Shown here: in pieces, positions 1-64,000 of the stretch
Layout: the number at the start of each line of letters is the position of its first letter
How positions within the stretch are numbered: the stretch's first letter is position 1
NCBI GenBank assembly: GCA_023151185.1
Contig: JAKLJL010000002.1
Location: forward strand, 445,058 to 509,057
Direction of reading: 5' to 3'
Source: Bacteroidota bacterium
GTDB lineage: Bacteria > Bacteroidota > JABWAT01
Length of the DNA stretch: 64,000 bases
The notes under the pieces: generated by a model
What the model was told of the DNA's origin: nothing
Database searches by the model: none
The model's input: only the letters and a program-made list of their open reading frames with translations
Position numbers and translations under genes: made by a program

Positions 1-953
1 GCAATCAGTCGGTTTCCGGCCAGTGAATAGACAACTTTATCAATCCAGGAATTGTCATATTCATATTTCTTCTCAATTTCTCCAGTTTCCAGATTTCCGG
101 TGAAAATGGTTTTAAGTTCACTGCCAATGGCAAATTCAGTTCCATCAGCCGAAAGGGCCAGTGTTTTGATATATGTTCTCGGTATTTCCTGTTTCCAGGC
201 CAGAGTCCCGGTGTCAGCATGCCAACCGCATAGCCGGTTATCAGCACCATAACTGACCATCATGCTGCCGTTTCCGGAAACCTCCAGAAAATGGACCGCA
301 CCTTCATGTGCCTGAATAACAGCCTGGCATTCACCTGTAACCGGGTGCCATAATTTCAGTGTGCCATGATGGCTGCCGGTTGCAAGAAACTTTCCGTTCC
401 CCGCTGCCTTCAAAACTGAAATATCCTCTTCGTACCCGCCTACCAGAAGGGTGTCACCGCTTTCTATGCCGAGTATTTTAATCCGGCTCGAAGAAAGAAT
501 AACCAGCGAGGCTGCGTCGGGTGTGAAAACAATATCACTCAAAAGGCTTTCACCGATTCTGAGCCCTTCCCTTACATAAATTTCCCGGGTGATGGTTTCA
601 CTTAGAATAGCTCCTTTTTTCGCCTGCATGGTGATGATTTTACGACCGCCGGTCAGATACTTGTGATAAATTACCGGTTCGTTGAGAAAATCGGTCTGCC
701 AGACCCCTGTATTATCAAAGTCATACCTGACCGAAACCGGAACGCCATCCTGATTGCTCAGAAAAAATGCTTTGGCATTAAAGGCAAATTCGGTATTGAT
801 ATAGCCGGCTTCCGGAAACGGAAAGAAATCCAGATTTTTAAAATGAAGTAAAGTGTTGGAATGCTCCAGACCACGCTTCAGTGCCCGTCGTTCAGACTGG
901 ATTTCAAACTTTCCGGTAAATTGCTGCGATGGTGTGGTTAACTGCTGACTCAT
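1..953 (-). CDS. PKD/WD40-repeat protein, C-terminal end missing
   Basis: Reading leftward from ATG at 953, the frame stays open to the window edge (317 codons, no stop), so the C-terminus is missing. A GAGG ribosome site lies 5 bases before the ATG. Residues about 45-115 look like a PKD-type beta-sandwich (VRYDFDNTGVWQTDF, then YLTGGRKIITMQAKK). From about residue 120 WD40-like blades follow, with repeated GS/GxxLKLWHPVTGE and ALSADGTE motifs. No clear signal peptide is visible (the start is MSQQLTTPSQQ), so it may be cytoplasmic or the scaffold of a larger assembly. It begins 11 bases after the Lrp-family gene and is probably co-transcribed with it. Function unknown; WD40 propellers usually serve as interaction platforms. 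The fold calls are by eye. Confidence 0.75.
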   Translation of the reverse strand, partial: MSQQLTTPSQQFTGKFEIQSERRALKRGLEHSNTLLHFKNLDFFPFPEAGYINTEFAFNAKAFFLSNQDGVPVSVRYDFDNTGVWQTDFLNEPVIYHKYLTGGRKIITMQAKKGAILSETITREIYVREGLRIGESLLSDIVFTPDAASLVILSSSRIKILGIESGDTLLVGGYEEDISVLKAAGNGKFLATGSHHGTLKLWHPVTGECQAVIQAHEGAVHFLEVSGNGSMMVSYGADNRLCGWHADTGTLAWKQEIPRTYIKTLALSADGTEFAIGSELKTIFTGNLETGEIEKKYEYDNSWIDKVVYSLAGNRLI

Positions 954-964
954 ATTTTCCTCAC

Positions 965-1438
965 TCAGGCAGATTTAAGCTTTTTGGCAAGTCTGCTGAT
1001 GTCAAAACTTCTTTCAAACAACTTGGAAAGGACCAGAACAGTGGAGGCCCGGAGTGTTCCCGGAATCAATCTGATCTTTTTAAGAACTTCACGAAGACCT
1101 TCCGGGCTGGAAGTCTCGATCCTGATCAGAAAATTATCCTCACCGGCAATATCATAACAATCAATGATCTGCGGGATTTCTTTCAGGAATTCAGTATAGG
1201 CGTGAGTATCGATCGTGGCGATGGTAGAAACTCTGACGAAGGCGGCAAATTGATCCTGAATCATCTCCTGATTCAGAATGGCGCCGTACCCCTTGATAAT
1301 TTCCATCCGTTCCATCCGTTTGATTCTTTCAAATACGGTTGGCGCCGTCAGACTGACTTTTTTTCCGATGTCTGCATAGGTCGCCTTTGCATCAAGCTGA
1401 AGGGCAGACAGAATCTGAATGTCTATTTCATCAAGCAT
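965..1438 (-). CDS. Lrp/AsnC family transcriptional regulator
   Basis: A 157-residue protein of normal Lrp/AsnC size. The N-terminal winged HTH (about 1-60) begins MLDEIDIQILSALQLDAK, with the recognition region VSLTAPTVFERIKRMER. A RAM ligand-binding domain follows (about 65-150), including IDCYDIAGEDNFLIRIE. Such proteins form dimers to octamers and respond to amino acids or related small molecules; the ligand cannot be read here. ATG at 1438 is the only sensible start. The 22-base leader lacks a good Shine-Dalgarno. A perfect 11-bp inverted repeat and a TTGACA/TAAAAT promoter overlap just upstream, so self-repression is likely. The next gene (PKD/WD40 protein) is 11 bases downstream and presumably under the same control. 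Confidence 0.93.
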   Translation of the reverse strand: MLDEIDIQILSALQLDAKATYADIGKKVSLTAPTVFERIKRMERMEIIKGYGAILNQEMIQDQFAAFVRVSTIATIDTHAYTEFLKEIPQIIDCYDIAGEDNFLIRIETSSPEGLREVLKKIRLIPGTLRASTVLVLSKLFERSFDISRLAKKLKSA

Positions 1439-1447
1439 TTTCGAATA

Positions 1448-1479
1448 CTATTTGTAAATATTGGCAATTTTACAAATAG
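1448..1479 (-). promoter_or_regulatory. Inverted-repeat operator of the Lrp-family gene
   Basis: Perfect 11-bp arms CTATTTGTAAA (1448-1458) and TTTACAAATAG (1469-1479) are separated by 10 bp, giving a 21-bp centre-to-centre distance (two helical turns). The upstream arm overlaps the -10 box and the spacer of the predicted promoter, and the downstream arm lies at about +3 to +13. This geometry fits autorepression by the dimeric regulator encoded immediately downstream. The assignment to that protein is inference. Confidence 0.7.
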
Positions 1480-1495
1480 GATTAGACAATGTCAA
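1467..1495 (-). promoter_or_regulatory. Sigma-70 type promoter for the Lrp-family operon
   Basis: On the minus strand TTGACA (1490-1495), a 17-base spacer and TAAAAT (1467-1472) form a near-consensus promoter. It predicts a start near 1460 and a 22-base leader to the ATG at 1438. Confidence 0.65.
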
Positions 1496-1530
1496 GACAT
1501 TACTATGTTTTTATTAGTTTATCTGGATAT

Positions 1531-1553
1531 TATATCTACTATTATTAGATATA
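1531..1553. repeat. AT-rich inverted repeat
   Basis: TATATCTA (1531-1538) and TAGATATA (1546-1553) are perfect 8-bp arms around a 7-base spacer, about 40 bp upstream of the predicted -35 box of the Lrp-family gene. It could be a second regulator site. AT-rich DNA gives such repeats by chance, so confidence is low. The rest of 1496-1689 shows no gene. Confidence 0.3.
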
Positions 1554-1689
1554 TACAGGGATTTCCGAATGAAGTTAGGCAGGAGTGGTTAATTGATCAT
1601 AAAATATTTGGAGTCACTTGAAAATCTGGGAGAAAAAATGAGAAATTCCGAATAGGGTTAGGTCCGGGTTGAACGGCTGACGAATCCTG

Positions 1690-2613
1690 TTAGCTGGCCT
1701 GGTCCTGGGCGGTAGTTTCATCGACGCAGACCCGGTTCCTTCCGCTGTTTTTTGCAACATAAAGGGCTTTGTCGGCTGTGTCAATAAATTGAGAGGAACT
1801 CATGGCGGCACTGAACTGAGCAACCCCGGCTGAAAGGGTAAAGTGTACCGTCTGCCCGTTTACGTAAAAAATCTTGCTCTGAAAGTCGATCCGGACCCGT
1901 TCTGCAAAGGCATAAGATCCCTGCAGGTCTGCACCAAATAGAAGAAGGAGAAACTCCTCACCCCCGTATCTGACAATAATATCATCAGTCCGTGCTCTTC
2001 TGAGCAAAATTTCTCCAAGGGTTTTCAGAACCTGATCTCCAAACAGGTGGCCGAAACTGTCATTGATTTTTTTGAAATGATCAATATCCAGCATTACTGC
2101 CGAGATCGGAATTCCATGCCGTTGAGACCGCTTAAGCTCAGTCTGCATCCGGTATTCAAGAATTGACCGGTTATAAAGGCCTGTTAAAGTATCTGTTACG
2201 GCTTTTTCCCTTAAACTCTTCTGAATCCGGTAGTTCCGGATCGCAACTTTTATTCTTGCGCAAAATTCAGCGTTGTGAACCGGGCGGATGATGTAATCAA
2301 CAGCCCCCATTTCGAGGCCCTGAACAATCCGTTCAGTCGAGGCGTTTTCTGAACTCATTAAAAGAACGGGAATCTCATGGGTTGTCTGGGCGCTTTTAAG
2401 CAAATCCAGAATTGAATATCCATCCATATCCGGAAGGTGAGTAGCCAGCAGCACCACATCCGGGAGTTCATTAAAGGCCTGATCAATCGCTTCTTTCCCC
2501 GTCCTGATCATGGTAATTTCATAAGGGTCCTGCTGAAGCAGAGACTCTTTTAGAGATTCAGAGAAATCGGAATCTGAATCAATAATCAGAATTTTGACGG
2601 GGGAAAGGTTCAT
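1690..2613 (-). CDS. Diguanylate cyclase with degenerate receiver domain
   Basis: 307 residues: N-terminal receiver-like domain (about 5-125) and C-terminal GGDEF domain (about 135-300). The active site is GGEEF at 217-221 and the product-inhibition I-site RTDD sits at 208-211, exactly five residues before it, so an active, feedback-inhibited c-di-GMP synthase is expected. The receiver is odd. At the usual phospho-acceptor position, in LLATHLPDMDG, there is Ala57 instead of Asp, and the conserved Lys before Pro is Arg110. The acidic pocket residues Asp12 and Asp14 remain. It is therefore likely to be a pseudo-receiver that cannot take phosphate on the usual residue. It is coupled to the intact receiver protein 2 bases upstream, which may be the real input. 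Confidence 0.92.
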   Translation of the reverse strand: MNLSPVKILIIDSDSDFSESLKESLLQQDPYEITMIRTGKEAIDQAFNELPDVVLLATHLPDMDGYSILDLLKSAQTTHEIPVLLMSSENASTERIVQGLEMGAVDYIIRPVHNAEFCARIKVAIRNYRIQKSLREKAVTDTLTGLYNRSILEYRMQTELKRSQRHGIPISAVMLDIDHFKKINDSFGHLFGDQVLKTLGEILLRRARTDDIIVRYGGEEFLLLLFGADLQGSYAFAERVRIDFQSKIFYVNGQTVHFTLSAGVAQFSAAMSSSQFIDTADKALYVAKNSGRNRVCVDETTAQDQAS

Positions 2614-2615
2614 AG

Positions 2616-2993
2616 TCAGGCCTGGGCTAAATGTTCTTTGATTTTATTTCTCAGGTCACCAGGAAGTATCGGCTTGGTTAAAAAGTCTGTACAGCCGGCT
2701 TCAACCGCTTTCATATAATCGGTATCCAACGTATAGGCCGTCAGAGCAATTATCGGAGTGTTGAGAAAACTGGGGTCCGTTCTCAGAATCCGGGTTGCTT
2801 CCCAACCATCAATTACCGGGAGGTTCAGGTCCATTACAATGATATCCGGACGTTTTGCCTTTGCCATGGCGATACCCATCCGGCCATCAGTTGCGAAAAT
2901 CAATTCATAATCAGAAGACAACACCTGAAATATAAAATCACGGTTATCCTCAAGATCTTCAACAACCAATATTTTTTTCTTCGTTACATGCAT
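2616..2993 (-). CDS. Single-domain response regulator (CheY-like)
   Basis: About 125 residues, consisting of a receiver domain only. It has the acidic pair in ILVVEDLEDN, the phospho-acceptor Asp in VMDLNLPVIDGWEATR, Thr/Ala in ALTAY and Lys in DFLTKPILP, so it should accept phosphate from a histidine kinase; no kinase is encoded in the window. I place the start at ATG 2993 (MHVTKKK) because GGA lies 7 bases before it. A TTG codon 12 bases earlier (3005) keeps the frame open but has no ribosome site. Only 2 bases separate it from the diguanylate cyclase, so the two form a transcription unit. The receiver sequence resembles the DivK/CheY type used in protein-protein relays. Confidence 0.9.
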   Translation of the reverse strand: MHVTKKKILVVEDLEDNRDFIFQVLSSDYELIFATDGRMGIAMAKAKRPDIIVMDLNLPVIDGWEATRILRTDPSFLNTPIIALTAYTLDTDYMKAVEAGCTDFLTKPILPGDLRNKIKEHLAQA

Positions 2994-3038
2994 TTTACTG
3001 TCCAAAACCCGGTTTACAAATTTTTACCGGAAACGTCT

Positions 3039-3067
3039 AAAATAAACATTCTGCCTATGCGTTGCAA
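3039..3067 (-). promoter_or_regulatory. Predicted promoter of the response-regulator pair
   Basis: TTGCAA (3062-3067), 17 bases, then TATTTT (3039-3044) on the minus strand. It would start transcription near 3032, about 40 bases ahead of the response-regulator ATG. Four of six positions match in each box. Confidence 0.35.
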
Positions 3068-3083
3068 AGGAGATTGACTTGAG

Positions 3084-3156
3084 TTTGATAAATCCCACAC
3101 CAGTATTTGAAACGACCTGACGGTTTTTTCAAATTCCAGACTACAGATTTTCAAAT
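3084..3156. promoter_or_regulatory. Phased TTTGA/TCAAA repeat array in the divergent promoter region
   Basis: Four short elements lie on one face of the helix: TTTGA at 3084-3088 and 3106-3110, TCAAA at 3129-3133 and 3151-3155 (spacings 22, 23 and 22 bp). The inner three extend to TATTTGAAA (3104-3112), TTTTCAAAT (3126-3134) and TTTTCAAAT (3148-3156). The array lies between the response-regulator pair and the CarH-like gene. It looks like a multi-subunit operator; assigning it to the CarH-like protein is inference. Confidence 0.45.
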
Positions 3157-3293
3157 ATCCGAAAAAGAAAATCCCGTATCTTTGACCAATCCGACAATTT
3201 TAGGCTCCCCTTTTAACGTTTTTACTCAATAATTTTGGCAGATGGGAATGAATGTGGGCAAATTAAGTGTTTGCCTTTTAAACAGAGTTTGAA

Positions 3294-4166
3294 ATGAATG
3301 ATCAGATTTTTTCGTCGAAAGAAGTTGCTGCAATGCTCGGGGTTAATGAGTCATCAATAAAAAGGTGGGCTGATTCCGGAAAAATGCGGTGTATTAAAAC
3401 ACCCGGCGGGCATCGTAAATTCAGGCTCAGCGACCTTCAGGAATTCCTGGTAACCACAAAATTCAGCGGAATACCCTTTTCGAACCCGATAACCGAAAAC
3501 CTGGGGGACTCAAAACTTACCTATTCAGTAAAGTACCGTGATTACCCTGCCCTAACTCAACTGCTTTACCACTATGCACTTGATGCAGACAGTTCCAAAA
3601 TTTTCAACCTTTTTACAGTTCTGGCCGTACACGATTACGATTATGCAGAAATTTTCGATTTGATTTTAGCTCCGGCTCTTCATCAGATCGGAAGCGACTG
3701 GGAAAGGGGAACCGTCTCCATTGATCAGGAACATGCTGCTTCTGCAGCGGTTTTTGACGCCCTTGTCAGAGTTGGGCATCACTCCGCCAAAAAAATGCCG
3801 GATTCAAAAAAGGCAATTGTGGCCGTTGCCGGAAATGATCTTCATGAACTCCCGGCAAAAAGTCTGGCTGTTCTGCTAGAACTTAAAGGCTGGCAGGTAT
3901 TATATCTGGGTGCCAATACACCGGTTGACTCTATCAGTCAGGCAGTGGCAAGAGCCAACCCTGAAGCTGTTCTGCTCAGCATGACCCTTGACCCCGGGAA
4001 TTCTGACCTTCTCGGTCAGATCAAAAATCTTAAATCCGGCATAATGCCGAAGGGCTCTAAACTGGTAGTTGGTGGAGCCGGAACCGAGAATCTTCGTCAG
4101 TTCCTCCCTGAAGTGAATTTCTGGGCAAAAAACTTCAGAGAAACACTTCAGTTTTTACAGCAATAA
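3294..4166 (+). CDS. CarH/LitR-like MerR-family regulator with B12-binding domain
   Basis: 290 residues in three parts: a MerR-type winged helix (about 5-52, SSKEVAAMLGVNESSIKRW, then TPGGHRKFR), a four-helix B12-capping bundle (about 75-165) and a Rossmann B12-binding domain (about 172-290). The bundle has W136-x9-E146-H147, the Wx9EH motif of CarH adenosylcobalamin photoreceptors. The lower-ligand loop reads D182-L-H184-E-L-P187: the cobalt-ligating His is kept but the Gly of DxHxxG is Pro. In known CarH proteins, dark tetramers bind DNA and light splits them. No carotenoid gene is in this window, so the target is unknown; the divergent c-di-GMP/response-regulator pair is the nearest candidate. 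It ends in a strong bidirectional terminator. Confidence 0.88.
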   Translation: MNDQIFSSKEVAAMLGVNESSIKRWADSGKMRCIKTPGGHRKFRLSDLQEFLVTTKFSGIPFSNPITENLGDSKLTYSVKYRDYPALTQLLYHYALDADSSKIFNLFTVLAVHDYDYAEIFDLILAPALHQIGSDWERGTVSIDQEHAASAAVFDALVRVGHHSAKKMPDSKKAIVAVAGNDLHELPAKSLAVLLELKGWQVLYLGANTPVDSISQAVARANPEAVLLSMTLDPGNSDLLGQIKNLKSGIMPKGSKLVVGGAGTENLRQFLPEVNFWAKNFRETLQFLQQ

Positions 4167-4191
4167 AAAGGGGGCATCTACGCCCCCTTTT
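4166..4191. terminator. Bidirectional terminator between the CarH-like gene and proS
   Basis: AAAAGGGGGC (4166-4175), a 6-base loop and GCCCCCTTTT (4182-4191) give a perfect 10-bp stem with a U-run on either strand. It sits between two convergent genes whose stop codons lie at its edges. Confidence 0.9.
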
Positions 4192-4192
4192 G

Positions 4193-5623
4193 TTAATAGG
4201 CTTTCGAGAAAATAACCCGTTTGGACGAAGCCCCGCCACAAACAACACAGGAGCCAGCTTCCTCAGGTTCATCAAAGGGTATACACCGGATTGTTGCCTT
4301 GGTCTGATCTTTAACCTTCGCCTCACAAACAGGACTGCCGCACCAGTGAGATTTGGCAAACCCTTTTTCTTTCGTTACAATATCAACCAGTTGATCGTAG
4401 GAATCGGTAACAAAAAGGTGTTCCTGTAACCGTTTCTTTGCTTTCTCAAGTAATCCGTTTTGTATACTGTCGAGCAGACCACCGGTTTTTCCGGCAGCTT
4501 CCGTCAACGGAAGTGTTGTTTTTTCACCGGTATCCCGGCGGGCGATGGTACATACACCAGAAGCAAGATCTCTGGGACCGATTTCAATTCTGAGAGGTAC
4601 CCCAAGCATCTCATATTCATTAAACTTCCAGCCCGGTTTATATTGGTCTCTGTCATCAACATCAACCCTGAATCCGGCAGCACTGATTTCCTTCTTCAGG
4701 GTAAAAGCAGCATCACACACTTGCTGTTTCTCTTCATCGGTTCTGAAGATCGGGATAATAACAACATGGGTGGGGGCAAGTTTCGGCGGAACAACAAGTC
4801 CCTGATCATCCGAATGCGACATGATCAAAGCCCCAACCAACCGGGTAGAAACACCCCAGCTAGTTGCATAAACAAACTGCTGCTGGCCGGTTCTGTCCTG
4901 GTAGGTGACATCAAAAGCCCGTGCAAAATTTTGGCCGAGATAATGTGACGTACCAGCCTGCAAAGCCTTGTTATCCTGCATCATCGCTTCAATGCAATAA
5001 GTATGGACTGCTCCAGCAAATTTTTCAGCATCCGACTTTTTGCCGACAATGACCGGTACTGCCATATAATCCTCTGCGAACCGCTGGTATACGTGAATCA
5101 TTCGCATGGCTTCGGCTTCTGCATCCTCATAGGTTTCATGGGCTGTATGCCCTTCCTGCCATAAAAACTCAGTGGTCCGTAAAAACAACCGGGTTCTCAT
5201 TTCCCACCGTACAACATTAGCCCATTGGTTATAAAGCAAAGGCAAATCCCGGTAAGACTGAATCCATTTTTTATACATCGACCAGATAATCGTTTCACTT
5301 GTTGGCCTGACGTATAATTTTTCATCCAGTTCCTTGCCACCCCCATGGGTTACAACAGCACACTCCGGAGAAAAGCCTTCAACGTGCTCGGCTTCTTTCG
5401 TCATAAAACTTTCCGGAATAAACAAGGGAAAATAGGCATTGGTATGTCCGGTTTCTTTAAACATACCGTCAAGTGCCTGCTGCATTTTTTCCCAGATGGC
5501 ATAGCCGTTTGGCCGGATGACCATACATCCCCTGACCGGGGCATAATCTGCCAGCTTGGCATTAAGTACAATATCAATGTACCACTGTGAGTAATCCTTG
5601 TCGCGGGTGGTAATTTTTGCCAC
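4193..5623 (-). CDS. proS: Proline--tRNA ligase, archaeal/eukaryal-type
   Basis: Charges tRNA-Pro with proline. The start is GTG at 5623 ([15 protein letters not shown]), with GAGG 6 bases before it; the longer open frame to 5725 adds a tail unlike any ProRS. This gives 476 residues, the short archaeal/eukaryal class without the bacterial editing insertion. Visible features: class II motif 2 region ([15 protein letters not shown], then [24 protein letters not shown]), an anticodon-binding domain after about 275, and a C-terminal zinc-binding extension with four Cys (CGSPVCEAK and CVVCGG) ending in the typical KAY. Such ProRSs are found in Bacteroidota, Thermus and others. The product would serve the tRNA-Pro(CGG) at 7543-7616. 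Confidence 0.96.
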
Positions 5624-5726
5624 AATAAACCTCAATAAATTAAAACTTCCCCACCGGGGAATGGTTAAAAACAGTTTGCAAAGGTAGGAATTGCACGGAA
5701 TTAAATAAAGCAGGCACAGAAACAAA

Positions 5727-5748
5727 AAACCCGGTCAGGACCGGGTTT
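5727..5748 (-). terminator. Intrinsic terminator after the cyclic-nucleotide-binding gene
   Basis: AAACCCGGTC (5727-5736) and GACCGGGTTT (5739-5748) form a 10-bp stem. Six A residues to its left give a U-run on the minus strand. It lies 9 bases after the stop of the 5757-6587 gene. Confidence 0.85.
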
Positions 5749-5756
5749 CTGAGTTT

Positions 5757-6587
5757 TTACTTTTTCCCTCTGGATCTGAATCTGAGTTCCATTTCCCTGA
5801 CCTTCAACTGAAGTTCCTCACTTGGAATCTGGAGGTAATAATTCAGAAGATCCCGGATCATCAGCAGCCGGGTCCCGTTTTCCTGACTCATACCTGAATT
5901 CCGTTTGGATTCCAGGATTTTCATCAGGTTTTCGTTTTGAAGTTCATCAAGAGTCAGAATAAATACTTCAGAAGACCGGCCGTCCTTGGTTGGAAACGTT
6001 CCGCCGCTGATTCCGGTTTCGAGCTGGATTTTCTGATCCCCGCTTCCCCTTTGAGCAGCCTGTGCTTTTACATCCTTTACTGACATCTGGCCGGCGGGAG
6101 TGGAACCGGATTGTGAATCATCGCCGGCGGAACCACCGCCCTCCTGTTGTGCAGTTACCAGTTTGGCCGTTGTGTCCCGCAACCGCTGACTCATCATTTT
6201 GATAAAGTTTAACAAAATCTTGATGGTTTCGTTCGGACGGCTCTGAAGCATTCTGTCGAAATTGTATTTCGGCATGACCAGAAGTTCAGCACGTTCTTTG
6301 ATAATGGCCGATGCAGAACGTTTTTCCTGTTCAAACAGGGACATTTCGCCGATGCAGGCCCCAGGCCCGACAACTGCAATTGTGTTATCCTTACCCGAGT
6401 GGTCTTTTTTGGTGATTTCAACGCTGCCGGATAAAACCACATACATTATCTGCCCAACAATCAGGTTTTCCCGGAAAAGAACATAGCCCGTATCAAAAGT
6501 CTTGATAAAAGAGTACTTGATGATCTGATCCATTTCTTCCTGGGAGATTCCCTGGAAAATCGGAATCATATTCGGGTCTACATGCAT
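5757..6587 (-). CDS. Cyclic nucleotide-binding domain protein without HTH
   Basis: 276 residues. Residues about 8-125 form a cNMP-binding (Crp-like) beta-roll with the phosphate-binding cassette GPGACIGEMSLFEQEKRSASA. A helix follows (FIKMMSQRLRDTTAKL), then a Gly/Ser/Gln-rich linker (about 150-185) and a C-terminal region (about 195-276) ending in charged helices. There is no Crp-type HTH, so it is not a standard DNA-binding CRP. The Arg of the cassette (Arg in KRSAS) is present, so cAMP or cGMP binding is possible. The C-terminal part was not recognised. It has its own terminator and a strong AAGGAG ribosome site and appears monocistronic. A scaffold or signalling role is guesswork. Confidence 0.85.
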   Translation of the reverse strand: MHVDPNMIPIFQGISQEEMDQIIKYSFIKTFDTGYVLFRENLIVGQIMYVVLSGSVEITKKDHSGKDNTIAVVGPGACIGEMSLFEQEKRSASAIIKERAELLVMPKYNFDRMLQSRPNETIKILLNFIKMMSQRLRDTTAKLVTAQQEGGGSAGDDSQSGSTPAGQMSVKDVKAQAAQRGSGDQKIQLETGISGGTFPTKDGRSSEVFILTLDELQNENLMKILESKRNSGMSQENGTRLLMIRDLLNYYLQIPSEELQLKVREMELRFRSRGKK

Positions 6588-6619
6588 AACGGACTCCTTA
6601 ACTCTTTTGTCAGGAAATA

Positions 6620-6649
6620 AATATAAAGAAAAAAAAGGTTGAAAGACAA
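6620..6649 (-). promoter_or_regulatory. Predicted promoter of the cyclic-nucleotide-binding gene
   Basis: TTGTCT (6644-6649), 18 bases, TATATT (6620-6625) on the minus strand, about 33 bases ahead of the ATG, which has AAGGAG in front. Confidence 0.4.
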
Positions 6650-6716
6650 ACTGCCTTGCGGGGAATGATTTTAAGTTTCTCTCAATATCTGATTTTGTGA
6701 TAAAAATAACAACGGC

Positions 6717-7535
6717 TTACCTTCTGCAGACTTGAAGTAGCTGGCAATTGGCACATTTAACCTGATCCTTCCTGGTTGGGCATTCATTCAAAATTCCCAA
6801 ACGGCTAATGCAAAAATCATATTTTACCGGATCAGAAGGACAAATTTTTTTGAGCGATTGGGTAACCTTGCGTGCATTTAATAAGGTTGCAGAGGGAGAA
6901 TCGGAAAGCCCCAGATAATAACTCACCCGCGAAACATGAGTGTCCATCGGAATCACCAACCGGTCCGCCCCAAGATCTGACCAGATTCCAAAGTCAATAG
7001 CATCTTTTCTGACCATCCAGCGCAGAAACATAGCCATTCGTTTTGAAGCAGACTTTTTTGACGGATTAGGAATCATAAAGTTGAGCCCGCCGCCTGCATT
7101 AGGTGCACATTGGCAAAACAGGGTCCAGTTAAGAAACAGGTTTTTGTAAGATATTTCTGATTCTGATGCGGAAAACAGAGGCTTTAGTGATCCTCTCTCC
7201 TGCAAAACAGTTCTGAGAAACACCAGAAGAATCCGTATGTCCTGATCAGTGTAAAACCGATATGAAATTTGGGAAGTTATAGTTTGAAGAAACTGATCGG
7301 AAGAATTACCCAAAGTTTCGGAGGGAAATTTTCCAAGGCGCCGGAACAGGACTTCCAGAACTGAATTAATTTGGGAAACCCTGCCATAGGCAAAAAGTGA
7401 CGAAATAAAACCAGTAATTTCGATGTCAGCCGAACTGCTGCAAAGGTGGGCCCACTTGATGGGATCAGATTCTATGAATTCCTTTTTATTGTAGCCTGAA
7501 TAAAGGGATTCCAGAAATGGTTTAAGATCAGACAT
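6717..7535 (-). CDS. TIGR02757 (DUF2400) family protein, putative Fe-S/HhH nuclease-like
   Basis: 272 residues matching the TIGR02757 pattern: KRMAMFLRWMVRKDAIDFGIW, then LVIPMDTHVSRVSYYLGL, and a C-terminal Cys set (CISRLGILNECPTRKDQVKC to CANCQLLQVC) resembling the 4Fe-4S loop of endonuclease III-type glycosylases. The central IPMDTHVSR segment corresponds to the HhH-GPD region where those enzymes have LPGVDTHV. A DNA-repair-like role is plausible from family resemblance, but the biochemical activity is unknown. The ATG lies only 7 bases after the 3' end of tRNA-Pro and has no Shine-Dalgarno, so tRNA processing would leave an almost leaderless message. Confidence 0.85.
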   Translation of the reverse strand: MSDLKPFLESLYSGYNKKEFIESDPIKWAHLCSSSADIEITGFISSLFAYGRVSQINSVLEVLFRRLGKFPSETLGNSSDQFLQTITSQISYRFYTDQDIRILLVFLRTVLQERGSLKPLFSASESEISYKNLFLNWTLFCQCAPNAGGGLNFMIPNPSKKSASKRMAMFLRWMVRKDAIDFGIWSDLGADRLVIPMDTHVSRVSYYLGLSDSPSATLLNARKVTQSLKKICPSDPVKYDFCISRLGILNECPTRKDQVKCANCQLLQVCRR

Positions 7536-7542
7536 GAAAAAG

Positions 7543-7616
7543 TCGGGGTGATAGGATTTGAACCTACGACCTCTCGGTCCCGAACCGAACGCGCTACCAG
7601 GCTGCGCTACACCCCG
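7543..7616 (-). tRNA. tRNA-Pro(CGG)
   Basis: A 74-base cloverleaf on the minus strand: acceptor CGGGGTG/CACCCCG, D-stem GCGC/GCGC, anticodon stem TTCGG/CCGAG with loop TTCGGGA (anticodon CGG at 7580-7582), T-arm GTAGG-TTCAAAT-CCTAT, discriminator A. CCA is not encoded. It lies 7 bases after the TonB-like gene and 7 bases before the TIGR02757 gene, so it is probably cut out of a polycistronic transcript. Confidence 0.96.
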
Positions 7617-7623
7617 ATTTTTA

Positions 7624-8532
7624 TTATTTGGGAAGCTTAAATTTAACAGGAACAGTTAACCAGGAAGACACAATATTTCCACCTTGTTTACCTGGCTTAT
7701 ACCTGACATTGAAAATGGCATCCTGAGCAGCCTTATCCAAAGCAGGGTGACAGGATTTCAGAACTTCAATCTGACCAGGGTTTCCATCCCGGTCAATATT
7801 CACCCGGCAAACAAACGAACCTTCGGCCTTTTGAATTATTGCAGCCTCAGGATATTTGATCAGCTTGTAAAGCGCAGCAAAACCGCCTTCAATTTCAGCC
7901 GGGACTTCGGTTACCTCATAAATCATCTGGTCATCCTGATTTGAAATAACTTCCATCTCCTGGGCAGCAGCTTCCTGTGTACCGGTCACCTGGGGTGCCG
8001 GCGCCGCCTCTGAAGGTTTCGCAACCGGCTCAGTTACCGCCTCCGGAATTGCAACGGAAACCTGCTGAGCAGGTGTTTCTACCTGTGAAACAACAGGTGA
8101 TGCTGTAGTTGAAACCGTCTTGACCGCTTCAGTTGGGGCCTTTTGAACCTCAGTCACCACATTATCCGAAACTGCAACCGCTTTGGATCCGCCTTCAGCA
8201 GCCTGTGCAAGCGGAATGTACAGTTTGGTTGTAAAATTCGGATTTACTCTGACCTGCTTGGAGTATTCAGCATAATTTGGCTTTGAAGTCCGGATGGTGT
8301 AAACATCCGGAGAAACATTGACAAAGCTGAAATTACCCCCTGAATTGCTTCTGGCTGAAAGTTTTTGCTGATCTCCCAAATAGAGATAAACAGTAACAAA
8401 GGCTACACCATTATTGGTTGCCTGATCGATGACTTTACCGCTTATTCTACCAAACTGAGCCTGACCCAATAGCGACATTGGAAAAACTACTGCAGAAAAC
8501 AGAAACAAAATAACGGGTTGGTACTGCTTCAT
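7624..8532 (-). CDS. TonB-like protein: carboxypeptidase-regulatory domain fused to TonB C-terminus
   Basis: About 302 residues. The N-terminal hydrophobic segment ([20 protein letters not shown]) looks like a signal peptide or anchor. Residues about 30-100 are a carboxypeptidase-regulatory-like beta-sandwich ([20 protein letters not shown]). A Pro/Glu/Ala-rich spacer (about 110-200) suits crossing the periplasm, and a TonB C-terminal domain (about 220-302) ends in the [13 protein letters not shown] strand. I choose ATG 8532 over GTG 8538 because the AGGA site is 9 bases away rather than 3. It is the last gene of an ExbB-ExbD-ExbD operon and so is the probable energy transducer. A beta-sandwich between anchor and spacer is unusual for TonB. 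Confidence 0.85.
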
Positions 8533-8580
8533 GTCCACATTTCCTTTCCACGACCCATCAGATCAGGCCAGGCAGCAAAA

Positions 8581-9003
8581 TCACATTTCTTTTGGTTTAG
8601 GCTTCGCAGAGTAATTCAGGCGAAGCGCATCAGCATCACGAAGTTTCTGCTGAATGTCGGTAATAATTCCCATTTTCTGATCACGGTCAACCCTGAGAGA
8701 TACAATCAACTGCGGGATATCACTGCGTTTATCAGACATGATAGGAACAATTTTGTCCATGTCGACAATTGCATCATCAATCTGAATCCGTTCATCGGTA
8801 CCTACAAAAATGTAGGACACAAAACGCTTCTTGTCAATTTTTTCAATTGCTTCGGCCTGTGGCAGAACAAACTTGACAAGTAATGTCGTATCCCTCAAAG
8901 TAGTCGTAACCATGAAGAAGAACAAAAGCATGAAGATGATATCCGGCATGGAAGCTGTCGGAATTTCCTGCTTGGTATTTGCTTGTTTTTTCTCAAATTT
9001 CAT
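8581..9003 (-). CDS. exbD: ExbD/TolR family biopolymer transport protein
   Basis: 140 residues: short cytoplasmic start, one transmembrane helix (about 21-43) with the conserved proton-carrying Asp21 (MPDIIFMLLFFFMVTTT), then a periplasmic domain. It acts with ExbB to convert proton flow into movement of a TonB-type protein. It lies downstream of a second exbD (14-base gap) and upstream of the TonB-like gene in the same operon. The two ExbD paralogues are most alike around the membrane helix and differ in their periplasmic parts, suggesting a heteromeric stator. Confidence 0.92.
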   Translation of the reverse strand: MKFEKKQANTKQEIPTASMPDIIFMLLFFFMVTTTLRDTTLLVKFVLPQAEAIEKIDKKRFVSYIFVGTDERIQIDDAIVDMDKIVPIMSDKRSDIPQLIVSLRVDRDQKMGIITDIQQKLRDADALRLNYSAKPKPKEM

Positions 9004-9017
9004 ACAGATACCCCGCG

Positions 9018-9566
9018 TTATTTCGATTTTTCCGGTTCAGCAAAGGAGATCTTCTTTTTGAACTGTTCATCTGTTTCCTTTTTCTGGGAATCAGACAACC
9101 GTTCATAGGCAGTTCCAAAATGCTGGGAGGAATAGGCTTTTCTGAGATCCGAATAACCAAGATTGATCTCATCATACACTTTCAGGAAAATATTGTAGGG
9201 TGTATCCCGGTCAACTTTTACTGAAATCAGAGCTTTTTCTTTTGTTTCTGCAAAATTAGCATCTGCACCATTATTGGTTGTATGCTTTTTCACCAATTCA
9301 CGGATCATGGAAATCGAACTTTCCTCATCGTTAACCAGAACCTGACCTGCGCTGTTGACCAGGATTTTCAGCACGTTCCGTTCCTTGATAGGAGGCGGAG
9401 GAGGTGAATTCGGGTCAACGGGCGGAGGTAAAACCAATCCGATACCGGTATCGACATCGATGGTTGTGGTCACCATGAAGAAAATCAGGAGAAGAAAAGC
9501 GATATCGGCCATTGAAGCACTCGGAATTTCCGGTGTTTCACGTTTTCTTTTTTTCATTAAGGCCAT
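9018..9566 (-). CDS. exbD: ExbD/TolR family biopolymer transport protein
   Basis: 182 residues. The membrane helix (about 21-42) carries Asp21 in MADIAFLLLIFFMVTTT. A Pro-rich stretch (LPPPVDPNSPPPPPIKERN, about 52-70) precedes the periplasmic domain, which is longer than usual and ends in a charged tail (QFKKKISFAEPEKSK). It is the first ExbD of the operon, 39 bases after exbB, with an AGGA ribosome site. It should share the ExbB channel with the next gene's product. Confidence 0.92.
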   Translation of the reverse strand: MALMKKRKRETPEIPSASMADIAFLLLIFFMVTTTIDVDTGIGLVLPPPVDPNSPPPPPIKERNVLKILVNSAGQVLVNDEESSISMIRELVKKHTTNNGADANFAETKEKALISVKVDRDTPYNIFLKVYDEINLGYSDLRKAYSSQHFGTAYERLSDSQKKETDEQFKKKISFAEPEKSK

Positions 9567-9605
9567 TGTGTAATTCCTGATTAATTGATTTTGTAAACCG
9601 GTTTC

Positions 9606-10301
9606 TTAGTTCCCGCTGGCTTTTTTGCCACGCTGAATCAGAACCAGAGAGTCAATCAATTCAACCGAGGATTCTTCCATATCAATGACGATCCGGTCAA
9701 TCTTGGAAACGAAATAATTGTAAAAGGTTTGCAGAATCATTGCGACAACTAGTCCGAAAAGTGTGGTCAAAAGGGCCACAGCAATACCACCTGCAACTAC
9801 TGAAGGGGAAATGTCATTGGCAGCTTTGATGGCATCGAAGGCATCAACCATCCCCTGTACAGTTCCGGTAAAACCTAGCATAGGAGCAAGGGAAATACAG
9901 GTTGAAATCACGATAAGACCTCTTTCAAGGAAGGACATTTCAATCTGTCCATAAGCCACAATGGCTTTTTCAGCAGCATCAATTCCTTCGTCAGCACGGA
10001 GAAGACCGGCCTGAAATACAGAGGCAATCGGACCACGGGTTTTGGCACAGACTTCCTCAGCGGCTTTGACTCCGCCTTCATCCAATGCAGATTTTACTTC
10101 AACAAGAAATTTCCGGGTGTTGATTGAAGCCCGGTTCAGTGTCCATAGTTTGGTGAAAGCAAAGGCCAATCCAACAATAAAACACACGAGGATCGGCCAC
10201 ATGAAAAGACCGCCTTCATTGAATTTGGAAATGAGCCAGTTCATGTCATAAGTAGGTTGGGTTGACAAGTCCTGAAGTAGAACAAGAGTGTTCAGAAGCA
10301 T
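9606..10301 (-). CDS. exbB: ExbB/TolQ/MotA family proton channel protein
   Basis: 231 residues with the three-helix TolQ/ExbB plan: first helix about 33-55 (FMWPILVCFIVGLAFAFTKLW), a cytoplasmic segment, then helices about 133-155 and 170-195 (LAPMLGFTGTVQGMVDAF and VAGGIAVALLTTLFGLVVAM). The GFTGTVQGM motif is the family hallmark in the channel lining. It starts the operon exbB-exbD-exbD-tonB-like, driven by a near-consensus promoter at 10348-10376. The operon is likely to energise outer-membrane receptors such as the one at 15481-17976. Confidence 0.94.
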   Translation of the reverse strand: MLLNTLVLLQDLSTQPTYDMNWLISKFNEGGLFMWPILVCFIVGLAFAFTKLWTLNRASINTRKFLVEVKSALDEGGVKAAEEVCAKTRGPIASVFQAGLLRADEGIDAAEKAIVAYGQIEMSFLERGLIVISTCISLAPMLGFTGTVQGMVDAFDAIKAANDISPSVVAGGIAVALLTTLFGLVVAMILQTFYNYFVSKIDRIVIDMEESSVELIDSLVLIQRGKKASGN

Positions 10302-10347
10302 TGGTTTTTTCCTTTTCTAGTTGACCAGTTTTGTAAAAGCGCTTGCT

Positions 10348-10376
10348 AAGGTAAAAGTTTAGTTAATAAATGTCAA
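10348..10376 (-). promoter_or_regulatory. Sigma-70 type promoter of the exbB operon
   Basis: TTGACA (10371-10376), 17 bases, TACCTT (10348-10353) on the minus strand. The start is near 10341, leaving a 40-base leader that ends in AAAAGGAAAAAACC before the ATG at 10301. Confidence 0.6.
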
Positions 10377-10427
10377 TCAGTAAAAAACACGACAAGTACC
10401 GGTTAAAACCGTTTCAAAAACAAATAT

Positions 10428-10439
10428 ACAAACGTTTGT
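10428..10439. promoter_or_regulatory. 12-bp perfect palindrome upstream of the exbB promoter
   Basis: ACAAACGTTTGT is fully self-complementary and lies 51 bp upstream of the predicted -35 box. CG-centred palindromes of this kind are typical of LacI-type operators. No such regulator is encoded in the window, so this is only a candidate site. Confidence 0.3.
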
Positions 10440-10495
10440 TTTATAAGTACTTTAGAATCCGAACTTTTTTATTTTTCTATGAAAAACCTAATGAA

Positions 10496-12112
10496 TTATC
10501 TTGTTTTCCCGGTTGGTTTTACGGCTAAAACATCCGGAATGGTCGAAAAGGCAGCTATAGCTTCCAACACAGTCCGGTCGGTTTTTGTACTTACCAGAAA
10601 ATACCCGGGGTCGCCATACAACTGGCGGGCAAAGAGTGCCTCCAGGTAATGATCCCTTTTCTTTTGATCCCCGCCGCCTGGAACTGACTTGAAACCTGAC
10701 CTGACTGCGTAATCCTGGAAAGCCGATATGATTGTTTCATCCAACTGAAACCTGGAAGAAAAGTCTTCCGGAGTTTTAAACCTTTCCAGTAGGTTCTTCC
10801 TGTGCCTGTCTAAATAGTGCTGAGTAAAGTCAGTCAGAATATTTTTCCGGATCAGTTCTCCAAGGTACCCGGTTGTACTGTCTGGCGAAATAAAAATATC
10901 CGGAGTAATTCCGCCACCGCCAAACACAACCCGGCCGCCTTTGGTCGTATATCTGGGATGTGTGCTGTCCGGCAGATCTTCTTTGGTAACAACCCTGGTT
11001 TGAGTGATTTTCCGGCTTAAGATCTCCTGGTAGTAGGTTTCTTTTCCTGCCGTGTACGGCCTTTGGATCAACCTGCCGGATGGAGTATAATATCTGGCAA
11101 CGGTTAACCGGATTGCAGAATTGTCCTCGTCAAGCGGATATTGCTTTTGAACGAGGCCTTTTCCGAAGGATGTCTCACCGGCAATGATGCCCCGGTCCCA
11201 ATCCTGGATCGCACCTGCAACTATTTCACTGGCACTTGCTGAGTACCGGTCGATCAGAATAATCAAATCTCCGGATTCAAATTGTCCTTTTTCACCCGCC
11301 AGCAGTGTTTCAACCGGCCTGTCTTCTCTTCCGCTGGTTGATACAATCAGTTTTTCACCGGATAAAAATTCATCTGCCATTTTTGCAGCCTGATCAAGAA
11401 ATCCGCCGGTATTTCCCCTTAAGTCAAGAATAAGACGCTTAATTCCTTTTATCTTTAGACCGGAAAGTGTTGAAGTGAACTCATCGGCAGTTGTGGCAGA
11501 AAACCGGTTTACTTTAATATATCCGGTTTGACTGTCCAGCATAAGACCGGCATCCACAGAAACCAGGTTGATTTCATCACGGACTATCACAAAGTCGAGT
11601 TTTTTCCGGGTTGACGGCCGGAATACCGTTATTTTTACTTTCGATCCTTTTGGGCCTCTGAGTCTTCGGGGAACTTCCTCATTTTTAAGCCCGATTGCTG
11701 TTGAATCCTCAACAAGTAAAATCCGGTCACCGGGTTCAATCCCCAATTTGAGACTTGGACCGCCGGGAATCAGGTTGGTAATGACAACCGTATCCTGAAG
11801 GATCCTGAATTCTACACCAATTCCTTCAAACTTTCCCTGAAAATCCTCGGTTACTCTGATAAGTTCTTTCGGCGGGATGTAAACACTATGCGGATCCAGA
11901 TTCGTCAGGATCCCTTCAATTGCCCCATCCACGGCTTTCCTTGAATCCACTGAGTCGACATAATTCGACAGAATCAGTTTCATCACCTTGTTGAGTTTTG
12001 AAATTTGCTGGCGGTCTTTTTCTTCGCCGAGATACCAGGTTGCAGTCAGTCCTGCCAGAAATCCGGTAAGAAGCAGAAGACTACCAAGAAAGATCAATTG
12101 TCTTTTCGTCAT
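10496..12112 (-). CDS. S41 family C-terminal processing peptidase (CtpA-like)
   Basis: 538 residues. An N-terminal hydrophobic anchor (about 6-26) places the enzyme in the periplasm. A PDZ domain (about 85-165, including GIGVEFRILQDTVVI and PSLKLGIEPGDRIL) feeds substrates to the S41 protease core. The core has GFLDQAAKMADEFL, the Ser in YSASASEIVAGAIQDW (about 295) and the Lys in ETSFGKGLVQ (about 317), which form the Ser/Lys dyad. The extension of about 160 residues after the core is typical of Bacteroidota-type C-terminal proteases. It follows the Wzi-like gene by 6 bases and is co-transcribed with it. Confidence 0.94.
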   Translation of the reverse strand: MTKRQLIFLGSLLLLTGFLAGLTATWYLGEEKDRQQISKLNKVMKLILSNYVDSVDSRKAVDGAIEGILTNLDPHSVYIPPKELIRVTEDFQGKFEGIGVEFRILQDTVVITNLIPGGPSLKLGIEPGDRILLVEDSTAIGLKNEEVPRRLRGPKGSKVKITVFRPSTRKKLDFVIVRDEINLVSVDAGLMLDSQTGYIKVNRFSATTADEFTSTLSGLKIKGIKRLILDLRGNTGGFLDQAAKMADEFLSGEKLIVSTSGREDRPVETLLAGEKGQFESGDLIILIDRYSASASEIVAGAIQDWDRGIIAGETSFGKGLVQKQYPLDEDNSAIRLTVARYYTPSGRLIQRPYTAGKETYYQEILSRKITQTRVVTKEDLPDSTHPRYTTKGGRVVFGGGGITPDIFISPDSTTGYLGELIRKNILTDFTQHYLDRHRKNLLERFKTPEDFSSRFQLDETIISAFQDYAVRSGFKSVPGGGDQKKRDHYLEALFARQLYGDPGYFLVSTKTDRTVLEAIAAFSTIPDVLAVKPTGKTR

Positions 12113-12118
12113 AATTCC

Positions 12119-13795
12119 TTAATATTCAATGGTGTAACGAAGGTAGCTAAAGGAGTAGGAAGTTGTTTTTTTTGCAGATTGATTGTAATCTCCTGTCAGG
12201 TCATAAACCAGATTCAGGTAATTGTTGCGGGAGAATTCATATCTCAGGTCCAATATGACCCTGTTTTTCTGATGGCGTTCTCCATCCAGGAAATAGGCTT
12301 TTCTGCTATCAGTTTCCCGAACCGGTTCAAAAATATTCCCGCCGGCGTTTTCAATCAGAATTCCGTCTGAATCGTACCGGTTTTCCCCGGACCGCTGAAG
12401 TCTGTGCTCAGCAGTTAGTTTGACCCGCCCCGAAAAATAATAGACCAGCCGGGTCATCAGTTCATCAGAATTGGGCCCGATCCGGTGCCCGATTGGATAG
12501 CCGTAGGCCGTATAGTTATTTTCTTTTATCAAATGGGAGTAAACATAAGGGCGGATCCAGGTATACTCCATGATCAGGCTCAGATCCTGAATTCCGGCAG
12601 GACGGCTCCACCAGAATCCGGTCTGTGCCGCAATTTTATTTGAGAACCGGTTCAGGTCTTCCAGGTTTGACAGGATGTCTTCATCCATCATGAAGGTACA
12701 CTGAATTTCAAACCCGGGAATAAAATGAGATTGAAAATCAACAAAAAACAAATTGTTGTCCCGGTCCTGAAGCGAAAGTTCAAGAAATTTGAAAAAAGAC
12801 AATGGCGTTACATACGCCAGGTCGAGTTGTCTGGAGTAAATTGTGGCTTCGCCGGCTCCCAGATCGAACAGGCCCGGAAAGGATAACCCAACCCGGTGAA
12901 GGGCCAGATACTTGGTGTAATTCAGACTCCGGTCTGTATGGTACTCACCAACCGTCGAGGCATGAAGAGAGGTCAGCGAAAAATACCCGTAGTTCACCCT
13001 GAATTTAATAAAATCCATATCCGGCTGCTCGCCCGACATCATCAGACTGTTGGTGTAACCATATCCAAAACGGGTGGTTTCCCGTCCAAGCTGAACTCCA
13101 AAGAAAGCATTGGGAGCAGGTTCAGCCAGATATTGGATATACCCCTGGGTAAAATCATAATTTTTCACAGGCTCCAGATTTTCATTGTATTTAAAACTGT
13201 AGGTCAACCGGGGATCCACGGCCAAATGAAGCGGGTGAGAACCGTTTGCGCCGCCTTTCAGAACAGTCAGGTTGTAGCCCCAGTTTTTAAAGGCTGTTCC
13301 CATGAATCTGAATCCGCCATAATAAAGCCCGGCCTGGCGGTTTATTTTTTGATCCACCTCTCCGGCAAAGGTAAAATATCCCACCCCTTCCGAATAAAGA
13401 GTGACATATTCATCCCGGTAGGTATAACAGTTTTTGGTCTTATCCGAATAAAATTCGGTTGCAATGCGGATGACGGGTTTGTTAAAATCAAAAAGCTCCC
13501 ATGCCTTTTCAGTTTTAAGTACTTCCGGAAAGAATTCAGCCCTGAATTTTTCGAGGCGCGACAAATCCGTTTCCGAAAAAGCAGGATCCCTTTCATTCAC
13601 CTGTCTCAGGATCCGTTCAACTTCCAGACGTGAAAGATTGGGGTTGGCATCATGGTACAGGGGTATCAGGCCTCGAACACTCCACTCCTTGATTGCCTCG
13701 TAGACTTCATTGTTGAGCGGAATATTTTCAGCCTGTCCCCAGACTGCAGGAATTCCTATTATAAAGGAGATTAAAAAAAGGACTGCATATTTCAC
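12119..13795 (-). CDS. Wzi-like outer-membrane beta-barrel protein
   Basis: 558 residues with a signal peptide (MKYAVLFLISFIIGIPAVWGQA). A short helical domain follows (about 28-80: VYEAIKEWSVRGLIPLYHDA and LSRLEVERILRQ), as in capsule-assembly Wzi-type proteins of Bacteroidota. The rest alternates aromatic beta-strands and ends in YLRYTIEY, a terminal aromatic as expected for a BAM-inserted barrel. The segment GRETTRFGYGYTNSLMMSG resembles the Wzi strand-loop pattern. The start is GTG at 13795 with AGGT 6 bases before. Wzi binds capsule at the cell surface; that substrate is inference here. It shares an operon with the CtpA-type protease and is divergent from the sigma factor gene. Confidence 0.78.
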   Translation of the reverse strand: MKYAVLFLISFIIGIPAVWGQAENIPLNNEVYEAIKEWSVRGLIPLYHDANPNLSRLEVERILRQVNERDPAFSETDLSRLEKFRAEFFPEVLKTEKAWELFDFNKPVIRIATEFYSDKTKNCYTYRDEYVTLYSEGVGYFTFAGEVDQKINRQAGLYYGGFRFMGTAFKNWGYNLTVLKGGANGSHPLHLAVDPRLTYSFKYNENLEPVKNYDFTQGYIQYLAEPAPNAFFGVQLGRETTRFGYGYTNSLMMSGEQPDMDFIKFRVNYGYFSLTSLHASTVGEYHTDRSLNYTKYLALHRVGLSFPGLFDLGAGEATIYSRQLDLAYVTPLSFFKFLELSLQDRDNNLFFVDFQSHFIPGFEIQCTFMMDEDILSNLEDLNRFSNKIAAQTGFWWSRPAGIQDLSLIMEYTWIRPYVYSHLIKENNYTAYGYPIGHRIGPNSDELMTRLVYYFSGRVKLTAEHRLQRSGENRYDSDGILIENAGGNIFEPVRETDSRKAYFLDGERHQKNRVILDLRYEFSRNNYLNLVYDLTGDYNQSAKKTTSYSFSYLRYTIEY

Positions 13796-13925
13796 AAATT
13801 GACCTGTGTCTTTACCGGCAGTTTAAAACACCGGGATTATTAACCATTATAAGGATTTCATCCGAACACGAAAAATAGGTATATTCACCCGAATTGATGA
13901 ATATTTCCTGCAAAGATAGCTTTTA

Positions 13926-14474
13926 ATGTCTGAAAAGAAACCGATAACTGAATGTGATGATAAAGAATTAGGGCAGTTGATTCTGAACGGCAGCGAGTCT
14001 GCGTTCAGAGAATTGTTCCGCCGGTATTACAGTTCTCTCTTTTATTTTGCCCGGCGCCGTGTTCAGGATGAAGATCTCGTCCGGGATCTTCTGCAGGATG
14101 TTTTTTTAAAACTATGGGCTGGCAGGGAAAATCTGGATGAGAACAAGTCGATCAAATCCTTCCTGTTTACAATAACCAATAATCTGATCATTGACCACTT
14201 CAGGAAAACCTCGAGTCATCATGTCAGTTTTGATGATCTTGCCGAGTTAATCAGCTTCCGGGCAGACCAGGTATCTGAGTCAGAAAGTGAACGTGCTGAA
14301 CAGCTCAGACTTTTTATAGACCAATTACCCGAGCCAATTCAGACTGTTTACTATTTAAGTAAATATGAAGGATATAAAAATCAGGAAATTGCGGAAATTC
14401 TTGGGATATCTGTAAAAACGGTTGAAGCCAGGATGACACGGCTGATCAAGGCCGTACGTGGATTTTTCTCTTAA
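13926..14474 (+). CDS. ECF-family RNA polymerase sigma factor (FecI-like)
   Basis: 182 residues. Region 2 (about 25-95) includes FRRYYSSLFYFARRRVQDEDLVRDLLQDVFLKLW. Region 4 (about 125-180) includes QLPEPIQTVYYLSKYEGYKNQEIAEILGISVKTVEARM, the HTH that reads the -35 element. No extra domains. It is followed by a FecR-type anti-sigma gene and an STN-containing TonB-dependent receptor, the standard cell-surface signalling order: ligand at the receptor, signal to FecR, release of sigma. The ribosome site is weak. The leader region 13796-13925 also serves the divergent Wzi-like gene. Confidence 0.95.
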   Translation: MSEKKPITECDDKELGQLILNGSESAFRELFRRYYSSLFYFARRRVQDEDLVRDLLQDVFLKLWAGRENLDENKSIKSFLFTITNNLIIDHFRKTSSHHVSFDDLAELISFRADQVSESESERAEQLRLFIDQLPEPIQTVYYLSKYEGYKNQEIAEILGISVKTVEARMTRLIKAVRGFFS

Positions 14475-14501
14475 GGGTTTTAAGCACTCCAATCCGTAAA
14501 A

Positions 14502-15464
14502 GTGGCAGAAATGAAAACCATGACCTACGACATTACCGATCTGATTGCCAAGTCCCTGACCGGGCAGATGAATGCATCAGAGACCAAGTTCCTGTCAGAC
14601 TGGCTTTCCGAATCGGAAAAAAACCTGCAGGAGTACACTGAAATAGCCCGTCTCTTCACTGAAGAAAAACACCCGCCGCGCCCGGAAATTGAAGCAGAGC
14701 TTTCCCGGCTCGAATCCTGTCTGAAGCCTGACCCTGTAAAAAAAACTTCCAACCGGTCGGTCTATAGTTACTGGGCGGTTGCTGCTTCTCTTTTACTTGC
14801 CTTTACTGCTGGCCTTTTCTTTTACAGAAATTACTCTGGCGATACCTTTAGTGCCAAAAACGGAAATGAACTTCTGCTTGAAGACGGGTCAGAGATTTTG
14901 CTTTATGGGGATGCACAGGTTAAAATTCCCGTTCCCTTCTCCCGGCAGGTTGAGTTAACCGGTGCAGCCTATTTCATCATCCAGAAAGACCCGGATCATC
15001 CATTTGTGGTGTTAACTTCAAATGCAAGAATAAAAGTACTGGGAACCCGTTTCACTGTCAGAAGCCAGGATAAATTTACTCATTTGACTGTAACTGAGGG
15101 AAAAGTTGCTCTTAATCCGGCAACCGGTGATACGGCTTCGGCCCAGATACTGACCTCCGGGATGTCGGGAAGTATTTCAGATCAGACTGTGGACCGGCCG
15201 GATCTGGAAAAAACTTCATCGGACGTTATCCAATGGTCCGGAAACAAACTCGAATTCAGAAAGCTTCCGCTGATCACACTGATGAAGGAAATTTCTTTAC
15301 ATTATAATGTCATTATTTCCATAAAAAATGAGGATATTAAGTCCCAGACTGTTTCCGGTATTTATGAAAACCAGTCAGAAGAGATAATCATTCAGTCTGT
15401 TTGTTCAGCATTGAATCTTCAATACCAGAAAGACGGAAAGGTCTATACAATCTTCCAGCCCTGA
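14502..15464 (+). CDS. FecR family anti-sigma factor
   Basis: 320 residues. The cytoplasmic sigma-binding part (about 1-80) is followed by one membrane helix (about 87-107, YWAVAASLLLAFTAGLFFY). The periplasmic FecR beta domain (about 115-215) contains VLTSNARIKVLGTRFTVRSQ and LTVTEGKVALNP. A C-terminal secretin/TonB-like short domain (about 245-318) includes LEFRKLPLITLMKEISLHYN. Starts at GTG 14502 or ATG 14511 are both possible; neither has a strong ribosome site. It sits between its sigma factor (27-base gap) and the receptor (16-base gap). Confidence 0.93.
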   Translation: MAEMKTMTYDITDLIAKSLTGQMNASETKFLSDWLSESEKNLQEYTEIARLFTEEKHPPRPEIEAELSRLESCLKPDPVKKTSNRSVYSYWAVAASLLLAFTAGLFFYRNYSGDTFSAKNGNELLLEDGSEILLYGDAQVKIPVPFSRQVELTGAAYFIIQKDPDHPFVVLTSNARIKVLGTRFTVRSQDKFTHLTVTEGKVALNPATGDTASAQILTSGMSGSISDQTVDRPDLEKTSSDVIQWSGNKLEFRKLPLITLMKEISLHYNVIISIKNEDIKSQTVSGIYENQSEEIIIQSVCSALNLQYQKDGKVYTIFQP

Positions 15465-15480
15465 ACCGGTTAGCGGAACA

Positions 15481-17976
15481 ATGGTCATGGGAACACCAAA
15501 AACCTATCTGATTTTAATCTGGTGCGCAATGGTTTTACCTTCCGGGGTTTGGGGCCAGTCAATCGACACCCTTTCCTTCAGCAGGACACCGCTTGATATT
15601 GCTCTGTTTAAACTCGCCAGGGCATCTGAAAAAAACATCCTTTTCCCGGACTCACTTCTCTCCGGATATCAGATTACCGGGCACTATTCTGATGAACATC
15701 TGGTTGAAATTTTATATGATATTTCTTCCCGGTTTCCTGTAAGTTTCATTTTTGAATCGGACAGTTCAATATCTGTTGCCGGAAAAGGGGAACGAAAGAC
15801 CGGTAATTTCAGAGGAATTGTCCATGATGCACAGACCGGTGAACCTATTCCGAGCTGTTTGTTTTATTTTGAAGATTCCAGATTTTTTATTTCCTCAACC
15901 GATTCAGGAACCTTTTACCTGAAAAACGTTCCTTCCGGTATTTACAAAGTCCGGATTTCAAGGTTGGGTTACCGGTTCCAATCTGCCTTTGTCTGTTTCA
16001 ATCCCAAGCAGAATGCACTTCATCAGTTTGCACTGGTTCCGTCTGAGCTCCGTACGGAAGAAATCGTGGTTTTAAATCCGGTCAATCAGTTAACTGCAGA
16101 AAAACTCCGGTTTGCAGAAATCCCGGAAATCCGGTCAGCCTTTAACTACTATCAGGACCTTTTACGGTCTGTTCAAGTCATCCCCGGAATCCGTGGAAAC
16201 GAAATTTCATCAGGTTTCAGCGTCAATGGCGGGCACCCGGATGAAAACAAAATAATTCTGAATAACCTTGAGCTCCTGGCCCCGTATCATTTTGACAATT
16301 TTTTTAATCTTTACGGGACCATTAATCCGGATCTGGTTGATACCTATCAGATTTATCGGGATGGATATCCTGTCCGGTTCGGGAACCGGATGTCTGGCGT
16401 GCTGGATATGCAAACTGATTCCAGACCGGGAAGATGGAAACTGACAACCGATTATTATGCCTCCTCCTTTTTCGGTTCTGCCAAATGGAAAACCATCTCA
16501 GCCGTTGCAAGTTACAGAAAAGGAAATCTGACTCCCTTGTTTAAAAACGCCTATGGCAGCAACAATCTCCACCCGGTTTATGAAGACTTTTTTCTTTCGC
16601 TGGAATCCAAACCGGCAGCAAACCACCGTATTCAGACAAATTTGCTGAGCAGTTGGGATCATTTTGCAGCAAAACGAACCAGCAATATCTGGACACCCAA
16701 TATCAAGTCAACCAGAAAATCACTTGCGGCCTGGATTCAGTATGACTGGATGGCTTCCGGCCAAACTTTATCAGAAACCACAATTAGTTTTCAAACGGTT
16801 GACCGGCTCTCAGAATTCGATTTTTACAACTCCATTTCAAAGAATAATCCAGAGAAAACAACCTTCAGGCAAATCGGGCTATGTCAGGAATTCACAACAG
16901 ATTGGTTCAATGGACAACTGATTCAGTTTGGGGTTGAAGGGTATGCCGCACGGAACTCCTATTTGTATTATGAAAACAGATATGGGTCCTCTATTGCAGA
17001 AAAACAGACCTCTTTTTTAAATACCGCTTTACCCGTTTTCAGAATTGGCCTTTGGGCCCAATACACAACCAACCTGACTCCCACATTTGTACTGATGGGT
17101 GGACTTAGAACAGATGTACAGAACCACCAGGTGGAACTTATTCTGGACCCCAGAGTGTCTTTTTTATGGTCTGTTTCCGACCCGCTTTTAGTCAAATTAA
17201 CCATCGGCCATTACAGCCAATTCCAGCCCTTTGACCGGTTGGATATTGGTTCTGGTGTGACCTCCTATTCAAAACCCGAGAAATCCGTTCAGATTCATAC
17301 TTCTGCAACTCTTTCTTTGGAAAATGATGTTGTTGCCGAAACAGGGATTTACCTTAAAAACTATTACCGGATGCAGGATGACCAGACCTTTAATTTTGAA
17401 GACCGGTTCATGGTTTTTAATCCTTACCCTGATCAGGGAAAACCAACCAATGGAATTGCCCAGGGCCTGGATATTCTTTTTAAACGGGCAACCGCCGGGC
17501 ATTACTGGCTGATCAGTTACAGTTATGGCAGAAGTTTACTCCGGTATGGTAAAAATGAAATTCCCCGCTCCTTTTTCCACCCCTGGAAACTGGAATTGGC
17601 CTTTGGACTGAAGTCTGTAAAAGGGTTTGGGTTTGATCTGAACTGGAAAAATCAAAGCGGTTTGCCCTACACCGAACAGATGAATCCAATCTGGGTTGAG
17701 GATCTTGAAATTAAGGGCTTTTTCGTCGAGTATGCAAAAAGAAACCAAAAATTATCAACAGGCAACCAGTTTCTGAAAATTAAAATTGACAAAAAGATTG
17801 ATTTTAAGCTGGTCAGGATGACTTTATTCGCCGGTATTTACAATCTTTTCAATCTGAATGAAGAATATCAGAAGCATAAAGTCTCAAAAGTGAACCAGGA
17901 ATTTGAAATCCCGATCAATAAAAAACTTGAAATCCCAAGAGTATTTTTTGCAGGACTGTCTTTGGAAGGAATATGA
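15481..17976 (+). CDS. TonB-dependent outer-membrane receptor with STN and carboxypeptidase-regulatory domains
   Basis: 831 residues: a signal peptide ending near VWGQS, an STN signalling domain (about 30-100, SRTPLDIALFKLARASEKN), a carboxypeptidase-regulatory-like domain (about 110-185, GNFRGIVHDAQTGEPIPS), a plug (about 195-300) and a beta-barrel to the end. The barrel ends RVFFAGLSLEGI, not in an aromatic residue. The STN domain fits transmission of ligand occupancy to the FecR protein encoded just upstream. The substrate cannot be read from sequence; iron chelates, B12 or glycans are usual. No SusD partner gene is adjacent, which argues against a typical glycan-uptake locus. ATG 15487 is an alternative start. 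Confidence 0.9.
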   Translation: MVMGTPKTYLILIWCAMVLPSGVWGQSIDTLSFSRTPLDIALFKLARASEKNILFPDSLLSGYQITGHYSDEHLVEILYDISSRFPVSFIFESDSSISVAGKGERKTGNFRGIVHDAQTGEPIPSCLFYFEDSRFFISSTDSGTFYLKNVPSGIYKVRISRLGYRFQSAFVCFNPKQNALHQFALVPSELRTEEIVVLNPVNQLTAEKLRFAEIPEIRSAFNYYQDLLRSVQVIPGIRGNEISSGFSVNGGHPDENKIILNNLELLAPYHFDNFFNLYGTINPDLVDTYQIYRDGYPVRFGNRMSGVLDMQTDSRPGRWKLTTDYYASSFFGSAKWKTISAVASYRKGNLTPLFKNAYGSNNLHPVYEDFFLSLESKPAANHRIQTNLLSSWDHFAAKRTSNIWTPNIKSTRKSLAAWIQYDWMASGQTLSETTISFQTVDRLSEFDFYNSISKNNPEKTTFRQIGLCQEFTTDWFNGQLIQFGVEGYAARNSYLYYENRYGSSIAEKQTSFLNTALPVFRIGLWAQYTTNLTPTFVLMGGLRTDVQNHQVELILDPRVSFLWSVSDPLLVKLTIGHYSQFQPFDRLDIGSGVTSYSKPEKSVQIHTSATLSLENDVVAETGIYLKNYYRMQDDQTFNFEDRFMVFNPYPDQGKPTNGIAQGLDILFKRATAGHYWLISYSYGRSLLRYGKNEIPRSFFHPWKLELAFGLKSVKGFGFDLNWKNQSGLPYTEQMNPIWVEDLEIKGFFVEYAKRNQKLSTGNQFLKIKIDKKIDFKLVRMTLFAGIYNLFNLNEEYQKHKVSKVNQEFEIPINKKLEIPRVFFAGLSLEGI

Positions 17977-18004
17977 ACCGGCTGGCCCCGCTGGGGCAGC
18001 CGGT
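17977..18004. terminator. Strong hairpin between the receptor gene and aspS
   Basis: ACCGGCT (17977-17983) pairs with AGCCGGT (17998-18004), and GCCCC pairs with GGGGC inside, leaving a 3-base loop and one bulged G. It starts right after the receptor stop between convergent genes. There is no clean U-run on either side, so it may be a weak terminator or a 3'-end stabiliser. Confidence 0.55.
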
Positions 18005-18014
18005 ATCAATGGGG

Positions 18015-19796
18015 TTATTTTACAGGGTGAAAAGTCGATTTAATATACAACTCACGCATCTGCTTGTCACTAACTTCTGACGGTGCATTGTCCATTAAAC
18101 TCTGCGCATTGGAATTTTTCGGAAAGGCTATCACATCCCGGATGGATTGAGATCCGGTCATGATCATGACAAGCCGGTCAAGACCAAAGGCAATGCCACC
18201 ATGCGGAGGTGCACCAAATTTAAAGGCATCAAGTAAAAATCCGAACTTTTCACGGGCTTCTTCAGCTCCGATCCCAATCAGTTCAAACATTTTACTCTGC
18301 AGTTCAGGGTTATAAATCCGGATGGAGCCACCTGCAATTTCATTCCCGTTCAGCACAAGGTCATAGGCTTTAGCTTTGATGCTGTCATTATCAACGCCCA
18401 TTTTGGCAATATCGTCATTTTGCGGGGAAGTAAACGGGTGATGCATTGCGATATACCGTTTTTCCTCTTCATCCCATTCCAGTAAAGGAAAATCATTAAC
18501 CCAATGGAAACGGAAGGCTGATTCATCAACCAGAGAAAGAGTTTTTCCAAGTTCAAGCCGGAGGTTACCCAGAATTGTTTTGTACTTTGTCCCCTTCCCT
18601 GTAGAAAGGAGAAGCGTATCTCCGTCTGAAAGCCCGAACTGGGAAACAAGTGCATTTTTTGTTTCATCATTGAGGAATTTCACAACAGGTCCGTCAAGCT
18701 GGGCACCCATTCTGAAAAGAATCAACCCGGCCAGGCCTGCCGTTTTATACCGCTCAGCAAGATCATCATAAGTATTCCGGCTGAGAATTGAAGGCGCAGG
18801 AATCCGGATTCCGGAAACCAACTTTCCTTCAGAAACGGCAGAATCAAAAACTTTAAACCCGGTCTCTACCGGCAGACTCACATCCTGAATGACAAGAGGG
18901 TTTCTAAGATCTGGCTTATCCGACCCATACCGGTTAATGGCTTCATCATACGTCATTCTGAGGAACGGGGCCTGAATATCTTTACCCATGATATCCTTGA
19001 ACAGCCTGACAACCAATCCTTCTGCGATTGTTTGAATGTCATTTTGCTCAATAAATGCCATTTCTATATCAATTTGGGTAAATTCCGGCTGCCGGTCAGC
19101 CCGTAGATCTTCATCCCGGAAACATTTTACAATCTGAAAATAACGGTCAAATCCGCTGACCATCAGAATTTGTTTGTAAGTTTGCGGGCTTTGGGGAAGG
19201 GCAAAAAACTTACCGGGGTTTACCCGTGAAGGAACAAGAAAATCCCGTGCACCCTCGGGTGTGGACTTCATCAGAACCGGAGTCTCAACTTCAATAAACT
19301 GATGCCGGTGAAAGTAGTCACGGACTGCATGAGTGATATTGGACCGGAGGATGAGTTTTTCCTGCAGATTCTCACGGCGCAGATCCAAAAACCGGTACTT
19401 TAACCGCAGATCTTCATTAACTTCTTCAGTGCCTTCAATCTGGAACGGGAGGACGGCAGATTGATTGAGGACTGTTAATTCTGTTGCCAGAAGTTCAATT
19501 TCTCCTGTATCCAGATTTGAATTCTTGGAACTTTCGGGACGGAGCCTAACTTTACCGGTAACTGAAATGACCCATTCATTCCGGAGGTTTTTTGCGATTG
19601 AATAAACCTGTTCCTGGGCGGGATCGCAAACTACCTGTGTTTTTCCGTACCGGTCGCGCAGATCCACAAACAACACACCACCATGATCTCTGACCCGGGC
19701 AACCCACCCTGCGAGTTTTACGGTTTTGCCTTCATCAACTTTTCTTAAACTGCCACACGAGACCATACGGAGTGTGGTTTCTAACGTCGGAATCAT
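18015..19796 (-). CDS. aspS: Aspartate--tRNA ligase
   Basis: 593 residues, bacterial-type length. An OB-fold anticodon-binding domain (about 1-115, LAGWVARVRDHGGVLFVDLR) is followed by class II motif 1 (about 160-180), motif 2 (CFRDEDLRADRQPEFTQID), the bacterial GAD insertion (about 290-410) and motif 3 (FGLDRLVMIMTGSQSIRDVI). The ATG at 19796 has CAGGT 4 bases before. Whether it also charges tRNA-Asn cannot be settled here; no gatCAB genes are in view. It lies downstream of the AgmX-type gene but is separated from it by a terminator, so it must have its own promoter within about 70 bases. Confidence 0.97.
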   Translation of the reverse strand: MIPTLETTLRMVSCGSLRKVDEGKTVKLAGWVARVRDHGGVLFVDLRDRYGKTQVVCDPAQEQVYSIAKNLRNEWVISVTGKVRLRPESSKNSNLDTGEIELLATELTVLNQSAVLPFQIEGTEEVNEDLRLKYRFLDLRRENLQEKLILRSNITHAVRDYFHRHQFIEVETPVLMKSTPEGARDFLVPSRVNPGKFFALPQSPQTYKQILMVSGFDRYFQIVKCFRDEDLRADRQPEFTQIDIEMAFIEQNDIQTIAEGLVVRLFKDIMGKDIQAPFLRMTYDEAINRYGSDKPDLRNPLVIQDVSLPVETGFKVFDSAVSEGKLVSGIRIPAPSILSRNTYDDLAERYKTAGLAGLILFRMGAQLDGPVVKFLNDETKNALVSQFGLSDGDTLLLSTGKGTKYKTILGNLRLELGKTLSLVDESAFRFHWVNDFPLLEWDEEEKRYIAMHHPFTSPQNDDIAKMGVDNDSIKAKAYDLVLNGNEIAGGSIRIYNPELQSKMFELIGIGAEEAREKFGFLLDAFKFGAPPHGGIAFGLDRLVMIMTGSQSIRDVIAFPKNSNAQSLMDNAPSEVSDKQMRELYIKSTFHPVK

Positions 19797-19816
19797 ATCT
19801 ACCTGCTATAAATAAA

Positions 19817-19846
19817 AAAAACCAGGTTTAATCAAACCTGGTTTTT
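19817..19846 (-). terminator. Intrinsic terminator of the AgmX/TPR/TolQR operon
   Basis: AAAAACCAGGTTT (19817-19829), loop AATC, AAACCTGGTTTTT (19834-19846): a perfect 13-bp stem, with further A residues on the left giving a U-run on the minus strand. It lies 21 bases after the stop of the AgmX-type gene and ends the large cluster. Confidence 0.9.
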
Positions 19847-19867
19847 AACTAAAAGAACACAATTTTA

Positions 19868-20983
19868 TCAATCAGCGAATACGTAAGGAATATTCAGTAC
19901 CTGAGGCTGAGGATCTGTTACTGAACTGAACTGCCATAGTCTGACTTTATTCAGAATACACCGTTCAACATTCGGATTTTTCATGGTGCTGGAGGCAACC
20001 CGCGGGCCGACAACCTTGCCATCTTTATCAATCCGGAGTTCAATTACAATCTGACCTTTAAGGGATGGATCCTTGACTTTTTCCTGCTCATAGCAAGCCT
20101 GAACGGCGCGTTGATGCTGATCAATGACGCTGGTAAGTTCTTCAACCGACCGGCTTGATGCTCCGGTTGATTTAACCTTACCCGTTGCCAGTGACGCTTT
20201 GATCTTACCACCACGGGCAAGAGCATCACCCACCCCGCTACCGGCACCTAAACCAGTACCTGCGCCAACGGCCCCGAGTTTGGCACCGCCTACACCACCG
20301 CCCCGGCCAATGTCAGCCCGGGAGGTTGCATTTCCAAGTCCCAACCCGGATTGAGCATCCTTACCGGTTGCACCGGCAAGAACAGAACCCAGGTCCGTCG
20401 TTCCGGTTGCACCGCCAAGAACGTCGGCAGCAGATCCGGCAGATGAGGCCCGGCCACCTCTTGACCTACCGGCCAGAGTTGCCAGTACAGCAGATGCCTG
20501 AGCCGCAACCTGTTGCTGATAGGCTTCTTTCGCAGCAGCCGCAGCAGCAGCCCGCTCTTCCTGGAAGGAAGCAGACTGGGTTTCCTCACGGGTTTTACCT
20601 TTGGTAGAAGTTTTTTCGACTACCTCTTCCTTTTTCTCTTCACCGGCAGCATCATTTTTATCTTCTGCAACTTCTGCTTTTTGGATGTCCAATTGAGCAG
20701 ACTGTTTCAGAATTTTATTCATGAACTGCTGTTTTGCAAGGGAGTTCAGGTCTGCCTGGGAAGGAGCCACATAATTGACAAGGGCTATAAACATTCCGCC
20801 ATAGACAACCAGAAAGGTTGCTAACAGAATAGCTGCATACCGCTTATCAATACTTTCCCACAATGTCCTTTTAAACTCATTCGGGAAAGCCAGTTGTTTG
20901 GCCGCCATTACGGCAGTTGCTTTCGGGTTCACTGCACCCATCACAGAAGAATCTGATCCGGTTTGTTTTGTATTTGTTTTCAT
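19868..20983 (-). CDS. AgmX/PglI C-terminal domain protein (TonB-like transducer)
   Basis: 371 residues. A cytoplasmic start of about 48 residues precedes one membrane helix (about 50-70, YAAILLATFLVVYGGMFIALV). A charged coiled region (KAEVAEDKNDAAGEEKKEE) and an Ala-rich segment follow, then a Gly-rich low-complexity stretch (about 170-270). The C-terminal AgmX/PglI-type domain (about 280-371) contains QRAVQACYEQEKVKDPSLKG and RLWQFSSVTDPQPQVLNIP, related in plan to TonB C-termini. The two Cys (in QACYEQ and ERCILN) are typical of the family. In myxobacteria AgmX/PglI (GltJ/GltG) proteins belong to the gliding/sporulation envelope machinery. It is the last gene of the cluster and likely carries the ExbB/ExbD motion across the periplasm. 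Confidence 0.87.
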   Translation of the reverse strand: MKTNTKQTGSDSSVMGAVNPKATAVMAAKQLAFPNEFKRTLWESIDKRYAAILLATFLVVYGGMFIALVNYVAPSQADLNSLAKQQFMNKILKQSAQLDIQKAEVAEDKNDAAGEEKKEEVVEKTSTKGKTREETQSASFQEERAAAAAAAKEAYQQQVAAQASAVLATLAGRSRGGRASSAGSAADVLGGATGTTDLGSVLAGATGKDAQSGLGLGNATSRADIGRGGGVGGAKLGAVGAGTGLGAGSGVGDALARGGKIKASLATGKVKSTGASSRSVEELTSVIDQHQRAVQACYEQEKVKDPSLKGQIVIELRIDKDGKVVGPRVASSTMKNPNVERCILNKVRLWQFSSVTDPQPQVLNIPYVFAD

Positions 20984-21000
20984 GAATCCTTTGCTCCTGC

Positions 21001-21510
21001 TTAATCGCCTTCAACAGTAACCAGTTTAATCTTCACATACCCGGCTTGTGAGGCTGTGTAAACAACCTTTAAAAACGAGGTATAATCAAGACTCCGGTCA
21101 CCCTGAATCAGAATTTCACCTGTAAAAATGGGCTCTCCGTCAGGGCCGTTTCCAAGATCAATCTGTTCCTGGGCTCTGGCGTCGAGTTCATCATACAGTT
21201 TTTGAATCATGAATCCACCTCTGGACGGATCAACCGGTCCAAGAAATTCAGATGCATCAGCAATAAACTGATCATCCAGTACCAACTGTTGGGTCGAAAC
21301 CGCAATGGTTGTTTTCTTTTTGGGTTTATCAAGATTTAAAGATTCAGGCAGTTTCAATCCTTCTGCTTCGGTAACCAGAGCACCGTCTGCGGCGAACTGG
21401 TTCAGAAGAAACAAAAGGATAATTGTCATGGCGTCCATCAGAGATGTCAGTGACACCCCGCCATCAGCGTTTTTCCTGTGACGTTTACCTTTACTTGGTT
21501 GAAAAGCCAT
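21001..21510 (-). CDS. exbD: ExbD/TolR family protein with channel Asp (Asp26)
   Basis: 169 residues. The membrane helix (about 21-42) has LTSLMDAMTIILLFLLNQF, with Asp26 at the proton-carrying position. The periplasmic domain includes KKKTTIAVSTQQLVLDD and GEILIQGDRSLDYTSFLKVV, the usual ExbD ending. It is paired with the paralogue encoded 9 bases upstream, which has Asn at this position, so this is probably the subunit that carries the proton-motive step. It is located between that paralogue and the AgmX-type gene. Confidence 0.9.
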   Translation of the reverse strand: MAFQPSKGKRHRKNADGGVSLTSLMDAMTIILLFLLNQFAADGALVTEAEGLKLPESLNLDKPKKKTTIAVSTQQLVLDDQFIADASEFLGPVDPSRGGFMIQKLYDELDARAQEQIDLGNGPDGEPIFTGEILIQGDRSLDYTSFLKVVYTASQAGYVKIKLVTVEGD

Positions 21511-21519
21511 ATAAACTCC

Positions 21520-22095
21520 TTATAACGTCACACCAAGTGAAATATTGGGGAACAGGATCATTTCCACTTCCTTGTTCTTGTCATATTTCGCTTTGACTTT
21601 GTCCATTGTTCTCACCAATACCTGATAAGGCACATTATTGCCGGCTGTTATCTGGACAGCAGTTTCATCAGTATATCCCTGTCCGGCAATTTCCTTTTTC
21701 ATGGAAATCAGTTTTGCATTTAAGTCCTCGAACGGATAATGTTCTTTATAGCTGCCAAGAACATTCAGATCATAGGCTCCTGGTTTAACAGGAATGGTGG
21801 CATTATCAACCGGTCCCTTTTCGATCCCCCGGATGTTGGATTGAATTGTAAATCCAGCTTCGGTAATCAAAACTTTCAGGTCCAGTTTTTTTGCCTTTTC
21901 AGTGTTTGCAGATGAATTGCCGCCGCCACCGCCTGAATCAGTCGGGAGATTGATTTCAATTGTTCCCATTTTAACAAATTCGGCACAGGATAGCAGAAGC
22001 GGAATCAGGCAAACCATCAGATTCATGATAACGAGCATATCGGGTTCTTTATACTCACTATCTGTCTTTTTCCTTGCGGATGGTTTAAATGCCAT
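21520..22095 (-). CDS. exbD: ExbD/TolR-like protein with Asn at the channel position
   Basis: 191 residues. After a basic start the single membrane helix (about 20-40) reads DMLVIMNLMVCLIPLLLSC. Asn25 occupies the place of the essential Asp of ExbD/TolR; Asp19 lies just before the membrane. A Gly/Ser-rich spacer (about 55-63) leads to a periplasmic ExbD-like domain with YTDETAVQITAGNNVPYQVL. The Pro inside the helix (LIPLLL) is also unlike typical ExbD. It is likely to be a structural partner of the Asp-containing ExbD next door in a mixed ExbB/ExbD stator. A hairpin separates it from the exbB stop. Confidence 0.85.
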   Translation of the reverse strand: MAFKPSARKKTDSEYKEPDMLVIMNLMVCLIPLLLSCAEFVKMGTIEINLPTDSGGGGGNSSANTEKAKKLDLKVLITEAGFTIQSNIRGIEKGPVDNATIPVKPGAYDLNVLGSYKEHYPFEDLNAKLISMKKEIAGQGYTDETAVQITAGNNVPYQVLVRTMDKVKAKYDKNKEVEMILFPNISLGVTL

Positions 22096-22132
22096 TGTTA
22101 GTCCTCAACTTGATTCTGGTTATTGTACAACT

Positions 22133-22156
22133 AGGTTACAGGAAAGTTCCTAACCT
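22133..22156 (-). other. Intercistronic hairpin between exbB and the Asn-type exbD
   Basis: AGGTT-(AC)-AGGAA, loop AG, TTCCT-AACCT: two 5-bp stem segments with a 2-base bulge, starting at the exbB stop. There is no U-run, so it is more likely a processing or stability element than a terminator. It could help set the ExbB:ExbD ratio. Confidence 0.45.
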
Positions 22157-22869
22157 CAGTTGACGACAGGACGGTAACCGGTCAGCAGGTTGATCAATTT
22201 TACAGTATGCTCATCGATTTCATCAATGATTTTCTGGGTACGGGCCTGAATAATCACCAAAAGAACAGTTAACGGAATGGCAGAGAAAAGACCCATCATG
22301 GTTGTACCCATGGCAGCAGAGATACCATTTGCAAGGAACTGGGATTTTTGGGCAGCAGGAATACCGGTACCACCCACAGCACCAAAGGCGATGATCAGAC
22401 CAAAGATCGTTCCGGCAAGACCCAGCAGGGTAGAAGCAGAAGCAATCATGGTCAGGTAGCCGGTTCTGTTGGTCAGACGGGGAATAACTTCCAGAGTGGC
22501 CTCGTCAACGGCATTTTGAATGTCACGAAAATCCTTTGAGGTATCGGCACGTTTCAGGCCTTTGAGTACGATGTAAGGAAGAGCTTTTTCTTTCGATTGC
22601 TCGGCAAGGGCAATGGCTTCTTTGATATTGTTGGATGCAACAAACTGACGGATTCTTTCCATGAATTTATCAGCATTGATATTGGAACGGATTACGATGT
22701 AGTAGAAACGTTCAATCACAATGGCAATACCAATAATCATGAAGGTCAGAATTGCCCACTGAAACCAGGCAGAAACGTCACCTTTTACCAATGCGCCTGA
22801 AGAATCGACGTGATCCCAGAATTTGAAAGAGTTGATGAAGGAATTAAGAAAAAGATCCATCGTATCCAT
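22156..22869 (-). CDS. exbB: ExbB/TolQ/MotA family proton channel protein
   Basis: 237 residues. Helix 1 (about 32-54, WFQWAILTFMIIGIAIVIERFYYI), a cytoplasmic segment, helix 2 (about 138-165) with ASTLLGLAGTIFGLIIAFGAV, and helix 3 (about 182-212, LANGISAAMGTTMMGLFSAIP). The LAGTIFGLI motif is the family hallmark. A GGGAG ribosome site precedes the ATG. Its immediate partners are two unlike ExbD proteins and an AgmX-type protein, not a classical TonB. This is the composition of AglR-AglQ-AglS-type stators. It has an 89-base leader region of its own but probably also receives transcription from the TPR genes upstream. Confidence 0.93.
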   Translation of the reverse strand: MDTMDLFLNSFINSFKFWDHVDSSGALVKGDVSAWFQWAILTFMIIGIAIVIERFYYIVIRSNINADKFMERIRQFVASNNIKEAIALAEQSKEKALPYIVLKGLKRADTSKDFRDIQNAVDEATLEVIPRLTNRTGYLTMIASASTLLGLAGTIFGLIIAFGAVGGTGIPAAQKSQFLANGISAAMGTTMMGLFSAIPLTVLLVIIQARTQKIIDEIDEHTVKLINLLTGYRPVVN

Positions 22870-22958
22870 TTGGTAGTCTCCCTTTGTTGTGTTCTTTAGA
22901 TTAAACGGTTGAAACGGTCGTAAAGTTAAATGAACAATTCTCTAAAAACAAGATAGAT

Positions 22959-23276
22959 TTAGTTCCGGTTTTTATTAATTACCTTTTCCGGTTCGATCAG
23001 TGTTGGAAACTCACTGTCCTTCCGGATGTAGAAATCAAGTTTGGGCCTGTCCTTTGTCTGCTGGTTCAGTGATTCAACCGAATTACTGACCTGACTGAAA
23101 TCAGGTTTCATGCGTTCCGGAAGCAGGTTGATTGTGGGTCTGCGGATTCTTGCCCGGATCAGAGTGGTTTTAATTGTGATCACATTACCGCCACCGCCAC
23201 CAGCATCCTGGGCCAGAAGTTCATCATGGACCAGCAGAATTAGAAAACAAACTGCAATCAGTTTTAACGGGTTCAT
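22959..23276 (-). CDS. Small exported protein of the TPR/TolQR cluster, unknown function
   Basis: 105 residues. A signal peptide (MNPLKLIAVCFLILLVHDELLAQ) is followed by a Gly-rich hinge and about 80 mature residues with no recognised fold (KPDFSQVSNSVESLNQQTKD, then KLDFYIRKDSEFPTLIEPEK). The ATG follows directly after the TAA of the 1764-residue TPR gene, with GGAGG inside that gene's end, so translation is coupled. It is likely to be a periplasmic adaptor of the same machine. I do not recognise the family. Confidence 0.7.
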   Translation of the reverse strand: MNPLKLIAVCFLILLVHDELLAQDAGGGGGNVITIKTTLIRARIRRPTINLLPERMKPDFSQVSNSVESLNQQTKDRPKLDFYIRKDSEFPTLIEPEKVINKNRN

Positions 23277-26200
23277 TTATTGTCCTCCATCCTGAGGTTT
23301 ATCTCCTGAGGGTGCCTCTGTCTTGGGCGGGTCAACCGGTTTCTCCTCGGTTTTCTGGGTTTTCACACCCGGAAGCTGGTACTTGGAAGAAAAGATCCGG
23401 AGAATTTTCTCTGAAGGAATTTCCGGATAGTACACCACATTCACCAGTGAATACAGATTTTTATTGTAGCTGCCTTCGGCGTTGGTCTTTACAGCAAGCA
23501 GATTTTTCCCGTTGACCAGAATTTTGGAAACATCGAAGACAATCGCCTTTCCGTCGGGTGTATCCTTGCCGATCGAAACATCCAGTTGATTGTCATTCAG
23601 ATAGACTTCAGAAGCAATGTTCTTACCTACAATCAAAGAACCATTGTCAATGGTTCCGTCCACAAAGAACGTTTTCCGGAAAACAACCTGGTCAGGAGTT
23701 TTTCCTGCACTTCCCTGATCTGGTTTTTCAGTTGCCCGGTTGCTGTAATCGAATCTGTCGGATGCCACTTTCACGGCAGGTGCCGTTGCCTGAACTTCAG
23801 GCTGAGGAATCACTGAAGGGGTTTGTTTTACTGAATCGGCTGGCTGTGCAACGACAGTTGCACTTGTATCTGAAGACGCAGAAGCTGAAACTGCTGAAGA
23901 ATCCGAAACTGGAGCGGTAATTGTCTCTACGGTCGTTTCGGCAGGTACAGTATCCGTTTGCTTGCTGGAATCTGCAACAATATCCGTATCATTTACAGTT
24001 ATGAAAAAATACGGAGTGTTTTTCACGCCGGCAGAATCAACTGCTGAGGAATTTTCATCAGGCGAGTAATACCAGACAGGTGTGATACTTGAGGACTTCG
24101 GTCCAGAAAGGTTATCTGTATAATCCACAACCAGTTTGCTTGCAGAATAGGCAATTTCTGCCTGATTCCAGACGGTATCATTTAACGATTGGGTGTACCA
24201 GTCATCGCCGGTATCAGTTGAAGCCTTCCAGGTGTCATCCGTCTGATAGACAAGGCTTGATCTGAGGTCAATATCACCGAGCAGGCTTCCGTATTTTTGC
24301 GGATCAACGGTAATCAGCTTGGTAATAATCTTACCTGTCCATTCAGTATAGACCCCGTAGGAAGTCATGAACCCAATTCCATTCTCAAGGATCTCCATAC
24401 CGGTAGCCTTCAGAATATTGGTAATATCATCAAGCGTGTAGGTTGCATCAAGATACCAATACAGTTCAGGTTTTGAAATGGAGATCTGATCGTACCGTTT
24501 CCGGGTCTGCTGAAGCGAATTACCCCGTTCCAGTTCAACGGTACCGACAGAATACAGAAACTGAGTTGTTCTGTTTTCTACCTGGAGACGAAGGTCTTTG
24601 CCCAGATTATTGGCATCCACAATTTTAAGAGCATTTGCATACTCATTTATGGTTGTCCCAACGTAGATTTTTGAATTTTCTACCGAGGTCGTGATCACTG
24701 TTTGTTTGTTGATGATTGCATCAGAAGCAGGCTCAACATCGGTTTCGACAACTTTTGCAAATTCCTCGAGGTTATGATCAAATGCCTCGATGGAGTAACG
24801 AACCAGTTCTTCATACTTGCTGGCTTTCAGATCAGACAAATCAGTAATGGCCTGCCTGGACTTCTGAACCCAGTCATTTTCTATTTTCAGCTCTGCAGAG
24901 AGGTCCATATTTTTACGGTAAAGTGCAATGGCATCTTCAACGTCTGCCGAAATGTTATCAATAAGACCTGCCCAAACCTGCATATAAAGGTTGGGATCGG
25001 TGATACTGGAAAGGATCGATTTATCTTCAATGATAATATTCACAATTTTATGCTGGGCCTCAGCGGCATGATACAGCATCTCGGATGTTTTGGTTGCCGT
25101 AATTGAATCCAGCCTTGCCATCAGTTTCAGGGTAGAATCCGGGATTGAAACATCATTGGTCTTGATTGAATCGAGATTCTGTTCGAGTAATTTATTGATG
25201 GCTTTCTGGAAATCACGGATCTGATTGAATGTCTGAAGGTAGATCTGGTAGCCATTGTTGTAATAATCTTTGGCTGTATAGTGGACCTCGGTCTGTTTGG
25301 TAATAAAATCCTGACCTCTGAATCCGCCGTCCTCTGCATTCCGGGAACCAGCCTGATCTGCAATTTCCTCGTAGGCCTTTCCAATATTGAAAGTTGCCTC
25401 AATGGCCCGGTAGAAACTACCGCCGGGCTCAAGTCCCAGGCTCCTTAACTCGACCTGATTGTCCCGGTACGTTTTGAAAGCAGTCTCTTTTCTGGGTATT
25501 TCGGTATCCCCATTGTTAAAATTAATGGTAACCGCAGAGAAAGAATCCCACAATTCTTTTCCAAGTTCATACAAAGATTCACCTGCAAAGAAAGGACTTG
25601 ACTGTTTTGCTTTTTTCTTTAATTCCCTGTTCCGGTCGACAGCAGCCCGGTATTCAATAAGTGCTCCAGGCCGGTCATTTTGTTTTGCCAGGTAAAGGGC
25701 CCTTCTGTAAAAGGCTTCAACAGTCCGGAAGTCATCCGGGAATTTTGCTGCAAACTTCCCATACGCTTCAAAAACGCCTTTATCATCCTTCATATCAGTC
25801 TGAAGTGCGATAGTTCCGAACAGGACCTCGGTTGCATAGGGGCTGTCCGGGAATTTCTCAACATACAATTCAGACAGGCGGAAGGCTTCCTTCAGATCTT
25901 TTGCCTTTTTGCTGTCCTCAAAAGCCTTGTAGAGATAATATTCTGAAAGCTCAGCGTTATTATTTTTTGCAAAATAATAGTAATTCCGCTCTGCCTGTTT
26001 GCTGGAGAGCGAAAAAGCCTTCATTTCAATGAGGTTGGAATAAATATTCCGGTGTGCATTTTCAACCAGTTTGGTCGAATTGGGAAAGCGGTCAATCAAC
26101 TGATTGTACAATTCATTTGACCGGTTAAACTCTTTTTCCTTATCGTAGTTTTCTGCAGCAAAATAAATGGCCTGATCTACATCCTTGTAGCCGGGTGTAT

Positions 26201-28571
26201 CAGTGTAAATCCGGTACCATTGCTCGGCTGCTGCACTGAAATTACCCCTGCCTTCTTCAATCTGAGCCATAAGACCGATACTGGTTGACCAAATCAGGGT
26301 AGCATAGTCTTTTTGTTTGGCCGAGGCATCTTTCATGGTAATAATTGCTTTAGCCAAAAGCTCAGCCGAGGGGTAATCCTTAACCCGGAAGTACCCCTGC
26401 ATCAGATCAGTCACATATCCAGGGTTAATTTTCCGGTCAGGGTAATACTTTTGAAGGATCACCTGCCAGTCGGCGACCTGATCGAGCTGATTCTTGTTGA
26501 AATAAATCAGCGAAATATTTTCAACATACTCAGATGTTTTGGCAACATGGGGAAAAAGCCGGGCAAAATTATCATAGGCTTCGATCAGTCTTTTCTCGGA
26601 CCCTGTCAGGGAAAGAGTATCCACATAAGCCAGAAACTTCAGGTCTTTCAGAAGGGAATCTGCCACAAGTGCACGGGCTCTGGGTAAGGCAGAAAGGGTA
26701 ACCTTTGGTGTGGTTTTTTCTGATTTATTCAGGTCATCTACAGCGATTGAAATGGCGTTGAGAGCTGTTTCAAAGCGATGATGCTCTGCAAAGGGGTTTC
26801 TGGCAACTTCCAGATAATAGGGGTAAGCTTCAAGAGAACGCCCAACTTTCTGGTCAAGCACCAGAGCAAGGTAATACCCGTTCTCATAGGCAACCGAGTC
26901 GTACCGGGAATAATAGTCGAAATAGGTTTTTACATCCCCGATATACCGGTCATAAAATCCGGTGGCCCGGCCTGCATCCGAAGTTAATCCTTCCCGCTGT
27001 TCATCTCCGGCAAAAACAAGTGCATAGAACAGGTCCATGTTCATGTTGTCGATGAAGTATTTCTGGGAAGTAGAGTCAATTGCAGTAAACATACCGGGTT
27101 CAATATACCGTTTTACAATTCCTTTTGAACTGTAATCAGCATTTGGGGAATTTTGGGCATTAAACCGGGCTAACTGAGCAGAATACCATGGCGAACGGTA
27201 GTTGTAAGTCTGGAAGTACTCTTTTTTTAGTTTGTAAACTTCTTCGCGCAGTTCAAGCTCTTTCAGTCCCTTTTCGCCACCGATTTCCCGTTCTTTGATT
27301 TCTACAAGTTCACGGGCAAGATCTCCTGACCGCTCGGATTCAGGATATCGTTTTACCAAATAGGCGTAAATGTGCTGAATTTCCTTAATATCATCCACCT
27401 CACCATACGACTGTCCAAGCCGTTCATAAACAAAAGGTTCATAGGTTTTCGGCGGATTGAACCGGGAAAAATAACTGACCATTTTATCCAGTACTGCTCC
27501 AGTTGCCGGGCTGTCTGACCGTTTGGAATATTCCCGCTTCACGATATCCATGAAACAGATTCCAATGTACTGAGCAGATTCCTCAAACATTTCAGGACGG
27601 ACAAAGGATGGAAGTTGCTTTCCGTCATACATTTCCTTGTTGGACTGAATGTCATCCATCAGGAAGGTGAAGTAGGCAATAGCATCCGAAAAATCGCGGA
27701 GCTTATAACTGACCCAGGCAAGCCGGTACAAGGACTCGCCGAATCTTCTGGTCGGGTAGTCAGCAGCAGCACTTAACTCAAGTACCTTCTGGAAATGGCT
27801 TCTTGCCCGTCTCAGTTTGGCATCATCCGGAGAGTTAAAAAGGAATTCCCCGATCAGCCAGTTTGACTCCAGAACATAACGGGATGACGGGTACTTTCTG
27901 GTCAGGATTTCGAGTGTTTTCACTCCAAGTTCAACATTTCCTTCTTCCCAGCCATAAATATAGGCCTTTGAATACAGGGCATCCGGCACGTATTTGCTGT
28001 CCGGCATTTCATTGATAACATAATCGTAGAGGCCGATAACCTTCTGAAAGTCCTTTATCGCCGGTTTTGGCTCTTCGGGTTTTTCCGAAATTTCCTTCTT
28101 TTCATACTGGTCCAGCTTTTTAACGTAGGCGTCCAGTTTAACGTAATAAACAGCCTGGTCCTCATAATATTTTTTCAGAACTTTTTGATACTGGATCTCA
28201 GCCTGACGCATCAGAATTTCATCCAGAACCGCAGACTTTTTGAATATGGAGATAAACCTTTCATTGTTTTCATCCAGTAATTCAGAGAGTCTCTTTTCTT
28301 CGTCCTGGCTCAGTTTGATTTTTTCCTGAGTTTTTTTCAGGATCAGTTCGACCTGTGAAATTGAGAATTTGTCGAAAATCCGGTCGGTGGAGGGATCATT
28401 TGTTCTGGTTTTCAGGATATCCTGATCAACCGGTTTAATTACAATATGCCGCCCTTTTACAATCGAGGAATCCTGCCCGAAGGTACCAGACGGATTGATC
28501 AGGGTTATAAAGGAAAAACCAGAAACCAGCAACAGACGGGTCATAAAATCAGCCATTATCATTTTTTTCAT
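23277..28571 (-). CDS. Giant exported TPR protein with C-terminal jelly-roll-like domain
   Basis: 1764 residues. A hydrophobic signal (about 10-32, ending near TFGQD) precedes a coiled-coil start (SQVELILKKTQEKIKLSQDE). Long stretches of TPR-type repeats fill about 150-1130, including DYVINEMPDSKYVPDALYSK and LYNQLIDRFPNSTKLVENAH. A helical region follows, then two pieces that look like halves of a galactose-binding jelly roll: DDTWKASTDTGDDWYTQSLN near 1442-1475 and VVFRKTFFVDGTIDNGSLIV near 1625-1715. They are separated by a Ser/Thr/Pro/Ala-rich linker. It is the second gene of the cluster, 6 bases after the 825-residue TPR gene. I infer a periplasmic or outer-membrane scaffold of an Agl-Glt-like machine. 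Confidence 0.85.
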   Translation of the reverse strand: MKKMIMADFMTRLLLVSGFSFITLINPSGTFGQDSSIVKGRHIVIKPVDQDILKTRTNDPSTDRIFDKFSISQVELILKKTQEKIKLSQDEEKRLSELLDENNERFISIFKKSAVLDEILMRQAEIQYQKVLKKYYEDQAVYYVKLDAYVKKLDQYEKKEISEKPEEPKPAIKDFQKVIGLYDYVINEMPDSKYVPDALYSKAYIYGWEEGNVELGVKTLEILTRKYPSSRYVLESNWLIGEFLFNSPDDAKLRRARSHFQKVLELSAAADYPTRRFGESLYRLAWVSYKLRDFSDAIAYFTFLMDDIQSNKEMYDGKQLPSFVRPEMFEESAQYIGICFMDIVKREYSKRSDSPATGAVLDKMVSYFSRFNPPKTYEPFVYERLGQSYGEVDDIKEIQHIYAYLVKRYPESERSGDLARELVEIKEREIGGEKGLKELELREEVYKLKKEYFQTYNYRSPWYSAQLARFNAQNSPNADYSSKGIVKRYIEPGMFTAIDSTSQKYFIDNMNMDLFYALVFAGDEQREGLTSDAGRATGFYDRYIGDVKTYFDYYSRYDSVAYENGYYLALVLDQKVGRSLEAYPYYLEVARNPFAEHHRFETALNAISIAVDDLNKSEKTTPKVTLSALPRARALVADSLLKDLKFLAYVDTLSLTGSEKRLIEAYDNFARLFPHVAKTSEYVENISLIYFNKNQLDQVADWQVILQKYYPDRKINPGYVTDLMQGYFRVKDYPSAELLAKAIITMKDASAKQKDYATLIWSTSIGLMAQIEEGRGNFSAAAEQWYRIYTDTPGYKDVDQAIYFAAENYDKEKEFNRSNELYNQLIDRFPNSTKLVENAHRNIYSNLIEMKAFSLSSKQAERNYYYFAKNNNAELSEYYLYKAFEDSKKAKDLKEAFRLSELYVEKFPDSPYATEVLFGTIALQTDMKDDKGVFEAYGKFAAKFPDDFRTVEAFYRRALYLAKQNDRPGALIEYRAAVDRNRELKKKAKQSSPFFAGESLYELGKELWDSFSAVTINFNNGDTEIPRKETAFKTYRDNQVELRSLGLEPGGSFYRAIEATFNIGKAYEEIADQAGSRNAEDGGFRGQDFITKQTEVHYTAKDYYNNGYQIYLQTFNQIRDFQKAINKLLEQNLDSIKTNDVSIPDSTLKLMARLDSITATKTSEMLYHAAEAQHKIVNIIIEDKSILSSITDPNLYMQVWAGLIDNISADVEDAIALYRKNMDLSAELKIENDWVQKSRQAITDLSDLKASKYEELVRYSIEAFDHNLEEFAKVVETDVEPASDAIINKQTVITTSVENSKIYVGTTINEYANALKIVDANNLGKDLRLQVENRTTQFLYSVGTVELERGNSLQQTRKRYDQISISKPELYWYLDATYTLDDITNILKATGMEILENGIGFMTSYGVYTEWTGKIITKLITVDPQKYGSLLGDIDLRSSLVYQTDDTWKASTDTGDDWYTQSLNDTVWNQAEIAYSASKLVVDYTDNLSGPKSSSITPVWYYSPDENSSAVDSAGVKNTPYFFITVNDTDIVADSSKQTDTVPAETTVETITAPVSDSSAVSASASSDTSATVVAQPADSVKQTPSVIPQPEVQATAPAVKVASDRFDYSNRATEKPDQGSAGKTPDQVVFRKTFFVDGTIDNGSLIVGKNIASEVYLNDNQLDVSIGKDTPDGKAIVFDVSKILVNGKNLLAVKTNAEGSYNKNLYSLVNVVYYPEIPSEKILRIFSSKYQLPGVKTQKTEEKPVDPPKTEAPSGDKPQDGGQ

Positions 28572-28577
28572 CCTGGA

Positions 28578-31055
28578 CTACCCCTTTTTCCCTGATGATT
28601 TCGGTTTCTCTTTACTTTTTCCTGCAGGTTTCTTTGTTTCCGGCTTTGTTGCCGGAACCGGAGCAGCAGGGGGTGCCTGAACCTGTTCTTCCTGTTTTTT
28701 ATTCAGTTTATCCAGTTCTTCTTTAGGAATTGGCCTGACAGTGATCGGGTCAAAATATACACTGCGGTAGTCAGTTAATTTTAATCTGAAATCACGGTTT
28801 ACTGAATCAATCCGGTTAACGAACGCCTTCTGAGCTTCAATTTTTGAAAGATCAGCCATGTATTTCTCGAACTGATCTTTTTTCTCGCTGATCGCATTTT
28901 TAAGGGCAGACCTGATTTTCAGATTGTCCTGATTTTCGTTGATCCGTCTTTCGTATTCCTGATACAGAAGTGAACTGATCCCAAATGCGGAAGCATCACC
29001 CCAGCGTTCAATTTCAGTTTTCTGTCTGTAGAAGTCTCTTTCAAAAAGAGAAACTTCAAGGGAGTTATATCTAACCCGGATGTCATCCACAACAATACCC
29101 ATGTAAATCAGGACGTCTTTTTTACCCGGGTCTGCATTTTGTGAAACTGCAGAAGTAATCTGATTATACAAAGAAGTAATCTGCTTGTACTCTTTAGCTG
29201 CGATATCTCTGAAAGTTGAATAGGAGTTCATTCTTCCGTTGTCAGAGGCTCTGATCAGCAGCGGCGCATGCTGGGCGAACAGAATAATGTCGCGGCCAAC
29301 CGGATCGGCAGCAACCTTTTCAGTGATTGATTTCAGGGCAAGAACTGTACTGTCTGCGCATAAAACCAACTCCCTCAGGCCTTTTGTCCTGACTGCAGCT
29401 TTCTGTTTTTCAATGGCAGCGAGATCAGTTTTGAGGTCTTCGATCACATTGTCATCGAAGAGTTTGTTATCTTTTCTGAACTGAATTTTACCGGAAATCC
29501 CCAGTTTTCCTGCTACTGAACTGATCGACTCGGTCAGAGACTGAGCAGCAGAAAGGCTGGCTGCAGGCAGACTTCTTGAATCAATGTAATCTTCAGCAGT
29601 GAACAATTGTCTTGAAATCTGGTTTCTGCTTTCAAAAAAGTCAGAAAGAAACTGGTTCGCAATCATCCCGTTGATGACGTAATTGTAGGCGGATTCAGAT
29701 TGCTTGATTGAACCCGGGTTTTTCTTCTGGCGAATGTACCCTTCAAGAAAGACTGCCTGATACATCAATTCCTGATTGGTAACCGAATTAATGTAGTTTT
29801 GAACTTTGATCAGAGCCGTATTATAGTCTGAATTCTGAAGGTCAATCCAGGTTTCGGCAAGGACAGCACTAGAATATTCGGGGTGGTTTTTCTGAACCTT
29901 ATCGAAATAGTCTTTCCCCGTTGCAAAGTAAGATTTAGGCGTAATTACAATTCTTTTGCCATCAGCACCTTCAAGCACTTCGTCGGGCAATCCTTCCCGG
30001 ATCATTTTCACACCCTTGATATAGTGCAGGTACCCAAGCTGAAGAAAAGCAGATGTCTTGATTTTTTTAAGCGGTGCCGGGTCCCATGGCCACAGGGTAA
30101 CCCGTTCTATCCTCTGATAAGCCCTGATTCCATTTTCAAGATCATCCAGGTTGACATAGCTGTTACCGATAATATAGTTCGCCAGCAGGTATCCTGAATA
30201 GGAGGAAGGAATCGGTTCAAGCAGGCTGATTGCCTTTCTGAAATCCTCACGCTGATGCTGAACCACTGCAAGAAGCATCTGGATATTATAGTAAACGGCA
30301 TCCTGAGTGTTGACGTAATTTTTGAGTTTTTCCCATTCAAGCAGCAGTTCTTCCGGTTTCCCGTAGACATAATTGATAAAGAGGATTTTGTAAATGGAAA
30401 GATTGGTGTACGAGGAAGTTCCGCTGTATTTCTGAATAACAGTCCGGTAGTCATCGATAGCCTTGTTATAGGCCTTCAGGGCAAAAAGGCATTCAGCACG
30501 GGCAAAGGTAACATCATCGAGCTGGTTGTAAACAGATTTATATTCCTCCAGAATATCAGTCAGGGCAATATTGGCAATCCGGAACGATCCGCTGTTATAC
30601 TGCTCAAGTGCCATGAGAAAGCGGTTCTGGAACAGGCTGGTTGCAAATTTCTGGGAGGCACCGGTCAGAAGGATTTCTTTAAATTTCCGGAGTTCACGAA
30701 GCTGATTTTCGGTTTCGGCAAAGTCTTTGAACTGATCGTACAGTTCCTGACTGTCAAAAGTAAACAACCTGCCCTTCCCGGCACCCTTAACTGCATAATC
30801 CTCCATGTTGATTTTTTCAAACACCAGAGACTGGTAAGCCTGACGGTTAAAAGACGGGTCGTCACTGATCCTTGAACGGAGTTCGTCGTAGATAACTTTG
30901 GAGTAGTCAGCAATGTAGGACTGGCGGGCCAGAATGAGGTTAAAGTGGTAGACCGGCGGATTTTTGTAATTCCCTTCCAAAACATTCTGAATAGACTGTC
31001 CTTCAACAGCTAAAGAAGTAAAGAAGAAGAATACCAGGAACTTTATTTTTTTCAT
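28578..31055 (-). CDS. Large exported TPR/coiled-coil protein, first gene of the TolQR cluster
   Basis: 825 residues from ATG 31055, where a clear signal peptide begins (MKKIKFLVFFFFTSLAVEGQ). The frame stays open to 31100 but the extra 15 residues would bury the signal. TPR-like repeats run from about 140 to 450 (ALEQYNSGSFRIANIALTDI, then FALKAYNKAIDDYRTVIQKY). A helical region follows, with a coiled-coil (about 690-770) and a Pro/Lys-rich tail (APPAAPVPATKPETKKPAGK). Such proteins in TolQ/TolR clusters (AglT/GltE-like) reach between peptidoglycan and outer membrane. The match to those is by arrangement and TPR content, not by a diagnostic motif. Confidence 0.8.
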   Translation of the reverse strand: MKKIKFLVFFFFTSLAVEGQSIQNVLEGNYKNPPVYHFNLILARQSYIADYSKVIYDELRSRISDDPSFNRQAYQSLVFEKINMEDYAVKGAGKGRLFTFDSQELYDQFKDFAETENQLRELRKFKEILLTGASQKFATSLFQNRFLMALEQYNSGSFRIANIALTDILEEYKSVYNQLDDVTFARAECLFALKAYNKAIDDYRTVIQKYSGTSSYTNLSIYKILFINYVYGKPEELLLEWEKLKNYVNTQDAVYYNIQMLLAVVQHQREDFRKAISLLEPIPSSYSGYLLANYIIGNSYVNLDDLENGIRAYQRIERVTLWPWDPAPLKKIKTSAFLQLGYLHYIKGVKMIREGLPDEVLEGADGKRIVITPKSYFATGKDYFDKVQKNHPEYSSAVLAETWIDLQNSDYNTALIKVQNYINSVTNQELMYQAVFLEGYIRQKKNPGSIKQSESAYNYVINGMIANQFLSDFFESRNQISRQLFTAEDYIDSRSLPAASLSAAQSLTESISSVAGKLGISGKIQFRKDNKLFDDNVIEDLKTDLAAIEKQKAAVRTKGLRELVLCADSTVLALKSITEKVAADPVGRDIILFAQHAPLLIRASDNGRMNSYSTFRDIAAKEYKQITSLYNQITSAVSQNADPGKKDVLIYMGIVVDDIRVRYNSLEVSLFERDFYRQKTEIERWGDASAFGISSLLYQEYERRINENQDNLKIRSALKNAISEKKDQFEKYMADLSKIEAQKAFVNRIDSVNRDFRLKLTDYRSVYFDPITVRPIPKEELDKLNKKQEEQVQAPPAAPVPATKPETKKPAGKSKEKPKSSGKKG

Positions 31056-31108
31056 CGAAATCCCAAAAATACGACACCTGTAACAATGCTTTTTATGCAT
31101 ATTGTGTA

Positions 31109-31136
31109 AAGATAATAAAATGCGGTTTTAAAACAA
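31109..31136 (-). promoter_or_regulatory. Possible promoter of the TPR/TolQR/AgmX cluster
   Basis: TTGTTT (31131-31136), 16 bases, TATCTT (31109-31114) on the minus strand, about 50 bases ahead of the ATG at 31055. The match is weak. It sits in a 270-base AT-rich gap that otherwise holds only the trxB terminator. Confidence 0.28.
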
Positions 31137-31277
31137 TCACGGTTTTAATTTAATTTTAATGCTTCAGGTAATTTCGTGATTCTATTCACAAGGAACCGAG
31201 AAACCGGAGTGGCGGTTCAGGAACAGCCTGAGACGGGAACAGAAAGTCAGCAGACAATCTGCAAATATAAAAAAGAA

Positions 31278-31297
31278 AAGCCGGGATTTCCCGGCTT
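31278..31297 (-). terminator. Intrinsic terminator of the dnaE-trxA-trxB unit
   Basis: AAGCCGGGA (31278-31286), 2 bases, TCCCGGCTT (31289-31297). The A-rich left flank gives CTTTTCTTTTTT on the minus strand. It lies 30 bases after the trxB stop. Confidence 0.85.
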
Positions 31298-31327
31298 GCT
31301 ATTACTTTTAACAGGTAATGTCCAGAA

Positions 31328-32257
31328 TCAGTTTCGTTCATGCTCCAGAAAGCGGTAGGCTTCAAGAGCTGCCATACTTCCGGTTCCTGCGGCTGTAATC
31401 GCCTGCCGGTATACCGGATCCTGAACATCACCGGCAGCAAAAACCCCGGGGATATTCGTATGCAGGTTCCGGTCAGTTACAATATAGCCATGATCGTCAA
31501 GTGTCAGAACTCCCCTGAAGAGGTCAGTGTTGGGAATATGCCCTATGAAAACAAACAAACCGTCGGCAGTGAGGGTAGATTCAGCACCGGAAATCAGGTT
31601 TTTCAGCTTTACTCCGGTGAAACCACCCGGATTGTGAAGAACCTCCTCAACAACCGAGTTCCAGACAACTTCAATCTTGTCGTTGTTTAAAACCCGGTTC
31701 TGAAGTATCGGGCTGCCACGAAACTTCTCCCGGCGGTGTATCAGGGTTAGTTTGCTGACAAACCGGGTCAGGTACAGACTTTCATCAAGTGCAGAATCAC
31801 CGCCACCTACAACCAGGGCATGTTTGCCCCTGTAGAAGAAGGCATCGCAGGTAGCGCAGGTCGAAACTCCCTTACCAATACTCTCCGTTTCACCCGGTAC
31901 ACCCAGCATTCTGGATCCGGACCCGGTACTGACAATGACTGTTTCTGCAAGATACTCGTCACCGGCTGTTGTTTTAAGATAAAAAGGTCTTTCAGAAAAG
32001 TTGATAGACTCTACTTTATCATAAACGGTTTCAGTCCCGAATTTTACCGATTGCTTTTCCAGTTTTTCTGCAAGTTCCAACCCGCCGATCCCCTCCGGAA
32101 ACCCGGGAAAATTTTCAAGATCATTGGTAAGGGTGATCTGACCGCCCGGCTGGGTTCCAAGGAATAAAACCGTCGACAGATTGGCCCTTGAGGCATAAAT
32201 GGCAGCGGTGTAACCAGCCGGACCGCCGCCGATAATTCCGACATCAATCTTTTTCAT
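31328..32257 (-). CDS. trxB: Thioredoxin-disulfide reductase
   Basis: 309 residues. It has an N-terminal FAD-binding motif (IIGGGPAGYTAAIYASRA), the redox-active CATC at about 136-139 followed by DAFFYRGK, an NADPH-binding motif (VVGGGDSALDESLYLTRF) and the C-terminal FAD motif (GVFAAGDVQD). It reduces thioredoxin with NADPH. It lies 7 bases after trxA, so reductase and substrate are made together; dnaE is upstream in the same direction. All key residues are present. Confidence 0.97.
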   Translation of the reverse strand: MKKIDVGIIGGGPAGYTAAIYASRANLSTVLFLGTQPGGQITLTNDLENFPGFPEGIGGLELAEKLEKQSVKFGTETVYDKVESINFSERPFYLKTTAGDEYLAETVIVSTGSGSRMLGVPGETESIGKGVSTCATCDAFFYRGKHALVVGGGDSALDESLYLTRFVSKLTLIHRREKFRGSPILQNRVLNNDKIEVVWNSVVEEVLHNPGGFTGVKLKNLISGAESTLTADGLFVFIGHIPNTDLFRGVLTLDDHGYIVTDRNLHTNIPGVFAAGDVQDPVYRQAITAAGTGSMAALEAYRFLEHERN

Positions 32258-32264
32258 CTTCGGA

Positions 32265-32588
32265 TTATCCCAGATGCGGATTGACTTTATCGGTCAGCAT
32301 CTTTTTTGGCATGGCCCCGACAATCTGATCGACCACAACCCCGTTTTTAAAAACCAGAAGGGTCGGGATCGACCGGATTCCGTATTTCATTGAAACTGCA
32401 GGATTTGAATCGACATCCAGTTTGGCAATTTTCAGCTTCCCCGCATATTCAGGCGCCATTTCTTCCAGAATCGGAGCAATCATCCGGCATGGTCCGCACC
32501 AGGCAGCCCAGAAATCGACAAGTACCGGCTCTGAAGAGTTGATCACTTCAGAGTCAAAAGTTGAATCAGTTACAGTTACAGGTTTCAT
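32265..32588 (-). CDS. trxA: Thioredoxin
   Basis: 107 residues. The active site is WCGPC in VDFWAAWCGPCRMIAPILEE (about 28-40), with the buried Asp (VDFWA) and the cis-Pro in IRSIPTLLVFKNG. General disulfide reductant for ribonucleotide reductase, peroxiredoxins and others. It is encoded between dnaE (16-base gap) and trxB (7-base gap). Confidence 0.97.
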   Translation of the reverse strand: MKPVTVTDSTFDSEVINSSEPVLVDFWAAWCGPCRMIAPILEEMAPEYAGKLKIAKLDVDSNPAVSMKYGIRSIPTLLVFKNGVVVDQIVGAMPKKMLTDKVNPHLG

Positions 32589-32604
32589 AGTTTCCTCATT
32601 TTCA

Positions 32605-35600
32605 TCAGTTTAAAAATTTCATGGCACCTTCACCCAGGACTGCCTGAATATTTTCGGCGAGTTCCGGAGATATGGAAACACCATAGTTTTTTGCCAGCAT
32701 TCTAAGCGGTGACGGCAGACTGTTTCCTGAAAGTTCAAGATAGACCTGAGCCTCACCCTGATGCCGGGCCAACAGAGCTTTCACCTGGCGGATTTTTTCC
32801 TCGTCCACCTTTTCAAGATTCAGGCTAATCTGAACTGAGCCGGTCCGTTTTTTCCGGACTTCATCTACCCGCTGAACGTTATCAACCAGGATTTTGCCCA
32901 AATCGGATTCTGCATTGCCGTCCAGTTTACCGGTTACCAGAACAACCTGGTCCATTTCAATGAACTCTTTTATTTTTTCGTAAGTTTTTGAAAAGACAAT
33001 ACACTCACAGTTTCCGTAAAAATCCTCAACACCAAAAAAGGCCATCATGTTTCCTTTTTTGTCAATTTTTTTTGTCACTGAAGTGATAATTCCCATAACA
33101 GCAACCTGCTGGCCAAACAAGGACTGACTCAGGCTGGAAATCGAATTTTTCGCAAAGGATTCATATTCAGACCGGTAAGCATCCATAATATGGCCCGAAA
33201 CATAAAACCCCAGAAATTCCTTTTCTTTGGCAAGAATATCTGATTTTTTCCAGGGGTCAGCATCAGCCAAAGCTGGTTCGGCTACTGCCGGCGTTTGACT
33301 TTTTTCTTCCGAAAAGGTGTCAAACAAGCTGGATTGGCCCCGGTTTTTAGATTCAGCCAGTGATTGGGAAAAACTGATACCCCGTTCAATTGAGTCAAAC
33401 ATCTGAGCCCGGTGGCCCGGCAGAGAATCAAATGCTCCAACCTGGATCAAACTTTCAAGGACCTTTTTATTAACCAGCCGAAGATCGATTCGGGCAAAGA
33501 AACTGTAAAAAGTTTTAAACGGGCCCTGTTCTTTCCTGGAAGCAATAATACTCTCGACGGCATGAATTCCCACATTTTTCACTGCCGCAAGTCCAAACCG
33601 GACTTTTCCATTGACCACACTGAATTCAACGGCAGATTCATTTACATCGGGAGGGAGAACGTCAAGCCCCATCCGTTTACATTCATGGATAAAGAATACG
33701 ATTTTTTCTGTAGAGCTTAACTCAGAGTTCAAACACGCCGCCATAAACTCAGCCGGATAATGTGCCTTCAGGTATGCCGTCTGATAAGCCAGAACGGCAT
33801 AAGCCGCCGAGTGTGATTTATTGAACCCGTATCCAGCAAAGTAGGCCATCAGGTCAAAGACTTTGGCTGCCAGTGCCGCATCAATCTGGTTGTCTGCTGC
33901 ACCTTTCAGAAAGCGTTCTTTCTGGGCGTCCATTTCCTCTTTTTTCTTCTTCCCCATTGCTCTTCTGAGCAAATCGGCTGCTCCCAGTGTATAGCCGGCC
34001 ATTTTCTGGGCAATCTGCATGACCTGTTCCTGGTAAACAATGACCCCGTATGTATCTTTCAGCGTGGGTTCCAGAACCGGGTGCAGATAATCAATTTCTT
34101 CCTGACCATGCTTCCGGTTGATGAAGGATTCAACCATTCCCGAACCCAGCGGACCCGGCCGGTAAAGCGCATTCATCGCAATCATATCTTCAATGCAGGT
34201 TGGCTTCAGCTTCTTGAGATATTCTCTCATTCCTTCACTTTCAAACTGAAACACACCGATTGTTTCACCCTTCTGCATCAGTTCAAATGTTTTCTCATCG
34301 GTCTCATCCAGAATATCCAGATCAATATCAACCTGATAATTTTCCTTGACCATCCGAACAGCATCAGCAAGAATAGACAGGGTTTTCAGTCCAAGAAAGT
34401 CCATTTTCAGAAGTCCGATTTTTTCGGACCAGTCTTTATCGTACTGGGTAGTAATTTCGTTGTTGGAAGCTTTGTGCAGCGGTACATAATTGGTGAGGTC
34501 TTCGGGAGTAATCACCACACCTGCGGCATGCATTGAAGTATGCCGTGCACTGCCCTCCAGAATTTTGGCGAAATCGATCAGCTGTTTCAGCCGGTGTTCC
34601 CCGTTCTGTTCAATTTCCTTGAGATCCGGGTTGGTGTCGAGCGCCTCCTGAATCGTTTTCCCCGGACCTTCCGGAATCATTTTAGCGATTGTGTCGACTT
34701 CTTTCAGCGGAATGCCGAGGGCCCGTCCTACATCCCGAATCGCACCCCGGGCTGCCATGGTTCCGAACGTGATAATCTGGGTCACACATTCACGGCCATA
34801 TTTATTGACCACATAGTCTATTACTTTTGACCGGCCCTTATCATCAAAGTCCATGTCAATATCCGGCATGGAAACCCGCTCAGGGTTCAGGAACCGTTCA
34901 AAAAGCAGATTATATTTCAGCGGATCGATGTTGGTAATTCCGGTTGCATAAGCAACCAGTGAGCCGGCTGCAGACCCGCGTCCCGGTCCTACCCCCACTC
35001 CCAGATCCCGTGCCGCCTGGGTAAAATCCTGAGTGATGAGGAAATAACCGGCATACCCCATCTTGTTGATGATTTTCAGTTCAAAATCCAGCCGGTCGGC
35101 TACGTCAGAACTGATTTCCCCATATCGTTTCTGCAGTCCTGTAACACACAACTCTTCGAGATACTGCTCACCGGAAGCATACCCCTCAGGAAGTTTGTAA
35201 TGCGGGAGGAGAGTTTCTCCAAACTTCCAGCTAAAATCAATCGAATCCGCAATCCGGACAGTATTTTCAATTGCTTCAGGTAACTCTTTGAACAGGCTGG
35301 CCATTTCATCCGACGATTTGAAGTAGACCTGATCGGTGGTGAACTTCATCCGGGTCGGGTCGTTGTACTCCTTCCCGGTAGACAGACACAGAAGAATATC
35401 ATGTGCGGCGGCATCTTCACGGGAAATATAATGGATGTCGTTGGTGGCAACCAGTTTTACATTCTTTTCACGGGCAAATTCAATCAGATAATTATTGGCG
35501 ATAATTTCTTCTTTGATTCCGTGATTCTGCAGTTCCAGATAAAAATCATCCCCAAAGATATCGATATACTCATCAATGATCCGCCGGCTCCGGTTCAGGT

Positions 35601-36042
35601 CCCCTTTTAATGCGGCATTCGGGACTTCCCCTTTTATACAGGCTGTCAGGGCAATCAGGCCCCCGGAATGTTTTCTGAGCAGTTCCCTGTCGATCCGGGG
35701 TTTATAGTAGTAACCTTCGAGGAAAGATTTTGAACTCAGTTTAACAAGGTTTTTATATCCCTGAAGGTTTTTTGCAAGCAGAATCAGGTGGTACCGCTCC
35801 TTGGTATCCTTTTCATACATGCTGGTGGGGGTGATGTAGAATTCACTGCCGATAATCGGTTTCAACCCGGCATCTTTGGCGGTTTTATAAAACTCAGGTG
35901 CACCAAACAGATTTCCGTGATCAGTGATGGCGATGGCCTTCTGTTTGTTTTCAACCGCTTTTTCGACCAGGCGTTTGATTTTGGACGCTCCGTCGAGAAG
36001 TGAATACTGGGTGTGGTTGTGAAGGTGAACGAATTCGGCCAT
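32605..36042 (-). CDS. dnaE: DNA polymerase III subunit alpha
   Basis: 1145 residues, usual DnaE1 length. An N-terminal PHP domain (about 1-215, beginning FVHLHNHTQYSLLDGASKI) keeps the metal-binding His residues. The palm has PDIDMDFDDKGR near 397-408 with catalytic Asp residues, followed by the fingers (MGKKKKEEMDAQKERFLKGA). A helix-hairpin-helix region lies near 830-880 and an OB-fold near 985-1070 (VAVMGIITSVTKKIDKKGNM). It is the replicative polymerase subunit. The 188-base upstream gap to tRNA-Arg holds a terminator and no gene. Confidence 0.97.
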   Translation of the reverse strand: MAEFVHLHNHTQYSLLDGASKIKRLVEKAVENKQKAIAITDHGNLFGAPEFYKTAKDAGLKPIIGSEFYITPTSMYEKDTKERYHLILLAKNLQGYKNLVKLSSKSFLEGYYYKPRIDRELLRKHSGGLIALTACIKGEVPNAALKGDLNRSRRIIDEYIDIFGDDFYLELQNHGIKEEIIANNYLIEFAREKNVKLVATNDIHYISREDAAAHDILLCLSTGKEYNDPTRMKFTTDQVYFKSSDEMASLFKELPEAIENTVRIADSIDFSWKFGETLLPHYKLPEGYASGEQYLEELCVTGLQKRYGEISSDVADRLDFELKIINKMGYAGYFLITQDFTQAARDLGVGVGPGRGSAAGSLVAYATGITNIDPLKYNLLFERFLNPERVSMPDIDMDFDDKGRSKVIDYVVNKYGRECVTQIITFGTMAARGAIRDVGRALGIPLKEVDTIAKMIPEGPGKTIQEALDTNPDLKEIEQNGEHRLKQLIDFAKILEGSARHTSMHAAGVVITPEDLTNYVPLHKASNNEITTQYDKDWSEKIGLLKMDFLGLKTLSILADAVRMVKENYQVDIDLDILDETDEKTFELMQKGETIGVFQFESEGMREYLKKLKPTCIEDMIAMNALYRPGPLGSGMVESFINRKHGQEEIDYLHPVLEPTLKDTYGVIVYQEQVMQIAQKMAGYTLGAADLLRRAMGKKKKEEMDAQKERFLKGAADNQIDAALAAKVFDLMAYFAGYGFNKSHSAAYAVLAYQTAYLKAHYPAEFMAACLNSELSSTEKIVFFIHECKRMGLDVLPPDVNESAVEFSVVNGKVRFGLAAVKNVGIHAVESIIASRKEQGPFKTFYSFFARIDLRLVNKKVLESLIQVGAFDSLPGHRAQMFDSIERGISFSQSLAESKNRGQSSLFDTFSEEKSQTPAVAEPALADADPWKKSDILAKEKEFLGFYVSGHIMDAYRSEYESFAKNSISSLSQSLFGQQVAVMGIITSVTKKIDKKGNMMAFFGVEDFYGNCECIVFSKTYEKIKEFIEMDQVVLVTGKLDGNAESDLGKILVDNVQRVDEVRKKRTGSVQISLNLEKVDEEKIRQVKALLARHQGEAQVYLELSGNSLPSPLRMLAKNYGVSISPELAENIQAVLGEGAMKFLN

Positions 36043-36207
36043 CAGATTCTTTTCTGAATTACAGGTGATTTTTTGGGATTCCGGTACTGATAACTCTGCA
36101 GCTTACCGGTAAATTCCCGGGGCGGAAGATACGGATCCCACCCGAGAAAACATAGCCGGCAACCTGATGCCTGCTTTGCATTAAACCGGATAAAAGGTAA
36201 AAAAAAA

Positions 36208-36224
36208 ACCGGTTTCAAACCGGT
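36208..36224 (-). terminator. Intrinsic terminator of the bamD-nadD-tRNA-Arg unit
   Basis: ACCGGTTT (36208-36215), one C, AAACCGGT (36217-36224). The A-run at 36201-36208 gives a U-run on the minus strand. It lies 6 bases beyond the tRNA 3' end. Confidence 0.75.
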
Positions 36225-36230
36225 CTTTTG

Positions 36231-36304
<74 letters not shown>

Positions 36305-36310
36305 ATATTT

Positions 36311-36898
36311 TCAGTCAAGATATAACTGATTGTTATTTATAAAGTTCTGAACGGAAGCAGGTAAAAGCAAATCGACAGACTTCCCTGTTTTGATCCGGGT
36401 CCGGATTTCGGATGAGGAAATTTCCAGAACCGGGGCATCAGACAAAATCACTTTTTCACTGAATCCTGCCAAATGATCAGTCCGCCAGGGGTCCGATGCT
36501 GATTTTTTGAAGGATATTACCGAAACCACCCGGAATATTTCCTGCCAGTTTTTCCAGGTATCCAGCGAAGCCAGGTTATCTGATCCGATCAGTAAAAACA
36601 GATCATCATCCGGATAGTGATCCCGCATGATTTTAACGGTATCGCACATGAAGGAAGGTCCGGTTCTGGCAGTTTCAAATTCAGAAACACCAAAAAAACT
36701 CCAGGGCTTGACTGCCAGTCTCAGCATTTCAAGTCTCTGGCTGCTGTCTGCAATCCGGCTGCCGGATTTGTTGGGTGGGCTTCCTGACGGAAGAAAAAAC
36801 AGCCGGTCCAAACCTGCTTCCTCCCGGATGTGAAGTGCTGCCCTCAGATGCCCGATATGAACCGGATCAAAGGTACCGGCAAAAAAACCGGTTTTCAT
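36311..36898 (-). CDS. nadD: Nicotinate-nucleotide adenylyltransferase
   Basis: 195 residues. The nucleotidyltransferase signature GTFDPVHIGHLR (about 8-19) and the C-terminal ISSSEIRTRIKTG motif identify it. It joins ATP and nicotinate mononucleotide to deamido-NAD in NAD synthesis. Its ATG overlaps the last base of bamD, so the two are translationally coupled, and tRNA-Arg follows 6 bases later. Confidence 0.96.
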   Translation of the reverse strand: MKTGFFAGTFDPVHIGHLRAALHIREEAGLDRLFFLPSGSPPNKSGSRIADSSQRLEMLRLAVKPWSFFGVSEFETARTGPSFMCDTVKIMRDHYPDDDLFLLIGSDNLASLDTWKNWQEIFRVVSVISFKKSASDPWRTDHLAGFSEKVILSDAPVLEISSSEIRTRIKTGKSVDLLLPASVQNFINNNQLYLD

Positions 36899-37707
36899 CA
36901 GTTGGCGGTGGGCAGTTCTGCCTTGGCCTTTTCAGCTTCGGCAGCTTCCTCGGCATCTTTTTTTCGTTGCGGTCCGGATTTGGAGATCAGTTCATCAATT
37001 TTGGCAAGTTCGGTACTTTCCGGATATTTCGATTTGAATTTCCCGGCTTCTGTATCAAAATCAGTCCATTTATGCCGTTCAAACAGGCTTTCTACTTTTC
37101 CGGCATGGGCCTTTTCTGCCCACTCAGTATCGTAATATTTATCCATGACATACTGAAAATAAACCGTTGCGGATTTATAGTATTCCATTTTCATATAGGT
37201 AACCGCATTGGTGTATTCTTTCCGGCCGAGCTTTTGCCTGAGTTCCATGATACGGTCAACTGCATCCCTCACCATCGAATGGGAGGGAAAATAGTCCAGA
37301 AAAGTCTGAAATTCAGTAATAGCCTGAAGAGCATAAGTCTGGTCGAGCGGAAACCGGGGGCTCATTTTATAGTAACTGTAGGCTTTATAGTAGGAAGCAT
37401 CGGGTACCAGATCTGAACCGGCGTTGGTCCGGATAAGCTGATCAAAGGCATCAGCGGCCTGTAGGTATTTTTCCGTTTTGAAATAGCACATGGCCAGATA
37501 AAACTTCGACTGGTCCTCGAATTCAGTTCCGGCTGCCAGGTAACTCAGGTTATTGAATTCGGTAATGGCTTTAGTAAATTCTTCTTCTTTGTAAAGTGCA
37601 ACAGCCTTATTGAAAATATCTTTCGGGTTTGCCTGATCGGTTGTTTCTTTTGAGCAGGAGAAAAGTGCAGAAAGAACAAGGCCATAGAACAAAATTTGCT
37701 TTATCAC
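36898..37707 (-). CDS. bamD: Outer membrane assembly lipoprotein BamD
   Basis: 269 residues. The lipoprotein signal peptide ends in the lipobox LFSC (Cys at about 18). TPR repeats follow, matching BamD/YfiO: IFNKAVALYKEEEFTKAITE, FYLAMCYFKTEKYLQAADAF, then ALQAITEFQTFLDYFPSHSM and KAHAGKVESLFERHKWTDFD. It is an essential partner of BamA for inserting outer-membrane barrels such as the Wzi-like and TonB-dependent proteins here. The tail after about 240 is Ala/Glu/Lys-rich. It overlaps nadD by one base. Confidence 0.93.
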   Translation of the reverse strand: MIKQILFYGLVLSALFSCSKETTDQANPKDIFNKAVALYKEEEFTKAITEFNNLSYLAAGTEFEDQSKFYLAMCYFKTEKYLQAADAFDQLIRTNAGSDLVPDASYYKAYSYYKMSPRFPLDQTYALQAITEFQTFLDYFPSHSMVRDAVDRIMELRQKLGRKEYTNAVTYMKMEYYKSATVYFQYVMDKYYDTEWAEKAHAGKVESLFERHKWTDFDTEAGKFKSKYPESTELAKIDELISKSGPQRKKDAEEAAEAEKAKAELPTAN

Positions 37708-37765
37708 GGGTTATCCATTTTTAAACTGGTGCAAAGATAGGAAGTTCGGGTACTGAAAGACAATT

Positions 37766-38131
37766 TCAGAACCTGACGAAATATAGAAGGGTAAGGAGGG
37801 ATAAAGTTCCGGCAGCAGTCAGAAGAAAGGTGTAGTCAGCCGTATTTTCTGCCGTTTTCCCAACAAAGACAACAGAATCCGGCCGGTCCCTGATTGAAAG
37901 GACTGCAAACAGAGAATCATTCCGTTCTTCAATCCGGTTAAGAATCCGGCAGGTTTGACAGCCGGATAATCGGAGGTCAAATCTGGCTTTGAGCAGATCC
38001 AGCCGGGTGTCATCCCATCCTCTGATCTGATCGGCAGTTAAAACCACGGCAGGTTTACCTGATTGATTTTCAGAAAAGCCTGAGGAAACCAGGACCAGCA
38101 AAAAGTAAAAAATCCAGCTTATCCGCCACAT
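37766..38131 (-). CDS. Small membrane-associated protein, unknown function
   Basis: 121 residues. An N-terminal signal-like segment (MWRISWIFYFLLVLVSSGFS) precedes a soluble stretch (about 25-92) with two Cys close together (LSGCQTCRILN). A C-terminal membrane helix (about 98-118, FLLTAAGTLSLLTLLYFVRF) ends one residue from the C-terminus. Topology suggests a periplasmic domain tethered at its C-terminus. It lies 58 bases upstream of bamD on the same strand and may be co-transcribed. I do not recognise the family. Confidence 0.6.
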   Translation of the reverse strand: MWRISWIFYFLLVLVSSGFSENQSGKPAVVLTADQIRGWDDTRLDLLKARFDLRLSGCQTCRILNRIEERNDSLFAVLSIRDRPDSVVFVGKTAENTADYTFLLTAAGTLSLLTLLYFVRF

Positions 38132-38151
38132 ATCCGTTCCTTTAAAAAAGA

Positions 38152-38193
38152 AAAACCGCTGAAATCGGGAAGATACCAGACTTCAGCGGTTTT
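38152..38193 (-). terminator. Intrinsic terminator after the first glutamate dehydrogenase gene
   Basis: AAAACCGCTGAA (about 38152-38163) and TTCAGCGGTTTT (38182-38193) form a 12-bp perfect stem with an 18-base loop. An A-rich left flank gives a U-run on the minus strand. It lies 40 bases after the stop at 38233. Confidence 0.8.
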
Positions 38194-38232
38194 CACAATC
38201 CGTCGTTCAGCAGTACCGGACTCAGACCGGAA

Positions 38233-39507
38233 TCACCCGTAGATTCCTCTCATTTTCAGTGCAGTGGCCACTTTATCAATTGCCAGAATGTAGGCGCCGA
38301 TCCTGAGGCTTTCATTATATTTCTGGGCTGTATCATAAACCGAAATGAAAGCACTTCTCATGGCGCGGTCGAGACGGCGGTTCACCCGTTCAAGAGACCA
38401 GAAATAGCCCTGGCGGTTTTGAACCCATTCGAAATAAGAGACTGTAACTCCACCGGCATTGGCCAGAATATCGGGAATTACCAAAATTCCCTTGTCATTC
38501 AGGATTGGATCGGCTGCAGCAGTTGTGGGACCGTTAGCCCCTTCAGAAATAATTCTGGCCTGGATTTTAGCAGCATTCCGTTCAGTGATCTGGTCTTCCT
38601 TGGCGGCAGGAACCAGAATATCCACCTTCAGCGTCAGCAGTTCATCATTTGTTATTTTTTCCGCCTCTTTCAGGCCTTCAAGCAGACCTTTATTCTGATC
38701 GGCATATTTCATAGCAGCATAAATATCGATGCCATTTGAATTATAGTAAGCACCGGTTACATCCGAAATCGCCACAATTTTACAGCCCTGATCATAGAGC
38801 AGTTTTGCTGAAATGGAGCCAACGTTTCCAAAGCCCTGAACTGCAACCGAGGATTTCATCGGATCCATATTCAGTTTTTCCATGGCTGCCAGAGTAACAT
38901 CCATCACACCACGCCCGGTAGCCTCTTTTCTGCCAAGCGAACCACCCAGAATAAGGGGCTTTCCGGTCACAACACCAGAAACCGTATTGTGCTTGTGCAT
39001 CGAATAGGTATCCACAATCCAGGCCATAACCTGTTCATTGGTTCCCATATCGGGTGCAGGAATATCCGAATCCGGACCGAAAACATTAATCAGGTTGGCT
39101 GTGTACCGCCGGGTGATTTTTTCGAGTTCAGTTTTGGTAAGCTGACGTGGGTCGCAGATAATGCCACCTTTTGCACCACCAAACGGGACGTTTACCACTG
39201 CACATTTCCAGGTCATCCAGGCAGCCAAAGCCTTTACTTCATCCAGCGAAACATCAGGTGCATACCGGATCCCACCCTTTCCCGGCCCAAGGACATCATT
39301 ATGGATAACCCGGTATCCTTCAAATACCTTGATGGTTCCGTCATCCATCTGAATCGGGATCGAAACAATATTCTGGCGCATTGGTGTTTTCAGAAATGTC
39401 TTCACACCTTCTTCCAGATTTAAAATAGAGGCTGCTTTTTCATAACGGGTCAGCATGTCCTGAAACGGGTTCGAGGATTCATGCAGAACAGGGGTAGGAT
39501 TCGCCAT
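38233..39507 (-). CDS. gdhA: Glu/Leu/Phe/Val family dehydrogenase (glutamate dehydrogenase, copy 1)
   Basis: 424 residues. The substrate site has GPGKGGIRYAPDV (about 76-88) and the catalytic region MTWKCAVVNVPFGGAKGGII. The Rossmann motif VAVQGFGNVGSISAKLL (about 220-236) binds the cofactor, and ILANAGGVTVSYFEWVQNRQ completes the family pattern. It reversibly interconverts glutamate and 2-oxoglutarate plus ammonia. A second, diverged copy lies 331 bases upstream with its own terminator, so the two are separate transcription units. AAGG precedes the ATG by 6 bases. Confidence 0.92.
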   Translation of the reverse strand: MANPTPVLHESSNPFQDMLTRYEKAASILNLEEGVKTFLKTPMRQNIVSIPIQMDDGTIKVFEGYRVIHNDVLGPGKGGIRYAPDVSLDEVKALAAWMTWKCAVVNVPFGGAKGGIICDPRQLTKTELEKITRRYTANLINVFGPDSDIPAPDMGTNEQVMAWIVDTYSMHKHNTVSGVVTGKPLILGGSLGRKEATGRGVMDVTLAAMEKLNMDPMKSSVAVQGFGNVGSISAKLLYDQGCKIVAISDVTGAYYNSNGIDIYAAMKYADQNKGLLEGLKEAEKITNDELLTLKVDILVPAAKEDQITERNAAKIQARIISEGANGPTTAAADPILNDKGILVIPDILANAGGVTVSYFEWVQNRQGYFWSLERVNRRLDRAMRSAFISVYDTAQKYNESLRIGAYILAIDKVATALKMRGIYG

Positions 39508-39793
39508 AAAATACCTTCACGATTTGGATAATTTACAAAATGGTCAGTTTTGTTTGCTGATTGCGATTAACAGCAGCAGAATAAAGGTTAACAGGCGCAA
39601 GATAGCAACTTTTCTACTGAATTCAAGCCAGATCCGGCAGGTAACCGGCTGGTCCAAATTCCGGCAGGGATTGCAAGTCGTGGATTTTTCAGAAATGACT
39701 AACGGGGCAGGCTGCTGAACCGAAAAAATGAAACCGGCTGAATGCCTAAATCTAAATTTTTAAACCGATTAGAAATCAGTTAGCAGAAATAAA
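39508..39793. other. Non-coding gap between the two glutamate dehydrogenase genes
   Basis: The gene-free stretch is 331 bases (39508-39838). Apart from the terminator of copy 2 (39794-39815) I see no gene, tRNA or riboswitch-like structure. The promoter of copy 1 must lie here but no good -35/-10 pair stands out. Six CCGG words occur in the whole stretch, far above expectation. Confidence 0.5.
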
Positions 39794-39815
39794 AAACCCG
39801 GGCAGACCCGGGTTT
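39794..39815 (-). terminator. Intrinsic terminator after the second glutamate dehydrogenase gene
   Basis: AAACCCGGG (39794-39802), CAGA loop, CCCGGGTTT (39807-39815). Six A residues at 39791-39796 give the U-run on the minus strand. Confidence 0.88.
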
Positions 39816-39838
39816 CTGAACTAAGACGGATCCTGGTT

Positions 39839-41095
39839 TCAGGGAAAAACACCTCTGAGCCGGATGGCTTCGGCCACTTTGGACACCGCATGGGCATAAG
39901 CCCCCGTCCGGTTGTGAACTTTGTGCTTTTCGGACAGGGCAATAACGGCATCAAAACTGTCATCCATGACTTCACGCAGATAGTTCCGGATGTCCTTGGT
40001 TTTCCAGAAAAACGAGTAGTTGTCCTGAACCCATTCAAAATAGGAAACCGTAACTCCGCCGGCATTCGCCAGAATGTCCGGAATGACAAAAATACCTTTG
40101 TCATGCAGGATCAGATCGGCCTCAGGAGTTACCGGACCGTTTGCAGCCTCTGCAATTATTTTCGCACGGATATCACCGGCATTTTCTTCGGTTATCACAT
40201 TTTCGAGTGCTGCGGGAATAAGAATATCACAGTTCAGTTCAAGCAGTTCCTGATTCGAAATCGGATCACTCCCTTTGAAGCCCACAACCGAACCGGTCAG
40301 TTCCTTATGAATGGAAACCTCGGTCGGATTTAATCCGGCCAGGTTAATAATTCCGCCCTTTGAGTCGCTGACTGCAATAATTCGGGCGCCCAGATCAAAA
40401 ATAAGCCTTGCGGCAATGGCACCGGCGTTTCCAAATCCCTGAACAGCCACCCGGGCTCCATTCAGGTCGATTCCCAATTTTCTGGCTGCTTTTTCGATTG
40501 TAAAAATAGTTCCCTGCGCAGTAGCCTCATTCCGTCCCTGAGAACCCCCGACCGAGATCGGTTTTCCGGTAACCACTCCCAAAACCGTTCTGCCCGAAAT
40601 CATAGAATAGGTATCCATCATCCAGGCCATGGTTTGAGAATTTGTGTACACATCTGGTGCCGGAATATCTTTATCCGGCCCGATCATAAAGGCAATTTCG
40701 CTGGTAAACCGCCGGGTCACCCGCTCAAGCTCTCCGATTGACATTTTCTTCGGATCAATAACAACTCCGCCTTTTGCCCCGCCGAACGGGATTCCAACCA
40801 CTGCACATTTCCAGGTCATCCATGAGGCCAGTGCCCTGACTTCATCAATATTAACGTCAGGGTGATACCGGATCCCGCCTTTACCAGGTCCACGGGCTGT
40901 GCTGTGCTGAACCCGGAAACCGGTCACAGAAATAATATTTCCGGAATCGAGCCGGACCGGAAAGTGAACAGTTAACTCTCTCTCAGGAAGCCGGATGTGA
41001 TTCCGGATATTATCCTCGAGATGAATGACATCTGCGGCAAGGTCAAAATTCTTCAAGGCACTTTCAAAGGGATTAATCACAGTTTTGGTCTGCAT
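39839..41095 (-). CDS. Glu/Leu/Phe/Val family dehydrogenase (glutamate dehydrogenase, copy 2)
   Basis: 418 residues from ATG 41095 (MQTKTVINPFESALKNFDLA), chosen because AGGA lies 7 bases before it; the frame is open to 41170 but that extension matches nothing. It has the same key motifs as copy 1: GPGKGGIRYHPDV, MTWKCAVVGIPFGGAKGGVV, VAVQGFGNAGAIAARLI and ILANAGGVTVSYFEWVQDN. The sequences differ throughout, so this is an old duplication or a separate acquisition. The copies may differ in cofactor or direction, or copy 2 may prefer another amino acid; that cannot be read reliably. Confidence 0.9.
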   Translation of the reverse strand: MQTKTVINPFESALKNFDLAADVIHLEDNIRNHIRLPERELTVHFPVRLDSGNIISVTGFRVQHSTARGPGKGGIRYHPDVNIDEVRALASWMTWKCAVVGIPFGGAKGGVVIDPKKMSIGELERVTRRFTSEIAFMIGPDKDIPAPDVYTNSQTMAWMMDTYSMISGRTVLGVVTGKPISVGGSQGRNEATAQGTIFTIEKAARKLGIDLNGARVAVQGFGNAGAIAARLIFDLGARIIAVSDSKGGIINLAGLNPTEVSIHKELTGSVVGFKGSDPISNQELLELNCDILIPAALENVITEENAGDIRAKIIAEAANGPVTPEADLILHDKGIFVIPDILANAGGVTVSYFEWVQDNYSFFWKTKDIRNYLREVMDDSFDAVIALSEKHKVHNRTGAYAHAVSKVAEAIRLRGVFP

Positions 41096-41141
41096 AACAT
41101 CTTCCTTTCTGCACCTGATTTGGTTTGATCCAGGCAATTCA

Positions 41142-41170
41142 AGATTAAGAGATTTTTTTACCTTTAACAA
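41142..41170 (-). promoter_or_regulatory. Predicted promoter of glutamate dehydrogenase copy 2
   Basis: TTGTTA (41165-41170), 17 bases, TAATCT (41142-41147) on the minus strand. Transcription would start near 41135 with a 40-base leader. Confidence 0.38.
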
Positions 41171-41352
41171 TCGGTAAATTTTTTTATAATCTATTTCTAA
41201 TTATGAACGCTTGACTTTTTTGTTTGTGTTTAATTATTACCAAATTTCTTCTGATTTGCAGGAACTTCCACTGAATTGATTTTTTTTCCGGATTTTCTAC
41301 GGCCAGCCGTGGTGTCCGGTTTATTTATGGAAGATTGGGAGTAGGTTGGAGC

Positions 41353-41392
41353 AGATCAGGTGCCAGTCCACAGCCGGGCCGGTGCCTGATCT
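41353..41392. other. Hairpin downstream of fbp
   Basis: AGATCAGG (41353-41360) and CCTGATCT (41385-41392) are perfect arms, extended by four more positions that pair (two as G-U) in plus-strand RNA. No U-run is seen. It lies 27 bases after the fbp stop, so it could be a 3'-end stabiliser or weak terminator. The rest of the 323-base gap 41096-41418 holds only the promoter noted at 41142-41170. Confidence 0.35.
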
Positions 41393-41418
41393 CTTTAAAG
41401 GGAACGGGATTTTAACAA

Positions 41419-42432
41419 TCAAGCCGGACTTTGGTTCAGAAATTCCATGGCTTTATCCACATTTTCAGGAGATCCGATAAAAAGCGGGCTCCTCTCATGC
41501 AGTTCCTTTGGCACAAGATCCAGGATTCGCCGGGTTCCGTTTGTTGCTTTTCCGCCTGCCTGTTCGATAATCATAGCCAGCGGATTGCATTCATAAAGTA
41601 ATCTGAGCTTTCCTTGAGGTGCTTTTTCAGTACCGGGGTAAATGTAAATTCCGCCGTACAGCAGATTCCGGTGGAAATCTGCAACCAGCGATCCAATATA
41701 CCGTGAAGAATAAGGCCGGCCAGTAGGTTTATCGGTTTCCTTCAGCCAGGAAATGTAAGATTTTATTCCATCCGAGAAAGAAACCCAGTTCCCTTCATTA
41801 ATCGAATAAAGAGAACCACGTGCCGGCGTTTTCATATTGGGATGGGACAGCAAAAACTCACCGCAGCTTGGATCGTAGGTAAAGCCATGCACCCCGTTCC
41901 CGGTTGTGTAAACAAACATGGTGCTCGATCCATAAATGACATATCCGGCCCCGATCTGTTTATATCCGGGCTGGAGCACATCTCTCAGTTCGGACGCCTT
42001 TCCAGCAGGTGAAACCCGTTTATAAATCGAAAAGATAGTCCCGATGGAAACATTTGCATCGATATTTGAGGATCCATCCAGCGGGTCAAAAACAACAACG
42101 TACCGCCCGCCCCAGGACGATTCATCCAGTTCGATCAGTCCGTCATTCTCCTCACTGGCAAGTGCACAGACGATGCCATCATGGTTCATCACCGAAACAA
42201 AGACATCATTGGCATACATATCCAGCTTTTTCTGGACTTCCCCTGAGGAATTCGATTCACTTGTAATTCCCAGAATGTCCACCAATCCGGCTTTTCTGAC
42301 ATCCCGGGTTACAATTTTTGCTGCAAGAGACAGGTTGTAGAGAATTTTCGTAAACTCCCCGGTTGCATAGGGGAATCGTTTTTCCTGTTCAATAAAGTGG
42401 CGGTCGATGGTGATGATACTTTGAAACTTCAT
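41419..42432 (-). CDS. fbp: Fructose-1,6-bisphosphatase, class I
   Basis: 337 residues from ATG 42432 (MKFQSIITIDRHFIEQEKRF), with AGGA 7 bases before; a longer open frame to 42459 is unlikely. The metal/phosphate site DPLDGSSNIDANVSIGTIFS (about 110-130) is diagnostic of class I FBPase, and GKLRLLYECNPLAMIIEQAGG near the C-terminus completes it. It removes the 1-phosphate in gluconeogenesis. It is preceded by the terminator of the ABC gene, so it has its own promoter in 42433-42531. Confidence 0.96.
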   Translation of the reverse strand: MKFQSIITIDRHFIEQEKRFPYATGEFTKILYNLSLAAKIVTRDVRKAGLVDILGITSESNSSGEVQKKLDMYANDVFVSVMNHDGIVCALASEENDGLIELDESSWGGRYVVVFDPLDGSSNIDANVSIGTIFSIYKRVSPAGKASELRDVLQPGYKQIGAGYVIYGSSTMFVYTTGNGVHGFTYDPSCGEFLLSHPNMKTPARGSLYSINEGNWVSFSDGIKSYISWLKETDKPTGRPYSSRYIGSLVADFHRNLLYGGIYIYPGTEKAPQGKLRLLYECNPLAMIIEQAGGKATNGTRRILDLVPKELHERSPLFIGSPENVDKAMEFLNQSPA

Positions 42433-42533
42433 GGCTGGTTCCTGGTCTGGTCGTCTCAAAGATAAAATAAAAACAGGACTCCGGAAAGGCCTTTTTGCAT
42501 CTCATCTCACTATATTTCAAGAACTTACATTAA

Positions 42534-42557
42534 AAAGCGGTTCCACTTGACCGCCTT
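42534..42557 (-). terminator. Intrinsic terminator of the ABC exporter/RNase Z operon
   Basis: AAAGCGGT (42534-42541), 8-base loop, ACCGCCTT (42550-42557), with one G-U pair and a U-run on the minus strand. It lies 5 bases after the stop of the downstream ABC gene. Confidence 0.7.
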
Positions 42558-42562
42558 ATGGG

Positions 42563-44344
42563 TTACCCGATTTCCTGTTCACTGTACTGGAGCTGATACA
42601 GTTTCCGGTAAATCCCGTTGGCGGCGAGAAGTTCTGTATGAGTGCCCGATTCCCGCACTTCCCCTTTATGCAGAACGATGATTTTATCTGACCGGTGAAT
42701 CGTTGAAAGTCGGTGGGCAATGATGATGGCTGTGCGGTTCTGAAGGATGACCTCAATCGCATTCTGGATCAGGGCTTCCGTTGTCGTATCCACCGAACTG
42801 GTTGCCTCATCCAGAATAACAATATCGGGATTATACAGCAGGACCCGGATGAAACTGATGAGTTGTCTTTGCCCCGCAGAGAGATTTCCTCCCCGTTCTG
42901 TCAGCATAAACTCATAGCCTCCGGGCAATGCGGAAATAAAGTCATGGGCCTGCACCAATTGTGCTGCTTTTAAAACCGATTCCATCGGGATTTCCCTGTT
43001 TCCTAGAGTCAGGTTATCATAAACCGATCCTGTAAACAGGAAAACATCCTGCAGAACAACTCCGATTCTGTTTCTGAGTGACGGCAGGTCGAAGCTTTCT
43101 ACCGGAATTCCGTCTATCAGAATACTCCCGGATGAAAGTGGGTAAAACCGGTTGATCAGACTGATGATGGTCGTTTTACCGGATCCTGTAGCGCCGACAA
43201 TGGCCGTTTTTTCTCCGGGTCTGGCTTCAAAGGAAACTCCTTTCAGGACGAACTGATCGTCTGTATAGGCAGACCAGACATTCCGGAATTCTACCTGTCC
43301 TCTTAGTGCCGGCGGTTTAATCTGCCCGTCAGTTTTTTCAACCCAGGGTTCTCTGTCGAGCAGTTTGAATATTCGTTCTGACGAGGCCATTGCCCGCTGC
43401 ATAATGTCATATTTTTCACTCAGATCCCGGATCGGCCTGAAGAATTGTTCAACATACTGGATAAACATGAACAGGACACCCAAAGTAACTCCAGACTGAA
43501 CCGCCTCACCGCCGCCATACCAGATGATCAGGGCAATCGCCAGTGAGGATAAAAAATCGACAACGGGGTAGAAAACCGAGTAATAAAAAATTCCCCGGAT
43601 GTGAGCATCCCGATGATCTGAATTGATTTTCTTAAACCGGTCCATTTCCCTGTTTTCCCGGTTAAAAATCTGGATGATCTGCATGCCTGTTATATGCTCC
43701 TGCAGAAATGTCATCAGTTTGGCAACCTGCCCTCTGACTTCCAGATAGGATTCTCTGGCTTTTCTCCTGAAAAGAAACGAAGCATAAATCATTGGTGGAA
43801 GCACTGAAAGGGTGATCAGGCTCAGTTTCCAGTCGGTCAGAAACATGAGAACAAGAATGAAAACCAGACGGAACAGGTCCCCGAATACCGCAACCAAACC
43901 AGAAGAAAACATTTCATTCAGGACTTCAACATCTGACGTGACCCGAGAAATCAGCCTTCCGATCGGATTTTTATCAAAGAAACTCAGGTTCAGATACTGA
44001 ATAAAGGAAAAAATCTGCTGACGAAGATCATAAATTGCCTTCTGACCCAGATATTGGGTAATGTAGGTCAAACCAAACTGGAAAAGCACCTCCAGAATCA
44101 GCAACCCCAGAATTGCAGCACCAATCAGATGCAATCCCTGCCAATCTCCTTCTGCAATGGAATGATCAATGGCATAATGGGACAGCCAGGGCCTGAGGGG
44201 ACCTAAAAGAGAGGCTGTTACGGAAAAAACAACACCCCAGGCTACCCATTTTTTATGGGGTCTTACGTAGGTAAAAAGGCGTTTAAGCAACTGCCAGTCG
44301 AGGGCTTTTCCAGAGGGTTCGTCTTCGTGAAAAGGTGCAGACAC
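42563..44344 (-). CDS. ABC exporter half-transporter (BmrD/TM288-like)
   Basis: 593 residues. A six-helix membrane domain (about 30-330) is fused to an ATPase domain. The ATPase has Walker A GATGSGKTTIISLINRF, signature LSAGQRQLISFIRVLL, and Walker B VILDEATSSVDTTTE with the catalytic Glu present, plus the H-loop His (IIAHRLSTI). This is the catalytically competent half. The other half, encoded by 45262-47028, has Asp for this Glu, so the two are likely to form a heterodimeric exporter. The start is GTG 44344, 3 bases after the rnz stop. Substrate unknown; drugs, lipids or peptides are usual for this class. Confidence 0.92.
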   Translation of the reverse strand: MSAPFHEDEPSGKALDWQLLKRLFTYVRPHKKWVAWGVVFSVTASLLGPLRPWLSHYAIDHSIAEGDWQGLHLIGAAILGLLILEVLFQFGLTYITQYLGQKAIYDLRQQIFSFIQYLNLSFFDKNPIGRLISRVTSDVEVLNEMFSSGLVAVFGDLFRLVFILVLMFLTDWKLSLITLSVLPPMIYASFLFRRKARESYLEVRGQVAKLMTFLQEHITGMQIIQIFNRENREMDRFKKINSDHRDAHIRGIFYYSVFYPVVDFLSSLAIALIIWYGGGEAVQSGVTLGVLFMFIQYVEQFFRPIRDLSEKYDIMQRAMASSERIFKLLDREPWVEKTDGQIKPPALRGQVEFRNVWSAYTDDQFVLKGVSFEARPGEKTAIVGATGSGKTTIISLINRFYPLSSGSILIDGIPVESFDLPSLRNRIGVVLQDVFLFTGSVYDNLTLGNREIPMESVLKAAQLVQAHDFISALPGGYEFMLTERGGNLSAGQRQLISFIRVLLYNPDIVILDEATSSVDTTTEALIQNAIEVILQNRTAIIIAHRLSTIHRSDKIIVLHKGEVRESGTHTELLAANGIYRKLYQLQYSEQEIG

Positions 44345-44347
44345 AGC

Positions 44348-45262
44348 TTATCCGATTTTTAAAGTTTTAAAGTCATGCCCAAGGGAGACGGTTCCGAATA
44401 CGCCAGATGCTTCTCTCAGCAGGGGACTCAGGTCCATATACCGGGCACTGTAATGAAAAAGTACCAGTTCCTTAACGCCAGCCAATGCAGCAACTTTTCC
44501 GGCATCTAACGCCGTAGAGTGCCCGGTTTCGTCTGCCTTCATGGCAAGGTCGGCCAGGTAAGTTGCTTCATGCATCAGCAGGTCTGTATTTGCCGCCAGT
44601 AAAACCGAGCGGGAACAGAACCGGGTATCGGTAATATAAGCAAAGGACCTGGGCTTTCTGGGTTCACCTACCACCTCTGAGGGATGGATCACCCGGCCAT
44701 CCGGAAGCCTAACCGGTTTACCTTCTTTCAGGTCACCCAGCAAAGGTCCCTTCGGGACGCCCAGTTTTCCGGCCAACTCTGCATTTAACTGCCCGGACCC
44801 CGGTTTTTCTGAAAACCGGTAGCCGAAAGCCGGAATCCGGTGATCAAGACTCACAGCAGAGATCTGAAATTTCCCGGTCTCATAAACAACCTCTGGGGTT
44901 TCAATAAAATCCAGTTCGATCACACTGAATGGAAAATCTGCAAAAAACTGCTGGTGCTTCTGGCTGACGTCCAGAATTTCCTTAAGACCTTTTGGCCCGA
45001 TAACGGTCAGATGGTCCGATTTGTTTGAATAATTAATTCCTGAAAGCAATCCCGGCAACCCGAATGAATGGTCGCCGTGAAGATGAGTGATGCAGATCGT
45101 TTTGATTTTGGATGGATGCAGTTGAATTTTCCGGATAGAAAACTGGGTTCCTTCACCGCAGTCAAACAGAACATATTCCTGGTCAAGAACCAGAACAGTC
45201 CCCGACAGATTTCTTCCCGGAACCGGGATGGCTGAGCTGGTGCCAAGAAGGGTGACTTCCAT
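44348..45262 (-). CDS. rnz: Ribonuclease Z
   Basis: 304 residues. The metallo-beta-lactamase motif THLHGDHSFGLPGLLSG (about 60-75) holds the zinc-binding HxHxDH, and further ligands appear in MHEATY and GHSTALDAGKVA. It cuts the 3' trailer of tRNAs lacking an encoded CCA, which applies to both tRNAs in this window. Its ATG overlaps the stop of the upstream ABC gene (TGATG) and its stop lies 3 bases before the next ABC start, so it is wedged between the two exporter halves. Confidence 0.95.
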   Translation of the reverse strand: MEVTLLGTSSAIPVPGRNLSGTVLVLDQEYVLFDCGEGTQFSIRKIQLHPSKIKTICITHLHGDHSFGLPGLLSGINYSNKSDHLTVIGPKGLKEILDVSQKHQQFFADFPFSVIELDFIETPEVVYETGKFQISAVSLDHRIPAFGYRFSEKPGSGQLNAELAGKLGVPKGPLLGDLKEGKPVRLPDGRVIHPSEVVGEPRKPRSFAYITDTRFCSRSVLLAANTDLLMHEATYLADLAMKADETGHSTALDAGKVAALAGVKELVLFHYSARYMDLSPLLREASGVFGTVSLGHDFKTLKIG

Positions 45263-47028
45263 CAGGATATGGCTTTCAGTTCTTCCTCGAGCAATTGCCT
45301 GACGTACAATGCTGAATATAGTCCGCCATGATCCACCAGTTCTGAATGTTTACCGATTTCTGCAACCTGCCCATGAGAAAGAACAACTATCTGATCGGCA
45401 GATTTGATGGCTGAAATCCGGTGGCTGATCAGAATAACCGTCTTTCCGGCAAGTTTTTCACGAAGCCGGGTCAAAATGGCATCTTCTGTCTGGGTATCAA
45501 CTGCAGAAAGACTGTCATCCAGAATAAGAATATCCGGATTTTTCATCAGAGCCCGGGCAATTGAGGTTCGTTGCTTTTGTCCGCCGGAAAGGGTAATCCC
45601 CCGTTCCCCGACAACTGTTTCGAACCGATTCGGAAATCCTTCAATATTTTCACGGATCAGGGCAGTTTCAGAAGCTTCCAGTACATCCTGGTCGCCGGCG
45701 GATTCCACTCCAAACGCAATATTGTTCCCGATGGTATCACTGAAAAGAAAAGATTCCTGCGGAACGTAGCCGGTTTTGCTTCTTAAAACTTTAAGCGGAT
45801 AGGATTTGAGATCCCTGCCATCCAGCAGGATGACTCCGGAAGTGGGGTCAAATAACCGGACAATCAACCCGGCAAGTGTTGATTTCCCCGATCCGGTATG
45901 CCCGGTTATCGCCAGAATCTCACCGGGGTCAACTGAAAAATTGATATTTTCCAGAGCTTTCCGCCCATCAGGATACGTATAGGAAACTGATTTAAATTCC
46001 AGTTTTCCTGAAATACCGGTTAACTGGTGATCGGTAGCCGAAGAATCAGAGATTTCCGGAGTTTCATCCGTAAGCTGGTTCAGCCGTTTTTGAGAAGCTG
46101 CTGCCTGCTGTATGATATTCATGACCCATCCAAGAGCTACCATCGGCCAGATCAGCATCCCGATGTACATTACAAACTGTGTCATCTGTCCGATCGTCAG
46201 GGCCCCGGAAATGACCAGTGCCCCACCGGCCCAAACCACCAGAACAACGGAAAGCCCGATTAGCAGGGTCATGGATGCATAAAAAAAGGATTGATACCAC
46301 GCCAGTTTCAGGTTTTTGTCCTGATAAATTCCGTTCAGTTCAGTAAATCTGCGGATTTCCGCTGATTCCCGGACGAAGGATTTTACAATCCGGATCCCGG
46401 ACAGGTTTTCCTGTACACGGGTTGTCAGGACGGAATAGTGTCCCTGGATATCAGAATAAACCTGATGAATCAGTTTTCCCATCCTGAAAACCAGATAAGA
46501 CATGACCGGAAGGGGAACCAGCACCAAAAGAGTCAGTTTCCAGTTAATCCAGAGCATAACCGGAATAATGAAGAAAAAACTGACCAATGTATTGGCCGAA
46601 TACATGATACCCGGCCCCAGAAAACTTCTTACTGCATTGATGTCATTGGTATTCTTGGCCAGCAGGTCGCCGGTGTTGTGGGATTTGTAAAAAGAGGCTG
46701 AAAGGGTTTGAAGGTGCTGGTAAAGATCATTCCGGATGTCAAACTCAGCCTCTCTGCTGACCACGATGATGGTTTGTCTGACCAGGTAAAGAAAAATTCC
46801 CCGCCCGGCAGCCACAAACAGGATAACCAATCCATACCCCAGCAAGGCTCCGGAAGTTGGGTTTAATTTCAGGGAATCAACTGCACCTGCAACAAGTATA
46901 GGGCCGGTAACATTGAAAAGATTTGTCAGGAAAACAAACAGAAGTCCGAGGATTAATTTTTTCCGGTACCTGACAAGATAAGGTTTCAGTGAAATCAGGA
47001 TTTCAGGGGCAGATTGATTCTTGCTCAT
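45262..47028 (-). CDS. ABC exporter half-transporter with degenerate catalytic site (BmrC/TM287-like)
   Basis: 588 residues: membrane domain (about 15-320) and ATPase domain. Walker A is GHTGSGKSTLAGLIVRLF, the signature LSGGQKQRTSIARALM, and Walker B ILILDDSLSAVDTQTE, with Asp replacing the catalytic Glu. The same change marks the non-canonical subunit in BmrCD and TM287/288. The canonical LSGGQ signature here would complete the competent site on the partner encoded at 42563-44344. It overlaps rnz by one base (TGATG) and follows the TPR gene by 5 bases. Confidence 0.92.
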   Translation of the reverse strand: MSKNQSAPEILISLKPYLVRYRKKLILGLLFVFLTNLFNVTGPILVAGAVDSLKLNPTSGALLGYGLVILFVAAGRGIFLYLVRQTIIVVSREAEFDIRNDLYQHLQTLSASFYKSHNTGDLLAKNTNDINAVRSFLGPGIMYSANTLVSFFFIIPVMLWINWKLTLLVLVPLPVMSYLVFRMGKLIHQVYSDIQGHYSVLTTRVQENLSGIRIVKSFVRESAEIRRFTELNGIYQDKNLKLAWYQSFFYASMTLLIGLSVVLVVWAGGALVISGALTIGQMTQFVMYIGMLIWPMVALGWVMNIIQQAAASQKRLNQLTDETPEISDSSATDHQLTGISGKLEFKSVSYTYPDGRKALENINFSVDPGEILAITGHTGSGKSTLAGLIVRLFDPTSGVILLDGRDLKSYPLKVLRSKTGYVPQESFLFSDTIGNNIAFGVESAGDQDVLEASETALIRENIEGFPNRFETVVGERGITLSGGQKQRTSIARALMKNPDILILDDSLSAVDTQTEDAILTRLREKLAGKTVILISHRISAIKSADQIVVLSHGQVAEIGKHSELVDHGGLYSALYVRQLLEEELKAIS

Positions 47029-47033
47029 GGATT

Positions 47034-48344
47034 TCAGAAGGATTTGATTTTCTGATCTTCAGAGTCTCTTTTTTCAATTCCCTTTTTAATGAGATCCCGC
47101 AGACGAAGGTATTCAGCTTCCCCCAGTCCCTGCCGGATGTACTCCAGTCTCTTATCGGTTTTTGCAAGAAGCACGGTCATCTGGTTTTTTTCTGCAAGAT
47201 GCCGACTGACCAGAAAATACTTGACTGCTTCCGGAAATTTTTTCTGATCTGCATGAAACGAGGCAACATGGGCCAAGGTCAGTGCAAGTCCCTTCTGGTG
47301 ATCCAGCTTTTTAAAAATATCAAGTGCTTCACTGAAACCGGCATAGGCAGCACCAGTGTTCCCGCTTTCGAAATAAACGATGCCCAGATTTACCAGGCAA
47401 CAGGCTTTTTCGGCAAAATTATCATTTTCAGTATTTAATTTAATGGCCGTTTTCAGGGATTCGGCAGCAGATGAAAATCTGCCGAGGTCAAACTGGAGAG
47501 CTCCGGTCTGCAGCAGGATCTGAGCCCTCATGGCCTGATCACCCAGGTCAGATTTAATTTTGTAGGCTTTCATAAACTCTTCCCCCGATTTGTCATACCG
47601 GTTCCATAGGTGATAAATGATCCCCATCTGGAAAAAATATTCCGCACTGTTGAAGACGTTTGTGCCAGGGTGAACGGCACATTGGCTGAAGCACTCAAAA
47701 GCCTTTTCATATTCTCCTGCATCGAAGTAAAATGTGCCAAGGGTTTGCAGGATATTCAGCAGTTCATAATCCTGACTGCCTTTAGCTTTTCTTCCGGCAA
47801 GCTGTTTTTCAAGAATTTCAATTTTCTGATCCAGAATCCGGATGCTGGGCCGAGTTTTAAGATCATGCGGGTAGGCCAGCGGGAACTCATATTCACCATA
47901 AAGCCGCAGTTGTTCCCATCCCAGTTTCCAGACGGTTGGGGCCTGTGAATAAAAAGCATCCCAGGCATAAGCCGGAAGCCAGAAGATAAAAGCATGCTGG
48001 ATGGCATGGAAGGCAACCGCAGATTTTTCCAGAAAAGCAGCCGCTTCAGAAGAATCGGAAAATTCTGAAAAAAACTCATCCCAGCCGGTAAGGTGAATCA
48101 GAAGTTTATGTCCCTGATGCCTGGCTTCCAATTCAACCAGTTGGCGGTCAACCGGTTTTTTAGAGGTCAGTTTCAGAGAAACAGGGAAAAAACCGAACCG
48201 GATAACGGCTTCTGAAATAAAGTCGATGGCTTCCCTTGTTTTATCAGGCGGATTCAATCCGATAAACGCCCGGGTACCCAACGGGTTTTTCCTGAATCCG
48301 TCAATGACGACTCCGACCTGTTCTGAAAGAAAAAGGCTGAACAT
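47034..48344 (-). CDS. TPR protein with a degenerate NTPase-like N-terminal region
   Basis: 436 residues from ATG 48344 (MFSLFLSEQVGVVIDGFRKN), with AGGA 6 bases before. The C-terminal half (about 190-420) has at least six TPR units, such as LGTFYFDAGEYEKAFECFSQ and LVNLGIVYFESGNTGAAYAG. The N-terminal 180 residues contain HKLLIHLTGWDEFFSEFSDS and AFIFWLPAYAWDAFYSQAPT, which recall the core of AAA/NACHT-type TPR ATPases in which a Walker B strand is followed by WLPxYAxxxxxxxAPxxW. I see no Walker A motif, so it is probably a decayed or partner form. It is upstream of the ABC/RNase Z operon (5-base gap). Confidence 0.78.
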   Translation of the reverse strand: MFSLFLSEQVGVVIDGFRKNPLGTRAFIGLNPPDKTREAIDFISEAVIRFGFFPVSLKLTSKKPVDRQLVELEARHQGHKLLIHLTGWDEFFSEFSDSSEAAAFLEKSAVAFHAIQHAFIFWLPAYAWDAFYSQAPTVWKLGWEQLRLYGEYEFPLAYPHDLKTRPSIRILDQKIEILEKQLAGRKAKGSQDYELLNILQTLGTFYFDAGEYEKAFECFSQCAVHPGTNVFNSAEYFFQMGIIYHLWNRYDKSGEEFMKAYKIKSDLGDQAMRAQILLQTGALQFDLGRFSSAAESLKTAIKLNTENDNFAEKACCLVNLGIVYFESGNTGAAYAGFSEALDIFKKLDHQKGLALTLAHVASFHADQKKFPEAVKYFLVSRHLAEKNQMTVLLAKTDKRLEYIRQGLGEAEYLRLRDLIKKGIEKRDSEDQKIKSF

Positions 48345-48390
48345 TTTAATTCCTGGGTTATAACTCACTGAAGGACCGGGTTCGGGAAAA

Positions 48391-48423
48391 CCGGATTTTA
48401 CCCTTTTTTCGGATAAAATCCGG
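48391..48423 (-). terminator. Intrinsic terminator of the Ycf48-like repeat lipoprotein gene
   Basis: CCGGATTTTA (48391-48400), 13-base loop, TAAAATCCGG (48414-48423), followed on the minus strand by TTTT. It lies 15 bases after the stop at 48438. Confidence 0.75.
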
Positions 48424-48437
48424 CCAAAAAAATTGCT

Positions 48438-51236
48438 TTATTTGGTTGACACGAACGGCGATGCGCCTTTTACATAAGTTGCGCCGCCTGATTTTGTCTT
48501 AAATACCTGCTGGTTGGCTGATACCGCAAGTCCATTAAACTGGTTGAAGAAATGGAAACCAACCAAATCGTCGTTGGTTTTGATCTTTTGTGGATCCCAG
48601 CTTAACCCGCCGGTGGTTGTCATCAGAATCAAACCGTTTGCACCGGTTACAAATGCGGTCTGTGAATCGATAAGATGGATCTGGGATAAAGTAGCATTGG
48701 TAACACTCTGCTGACGGACCCAGGTCTGACCATAATCTGAAGTTTTTGCAATAAGGCCATTCATTCCGCAAACATACCCTACACTGTCGTTTGCAAATCT
48801 GACATCCAGAAGTTCTTCTGTCAGGCCGGAGGTAATCCGTTTCCAGGTTTCCCCTTTATCCATAGTTTTCATCATCAACCCATCAACCCCAACTGCATAA
48901 CCGGTTGTCCCGGCTCCGGGGAAGTTAATTGAATTCAGTTTCTGGCGGGAAGTTGAGGCTGTTTTTTTCCAGGTTTTTCCGCCGTCAGGAGTTTTGTACA
49001 GAATCCCGTCGGATCCGGCAATAACAGCAGTTCCATCCTCGAAAGAATAGGCTCCAAAAAAGGAAGCCATTGAACCCGGATTAATTTTGGACCAGGAATC
49101 ACCGGCATTGTCAGTTTTAAGCACAGTTCCGTTGATGCCAACTGCAACACCAAATGTACCGGCGGTCGAGATCCGTTTAATAATTCCGGTTGAACCTGTT
49201 GATACCGGCATGAAATTCAGTCCGCCATCAGTCGATTTCATCACCAAACCCTGGTTGGTACCCACCAGTACGGCCCCATTGGATGTAACCCCAAGACTGG
49301 TGTAGGCAAGTGCAGGAATCATCGGGTAAAAATTCCAGGATTCACCTGAATTATTCGAGTAAAAAACAGAATTATTTTCAGTCAGCAGCCAGCCCCTGCG
49401 GGTGCTAGTAAAATCAGATGCCAGAATCCGGGCGGAGGGCCAGGTTGCAAGCCGGTCCCAGGAGAATCCCCCGTCGATTGATTCATAGGTCAGCCCGGAT
49501 TTTGAAACAATCAGAATCTGGGTTGACGAAAGTGCATGAACCGAAACCAGGTCAGGAGCAACAAAACCTGAATCTGCCGGGTTGGGTAAAGTTACCCTGG
49601 TCCAGGAAAGGCCGGCATCTTCAGTCATCATCATCAGATTCTGGTCCCCGACCAGAATAAAACGATCCTTTGATACAAAGGTCAGATCACGCAGGTTTGA
49701 ATTGGTCGGAAGGGAAATCCGGTTCCAGAATCCACCGCTGTTGCTGGTCCGGAGCAGTGTTCCGTTATCCCCGAGAACAAACCCCATATCCTGATTCAGG
49801 AATCTGACTTTATTCAGACGGGTTGTGGTCGACGACATCTGAGGAATCCAGATCGTTCCGCCGTCGGCCGTTCTGGCAATCATTCCGTCATTGCCGGCAA
49901 CAAAAACCGTCATCGGATCAATCATATCCACCGACCGGATGTCAGAAGTGAAGGTTCCTGTTGGTTTCCAGGTGCTTCCCATGTCGGTCGTTTTAAACAA
50001 TGCTCCATTTGAGCCGCCTGCATAACCGACCAGGGTATCGGTAAAAGAAAGTGCCAGAATATCCTTCTGGGTTGGAATATTTTTGGGTGACCAGGTTTGT
50101 CCCCGGTCGGTCGTCAGCAGCACCGTTCCGCCTGTTCCTGCTGCCCAGCCAAAATCAGCCGTAAAAAACTGAAGGGCGGTAATGGAAGATCCGGTATTTC
50201 CGTTCAGCAATTTCCAGGTTTGGCCGCCATCGGTTGTTTTAATCATTACACCCGATCTGCCGAATGCATACCCGACAGCCAGATTGACCATGACGATTTT
50301 GCTGAGGGTACTCTGAACAGGAGAAGTTTGCTGAATCCAGGACTGACCACCATCTTTGGTTTGAAAAATAACACCACCTGTTCCGGCCACCCAACCGTTC
50401 GACATATCCAGAAAGGAGGCTGAAAGAATGGTCTCTTTGGATGGATTGGTAACTTTTGCCCATTCGGTACCACCGGGTTTCAGTACACGGGCAAAGCCCT
50501 TTGTTCCAAAAGCAAAAGCTGACCCGTAGCCCGCCATACTGATGGAAAGAATATCCGCATCCGACTCGGCAATTGCAGCCTGGTCAAAAGTCTGCCCGCC
50601 ATCTTTGGTTTGAAGAACAGTCCCGGCAGCACCGGTAAGGAAACCGTTCAAACTATCCGAAAATGCGACAGAAAACAGATCATTGTAAATATTGGTCGGG
50701 ATAGCAGTCCAGGTTTCGCCTCCGTTTCCGGTTTTGGCTAAACCGCCCTGCGGAAGTGTGATATACCCATGATTCGCATCAAAAAATCGGACCGAAAAAA
50801 TGGGGGACTGGGTGCCGGAAACCAGCCGTGCCCAGGTTGCACCACCATCTTTGGTCCGAAGAATAGTTCCCTGATATCCAACTGCAAAGCCGTTCATCCG
50901 GTCAGTGAACCAGACATCTGTTAATCCGGATGTTACGCCTGTTGGTTGTTGTACCCAGGTTTTTCCACCGTCGGATGTGTGCAGAATGGTTCCGAACCCT
51001 CCCACAACCCAACCTTCGAGGTCATTGATAAAACTTGCAGAGGTTAAATGGGCACCGGTAGGCAGCGGTGCAACCCATTCCCACCCGGCACCTTCTTCCG
51101 GAGCTGCCGTATTCAGAGCAGAAAGAAATGCCAGTTTGGGAATTTCAACTTTCGTCTGAGTGGAATTGCAACCGGCCAGCAGTATCAATAATGCGGGGAC
51201 AAACCATACTGTCTGGATTTTTTTATTCAGAATCAC
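48438..51236 (-). CDS. Lipoprotein of 21 Ycf48/BNR-like propeller blades
   Basis: 932 residues. The lipoprotein signal ends in LLAGC (Cys at about 23). From about 50 to 925 the sequence is a tandem array of about 41-residue units, each ending in a motif like TSDGGKTW, TKDGGATW or TTDGGQTW. I count 21 such ends, some varied (SNSGGFW, EDAGLSW, KSGGATY). Ycf48-type proteins form seven-bladed propellers, so 21 units fit three propellers in a row. Photosynthesis is not implied: such repeats are common in surface proteins of FCB bacteria. The start is GTG 51236 with a perfect AAGGAGG 7 bases before. It is probably on the outer membrane; ligand unknown. Confidence 0.88.
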   Translation of the reverse strand: MILNKKIQTVWFVPALLILLAGCNSTQTKVEIPKLAFLSALNTAAPEEGAGWEWVAPLPTGAHLTSASFINDLEGWVVGGFGTILHTSDGGKTWVQQPTGVTSGLTDVWFTDRMNGFAVGYQGTILRTKDGGATWARLVSGTQSPIFSVRFFDANHGYITLPQGGLAKTGNGGETWTAIPTNIYNDLFSVAFSDSLNGFLTGAAGTVLQTKDGGQTFDQAAIAESDADILSISMAGYGSAFAFGTKGFARVLKPGGTEWAKVTNPSKETILSASFLDMSNGWVAGTGGVIFQTKDGGQSWIQQTSPVQSTLSKIVMVNLAVGYAFGRSGVMIKTTDGGQTWKLLNGNTGSSITALQFFTADFGWAAGTGGTVLLTTDRGQTWSPKNIPTQKDILALSFTDTLVGYAGGSNGALFKTTDMGSTWKPTGTFTSDIRSVDMIDPMTVFVAGNDGMIARTADGGTIWIPQMSSTTTRLNKVRFLNQDMGFVLGDNGTLLRTSNSGGFWNRISLPTNSNLRDLTFVSKDRFILVGDQNLMMMTEDAGLSWTRVTLPNPADSGFVAPDLVSVHALSSTQILIVSKSGLTYESIDGGFSWDRLATWPSARILASDFTSTRRGWLLTENNSVFYSNNSGESWNFYPMIPALAYTSLGVTSNGAVLVGTNQGLVMKSTDGGLNFMPVSTGSTGIIKRISTAGTFGVAVGINGTVLKTDNAGDSWSKINPGSMASFFGAYSFEDGTAVIAGSDGILYKTPDGGKTWKKTASTSRQKLNSINFPGAGTTGYAVGVDGLMMKTMDKGETWKRITSGLTEELLDVRFANDSVGYVCGMNGLIAKTSDYGQTWVRQQSVTNATLSQIHLIDSQTAFVTGANGLILMTTTGGLSWDPQKIKTNDDLVGFHFFNQFNGLAVSANQQVFKTKSGGATYVKGASPFVSTK

Positions 51237-51333
51237 GTTGGATCCTCCTTAAAAAGAGAGTAATTTCACACCTGTAACCACTAATAATACAATAATTAAG
51301 GCCTTTTTTCAACTCTGTTTATTCAGACTGACT

Positions 51334-52857
51334 ATGATTAACCATTTCATCACACTGGTCAGGATTCTGGCAGAAGGTGAATCGAGACTTGGCGGGCACC
51401 GTCTGAGATCCATTCACAGTTTCCGGAAAAATGAGATTTTGTTTTCGTTTGACGGTGCAACCAGGCTGTCTGTGTTTCTCTATCCGTCCAGGCCATTTAT
51501 TTTTTTCGAAACTGAATCCCCCCTTCCCAGCAAAAATACGGTCAGCTTATTTCCGGAATACTGGGATTTGCCGGTCATCTCCTTTTCCCTCCATCAGTCA
51601 GACCGGGTATTCAGGCTTGAACTGGCAGAAGGAAGGCAGATTGATATTGCTCTTTTCAGTGCCTCTTCCGGTATTACCTTCAGGGAAAAGGGGCAGGTTT
51701 CCGGAAGCATCAAAAATGAGTGGATTCCACCGGAATCAGATTATTTCCTCTCCTTCCAGGATCAACTGAAAAACACAAAGGTACTTTTCAATTCTGTCCG
51801 GTTTCATCCTGCACTTGAACAGACTTTCGGCATGAATGAACCCCTTTTTTTCTCAGCGCTTTCAGACCTGAACAGGCCAGGTGTATTTTATATCTACACT
51901 TTTAATAACCGGTCTGTGCTTTCGCCAATTTCCTTACCGGGTTTTACACCTGTTCAGGAATCTTCTGCCGGTTCCGTTTTTCTGAAACAGGTTGTTCTTT
52001 CCCAACTCAGAGAGGCCCGGTTTACACAGGAGAAAAAATCTTCGCATTCACTCGTCAGCCAGAAAATCCGGAAGGTCTCGCAGACAATCTTTCAAATCAA
52101 CGGATACCTGTCGAAAGAAGAGGATCTTGGAAGCTATAAAATTTACGGGGATCTGCTGATGGCTGCAGAAAACCCTGAAAAGACGGGATTGCAAAGTCTG
52201 ACTCTGAAGAACTGGTTTTCCGGAAATCAGGAAGAAATTACCATTCCGCTCGATCCCAGCCTGTCCCTAACTCAAAATGCCCGGGAATGGTACCGGAAGG
52301 TAAAGAACTTCAAGGCACTTCATGAAGAGAAGCTGATGCTCATGGAAAACAAGAGAAAGGAACTCTCCGGTTTGAATTCTCTTCTGGAGCAGATTTCAGC
52401 AAGCCATACCCCACAGGAACTTTCTGAAATCAGAAAACGGAACAAAGGTGTATTTTCTGACACTCAAAAATCGGATTCATCCGGGTCAGAACCGTTCCAC
52501 CGGGTTCTCTCGAAATATGGATATGAGCTTTTTATCGGGAAACATGCCCGCGGAAATGACTTTCTGTTGACCTCTGTTGCACGTAAAAATGATCTTTGGT
52601 TCCACATCCGCGGCGATTCGGGCAGTATGGTGATTCTACCCTGCCGGTCCAAAGAAACCCCCGGGAAGGAAAAAATTGAAGAGGCTGCCGCTTTTGCCGC
52701 CTTCTTTTCCGGGCAGCGAAAGTCTGACTGGGTTCCGGTATCCTGGACTCAGGTAAAATACATCCGGAAGGTCAAAGGGGATGTTCCCGGCCGGGTTTTT
52801 ATGGAACGGGAAGAGGTTGTTTTTGTAAAACCGGTTTCACCGCCAAAATCAAATTGA
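51334..52857 (+). CDS. NFACT-family protein (RqcH/FbpA-like)
   Basis: 507 residues. The N-terminal NFACT-N-like domain (about 1-200) is diverged but keeps the Asp90-Arg91 pair in HQSDRVFRLEL, at the place of the tRNA-contacting D-R pair of RqcH. A coiled-coil middle (about 230-370) includes YRKVKNFKALHEEKLMLMEN. The C-terminal NFACT-R domain (about 385-500) has NDFLLTSVARKNDLWFHIRG, then SGSMVILPCRS. RqcH adds alanine tails to stalled nascent chains on 50S subunits; this role is inferred from family. It is a single plus-strand gene between two minus-strand units, 97 bases from the divergent lipoprotein gene. Confidence 0.85.
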   Translation: MINHFITLVRILAEGESRLGGHRLRSIHSFRKNEILFSFDGATRLSVFLYPSRPFIFFETESPLPSKNTVSLFPEYWDLPVISFSLHQSDRVFRLELAEGRQIDIALFSASSGITFREKGQVSGSIKNEWIPPESDYFLSFQDQLKNTKVLFNSVRFHPALEQTFGMNEPLFFSALSDLNRPGVFYIYTFNNRSVLSPISLPGFTPVQESSAGSVFLKQVVLSQLREARFTQEKKSSHSLVSQKIRKVSQTIFQINGYLSKEEDLGSYKIYGDLLMAAENPEKTGLQSLTLKNWFSGNQEEITIPLDPSLSLTQNAREWYRKVKNFKALHEEKLMLMENKRKELSGLNSLLEQISASHTPQELSEIRKRNKGVFSDTQKSDSSGSEPFHRVLSKYGYELFIGKHARGNDFLLTSVARKNDLWFHIRGDSGSMVILPCRSKETPGKEKIEEAAAFAAFFSGQRKSDWVPVSWTQVKYIRKVKGDVPGRVFMEREEVVFVKPVSPPKSN

Positions 52858-52878
52858 AAAGCCGGTTTAACCGGCTTT
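52858..52878. terminator. Bidirectional terminator between the NFACT gene and the tyrosine-kinase operon
   Basis: AAAGCCGGTT (52858-52867), one T, AACCGGCTTT (52869-52878), with TTTTT on the right for the plus strand and TTTTCAATTT on the minus strand. Convergent genes end on both sides. Confidence 0.85.
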
Positions 52879-52883
52879 CATTT

Positions 52884-55070
52884 TTACTTTTTCGATGAGT
52901 AATAGTAATAGTAATAATTACCCTGACTGCTCAGATGTTCTTTTCTGACTTTATTCAGGATAATCCCGATGACCTTCGGACCGAATTTATTCACAATACT
53001 GCGGTACTGCCTCAGAAAATCCTTTTTATGGACAATTTCTGCACCGCAGATATAAATGACTGCATCTGCAAACTCGGCATAGATATAGACATCCCCGACT
53101 GAAAGTGATGGCGGGGTATCAAGAATTACAAAATCATACCGTGTTTTGAAGGACTCAATCAGAGTTGCAAATTCCGGGCTCGATATCAGCGGTGCCGGAG
53201 AGACGGGAATAGTCCCGGAAGGCAGAACATCAAGTGTATGGTTGTGGAAGGTTTTTACCTGATTGATTCCCCGTTCATCCCCGTTCATAATCAGTTCGGT
53301 TAACCCTGGTGTTTTATGTACCGCCGTGTTTTTGTCAACAGTCGGCCGTCTCAGATCTCCATCAATCAGCAGAACTTTATGCCCCATGTCGGCCAAAGTA
53401 GCAGCCAGCATAATGGTTGAGAAGGTTTTCCCTTCCTGCGGAATGGTGGAAGTTGTCAGAATAAGCTTGGGATGGACCGATTTTTTGGGGTTGATCAGAT
53501 AATTGATGTTAAAGGCAATTTGTCTGAACATTTCCTGAATGATGGTCGACACATCACTGACCAGATTTCCTGATTGCTTCCGTTCGTCGTCGATCGGGAC
53601 CTGGCCCAAAATACTGACATTCAGTTTTTCAAGGTCTTCCAGTTTATGGATCCGGTTATCCATTTTCTTAAGTACAATGGCAACAATAACACCGAAGGTC
53701 AAACCGAGCAATGAAAAAATGATCACCATTTTTGTTCGTTGCGGTTCAACCGGAGAATACGACGGAATAGCCTTGTCAATAATTTTTATGCTTGAATTAA
53801 CCTGCTGTTCAGAGATCAGAGACTCCTGATATTTTTTCTCGAGAATCAGGTAAAGTTCCTCTGCAGACCGTCTTGCCCTTTCATACCGGGCGTAATTGAC
53901 GTTTTTCTCGGGAATCTCTTCAAACTTCGTTTCGAATTCGGCAAGCAATTTTTCAAGTTTTTCTATTTTACTTTTTTCAATTTCAATTGAAACACTGGCT
54001 ACAATTTTGGTGTTCGAAAAATCTTTGGCCTTTTCGAGCACATTTACCGGAACTGAGTTTGCATAGGCTTCAGCAATTCTTTTCTCAAGCTGGGCCCGAA
54101 GGTTTTTAGACTGAAGTTCAAGCTCATTCAGCGACAGTTTAACTGCGTAATCGTTCGGATTGGTTGTCGCCATTTTGATATCACGTTCAGATTCTTTCAG
54201 GGCAATCTGTTTCTGAAGAATTCCGACATAATCATCAATAATATTAATTGACAGGTTGGCAAGCTCCGGTTCAATTTTCTTTAACTGTTCTTCTGCAGTT
54301 TTGATCTGTTGCTCCAGAATTCCGATCTGAAGTCTCGAATCATTGATTTTGGCCTCGACAGACGCAATCTGGCCCACGATTGTATTAGATTCGGCAGCAA
54401 TCGTCACAATTCCGGAATTCACCATGTAGTCCTGAAGCTGGTTTTCGGAAACCTTCAGATCTGCAGCCTTGATATCCAACTGATTTTTAATGAAGTTCTT
54501 TACCACAGATTGGGTAAGACGGTTATTGGATACATCATTGTCGATGTAAACACTTCCAAAAATGTTGGCGATTATTGCCGCTTCTTCTGCATTCAGGCCT
54601 TCAAAGGAAATCGTAATGATATCCAGAGCTCTCGGGGATTGGGCATTCCGGTTGCCTAAAAGATTCCCAACAATACTTTCCGGGTTTTTTGTTGAATTCA
54701 ACCGGGCGAAAATGGGGTATTTGGTATATTCCGGATGAAGTTTAAGAGTATCCAGAATTGCACCGGCTACTTTAAGGGCAAACTGTCTGGATTTAAGCAA
54801 TTCAAGCTCATTTCCCAGTGCTCTTGATTGATTCGATGAAAAGTCATTGGCGAAAAGTGTCACGTTCCCAGATGATTTGCTGTACAGCAACTTCACTGAG
54901 GCCGCAAAAATATTCGGCTGGTTGTAATACCAGAAGAAACTGATGGTAAGAGAAACGGCAAATGCAGCAGCAATAATCCATTTCCAGCGCTTAATAGCAT
55001 CCAGTATATCTTCCAGGCTAAGAAATTCGTTGGAAGGAGCTGTTGGAAGCTGAATATGTTTCTGATCCAT
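52884..55070 (-). CDS. Exopolysaccharide co-polymerase/BY-type tyrosine kinase (Wzc-like)
   Basis: 728 residues. A Wzz-type membrane domain has helices at about 33-52 and 450-470 flanking a long periplasmic coiled-coil (about 190-420). The C-terminal kinase (about 520-728) has a BY-kinase Walker A in TTSTIPQEGKTFSTIMLA, Walker A' in LLIDGDLRRP and Walker B in FVILDTPPSLSVGD. The tail carries six consecutive Tyr (GNYYYYYYSSKK), the autophosphorylation cluster. It controls chain length and export of a surface polysaccharide. The matching PHP-type phosphatase is two genes upstream in the same operon. No glycosyltransferase or Wzx/Wzy gene is visible. Confidence 0.94.
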   Translation of the reverse strand: MDQKHIQLPTAPSNEFLSLEDILDAIKRWKWIIAAAFAVSLTISFFWYYNQPNIFAASVKLLYSKSSGNVTLFANDFSSNQSRALGNELELLKSRQFALKVAGAILDTLKLHPEYTKYPIFARLNSTKNPESIVGNLLGNRNAQSPRALDIITISFEGLNAEEAAIIANIFGSVYIDNDVSNNRLTQSVVKNFIKNQLDIKAADLKVSENQLQDYMVNSGIVTIAAESNTIVGQIASVEAKINDSRLQIGILEQQIKTAEEQLKKIEPELANLSINIIDDYVGILQKQIALKESERDIKMATTNPNDYAVKLSLNELELQSKNLRAQLEKRIAEAYANSVPVNVLEKAKDFSNTKIVASVSIEIEKSKIEKLEKLLAEFETKFEEIPEKNVNYARYERARRSAEELYLILEKKYQESLISEQQVNSSIKIIDKAIPSYSPVEPQRTKMVIIFSLLGLTFGVIVAIVLKKMDNRIHKLEDLEKLNVSILGQVPIDDERKQSGNLVSDVSTIIQEMFRQIAFNINYLINPKKSVHPKLILTTSTIPQEGKTFSTIMLAATLADMGHKVLLIDGDLRRPTVDKNTAVHKTPGLTELIMNGDERGINQVKTFHNHTLDVLPSGTIPVSPAPLISSPEFATLIESFKTRYDFVILDTPPSLSVGDVYIYAEFADAVIYICGAEIVHKKDFLRQYRSIVNKFGPKVIGIILNKVRKEHLSSQGNYYYYYYSSKK

Positions 55071-55087
55071 TAAATCCGGGTCCTTAA

Positions 55088-55678
55088 TTAGACTTTAGGG
55101 AAAACTTGATTATCGCTGATTTCATAACCGGTGCCGCAGGCAGGGCATTTCATCGGGGAACTGCCGGAAAGTTTTACCCCGCAGGAACACATCCAACCTG
55201 TTTGCCTTGCCGGATTACCCACGACCAAAGCATACGGTTTCACATCTTTTGTGACAACTGACCCTGCACCAACAAAACAATATTCTCCAAGGGTAACGCC
55301 ACATACTACAGTTGCATTTGCGCCGATAGAGGCACCCCGCCGGACCAAAGTTGTTCTATATTCATCCTTACGGGCAACGGCACTTCTTGGGTTAATCACA
55401 TTGGTGAAAACCATTGAAGGTCCTAAAAAAACATCATCTTCACAAATTACACCCGTATAAACTGATACGTTATTCTGGATTTTTACGTTTTTTCCCAGTT
55501 TTACACCGGGAGATATGACCACATTCTGCCCGATATTGCATTTTTCACCAATTTCTGACTGGCTCATAATATGGGAAAAATGCCAGATTTTTGTTCCGGA
55601 TCCGATTGAACAGGGTTCATCCACATAGGAGGATTCATGAATAGTTACACCGGGATGCCGGTCCTGAGATGAAGTCAT
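55088..55678 (-). CDS. Left-handed beta-helix acyltransferase (WlbB/WbpD-like)
   Basis: 196 residues. Hexapeptide repeats run through about 10-150 (IGEKCNIGQNVVISPGVKLG, then RRGASIGANATVVCGVTLGE). The start HESSYVDEPCSIGSGTKIWH and the segment FTNVINPRSAVARKDEY match the WlbB/WbpD type, which acetylates a UDP-amino-sugar acid. The C-terminus adds a small zinc-ribbon-like segment (CSCGVKL, then CPACGTGY), also seen in some family members. Presumably it supplies a modified sugar for the polysaccharide controlled by the neighbouring kinase. It overlaps the phosphatase gene by 4 bases (ATGA). Confidence 0.9.
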   Translation of the reverse strand: MTSSQDRHPGVTIHESSYVDEPCSIGSGTKIWHFSHIMSQSEIGEKCNIGQNVVISPGVKLGKNVKIQNNVSVYTGVICEDDVFLGPSMVFTNVINPRSAVARKDEYRTTLVRRGASIGANATVVCGVTLGEYCFVGAGSVVTKDVKPYALVVGNPARQTGWMCSCGVKLSGSSPMKCPACGTGYEISDNQVFPKV

Positions 55679-56472
55679 GAAGTGTATTTCCGTTTAAATA
55701 ACCTGGATAAAAAAGAAGTGCGGGTTACAGCAGGCGCGCAGATCTGATCGGTTTGACCATTCAGAAGCCGGGCAGGGTTGTCAACCGTCAGCAGAGCAGA
55801 AACATCTTCTCCAAATTCCCTGTCAAGAATCCGGATAGCCTCTTCATAAACCCGGTAGCTGCGGTTGTTCACAGAATGGGCATCTGAGCAGAGAAAATGG
55901 GCAAGCTGATTTTCAAGGAACCAAAATGCTGCTTTTTTTGCCTCAGGACCAAACTGCCCCGTTATACTTCCTGCATCCAACTGAAAAAAAGCCCCCATTT
56001 CAGCAGCCCTTGAAAACTCTGATTTTTTTTTATTGAAGTCAATACACCGCTCTGGATGGGCAATAATCACCCTGTATTTTTTAACATGAAGTTCAAACAC
56101 TTCATCCAGAAAATAAAGGGGCGTTCCCATCATGGGCAATTCAACAAGAAGGAAGGATGTTCCGGCAAGACCAGCATGGAAAACATCGCCCAGCGGGGCA
56201 AGATGCCGGTCAATTGCAACTTCATACCCTTTGCTGACCTGAAGGGCAAGATTATTCTGACTGAGCACGGTCTGCAGGTTTTCATGTGCACGGGACACGG
56301 ACCGGTCAAATTCGGCCGTCCAGGTTCGCCGGTTCAAATGTACACTTCCGACCAGGGTTGTTACACCGGCGCTGACAGCCTGTCTGGCCATTTCAACCGA
56401 AACCGAAACATCGGGAGCACCATCATCGACACCCGGAATAATATGAGTATGAAAATCAATTCTGCCGGTCAT
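55675..56472 (-). CDS. PHP-type tyrosine-protein phosphatase (CpsB/YwqE-like)
   Basis: 265 residues. Metal-binding residues appear in DFHTHIIPGVDDGAPDVSVS (about 5-25), in the His of GSVHLN (about 45), and in IIAHPERCIDF and FLCSDAHSVNNR. These match manganese-dependent phosphatases that remove phosphate from the Tyr tail of BY-kinases. It overlaps both neighbours by 4 bases, so kinase, acetyltransferase and phosphatase are tightly co-expressed. The usual ATPHH motif is replaced by GSVHLN, a mild divergence. Confidence 0.9.
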   Translation of the reverse strand: MTGRIDFHTHIIPGVDDGAPDVSVSVEMARQAVSAGVTTLVGSVHLNRRTWTAEFDRSVSRAHENLQTVLSQNNLALQVSKGYEVAIDRHLAPLGDVFHAGLAGTSFLLVELPMMGTPLYFLDEVFELHVKKYRVIIAHPERCIDFNKKKSEFSRAAEMGAFFQLDAGSITGQFGPEAKKAAFWFLENQLAHFLCSDAHSVNNRSYRVYEEAIRILDREFGEDVSALLTVDNPARLLNGQTDQICAPAVTRTSFLSRLFKRKYTS

Positions 56473-57464
56473 AGCCTGGATATACCCCGTCTGGTCTGAT
56501 CCAGAAGAAAACAGCCGACTCCCAGTCCGCTGGTCATCACAACATTAAGTAGATGGACGGCAGTGGCAAAACTCATGGCATCGAGTTTTGACACTGCAAA
56601 CAGATTCACCATGACGGCACTGCAGAAGAAATGAAAAGTCCCGGTGCCTCCCGGCGAAGGAATGACCATTCCGATTGACGAAATGGCCATTACAGCAATT
56701 CCGGCGCCTAAAGATAAATTCAAATTGCTCTGAAAGGGAAAGGCAAACATCGGTACCCAGGACATCAGGATATAGCAGAAAAAGATTCCTGCACTCAGAA
56801 ATCCGATTTTACCCAGACCTTCAACCTGTTTTAAGGATCCGATTCCATGAACAAACCGGACGATGACCCCTGAAAGCCGGATTGAGGTACGTTTTCCGGT
56901 CATCAAAAGTACCTTCCGGGCCAGTTGTTTTATTTTTCTTTCGGGCACCAAAGTGGCACCGGCAATGAGTCCGGCTGCAGCAAGAAAAACAATCAGTGCC
57001 CCAAGTCCAAGTCCCGGGAAAAACCGGTTCAGTGGCTCAGCATACAAAATCACAGTAATCCCGAAAACCAGAACCAGAACAATAAAGTCGAGCAACCGTT
57101 CCAAAACCACTGTCCCGAAAACAGTGCTCTGATCCAGATCCAATTTCTTAGACAGGTAGACTGCTTTTCCGACCTCACCCCCTCTTGGAATGACGTTATT
57201 TACTGCATAGCCGACCATTGTGGCACTGAAAAAGGGATAATTCCCGGCTGTTCCCGATTTTTTTTTAAGTAATAAGCGCCACCTCACTGCCCGCAGATAG
57301 TGACTTAATATGCCGATTCCGAGAGTCAGCCACAACCAGGTCCCGTCGGCAGTTTTCATTCCTTCCCAGACCGAAGCCAGATCAATTCCCCTGAACCCGA
57401 AATACAATGCTCCGAAAGCAATTATCAGTCCGGTAAGCGTATTTAAAACTGCAGACTTCATCAC
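56469..57464 (-). CDS. Lysylphosphatidylglycerol synthase TM region/UPF0104-like membrane protein
   Basis: 331 residues, highly hydrophobic with about 7-8 membrane helices. Motifs include HYLRAVRWRLLLKKK (about 56-68), YAVNNVIPRGGEVGKAVYLS and TVFGTVVLERLLDFIVL, typical of the flippase-like LPG-synthase TM family (also AglD-like). There is no aminoacyl-transferase domain. In this family some members assist lipid or glycan-lipid movement, so linkage to the polysaccharide module fits. The exact substrate is unknown. It overlaps the phosphatase gene by 4 bases and follows lolA by 4 bases. Confidence 0.87.
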   Translation of the reverse strand: MMKSAVLNTLTGLIIAFGALYFGFRGIDLASVWEGMKTADGTWLWLTLGIGILSHYLRAVRWRLLLKKKSGTAGNYPFFSATMVGYAVNNVIPRGGEVGKAVYLSKKLDLDQSTVFGTVVLERLLDFIVLVLVFGITVILYAEPLNRFFPGLGLGALIVFLAAAGLIAGATLVPERKIKQLARKVLLMTGKRTSIRLSGVIVRFVHGIGSLKQVEGLGKIGFLSAGIFFCYILMSWVPMFAFPFQSNLNLSLGAGIAVMAISSIGMVIPSPGGTGTFHFFCSAVMVNLFAVSKLDAMSFATAVHLLNVVMTSGLGVGCFLLDQTRRGISRL

Positions 57465-57468
57465 TCAA

Positions 57469-58095
57469 TCAGCGAAGGTCAATTACTTCGACGTTTTTCG
57501 GAGCCGAGAACTGAAAGTACTGATCCGGAATTCCTTTGTTTATCTGCAGTTGTTTCAGCCGGTACAAGGTTGTTGACCCGTTAATGTCGCTGACTTCAAT
57601 CTGCCTGACATACCAATCATCATCATCCACCCAAAGTTTCATTTCCTGAATAAAATTATCAGGGTTTTTAGGGGTCAGCTTCAGCTTATAGGTGTTCATT
57701 CCGGCAAAATTTTCTTCGCCAAGCACTTCAATGAGGAAATCCTTGGGAAACTCAATAAAAAACCGGGAGGGCGACAGTTCAGAACTTTCCGGGTCAAACC
57801 GGTCAACAATGACTTTTTCATTCAGGATGGAGTAAGTCCAGGAAGTTGTCCCGTCGGTTATCAGCATCTGTTCTTCGGTTTCCAGACGCATTTTATCTTT
57901 CTTTTTAATAGCAATCTTGCCGGCCAGTTTCTGGTTCAGCCGTGAGACTTTGAACTGAACAACCTGATCAAACTCAGCCGATGCATCCTTCATAGAGTCA
58001 TAGCTTTTTCTGACCTTTTCCAGAACTTCCTTTGCAGAAAGTCCGCCAAACATCAGTGAGAAACTAACCAACAGGTGAATGGGTACAGGAAACAT
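57469..58095 (-). CDS. lolA: Outer membrane lipoprotein carrier protein LolA
   Basis: 208 residues. A signal-like start (MFPVPIHLLVSFSLMFGGLS) precedes the LolA beta fold: KSYDSMKDASAEFDQVVQF, then KKDKMRLETEEQMLITDGTT, and MKLWVDDDDWYVRQIEVSDI near the end. It carries lipoproteins across the periplasm from LolCDE to the outer membrane; likely clients here are BamD and the 21-blade lipoprotein. It lies 17 bases after ftsK and 4 bases before the flippase-like gene. Confidence 0.92.
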   Translation of the reverse strand: MFPVPIHLLVSFSLMFGGLSAKEVLEKVRKSYDSMKDASAEFDQVVQFKVSRLNQKLAGKIAIKKKDKMRLETEEQMLITDGTTSWTYSILNEKVIVDRFDPESSELSPSRFFIEFPKDFLIEVLGEENFAGMNTYKLKLTPKNPDNFIQEMKLWVDDDDWYVRQIEVSDINGSTTLYRLKQLQINKGIPDQYFQFSAPKNVEVIDLR

Positions 58096-58112
58096 GGGGT
58101 GATTCCTTTCGG

Positions 58113-61100
58113 TTACATCGTATTTAAAATATCATTAAGGGTATCCATATCGTCAATGACGACCTGGCGGGCTTTTGATCCGTCCGGCGGACCAACAATT
58201 CCCAGCATTTCAAGCTGATCAATAATCCGGGCTGCACGGCCGTATCCGATTTTCAATTTTCTCTGCAGCAGAGAAGTACTTCCCTGCTGCGCCATAACCA
58301 CAACCTGAGCCGCTTCAGACAGCATGTCATCCCATTCATCAACAGAACCGGAATCAATCATACCGGCTGCTTTCTTGTTCTTTCCGTTAGCCTGTTTATC
58401 CGGCGGGTACGGAAGCCGGTAAGCCGAAATAAATCCGGGCTGACGGGATACGTGGCTGATAATTGCCTCGCATTCCTCGGTTGAAACGAAGGCATTCTGA
58501 ATCCGTTCCGGTTTTGGCGATCCGCTGGGCAGATACAGCATATCACCATTTCCCAGCAATTGATCAGCTCCGTTCATATCCAGAATGGTTCTTGAGTCAA
58601 TTTTACTGGTCACCATGTAGGCAATCCGGGCCGGGAAATTGGCTTTGATAATTCCGGTAATGACATCAACGGATGGCCGTTGTGTTGCAACAACCAAATG
58701 GATTCCAACCGCACGGGCAAGCTGGGCAAGGCGTGCAATCGGTTCTTCAACTTCCTTTCCGGAGGTCATCATCAGATCGGCAAGTTCATCAATAATGACC
58801 ACAATAAACGGCAGTTTAACGTACGGATCCCCTTCCGGACCCTGAATTTCCCCGTTTTCTACCTTCCGGTTGAAATCTTTCAGGTGCCGGACCCCGACTT
58901 TTGCCAGCAGTGTATACCGTTCATCCATTTCCCGTTCAACAGCCCGAAGCAGGGTCACCGCCTTTGAGGTGTCGGTCAGAATCGGTTCTTCCAGTTCGGG
59001 CAAAACAGCAAGAAAATGCTTCTCGAGGCGTTTGTAGATCGACAACTCAATTTTTTTCGGATCAATCATGACAAATTTCAGATTGGCCGGATGCGAATGG
59101 TAAATCAGGCTGACAATAATGGTATTGATTCCCACCGATTTCCCTGAACCGGTCGTGCCGGCAATCAGGAGATGGGGCAGTTTAGCCAGATCTTCGATGT
59201 AGATTCCGTTATTGATCGTTCTTCCGAAGGCAACCGGCAACGTATACCCATTCTCTGTGGCTTTCTGGAATTTATCCGATTCAAGAATTTCACGAAGCAT
59301 AACATTGACCGATTTTTTATTCGGGATTTCGACCCCGACCACCGATTTACCGGGTACGGGTGCCATTATCCGTATTCCCCGTGCAGCCATTGCAAGGGCA
59401 ATATCATCTGAAAGTGAAGTAATCCGGCTGACTTTGATACCTTCCGCCGGTTTTATTTCAAAAAGCGTCACCCGTGGCCCAACGGTAACTTCCGGTTTGC
59501 CTTCAACCTGAATTCCATACGTCCCCAGCTTATGAACCAGTTTTCTGGCATTTTCTTCCAGTTCCTGGGGGTCAATGATATCGGTTACCGTCTTATGGTT
59601 TTGCTGAAGAAGATCCACGGCCGGTTTCCGGTATCCGAACCTGAAAATGGGATCTTTGGGTACATTGGCTTTCTTCTCTTCTATTACCGGATTGATTTTT
59701 AGCTCAATATCCTGTTCACCCGGTTCCGTGTTTGGTTCCTCTTCGGGATGAAAATGAATTTTTACCGGTTCAGTTTTTGCTTCTTCATCCATGTTGAACT
59801 GAGATGCAGATTCACCAGAAAAGGTTTCAATTCTGGCTTCCGGCTCTGCCGTAACGCCGTCCGGTTCATCCGGGATTTCGGTTAAATCGGGAAAATCCGG
59901 TTCAGAAACCTGAAAACTGCCAGAGTCAGATTCCGTTGCATTTTGGGCAGGCTGGGCGGCTGCCTGTTCCATTTTCCTTTTCAATTCCCCAAAGAAGGAG
60001 GGTTTTGACGGATCAGATTTTTCTCCGGAAGGTTCATTTGCCTTCAGTTCAGGGCTTCCGCCTGAGTCTGCCATCTGGCTTTCTGCCCCGCCGGAAACTG
60101 TTTCCTGGCTTTCTGCCGGTTGGGAATGAGACACAGTCTGCGGTTTTTCCAAATGGGGCGGACGGCTTACCGGAACAAAATCCTCATCGGATCCTTTAAA
60201 CTCAGACACATCCAGAATAACCTCTTTGGGTTTGACAGGTGGTGCTTCCTGAACCGGCAGCGGACTAACTGGTTGTCTGATTTCCCTGGGCAGGATTTCA
60301 TCTATTGGTATCCCAACGGGTTTTTGCGGACGGGAAACCACAGTTGCCTGCGGTGGGTTCTGGGGCTGGAGAACAGGCGCCGGTTCCTGTACCTGAACAG
60401 GAGGCTGAATGATTACTTCCCTTTCTGCCGGCGGAGGGACCGGGATGGCGTCTGCAGACGGTTTGCTTTCTTCTGTATGCAAACCGGACTCCTGAACACC
60501 GGGATTTTCTGTTTTTCCGGACAGCCGGTCTTTAAGAGAATCACTCCACGCGGAAACCAGATTCTGAAGCCGTTGGGCAGTAGCTTTCAGGTCAAGATCA
60601 ATAAACAGAACCAGAGTGATAAATAGTGCTGAGATCAGAACCAGCATTCCCCCGATCCCGCCTAAGATGGCATGAGTCATGGAAGCCAGAAAAATCCCGA
60701 TAACGCCTGACCAGGCATTATCCGCCACAGAGGAATCCGTCAGAATGGCGGTAAAACCGAAAAGAGTAGAAAGAATCAGGTTGAAAACAAGAGCATAAAC
60801 CGTAAAGTAGGTCGGTTTTGACAATCCGTGATGCCGAAGCATGACCCAGCCCCAAACGAAAAGCATGAGAGATTGAATCAGTACCGGGTATCCCAGATAG
60901 CTGTACACCAGATGGTGAGAAAGAACAGAGCCAAAAACACCAAGCCAGTTGTGAATCTGGGCTGTATGTTCCGCCTTGAACAGATCAAAAAAGCTGAGAC
61001 TGGTCACCAGTTGATAGTCTGATTCCCGGTTTGAGAGTACAGCCAGTACACTGATAAGTCCGATCAGAATCAGAATAACGCCAAGAATTTCTATTTTTCT

Positions 61101-61166
61101 TTCCGGGCTGATTCCTTTTTCCTTTTTATCCGGTTCGGGAGTGCCCAGTTGGTTTTTCTTCGGCAT
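58113..61166 (-). CDS. ftsK: DNA translocase FtsK
   Basis: 1017 residues. N-terminal membrane helices (about 28-190) are followed by a Pro/Glu-rich linker (about 215-480). The motor has Walker A GTTGSGKSVGINTII near 672, and DELADLMMTSGKEVEEPIARLAQ. The C-terminal gamma winged helix (about 950-1010: LLQRKLKIGYGRAARIIDQL) reads KOPS-type sequences. It couples chromosome dimer resolution to septation. The linker is of ordinary length for FCB bacteria. Its ATG overlaps comB by one base, and it precedes lolA, a conserved ftsK-lolA order. Confidence 0.96.
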   Translation of the reverse strand: MPKKNQLGTPEPDKKEKGISPERKIEILGVILILIGLISVLAVLSNRESDYQLVTSLSFFDLFKAEHTAQIHNWLGVFGSVLSHHLVYSYLGYPVLIQSLMLFVWGWVMLRHHGLSKPTYFTVYALVFNLILSTLFGFTAILTDSSVADNAWSGVIGIFLASMTHAILGGIGGMLVLISALFITLVLFIDLDLKATAQRLQNLVSAWSDSLKDRLSGKTENPGVQESGLHTEESKPSADAIPVPPPAEREVIIQPPVQVQEPAPVLQPQNPPQATVVSRPQKPVGIPIDEILPREIRQPVSPLPVQEAPPVKPKEVILDVSEFKGSDEDFVPVSRPPHLEKPQTVSHSQPAESQETVSGGAESQMADSGGSPELKANEPSGEKSDPSKPSFFGELKRKMEQAAAQPAQNATESDSGSFQVSEPDFPDLTEIPDEPDGVTAEPEARIETFSGESASQFNMDEEAKTEPVKIHFHPEEEPNTEPGEQDIELKINPVIEEKKANVPKDPIFRFGYRKPAVDLLQQNHKTVTDIIDPQELEENARKLVHKLGTYGIQVEGKPEVTVGPRVTLFEIKPAEGIKVSRITSLSDDIALAMAARGIRIMAPVPGKSVVGVEIPNKKSVNVMLREILESDKFQKATENGYTLPVAFGRTINNGIYIEDLAKLPHLLIAGTTGSGKSVGINTIIVSLIYHSHPANLKFVMIDPKKIELSIYKRLEKHFLAVLPELEEPILTDTSKAVTLLRAVEREMDERYTLLAKVGVRHLKDFNRKVENGEIQGPEGDPYVKLPFIVVIIDELADLMMTSGKEVEEPIARLAQLARAVGIHLVVATQRPSVDVITGIIKANFPARIAYMVTSKIDSRTILDMNGADQLLGNGDMLYLPSGSPKPERIQNAFVSTEECEAIISHVSRQPGFISAYRLPYPPDKQANGKNKKAAGMIDSGSVDEWDDMLSEAAQVVVMAQQGSTSLLQRKLKIGYGRAARIIDQLEMLGIVGPPDGSKARQVVIDDMDTLNDILNTM

Positions 61167-61933
61167 TACAGCTCAACTTTTTTAAAAACCGGCGGATTGT
61201 CCACCCAGAGTTTCAGTGTGCTGGAATCTTTCAGAACCGGAACAACCGGATATTTGTCGAGGGTTGCACAAACTTCGATGTCGGCATCAAAGCCCAGTTC
61301 AGCCAGAACTTTACCATGGTCAGAATAACGGAGTTCTTCGTATAGATTGAATTTTTTGCTTTCCCACATCATCAGAGAGGCATGGGCCCCGTCTGATAGC
61401 TGAAATTCCTCCTCTGCCGCCTGCTGTTTTAACCCCGAAATGAGGGCCCCGGCACACAGAGAGTCTTCGATACAGAACTCATTTTCCTTTCCGGCACAGA
61501 GAATCAACAGTTCAGAAACTGGGTTTTTCTGAAAATGCTCAAGAATTGCAGAAAGGTTAACAAATCCGGCAATCAGGGTTTTGTCGGCATATCTGGCCCG
61601 ATGGATGGCAACGGTACCGTTGGTTGTGGCAAATACAATTGATTTTTTCCCGACTTTTTCTACTGAGTACTCGGTCGGCGAATTGCCCATATCAAACCCG
61701 TCAATCAGCTTACCCGATCTTTCTCCGCCCAGCAGATACTGGCCTTCGAAGAGATTCGTGGCAATTTTCATGGCATTGTCAACTGTTGCAACGGGAATAA
61801 TTTCCTTTGCCCCGGCATGAATTGCTGCACAAAGAGTTGTTGAAGCCCTCAGAACATCAATGACAATCACCGTTTTCCCTTTGAAAACGCCTTCATCTGA
61901 CTGACCGGGCTGAAAGTAAACCTGTATTTTCAT
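61166..61933 (-). CDS. comB: 2-phosphosulfolactate phosphatase (ComB family)
   Basis: 255 residues. The family pattern is clear: FKGKTVIVIDVLRASTTLCA (about 18-37), LLGGERSGKLIDGFDMGNSP and VFATTNGTVAIHRARYADKT. ComB hydrolyses 2-phosphosulfolactate to sulfolactate, known from methanogen coenzyme M synthesis and found alone in many bacteria, where its job is unclear. No comA, comC or sulfolactate gene lies nearby. It overlaps ftsK by one base and follows gcvT by 18 bases. Confidence 0.93.
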   Translation of the reverse strand: MKIQVYFQPGQSDEGVFKGKTVIVIDVLRASTTLCAAIHAGAKEIIPVATVDNAMKIATNLFEGQYLLGGERSGKLIDGFDMGNSPTEYSVEKVGKKSIVFATTNGTVAIHRARYADKTLIAGFVNLSAILEHFQKNPVSELLILCAGKENEFCIEDSLCAGALISGLKQQAAEEEFQLSDGAHASLMMWESKKFNLYEELRYSDHGKVLAELGFDADIEVCATLDKYPVVPVLKDSSTLKLWVDNPPVFKKVEL

Positions 61934-61951
61934 GGGGACGAAAACTTTCAG

Positions 61952-63037
61952 TTACTTTTTTAAAAATGGAAACCGTACAACCGTTCCCGGCTGAACACTG
62001 TTGCGGATCCGGATTCCAACCCGGTTTCCTTCCTTGGCGTAGGGCGTTTCAAGGTAAGCCATTGCAATTCCCTTTTCCAGCGTAGGAGAAAACGTCCCGG
62101 AGGTTACCTCCCCGATCGGGGTTCCTTCAAGAGTTGTCACTTCATAATGACCCCGGGGAATGGCCTTCTCATCGAGAACAATCCCCATCAGCCGTTTTTT
62201 CAGTCCGGATTCTTTCAGTGCAGCCAAAGCACTTCTTCCGTTAAATTCACCTTTGTCGAATTTGGTAATCCATCCCAGTCCGGCTTCAAGCGGATTCCGG
62301 TCCCGGCCAATGTCATTACCATACAGGGCATAGCCCATTTCGGTCCGGAGGGTATCCCGGCACCCGAGTCCGACAGGTTCAAGCCCGAAAGGTTTTCCTG
62401 CCTCAAGAAGTGTGTTCCAGACTGATTCTGCATGATCGGTATAAAAATACAGTTCAAATCCGGGTTCACCCGTATACCCCGTTCTGGAAATATACATATC
62501 TGTACCGGCAAGCTTTCCGGTTACAAACCCATAATAGGGAATTTCAGCCAGATTTTCCGGGGTCAGTGGCTGGAGGATTTGTTCTGCAAGCGGGCCCTGA
62601 ACTGCAAGGAGAGCTGTTTCGTCCGATTCATCCCGCAACTGGACATCACCGGCCAGGTGTTTCTTCATCCAGTCGAAATCTTTATCCTTGTTGGATGCAT
62701 TGACGACCACCATAAAATAGTGGGGCAGTTTGTAAATGATCATATCATCCACAATTCCGCCGTCTTCATAACACATGGCGGTATACTGGGCCTTTCCCGG
62801 AACCAGTTTGGTGACGTCGTTTGTCGAAATCCGGTTCAGGAAGGATTCGGCATCCTTTCCTTTAACTTCAATTTCCCCCATGTGCGAAACATCAAAAATT
62901 CCGGCTTTTGTTCTGACCAGATGATGTTCATACACAATCCCGTTTTTATACTGGACGGGCATATCCCAACCGCCGAATTCAACCATTTTGGCTCCGGCAG
63001 CAAGGTGAAGGTGATGAAAGGGAGTTTTCTTAAGCAT
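61952..63037 (-). CDS. gcvT: Aminomethyltransferase (glycine cleavage system T protein)
   Basis: 361 residues. Motifs: [20 protein letters not shown] near the start, then [29 protein letters not shown] and [20 protein letters not shown]. The folate-site Asp of the CRDTLR region and the C-terminal barrel ([20 protein letters not shown]) are intact. It transfers the methylene of glycine to tetrahydrofolate. No gcvH or gcvP is adjacent, so the other parts are elsewhere. It follows the transketolase gene by 22 bases. Confidence 0.96.
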
Positions 63038-63059
63038 GGATGGTCAGTCCTTCATAGGT

Positions 63060-64000
63060 TTAGATTTTTTTCCGGCTGATCGCTTTTTTTGCAGCATCTG
63101 CAAGGGCTCCGGAAGTCAGTCCGTAGGCAGACAGAAGTTCATCCGGCAAACCGGATTCACCAAACGTATCCTGAACCGCAACAATTTCGAGCGGTACCGG
63201 ATTCCGGGTTGACAGCACATGGGCAACTGCATCCCCGAGTCCGGTATGCATCTGGTGTTCTTCAGCAGTAACAACAGCCCCGGTTTTAAGGGATGACGCC
63301 GTGATGGCATCCGAATCCAGCGGTTTGATGGTATGGATATTGATTACTTCTGCTGATATTCCATCAGCTTCAAGCCGGTCGGCAGCTTCAAGTGCTTTCC
63401 AGACCAGAATACCGGTTGCAACCAGGGTTACATCAGAACCTTCTTTCAAAACAACTGCCTTCCCGATCTGGAAATCCGGGTTGATTTCGGTGAAATTGGG
63501 CTGATTCGGGCGCCCAAACCTCAGGTAAACCGGACCCTGATGACGGGCAGCGGCAAGAGTTGCAGAATAGGTTTCATTTGCGTCACAGGGAACAAGGACC
63601 GTCATCCCCGGAAGGGCCCGCATCAATCCGATATCTTCGAGTGCCTGATGCGTTGCGCCATCCTCGCCCAGTGTCAGGCCGGCATGGGAGGCACAGATTT
63701 TAACATTTAATCCAGAATAAGCCACTGATTGGCGGATCTGGTCATAAACCCGGCCGGTAGAAAATTCAGCAAAAGTTGCGGTAAAGGGGATTTTTCCGCC
63801 AATGGCAAGGCCTGCTGCTGTCCCGATCATATCCGCTTCAGCAATTCCAACAGAAAAATACCGGTCCGGATGGTTTTCGGAAAACTTTTCAAGCTTCAGC
63901 GATCCTTTCAGATCTGCGCACAATACCACAACATCCTGATTGGTTTTCCCGAGTTCGGCCATGGCCTCGCCGAATGCATTCCGGGTTGGTTTGTTATCTT
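63060..64000 (-). CDS. Transketolase C-terminal subunit, 5' end beyond the window
   Basis: The frame is open to the right edge without a start, so the 5' end is missing; about 313 residues are visible. Upstream of an internal Met at 63962 the frame reads [17 protein letters not shown], the normal beginning of the transketolase pyrimidine-binding domain, so the internal Met is not the start. Further motifs: [40 protein letters not shown] and [20 protein letters not shown]. The C-terminal domain (about 190-313) ends [11 protein letters not shown]. The size and start suggest a split transketolase whose N-terminal subunit lies further upstream, or the end of a full-length enzyme; the window cannot decide. 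Confidence 0.9.

Follow-up and report, generated by a model that had tools for sequence, protein, structure and literature searches.

A gene cluster of the Agl-Glt core-complex type in a Bacteroidota genome and its motor-swapped counterpart in Chlorobia

What might a gene cluster resembling the gliding machinery of Myxococcus be doing in a member of the Bacteroidota? The Myxococcus Agl-Glt and Agl-Nfs machines move surface complexes (PMC3858216, PMC3169522). A survey published in 2011 described the Agl-Glt core complex for Proteobacteria and Fibrobacter, its function outside Myxococcus being reported as unknown; it also reported that the machinery was not conserved in Bacteroidota (PMC3169522). 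In the window analysed here (the whole stretch of DNA, 64,000 nucleotides), an earlier note made from the sequence had placed seven co-directional genes ending at a terminator, and all seven open reading frames are present on the minus strand, flanked as follows:

31328..32257, minus strand: trxB, upstream neighbour, context outside the machine, common to Chlorobia loci
31278..31297, minus strand: hairpin resembling a terminator, followed by a T tract, between trxB and the first operon gene
28578..31055, minus strand: TPRA, exported TPR/coiled-coil protein, GltC-like, 825 aa from an inner ATG (a possible upstream start, the ATG at 31100, would give 840 aa)
23277..28571, minus strand: TPRB, exported, 1764 aa, GltD-like N-terminal region and C-terminal beta-sandwich
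22959..23276, minus strand: SML, small exported protein, 105 aa
22156..22869, minus strand: ExbB/TolQ family protein, AglR-type
21520..22095, minus strand: ExbD1, ExbD-type, Asn25 in the membrane helix
21001..21510, minus strand: ExbD2, ExbD-type, Asp26 in the membrane helix
19868..20983, minus strand: GltG/AgmX-type transducer with a single membrane helix and an AgmX/PglI C-terminal domain, lacking an FHA domain
19817..19846, minus strand: hairpin resembling a terminator, followed by a T tract, after the last operon gene
18015..19796, minus strand: aspS, downstream neighbour, context outside the machine, common to Calditrichota-type loci

The proposed terminator is borne out by a hairpin of 13 pairs with a T tract (19846-19817) directly 3' of the last gene, in a scan that overall found no more hairpins than shuffled sequences did. 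Family matches agree with the composition that had been read from the sequence (TPR, TPR, small exported protein, ExbB, ExbD with Asn, ExbD with Asp, AgmX/PglI-type transducer). The two TPR proteins match TPR_6 (1e-9 and 9e-7), ExbB matches MotA_ExbB (1e-21), ExbD1 and ExbD2 match ExbD (1e-10 and 6e-11), and the transducer matches the AgmX/PglI C-terminal domain NF033768 (9e-24, 83 bits, cut-off 40).

In order to place the proteins within the Agl-Glt system, profile-profile comparisons were made with proteins of Myxococcota core loci other than those of M. xanthus. Residues 1-1064 of TPRB are GltD-like, matching the GltD-position proteins at 1.9e-57 over 826 columns, compared with 1e-6 and 4e-7 for the GltC- and GltE-position controls. 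The best match of TPRA is to the GltC position (2.4e-18), ahead of the remaining TPR positions (2e-11 and 8e-10) by 7-8 orders of magnitude, yet TPR proteins resemble one another; a curated GltC model gave no match to TPRA but did match a Myxococcota relative (L030, 9.6e-18). The transducer matches GltG at 1.9e-25 and, like GltG, combines a membrane helix with an AgmX/PglI C-terminal domain. No FHA domain was found on it by domain search: the GltG model aligns only from position 324, and an N-terminal extension of ∼150 residues is confined to the Myxococcota rows of the transducer alignment. SML matches the small gene that precedes AglR in Myxococcota core loci. Beyond residue 1064, TPRB continues with helices and then a beta-sandwich of sugar-binding type, split by a disordered insert. 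In an AlphaFold model of residues 1045-1764, the sandwich matches GH2 and rhamnosidase accessory domains with probability 1.00 but E only ∼1e-3, in keeping with the jelly-roll-like part noticed earlier; the model of TPRA is a generic TPR/coiled-coil of moderate confidence.

The motor genes point in the same direction. In a phylogeny that included Myxococcota and Bdellovibrionota core loci (M. xanthus AglR itself was absent), the operon ExbB groups with the core ExbBs of both phyla in one clade (100/99), outside which the genome's other ExbB falls; a PDB sequence search with the operon ExbB returned chiefly TolQ/ExbB matches. The two ExbDs, counterparts of AglQ and AglS, correspond pairwise across phyla and in the same order. 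The membrane-helix Asp of ExbD2 is invariant (21/21), and the Asn of ExbD1 is present in 18 of 19. In Myxococcus, the AglQ substitution D28N abolishes both proton conductance and motility (PMC3858216). In the motor-swapped Chlorobia version, the ExbB is of TonB type and both ExbDs have Asp. The Asn/Asp pair is kept across phyla, and its replacement by Asp/Asp in Chlorobia offers a natural test of how many proton sites, one or two, such a motor needs.

Taken by homology, the seven genes are supported as a version of the Agl-Glt core complex already described as Group B by Luciano et al. 2011 (PMC3169522), which comprises gltC, gltD, gltE, gltG, aglR, aglQ, aglS and a further gene. The Agl-Glt comparison of the earlier note was therefore well founded, resting now on the GltD and GltG matches and a less clear GltC match, on synteny and on the ExbB clade; what that note did not recognise was the known Group B complex and the type IX secretion (T9SS)/GldLM context described below. 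Common to both are one AglR-type ExbB, two ExbDs, a GltG-type transducer, a GltD-like and a putatively GltC-like TPR protein and a small extra gene, all in a single cluster. The present set differs in its Bacteroidota host, in a GltG without FHA domain, in ∼700 extra residues of GltD that include the sugar-binding-type sandwich, and in having no separate GltE, since no third TPR gene occurs in the operon whereas the GltE TPR lipoprotein is present in Myxococcota loci L030-L033. With the Myxococcus gliding and sporulation machines (PMC3858216) it shares the motor and core transducer parts, but the outer-membrane and cytoplasmic gliding additions are absent at this locus, where none of the Group A genes gltA, B, F, H, I, J, K, nor MglA or CglB, was found.

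The neighbourhood survey showed that the genes are conserved together across several phyla, so that the lack of joint conservation which the earlier note named as a refutation did not materialise. The order TPRA-TPRB-SML-ExbB-ExbD-ExbD-AgmX is kept in Bacteroidota and in Calditrichota/Zixibacteria/LCP-89-type loci, Myxococcota loci have the same order with GltE added, and in Fibrobacterota the motor half is kept. Distribution was counted with the GltD-like profile, because a phylum survey with the ExbD1 profile misses the motor-swapped Chlorobia; the GltG model was left out because its whole-genome matches include many other AgmX or FHA proteins. Among sampled Bacteroidota, only the window's family and Chlorobia yielded the machine. 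Within Chlorobia it is present in 11 of 12 genomes outside family f8, including Chloroherpeton thalassium (G007), a gliding green sulfur bacterium (genome: PMC2613243), and in 0 of 86 sampled genomes of f8, inferred to be the Chlorobiaceae, which are non-motile (PMC9318685). A single loss or gain event may account for this pattern. Recent horizontal transfer is less likely, given that trxB lies upstream as in Chlorobia loci and aspS downstream as in Calditrichota-type loci. The sole weak ExbD1 match outside the family (G143) proved to be an ordinary ExbB-ExbD-ExbD-TonB set, and weak GltD-profile matches in families f7, f30, f32 and f45 a different TPR protein of ∼1000 aa. New here are an Agl-Glt-type core in Bacteroidota and its motor-swapped form in gliding Chloroherpeton, together with its absence from the sampled f8 genomes; a core complex in a cultured glider bears on what drives green sulfur bacterial gliding.

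We consider it probable, if only just, that the operon encodes a trans-envelope machine which belongs to the Agl-Glt core-complex family, is driven by protons and moves or anchors outer-membrane or cell-surface components in surface adhesion and possibly gliding. While the gene set, homology, synteny, Asp/Asn pattern and distribution are observed, we infer the stoichiometry, force path, cargo and phenotype. The ExbB-ExbD motor would drive the GltG/AgmX transducer; the C-terminal domain of this transducer would extend into the periplasm and pull the GltC- and GltD-like TPR proteins and the small exported protein, while the sandwich at the end of TPRB would hold a glycan or an outer-membrane partner. 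In an uncultured, SprA-positive lineage with no detectable GldL/GldM, the components moved or anchored could be type IX-delivered. That Chloroherpeton glides and has the system while the non-motile Chlorobiaceae seem to lack it speaks for the adhesion and gliding reading; the missing GltE, FHA domain and, at the locus, Group A gliding genes speak against it, as does the chance that one event lies behind the Chlorobia pattern.

Fibrobacter offers a partial parallel. The cluster FSU_2396-FSU_2403 of F. succinogenes has the annotated order OmpA, TPR, TPR, ExbB, ExbD, ExbD, TonB family, with two large TPR proteins (83.8 and 146.7 kDa), and its products are raised on cellulose or proposed as parts of a surface adhesion complex, the published reading being cellodextrin uptake and adhesion (PMC6851124, PMC4619616). 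This likeness rests on annotation and order, not sequence, and the OmpA gene has no equivalent here. The link to cellulose and adhesion favours an adhesion role; motility is undemonstrated in F. succinogenes, which counts against gliding.

Alternatively, the machine might be the power unit of type IX secretion in FCB lineages without GldL/GldM, the TPR proteins joining the motor to the SprA translocon as PorW joins the PorK/N ring to Sov. SprA is present in 20/20 core-positive FCB genomes tested, and neither GldL nor GldM exceeded the cut-off in any of the 20, the window's own genome and family included; in the same runs, the GldL and GldM models gave concordant positive results for 14 Bacteroidota genomes. 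This pattern, which also suits the adhesion reading, bears on what powers type IX secretion there. GldL-GldM (PorL-PorM) is likewise a proton-driven trans-envelope motor of the same phylum, but of a different family. The sampled f8 Chlorobia are without SprA as well as without the core, a coincidence that counts against adhesion or gliding as the prime role, and Fibrobacter cellulases are secreted by the T9SS (PMC6851124). However, 30 SprA-positive genomes tested have neither GldLM nor an Agl-Glt-like machine, therefore another solution exists or the models miss distant GldLM; SprA is absent in the core-positive Myxococcota and Bdellovibrionota tested, lies away from the operon in the source genome (G000:C2), and correlates with the core in a way that tracks deep phylogeny. 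We regard a role as the secretion motor itself as unlikely.

Outer-membrane maintenance of the Tol-Pal kind, in which the machine would pull the outer membrane to the peptidoglycan in division or stress, appears less likely still. It would suit the YbgF/CpoB-like TPR regions, the housekeeping neighbours aspS, trxB and dnaE, and the lack of a separate TolQ, as only two ExbB/TolQ loci were seen in the genome at E<=1, the operon and a TonB-type set. TolB and Pal are absent from the operon, though, Myxococcus has a bona fide Tol-Pal alongside Agl-Glt (PMC3169522), and among sampled Bacteroidota only the window's family and some of the Chlorobia were found to have the machine, which is therefore dispensable in the others. 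A TonB-type system that takes up large substrates, oligosaccharides for example, by way of outer-membrane receptors has been suggested for the Fibrobacter cluster, which is induced on cellulose (PMC6851124). For the present operon it seems very improbable despite the ExbB/ExbD/TonB-like parts and the sugar-binding-type domain of TPRB: the operon has no receptor gene, the AgmX domain stays below the Pfam TonB_C cut-off (13 bits against 24.6), and the transducer helix contains no His, which TolA/TonB reportedly cannot do without when binding the motor (PMC12204202). Moreover, the genome has its own TonB-type set (ExbB-ExbD-ExbD-TonB) at 7624-10301, as the earlier note had it, whose TonB passes Pfam TonB_C; "conventional" does not quite describe that TonB, since it has a signal-peptide-like N-terminus and a carboxypeptidase-regulatory-like domain ahead of TonB_C.

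Extending the adhesion and gliding reading, we tentatively raise the possibility, itself doubtful, that Agl-Glt-core machines power the movement of type IX-secreted adhesins, or secretion itself, in those FCB bacteria that have no GldL/GldM; in some of them, as in Chlorobia, a TonB-type motor would have been swapped in. If true, this would explain Chloroherpeton gliding and tie the gliding worlds of Myxococcus and Bacteroidota together.

The operon also resembles clusters in which a TPR gene and a transducer gene accompany one TolQ-like gene and two TolR-like genes that differ from each other (PMC12204202). A PDB sequence search with the transducer gave no match, and domain searches detected no C-terminal vWA fold; the transducers of those clusters end in a vWA fold, whereas the one described here ends in an AgmX/PglI domain.

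As the earlier note had described, seven co-directional genes end at a terminator; all seven ORFs, on the minus strand (31055 to 19868), and the downstream hairpin were recovered, together with a further hairpin ahead of the operon:

31297-31278, minus strand, terminator-like hairpin before the operon
19846-19817, minus strand, terminator-like hairpin after the operon

Pfam and NCBIfam agreed with the proposed composition, assigning one MotA/TolQ/ExbB protein, two ExbD proteins, a transducer with an AgmX/PglI C-terminal domain and two TPR proteins. The suggested Agl–Glt likeness held when FCB families were compared, profile against profile, with Myxococcota core loci. The 1764-aa TPR protein (TPRB) matched the GltD-position protein at 1.9e-57 over 826 columns (controls, 1.4e-6 and 3.9e-7), the transducer matched GltG at 1.9e-25 and the small exported protein matched its counterpart at 3.2e-7. 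The 825-aa TPR protein (TPRA) matched GltC at 2.4e-18 (controls, 2.2e-11 and 7.6e-10), which is the weaker assignment, since TPR proteins are mutually similar. One Myxococcota locus (L030) itself matches the curated models for GltC (9.6e-18) and GltE (2.7e-23). In a tree of 37 ExbBs, for which the program warned that long branches join the two sides, every core ExbB fell into a single clade (support 100/99) that excludes the Chlorobia motors, the ExbBs of an unrelated TPR operon and the other ExbB of the window; the window's core ExbB grouped with Calditrichota (92/87). We identify the operon with the Group B core complex described by Luciano et al. 2011 (PMC3169522), a family assignment we regard as strong. 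That complex was reported from Proteobacteria and Fibrobacter and not seen in Bacteroidetes, and its function outside Myxococcus was unknown as of 2011. Unlike the Group B core, the window's operon has no separate GltE, its GltG is without an FHA domain and its GltD has a C-terminal extension.

An AlphaFold model of the C-terminal part of TPRB (12 sequences, mean pLDDT 74) shows long helices followed by a beta-sandwich split by a disordered insert of ∼120 residues. At probability 1.00 and an E value near 1e-3, Foldseek related the sandwich to accessory domains found in GH2 enzymes and in rhamnosidases, and weak Pfam matches in several TPRB members agree. Sugar binding is only a suggestion; domains of this type can have a structural role in those enzymes.

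The membrane Asp of ExbD2 is present in 21/21 relatives, and the corresponding position of ExbD1 is Asn in 18/19, the exception being Asp in a Bdellovibrionota locus. This pattern, by analogy with known 5:2 motors, suggests an axle with one proton site, its stoichiometry being presumed; according to a review of such motors, whether AglQ and AglS heterodimerize is not known (PMC9389320). The window's transducer helix lacks the His found in the Myxococcota and LCP-89 rows of the alignment; in TolA/TonB, a transducer-helix His is reported to be essential for motor interaction (PMC12204202).

That the genes belong together was borne out by a neighborhood survey in which one genome per species was scanned, giving 23 loci: core gene order is kept across several phyla. 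The order TPRA-TPRB-small-ExbB-ExbD-ExbD-AgmX is common to Bacteroidota and to Calditrichota, Zixibacteria and LCP-89 type loci. A close relative (L011) has an ExbB 97% identical to the window's. Myxococcota loci have the identical order plus an extra TPR gene (GltE) ahead of the small gene, and Fibrobacterota loci retain the small gene, ExbB, an ExbB–ExbD fusion, ExbD and AgmX. Since upstream trxB is common to the window and Chlorobia, and downstream aspS to the window and Calditrichota-type loci, the surroundings argue for ancient, mostly vertical inheritance. In Chitinivibrionales (L025:10730-12046, L028:10718-12025), an ExbB–ExbD fusion occupies the Asn-type ExbD position and adjoins a second, separate ExbB. 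A MAG (L017:9586-9960) and an LCP-89 locus (L019:9586-9957) have an additional conserved gene (∼124 aa) that follows the small gene and precedes ExbB. After aspS, beside the core operon, L014 (e.g. L014:15114-16271), L015 and L020 carry two further genes, one small and lipoprotein-like, the other for an exported protein of ∼280 aa with a C-terminus that resembles LysM.

The locus of Chloroherpeton thalassium (genome CP001100, PMC2613243), a gliding bacterium (PMC9318685), reads dnaE-trxA-trxB-TPRA-ExbB-ExbD-ExbD-AgmX-TPRB-small. In this species and its relatives (Chlorobia L044, L090–L097), the motor genes are positioned between TPRA and AgmX and encode an ExbB of the TonB type together with two ExbDs that both carry Asp. 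The Chlorobia machine is the same set of TPR/AgmX envelope parts with a different motor, a natural motor swap. Within this class TPRB was found in 0/86 genomes of family f8, compared with 11/12 in other families, where the single negative genome is 81% complete. Family f8 would correspond to Chlorobiaceae, described as non-motile (PMC9318685). A single event in evolution may lie behind the difference between the families.

Among 395 genomes of the phylum, near-full-length TPRB is limited to the window's family and the non-f8 Chlorobia. SprA, the type IX secretion translocon, was found in 20/20 core-positive FCB genomes tested, the window's genome included (G000:C2:31781-38434, L104), and in 0/5 core-positive Myxococcota/Bdellovibrionota. 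GldL and GldM, the usual motor, exceeded their cut-offs in an identical set of 14 genomes, none core-positive, and at these cut-offs neither was detected in the window's genome. Combining the TPRB, SprA and GldL/GldM searches, the 63 SprA-positive genomes tested divide into 13 with GldLM only, 20 with the core only, 30 with neither and none with both. Replacement of GldLM by the core falls short of proof because of those 30 genomes and of phylogenetic clustering. In the window's genome (3.74 Mb, 97.7% complete), no ExbB/TolQ loci were found at E ≤ 1 other than the core operon and the separate set that the earlier note had placed at 7624-10301. Powering of type IX secretion by the core is a less probable role, Tol–Pal-like maintenance a still less probable one, and uptake a very improbable one.

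Our best reading, held with about even confidence, is that the machine moves or anchors surface or outer-membrane components. In Fibrobacter succinogenes, FSU_2396-2403 encode OmpA, two TPR proteins (83.8 and 146.7 kDa), ExbB, ExbD, ExbD and TonB; these proteins increase on cellulose, and OmpA and the TPR proteins are proposed components of adhesion complexes (PMC6851124, PMC4619616). From gene order, size and the 2011 report we infer that this cluster is equivalent to the core machine. Since that species has not been shown to be motile (PMC3079729), adhesion or surface handling is favored over gliding as the common role. The interest of the machine lies in its new distribution, the motor swap and direct testability; as a kind of system it is not entirely new.

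In the second ExbB set, the 'TonB' (7624-8538) may be exported instead of membrane-anchored, as its N-terminus resembles a signal peptide and its TonB_C is preceded by a carboxypeptidase-regulatory-like domain. A different operon, found at L098–L102 (families f7, f30, f32 and f45) and L103 (f17), encodes a TPR protein of ∼1000 aa, an exported protein of ∼530 aa and a TonB-like protein; four of these loci also have ExbB, mostly accompanied by a single ExbD. These lineages, where sampled, are positive for SprA and negative for GldLM, and their operons are possible further envelope motors.
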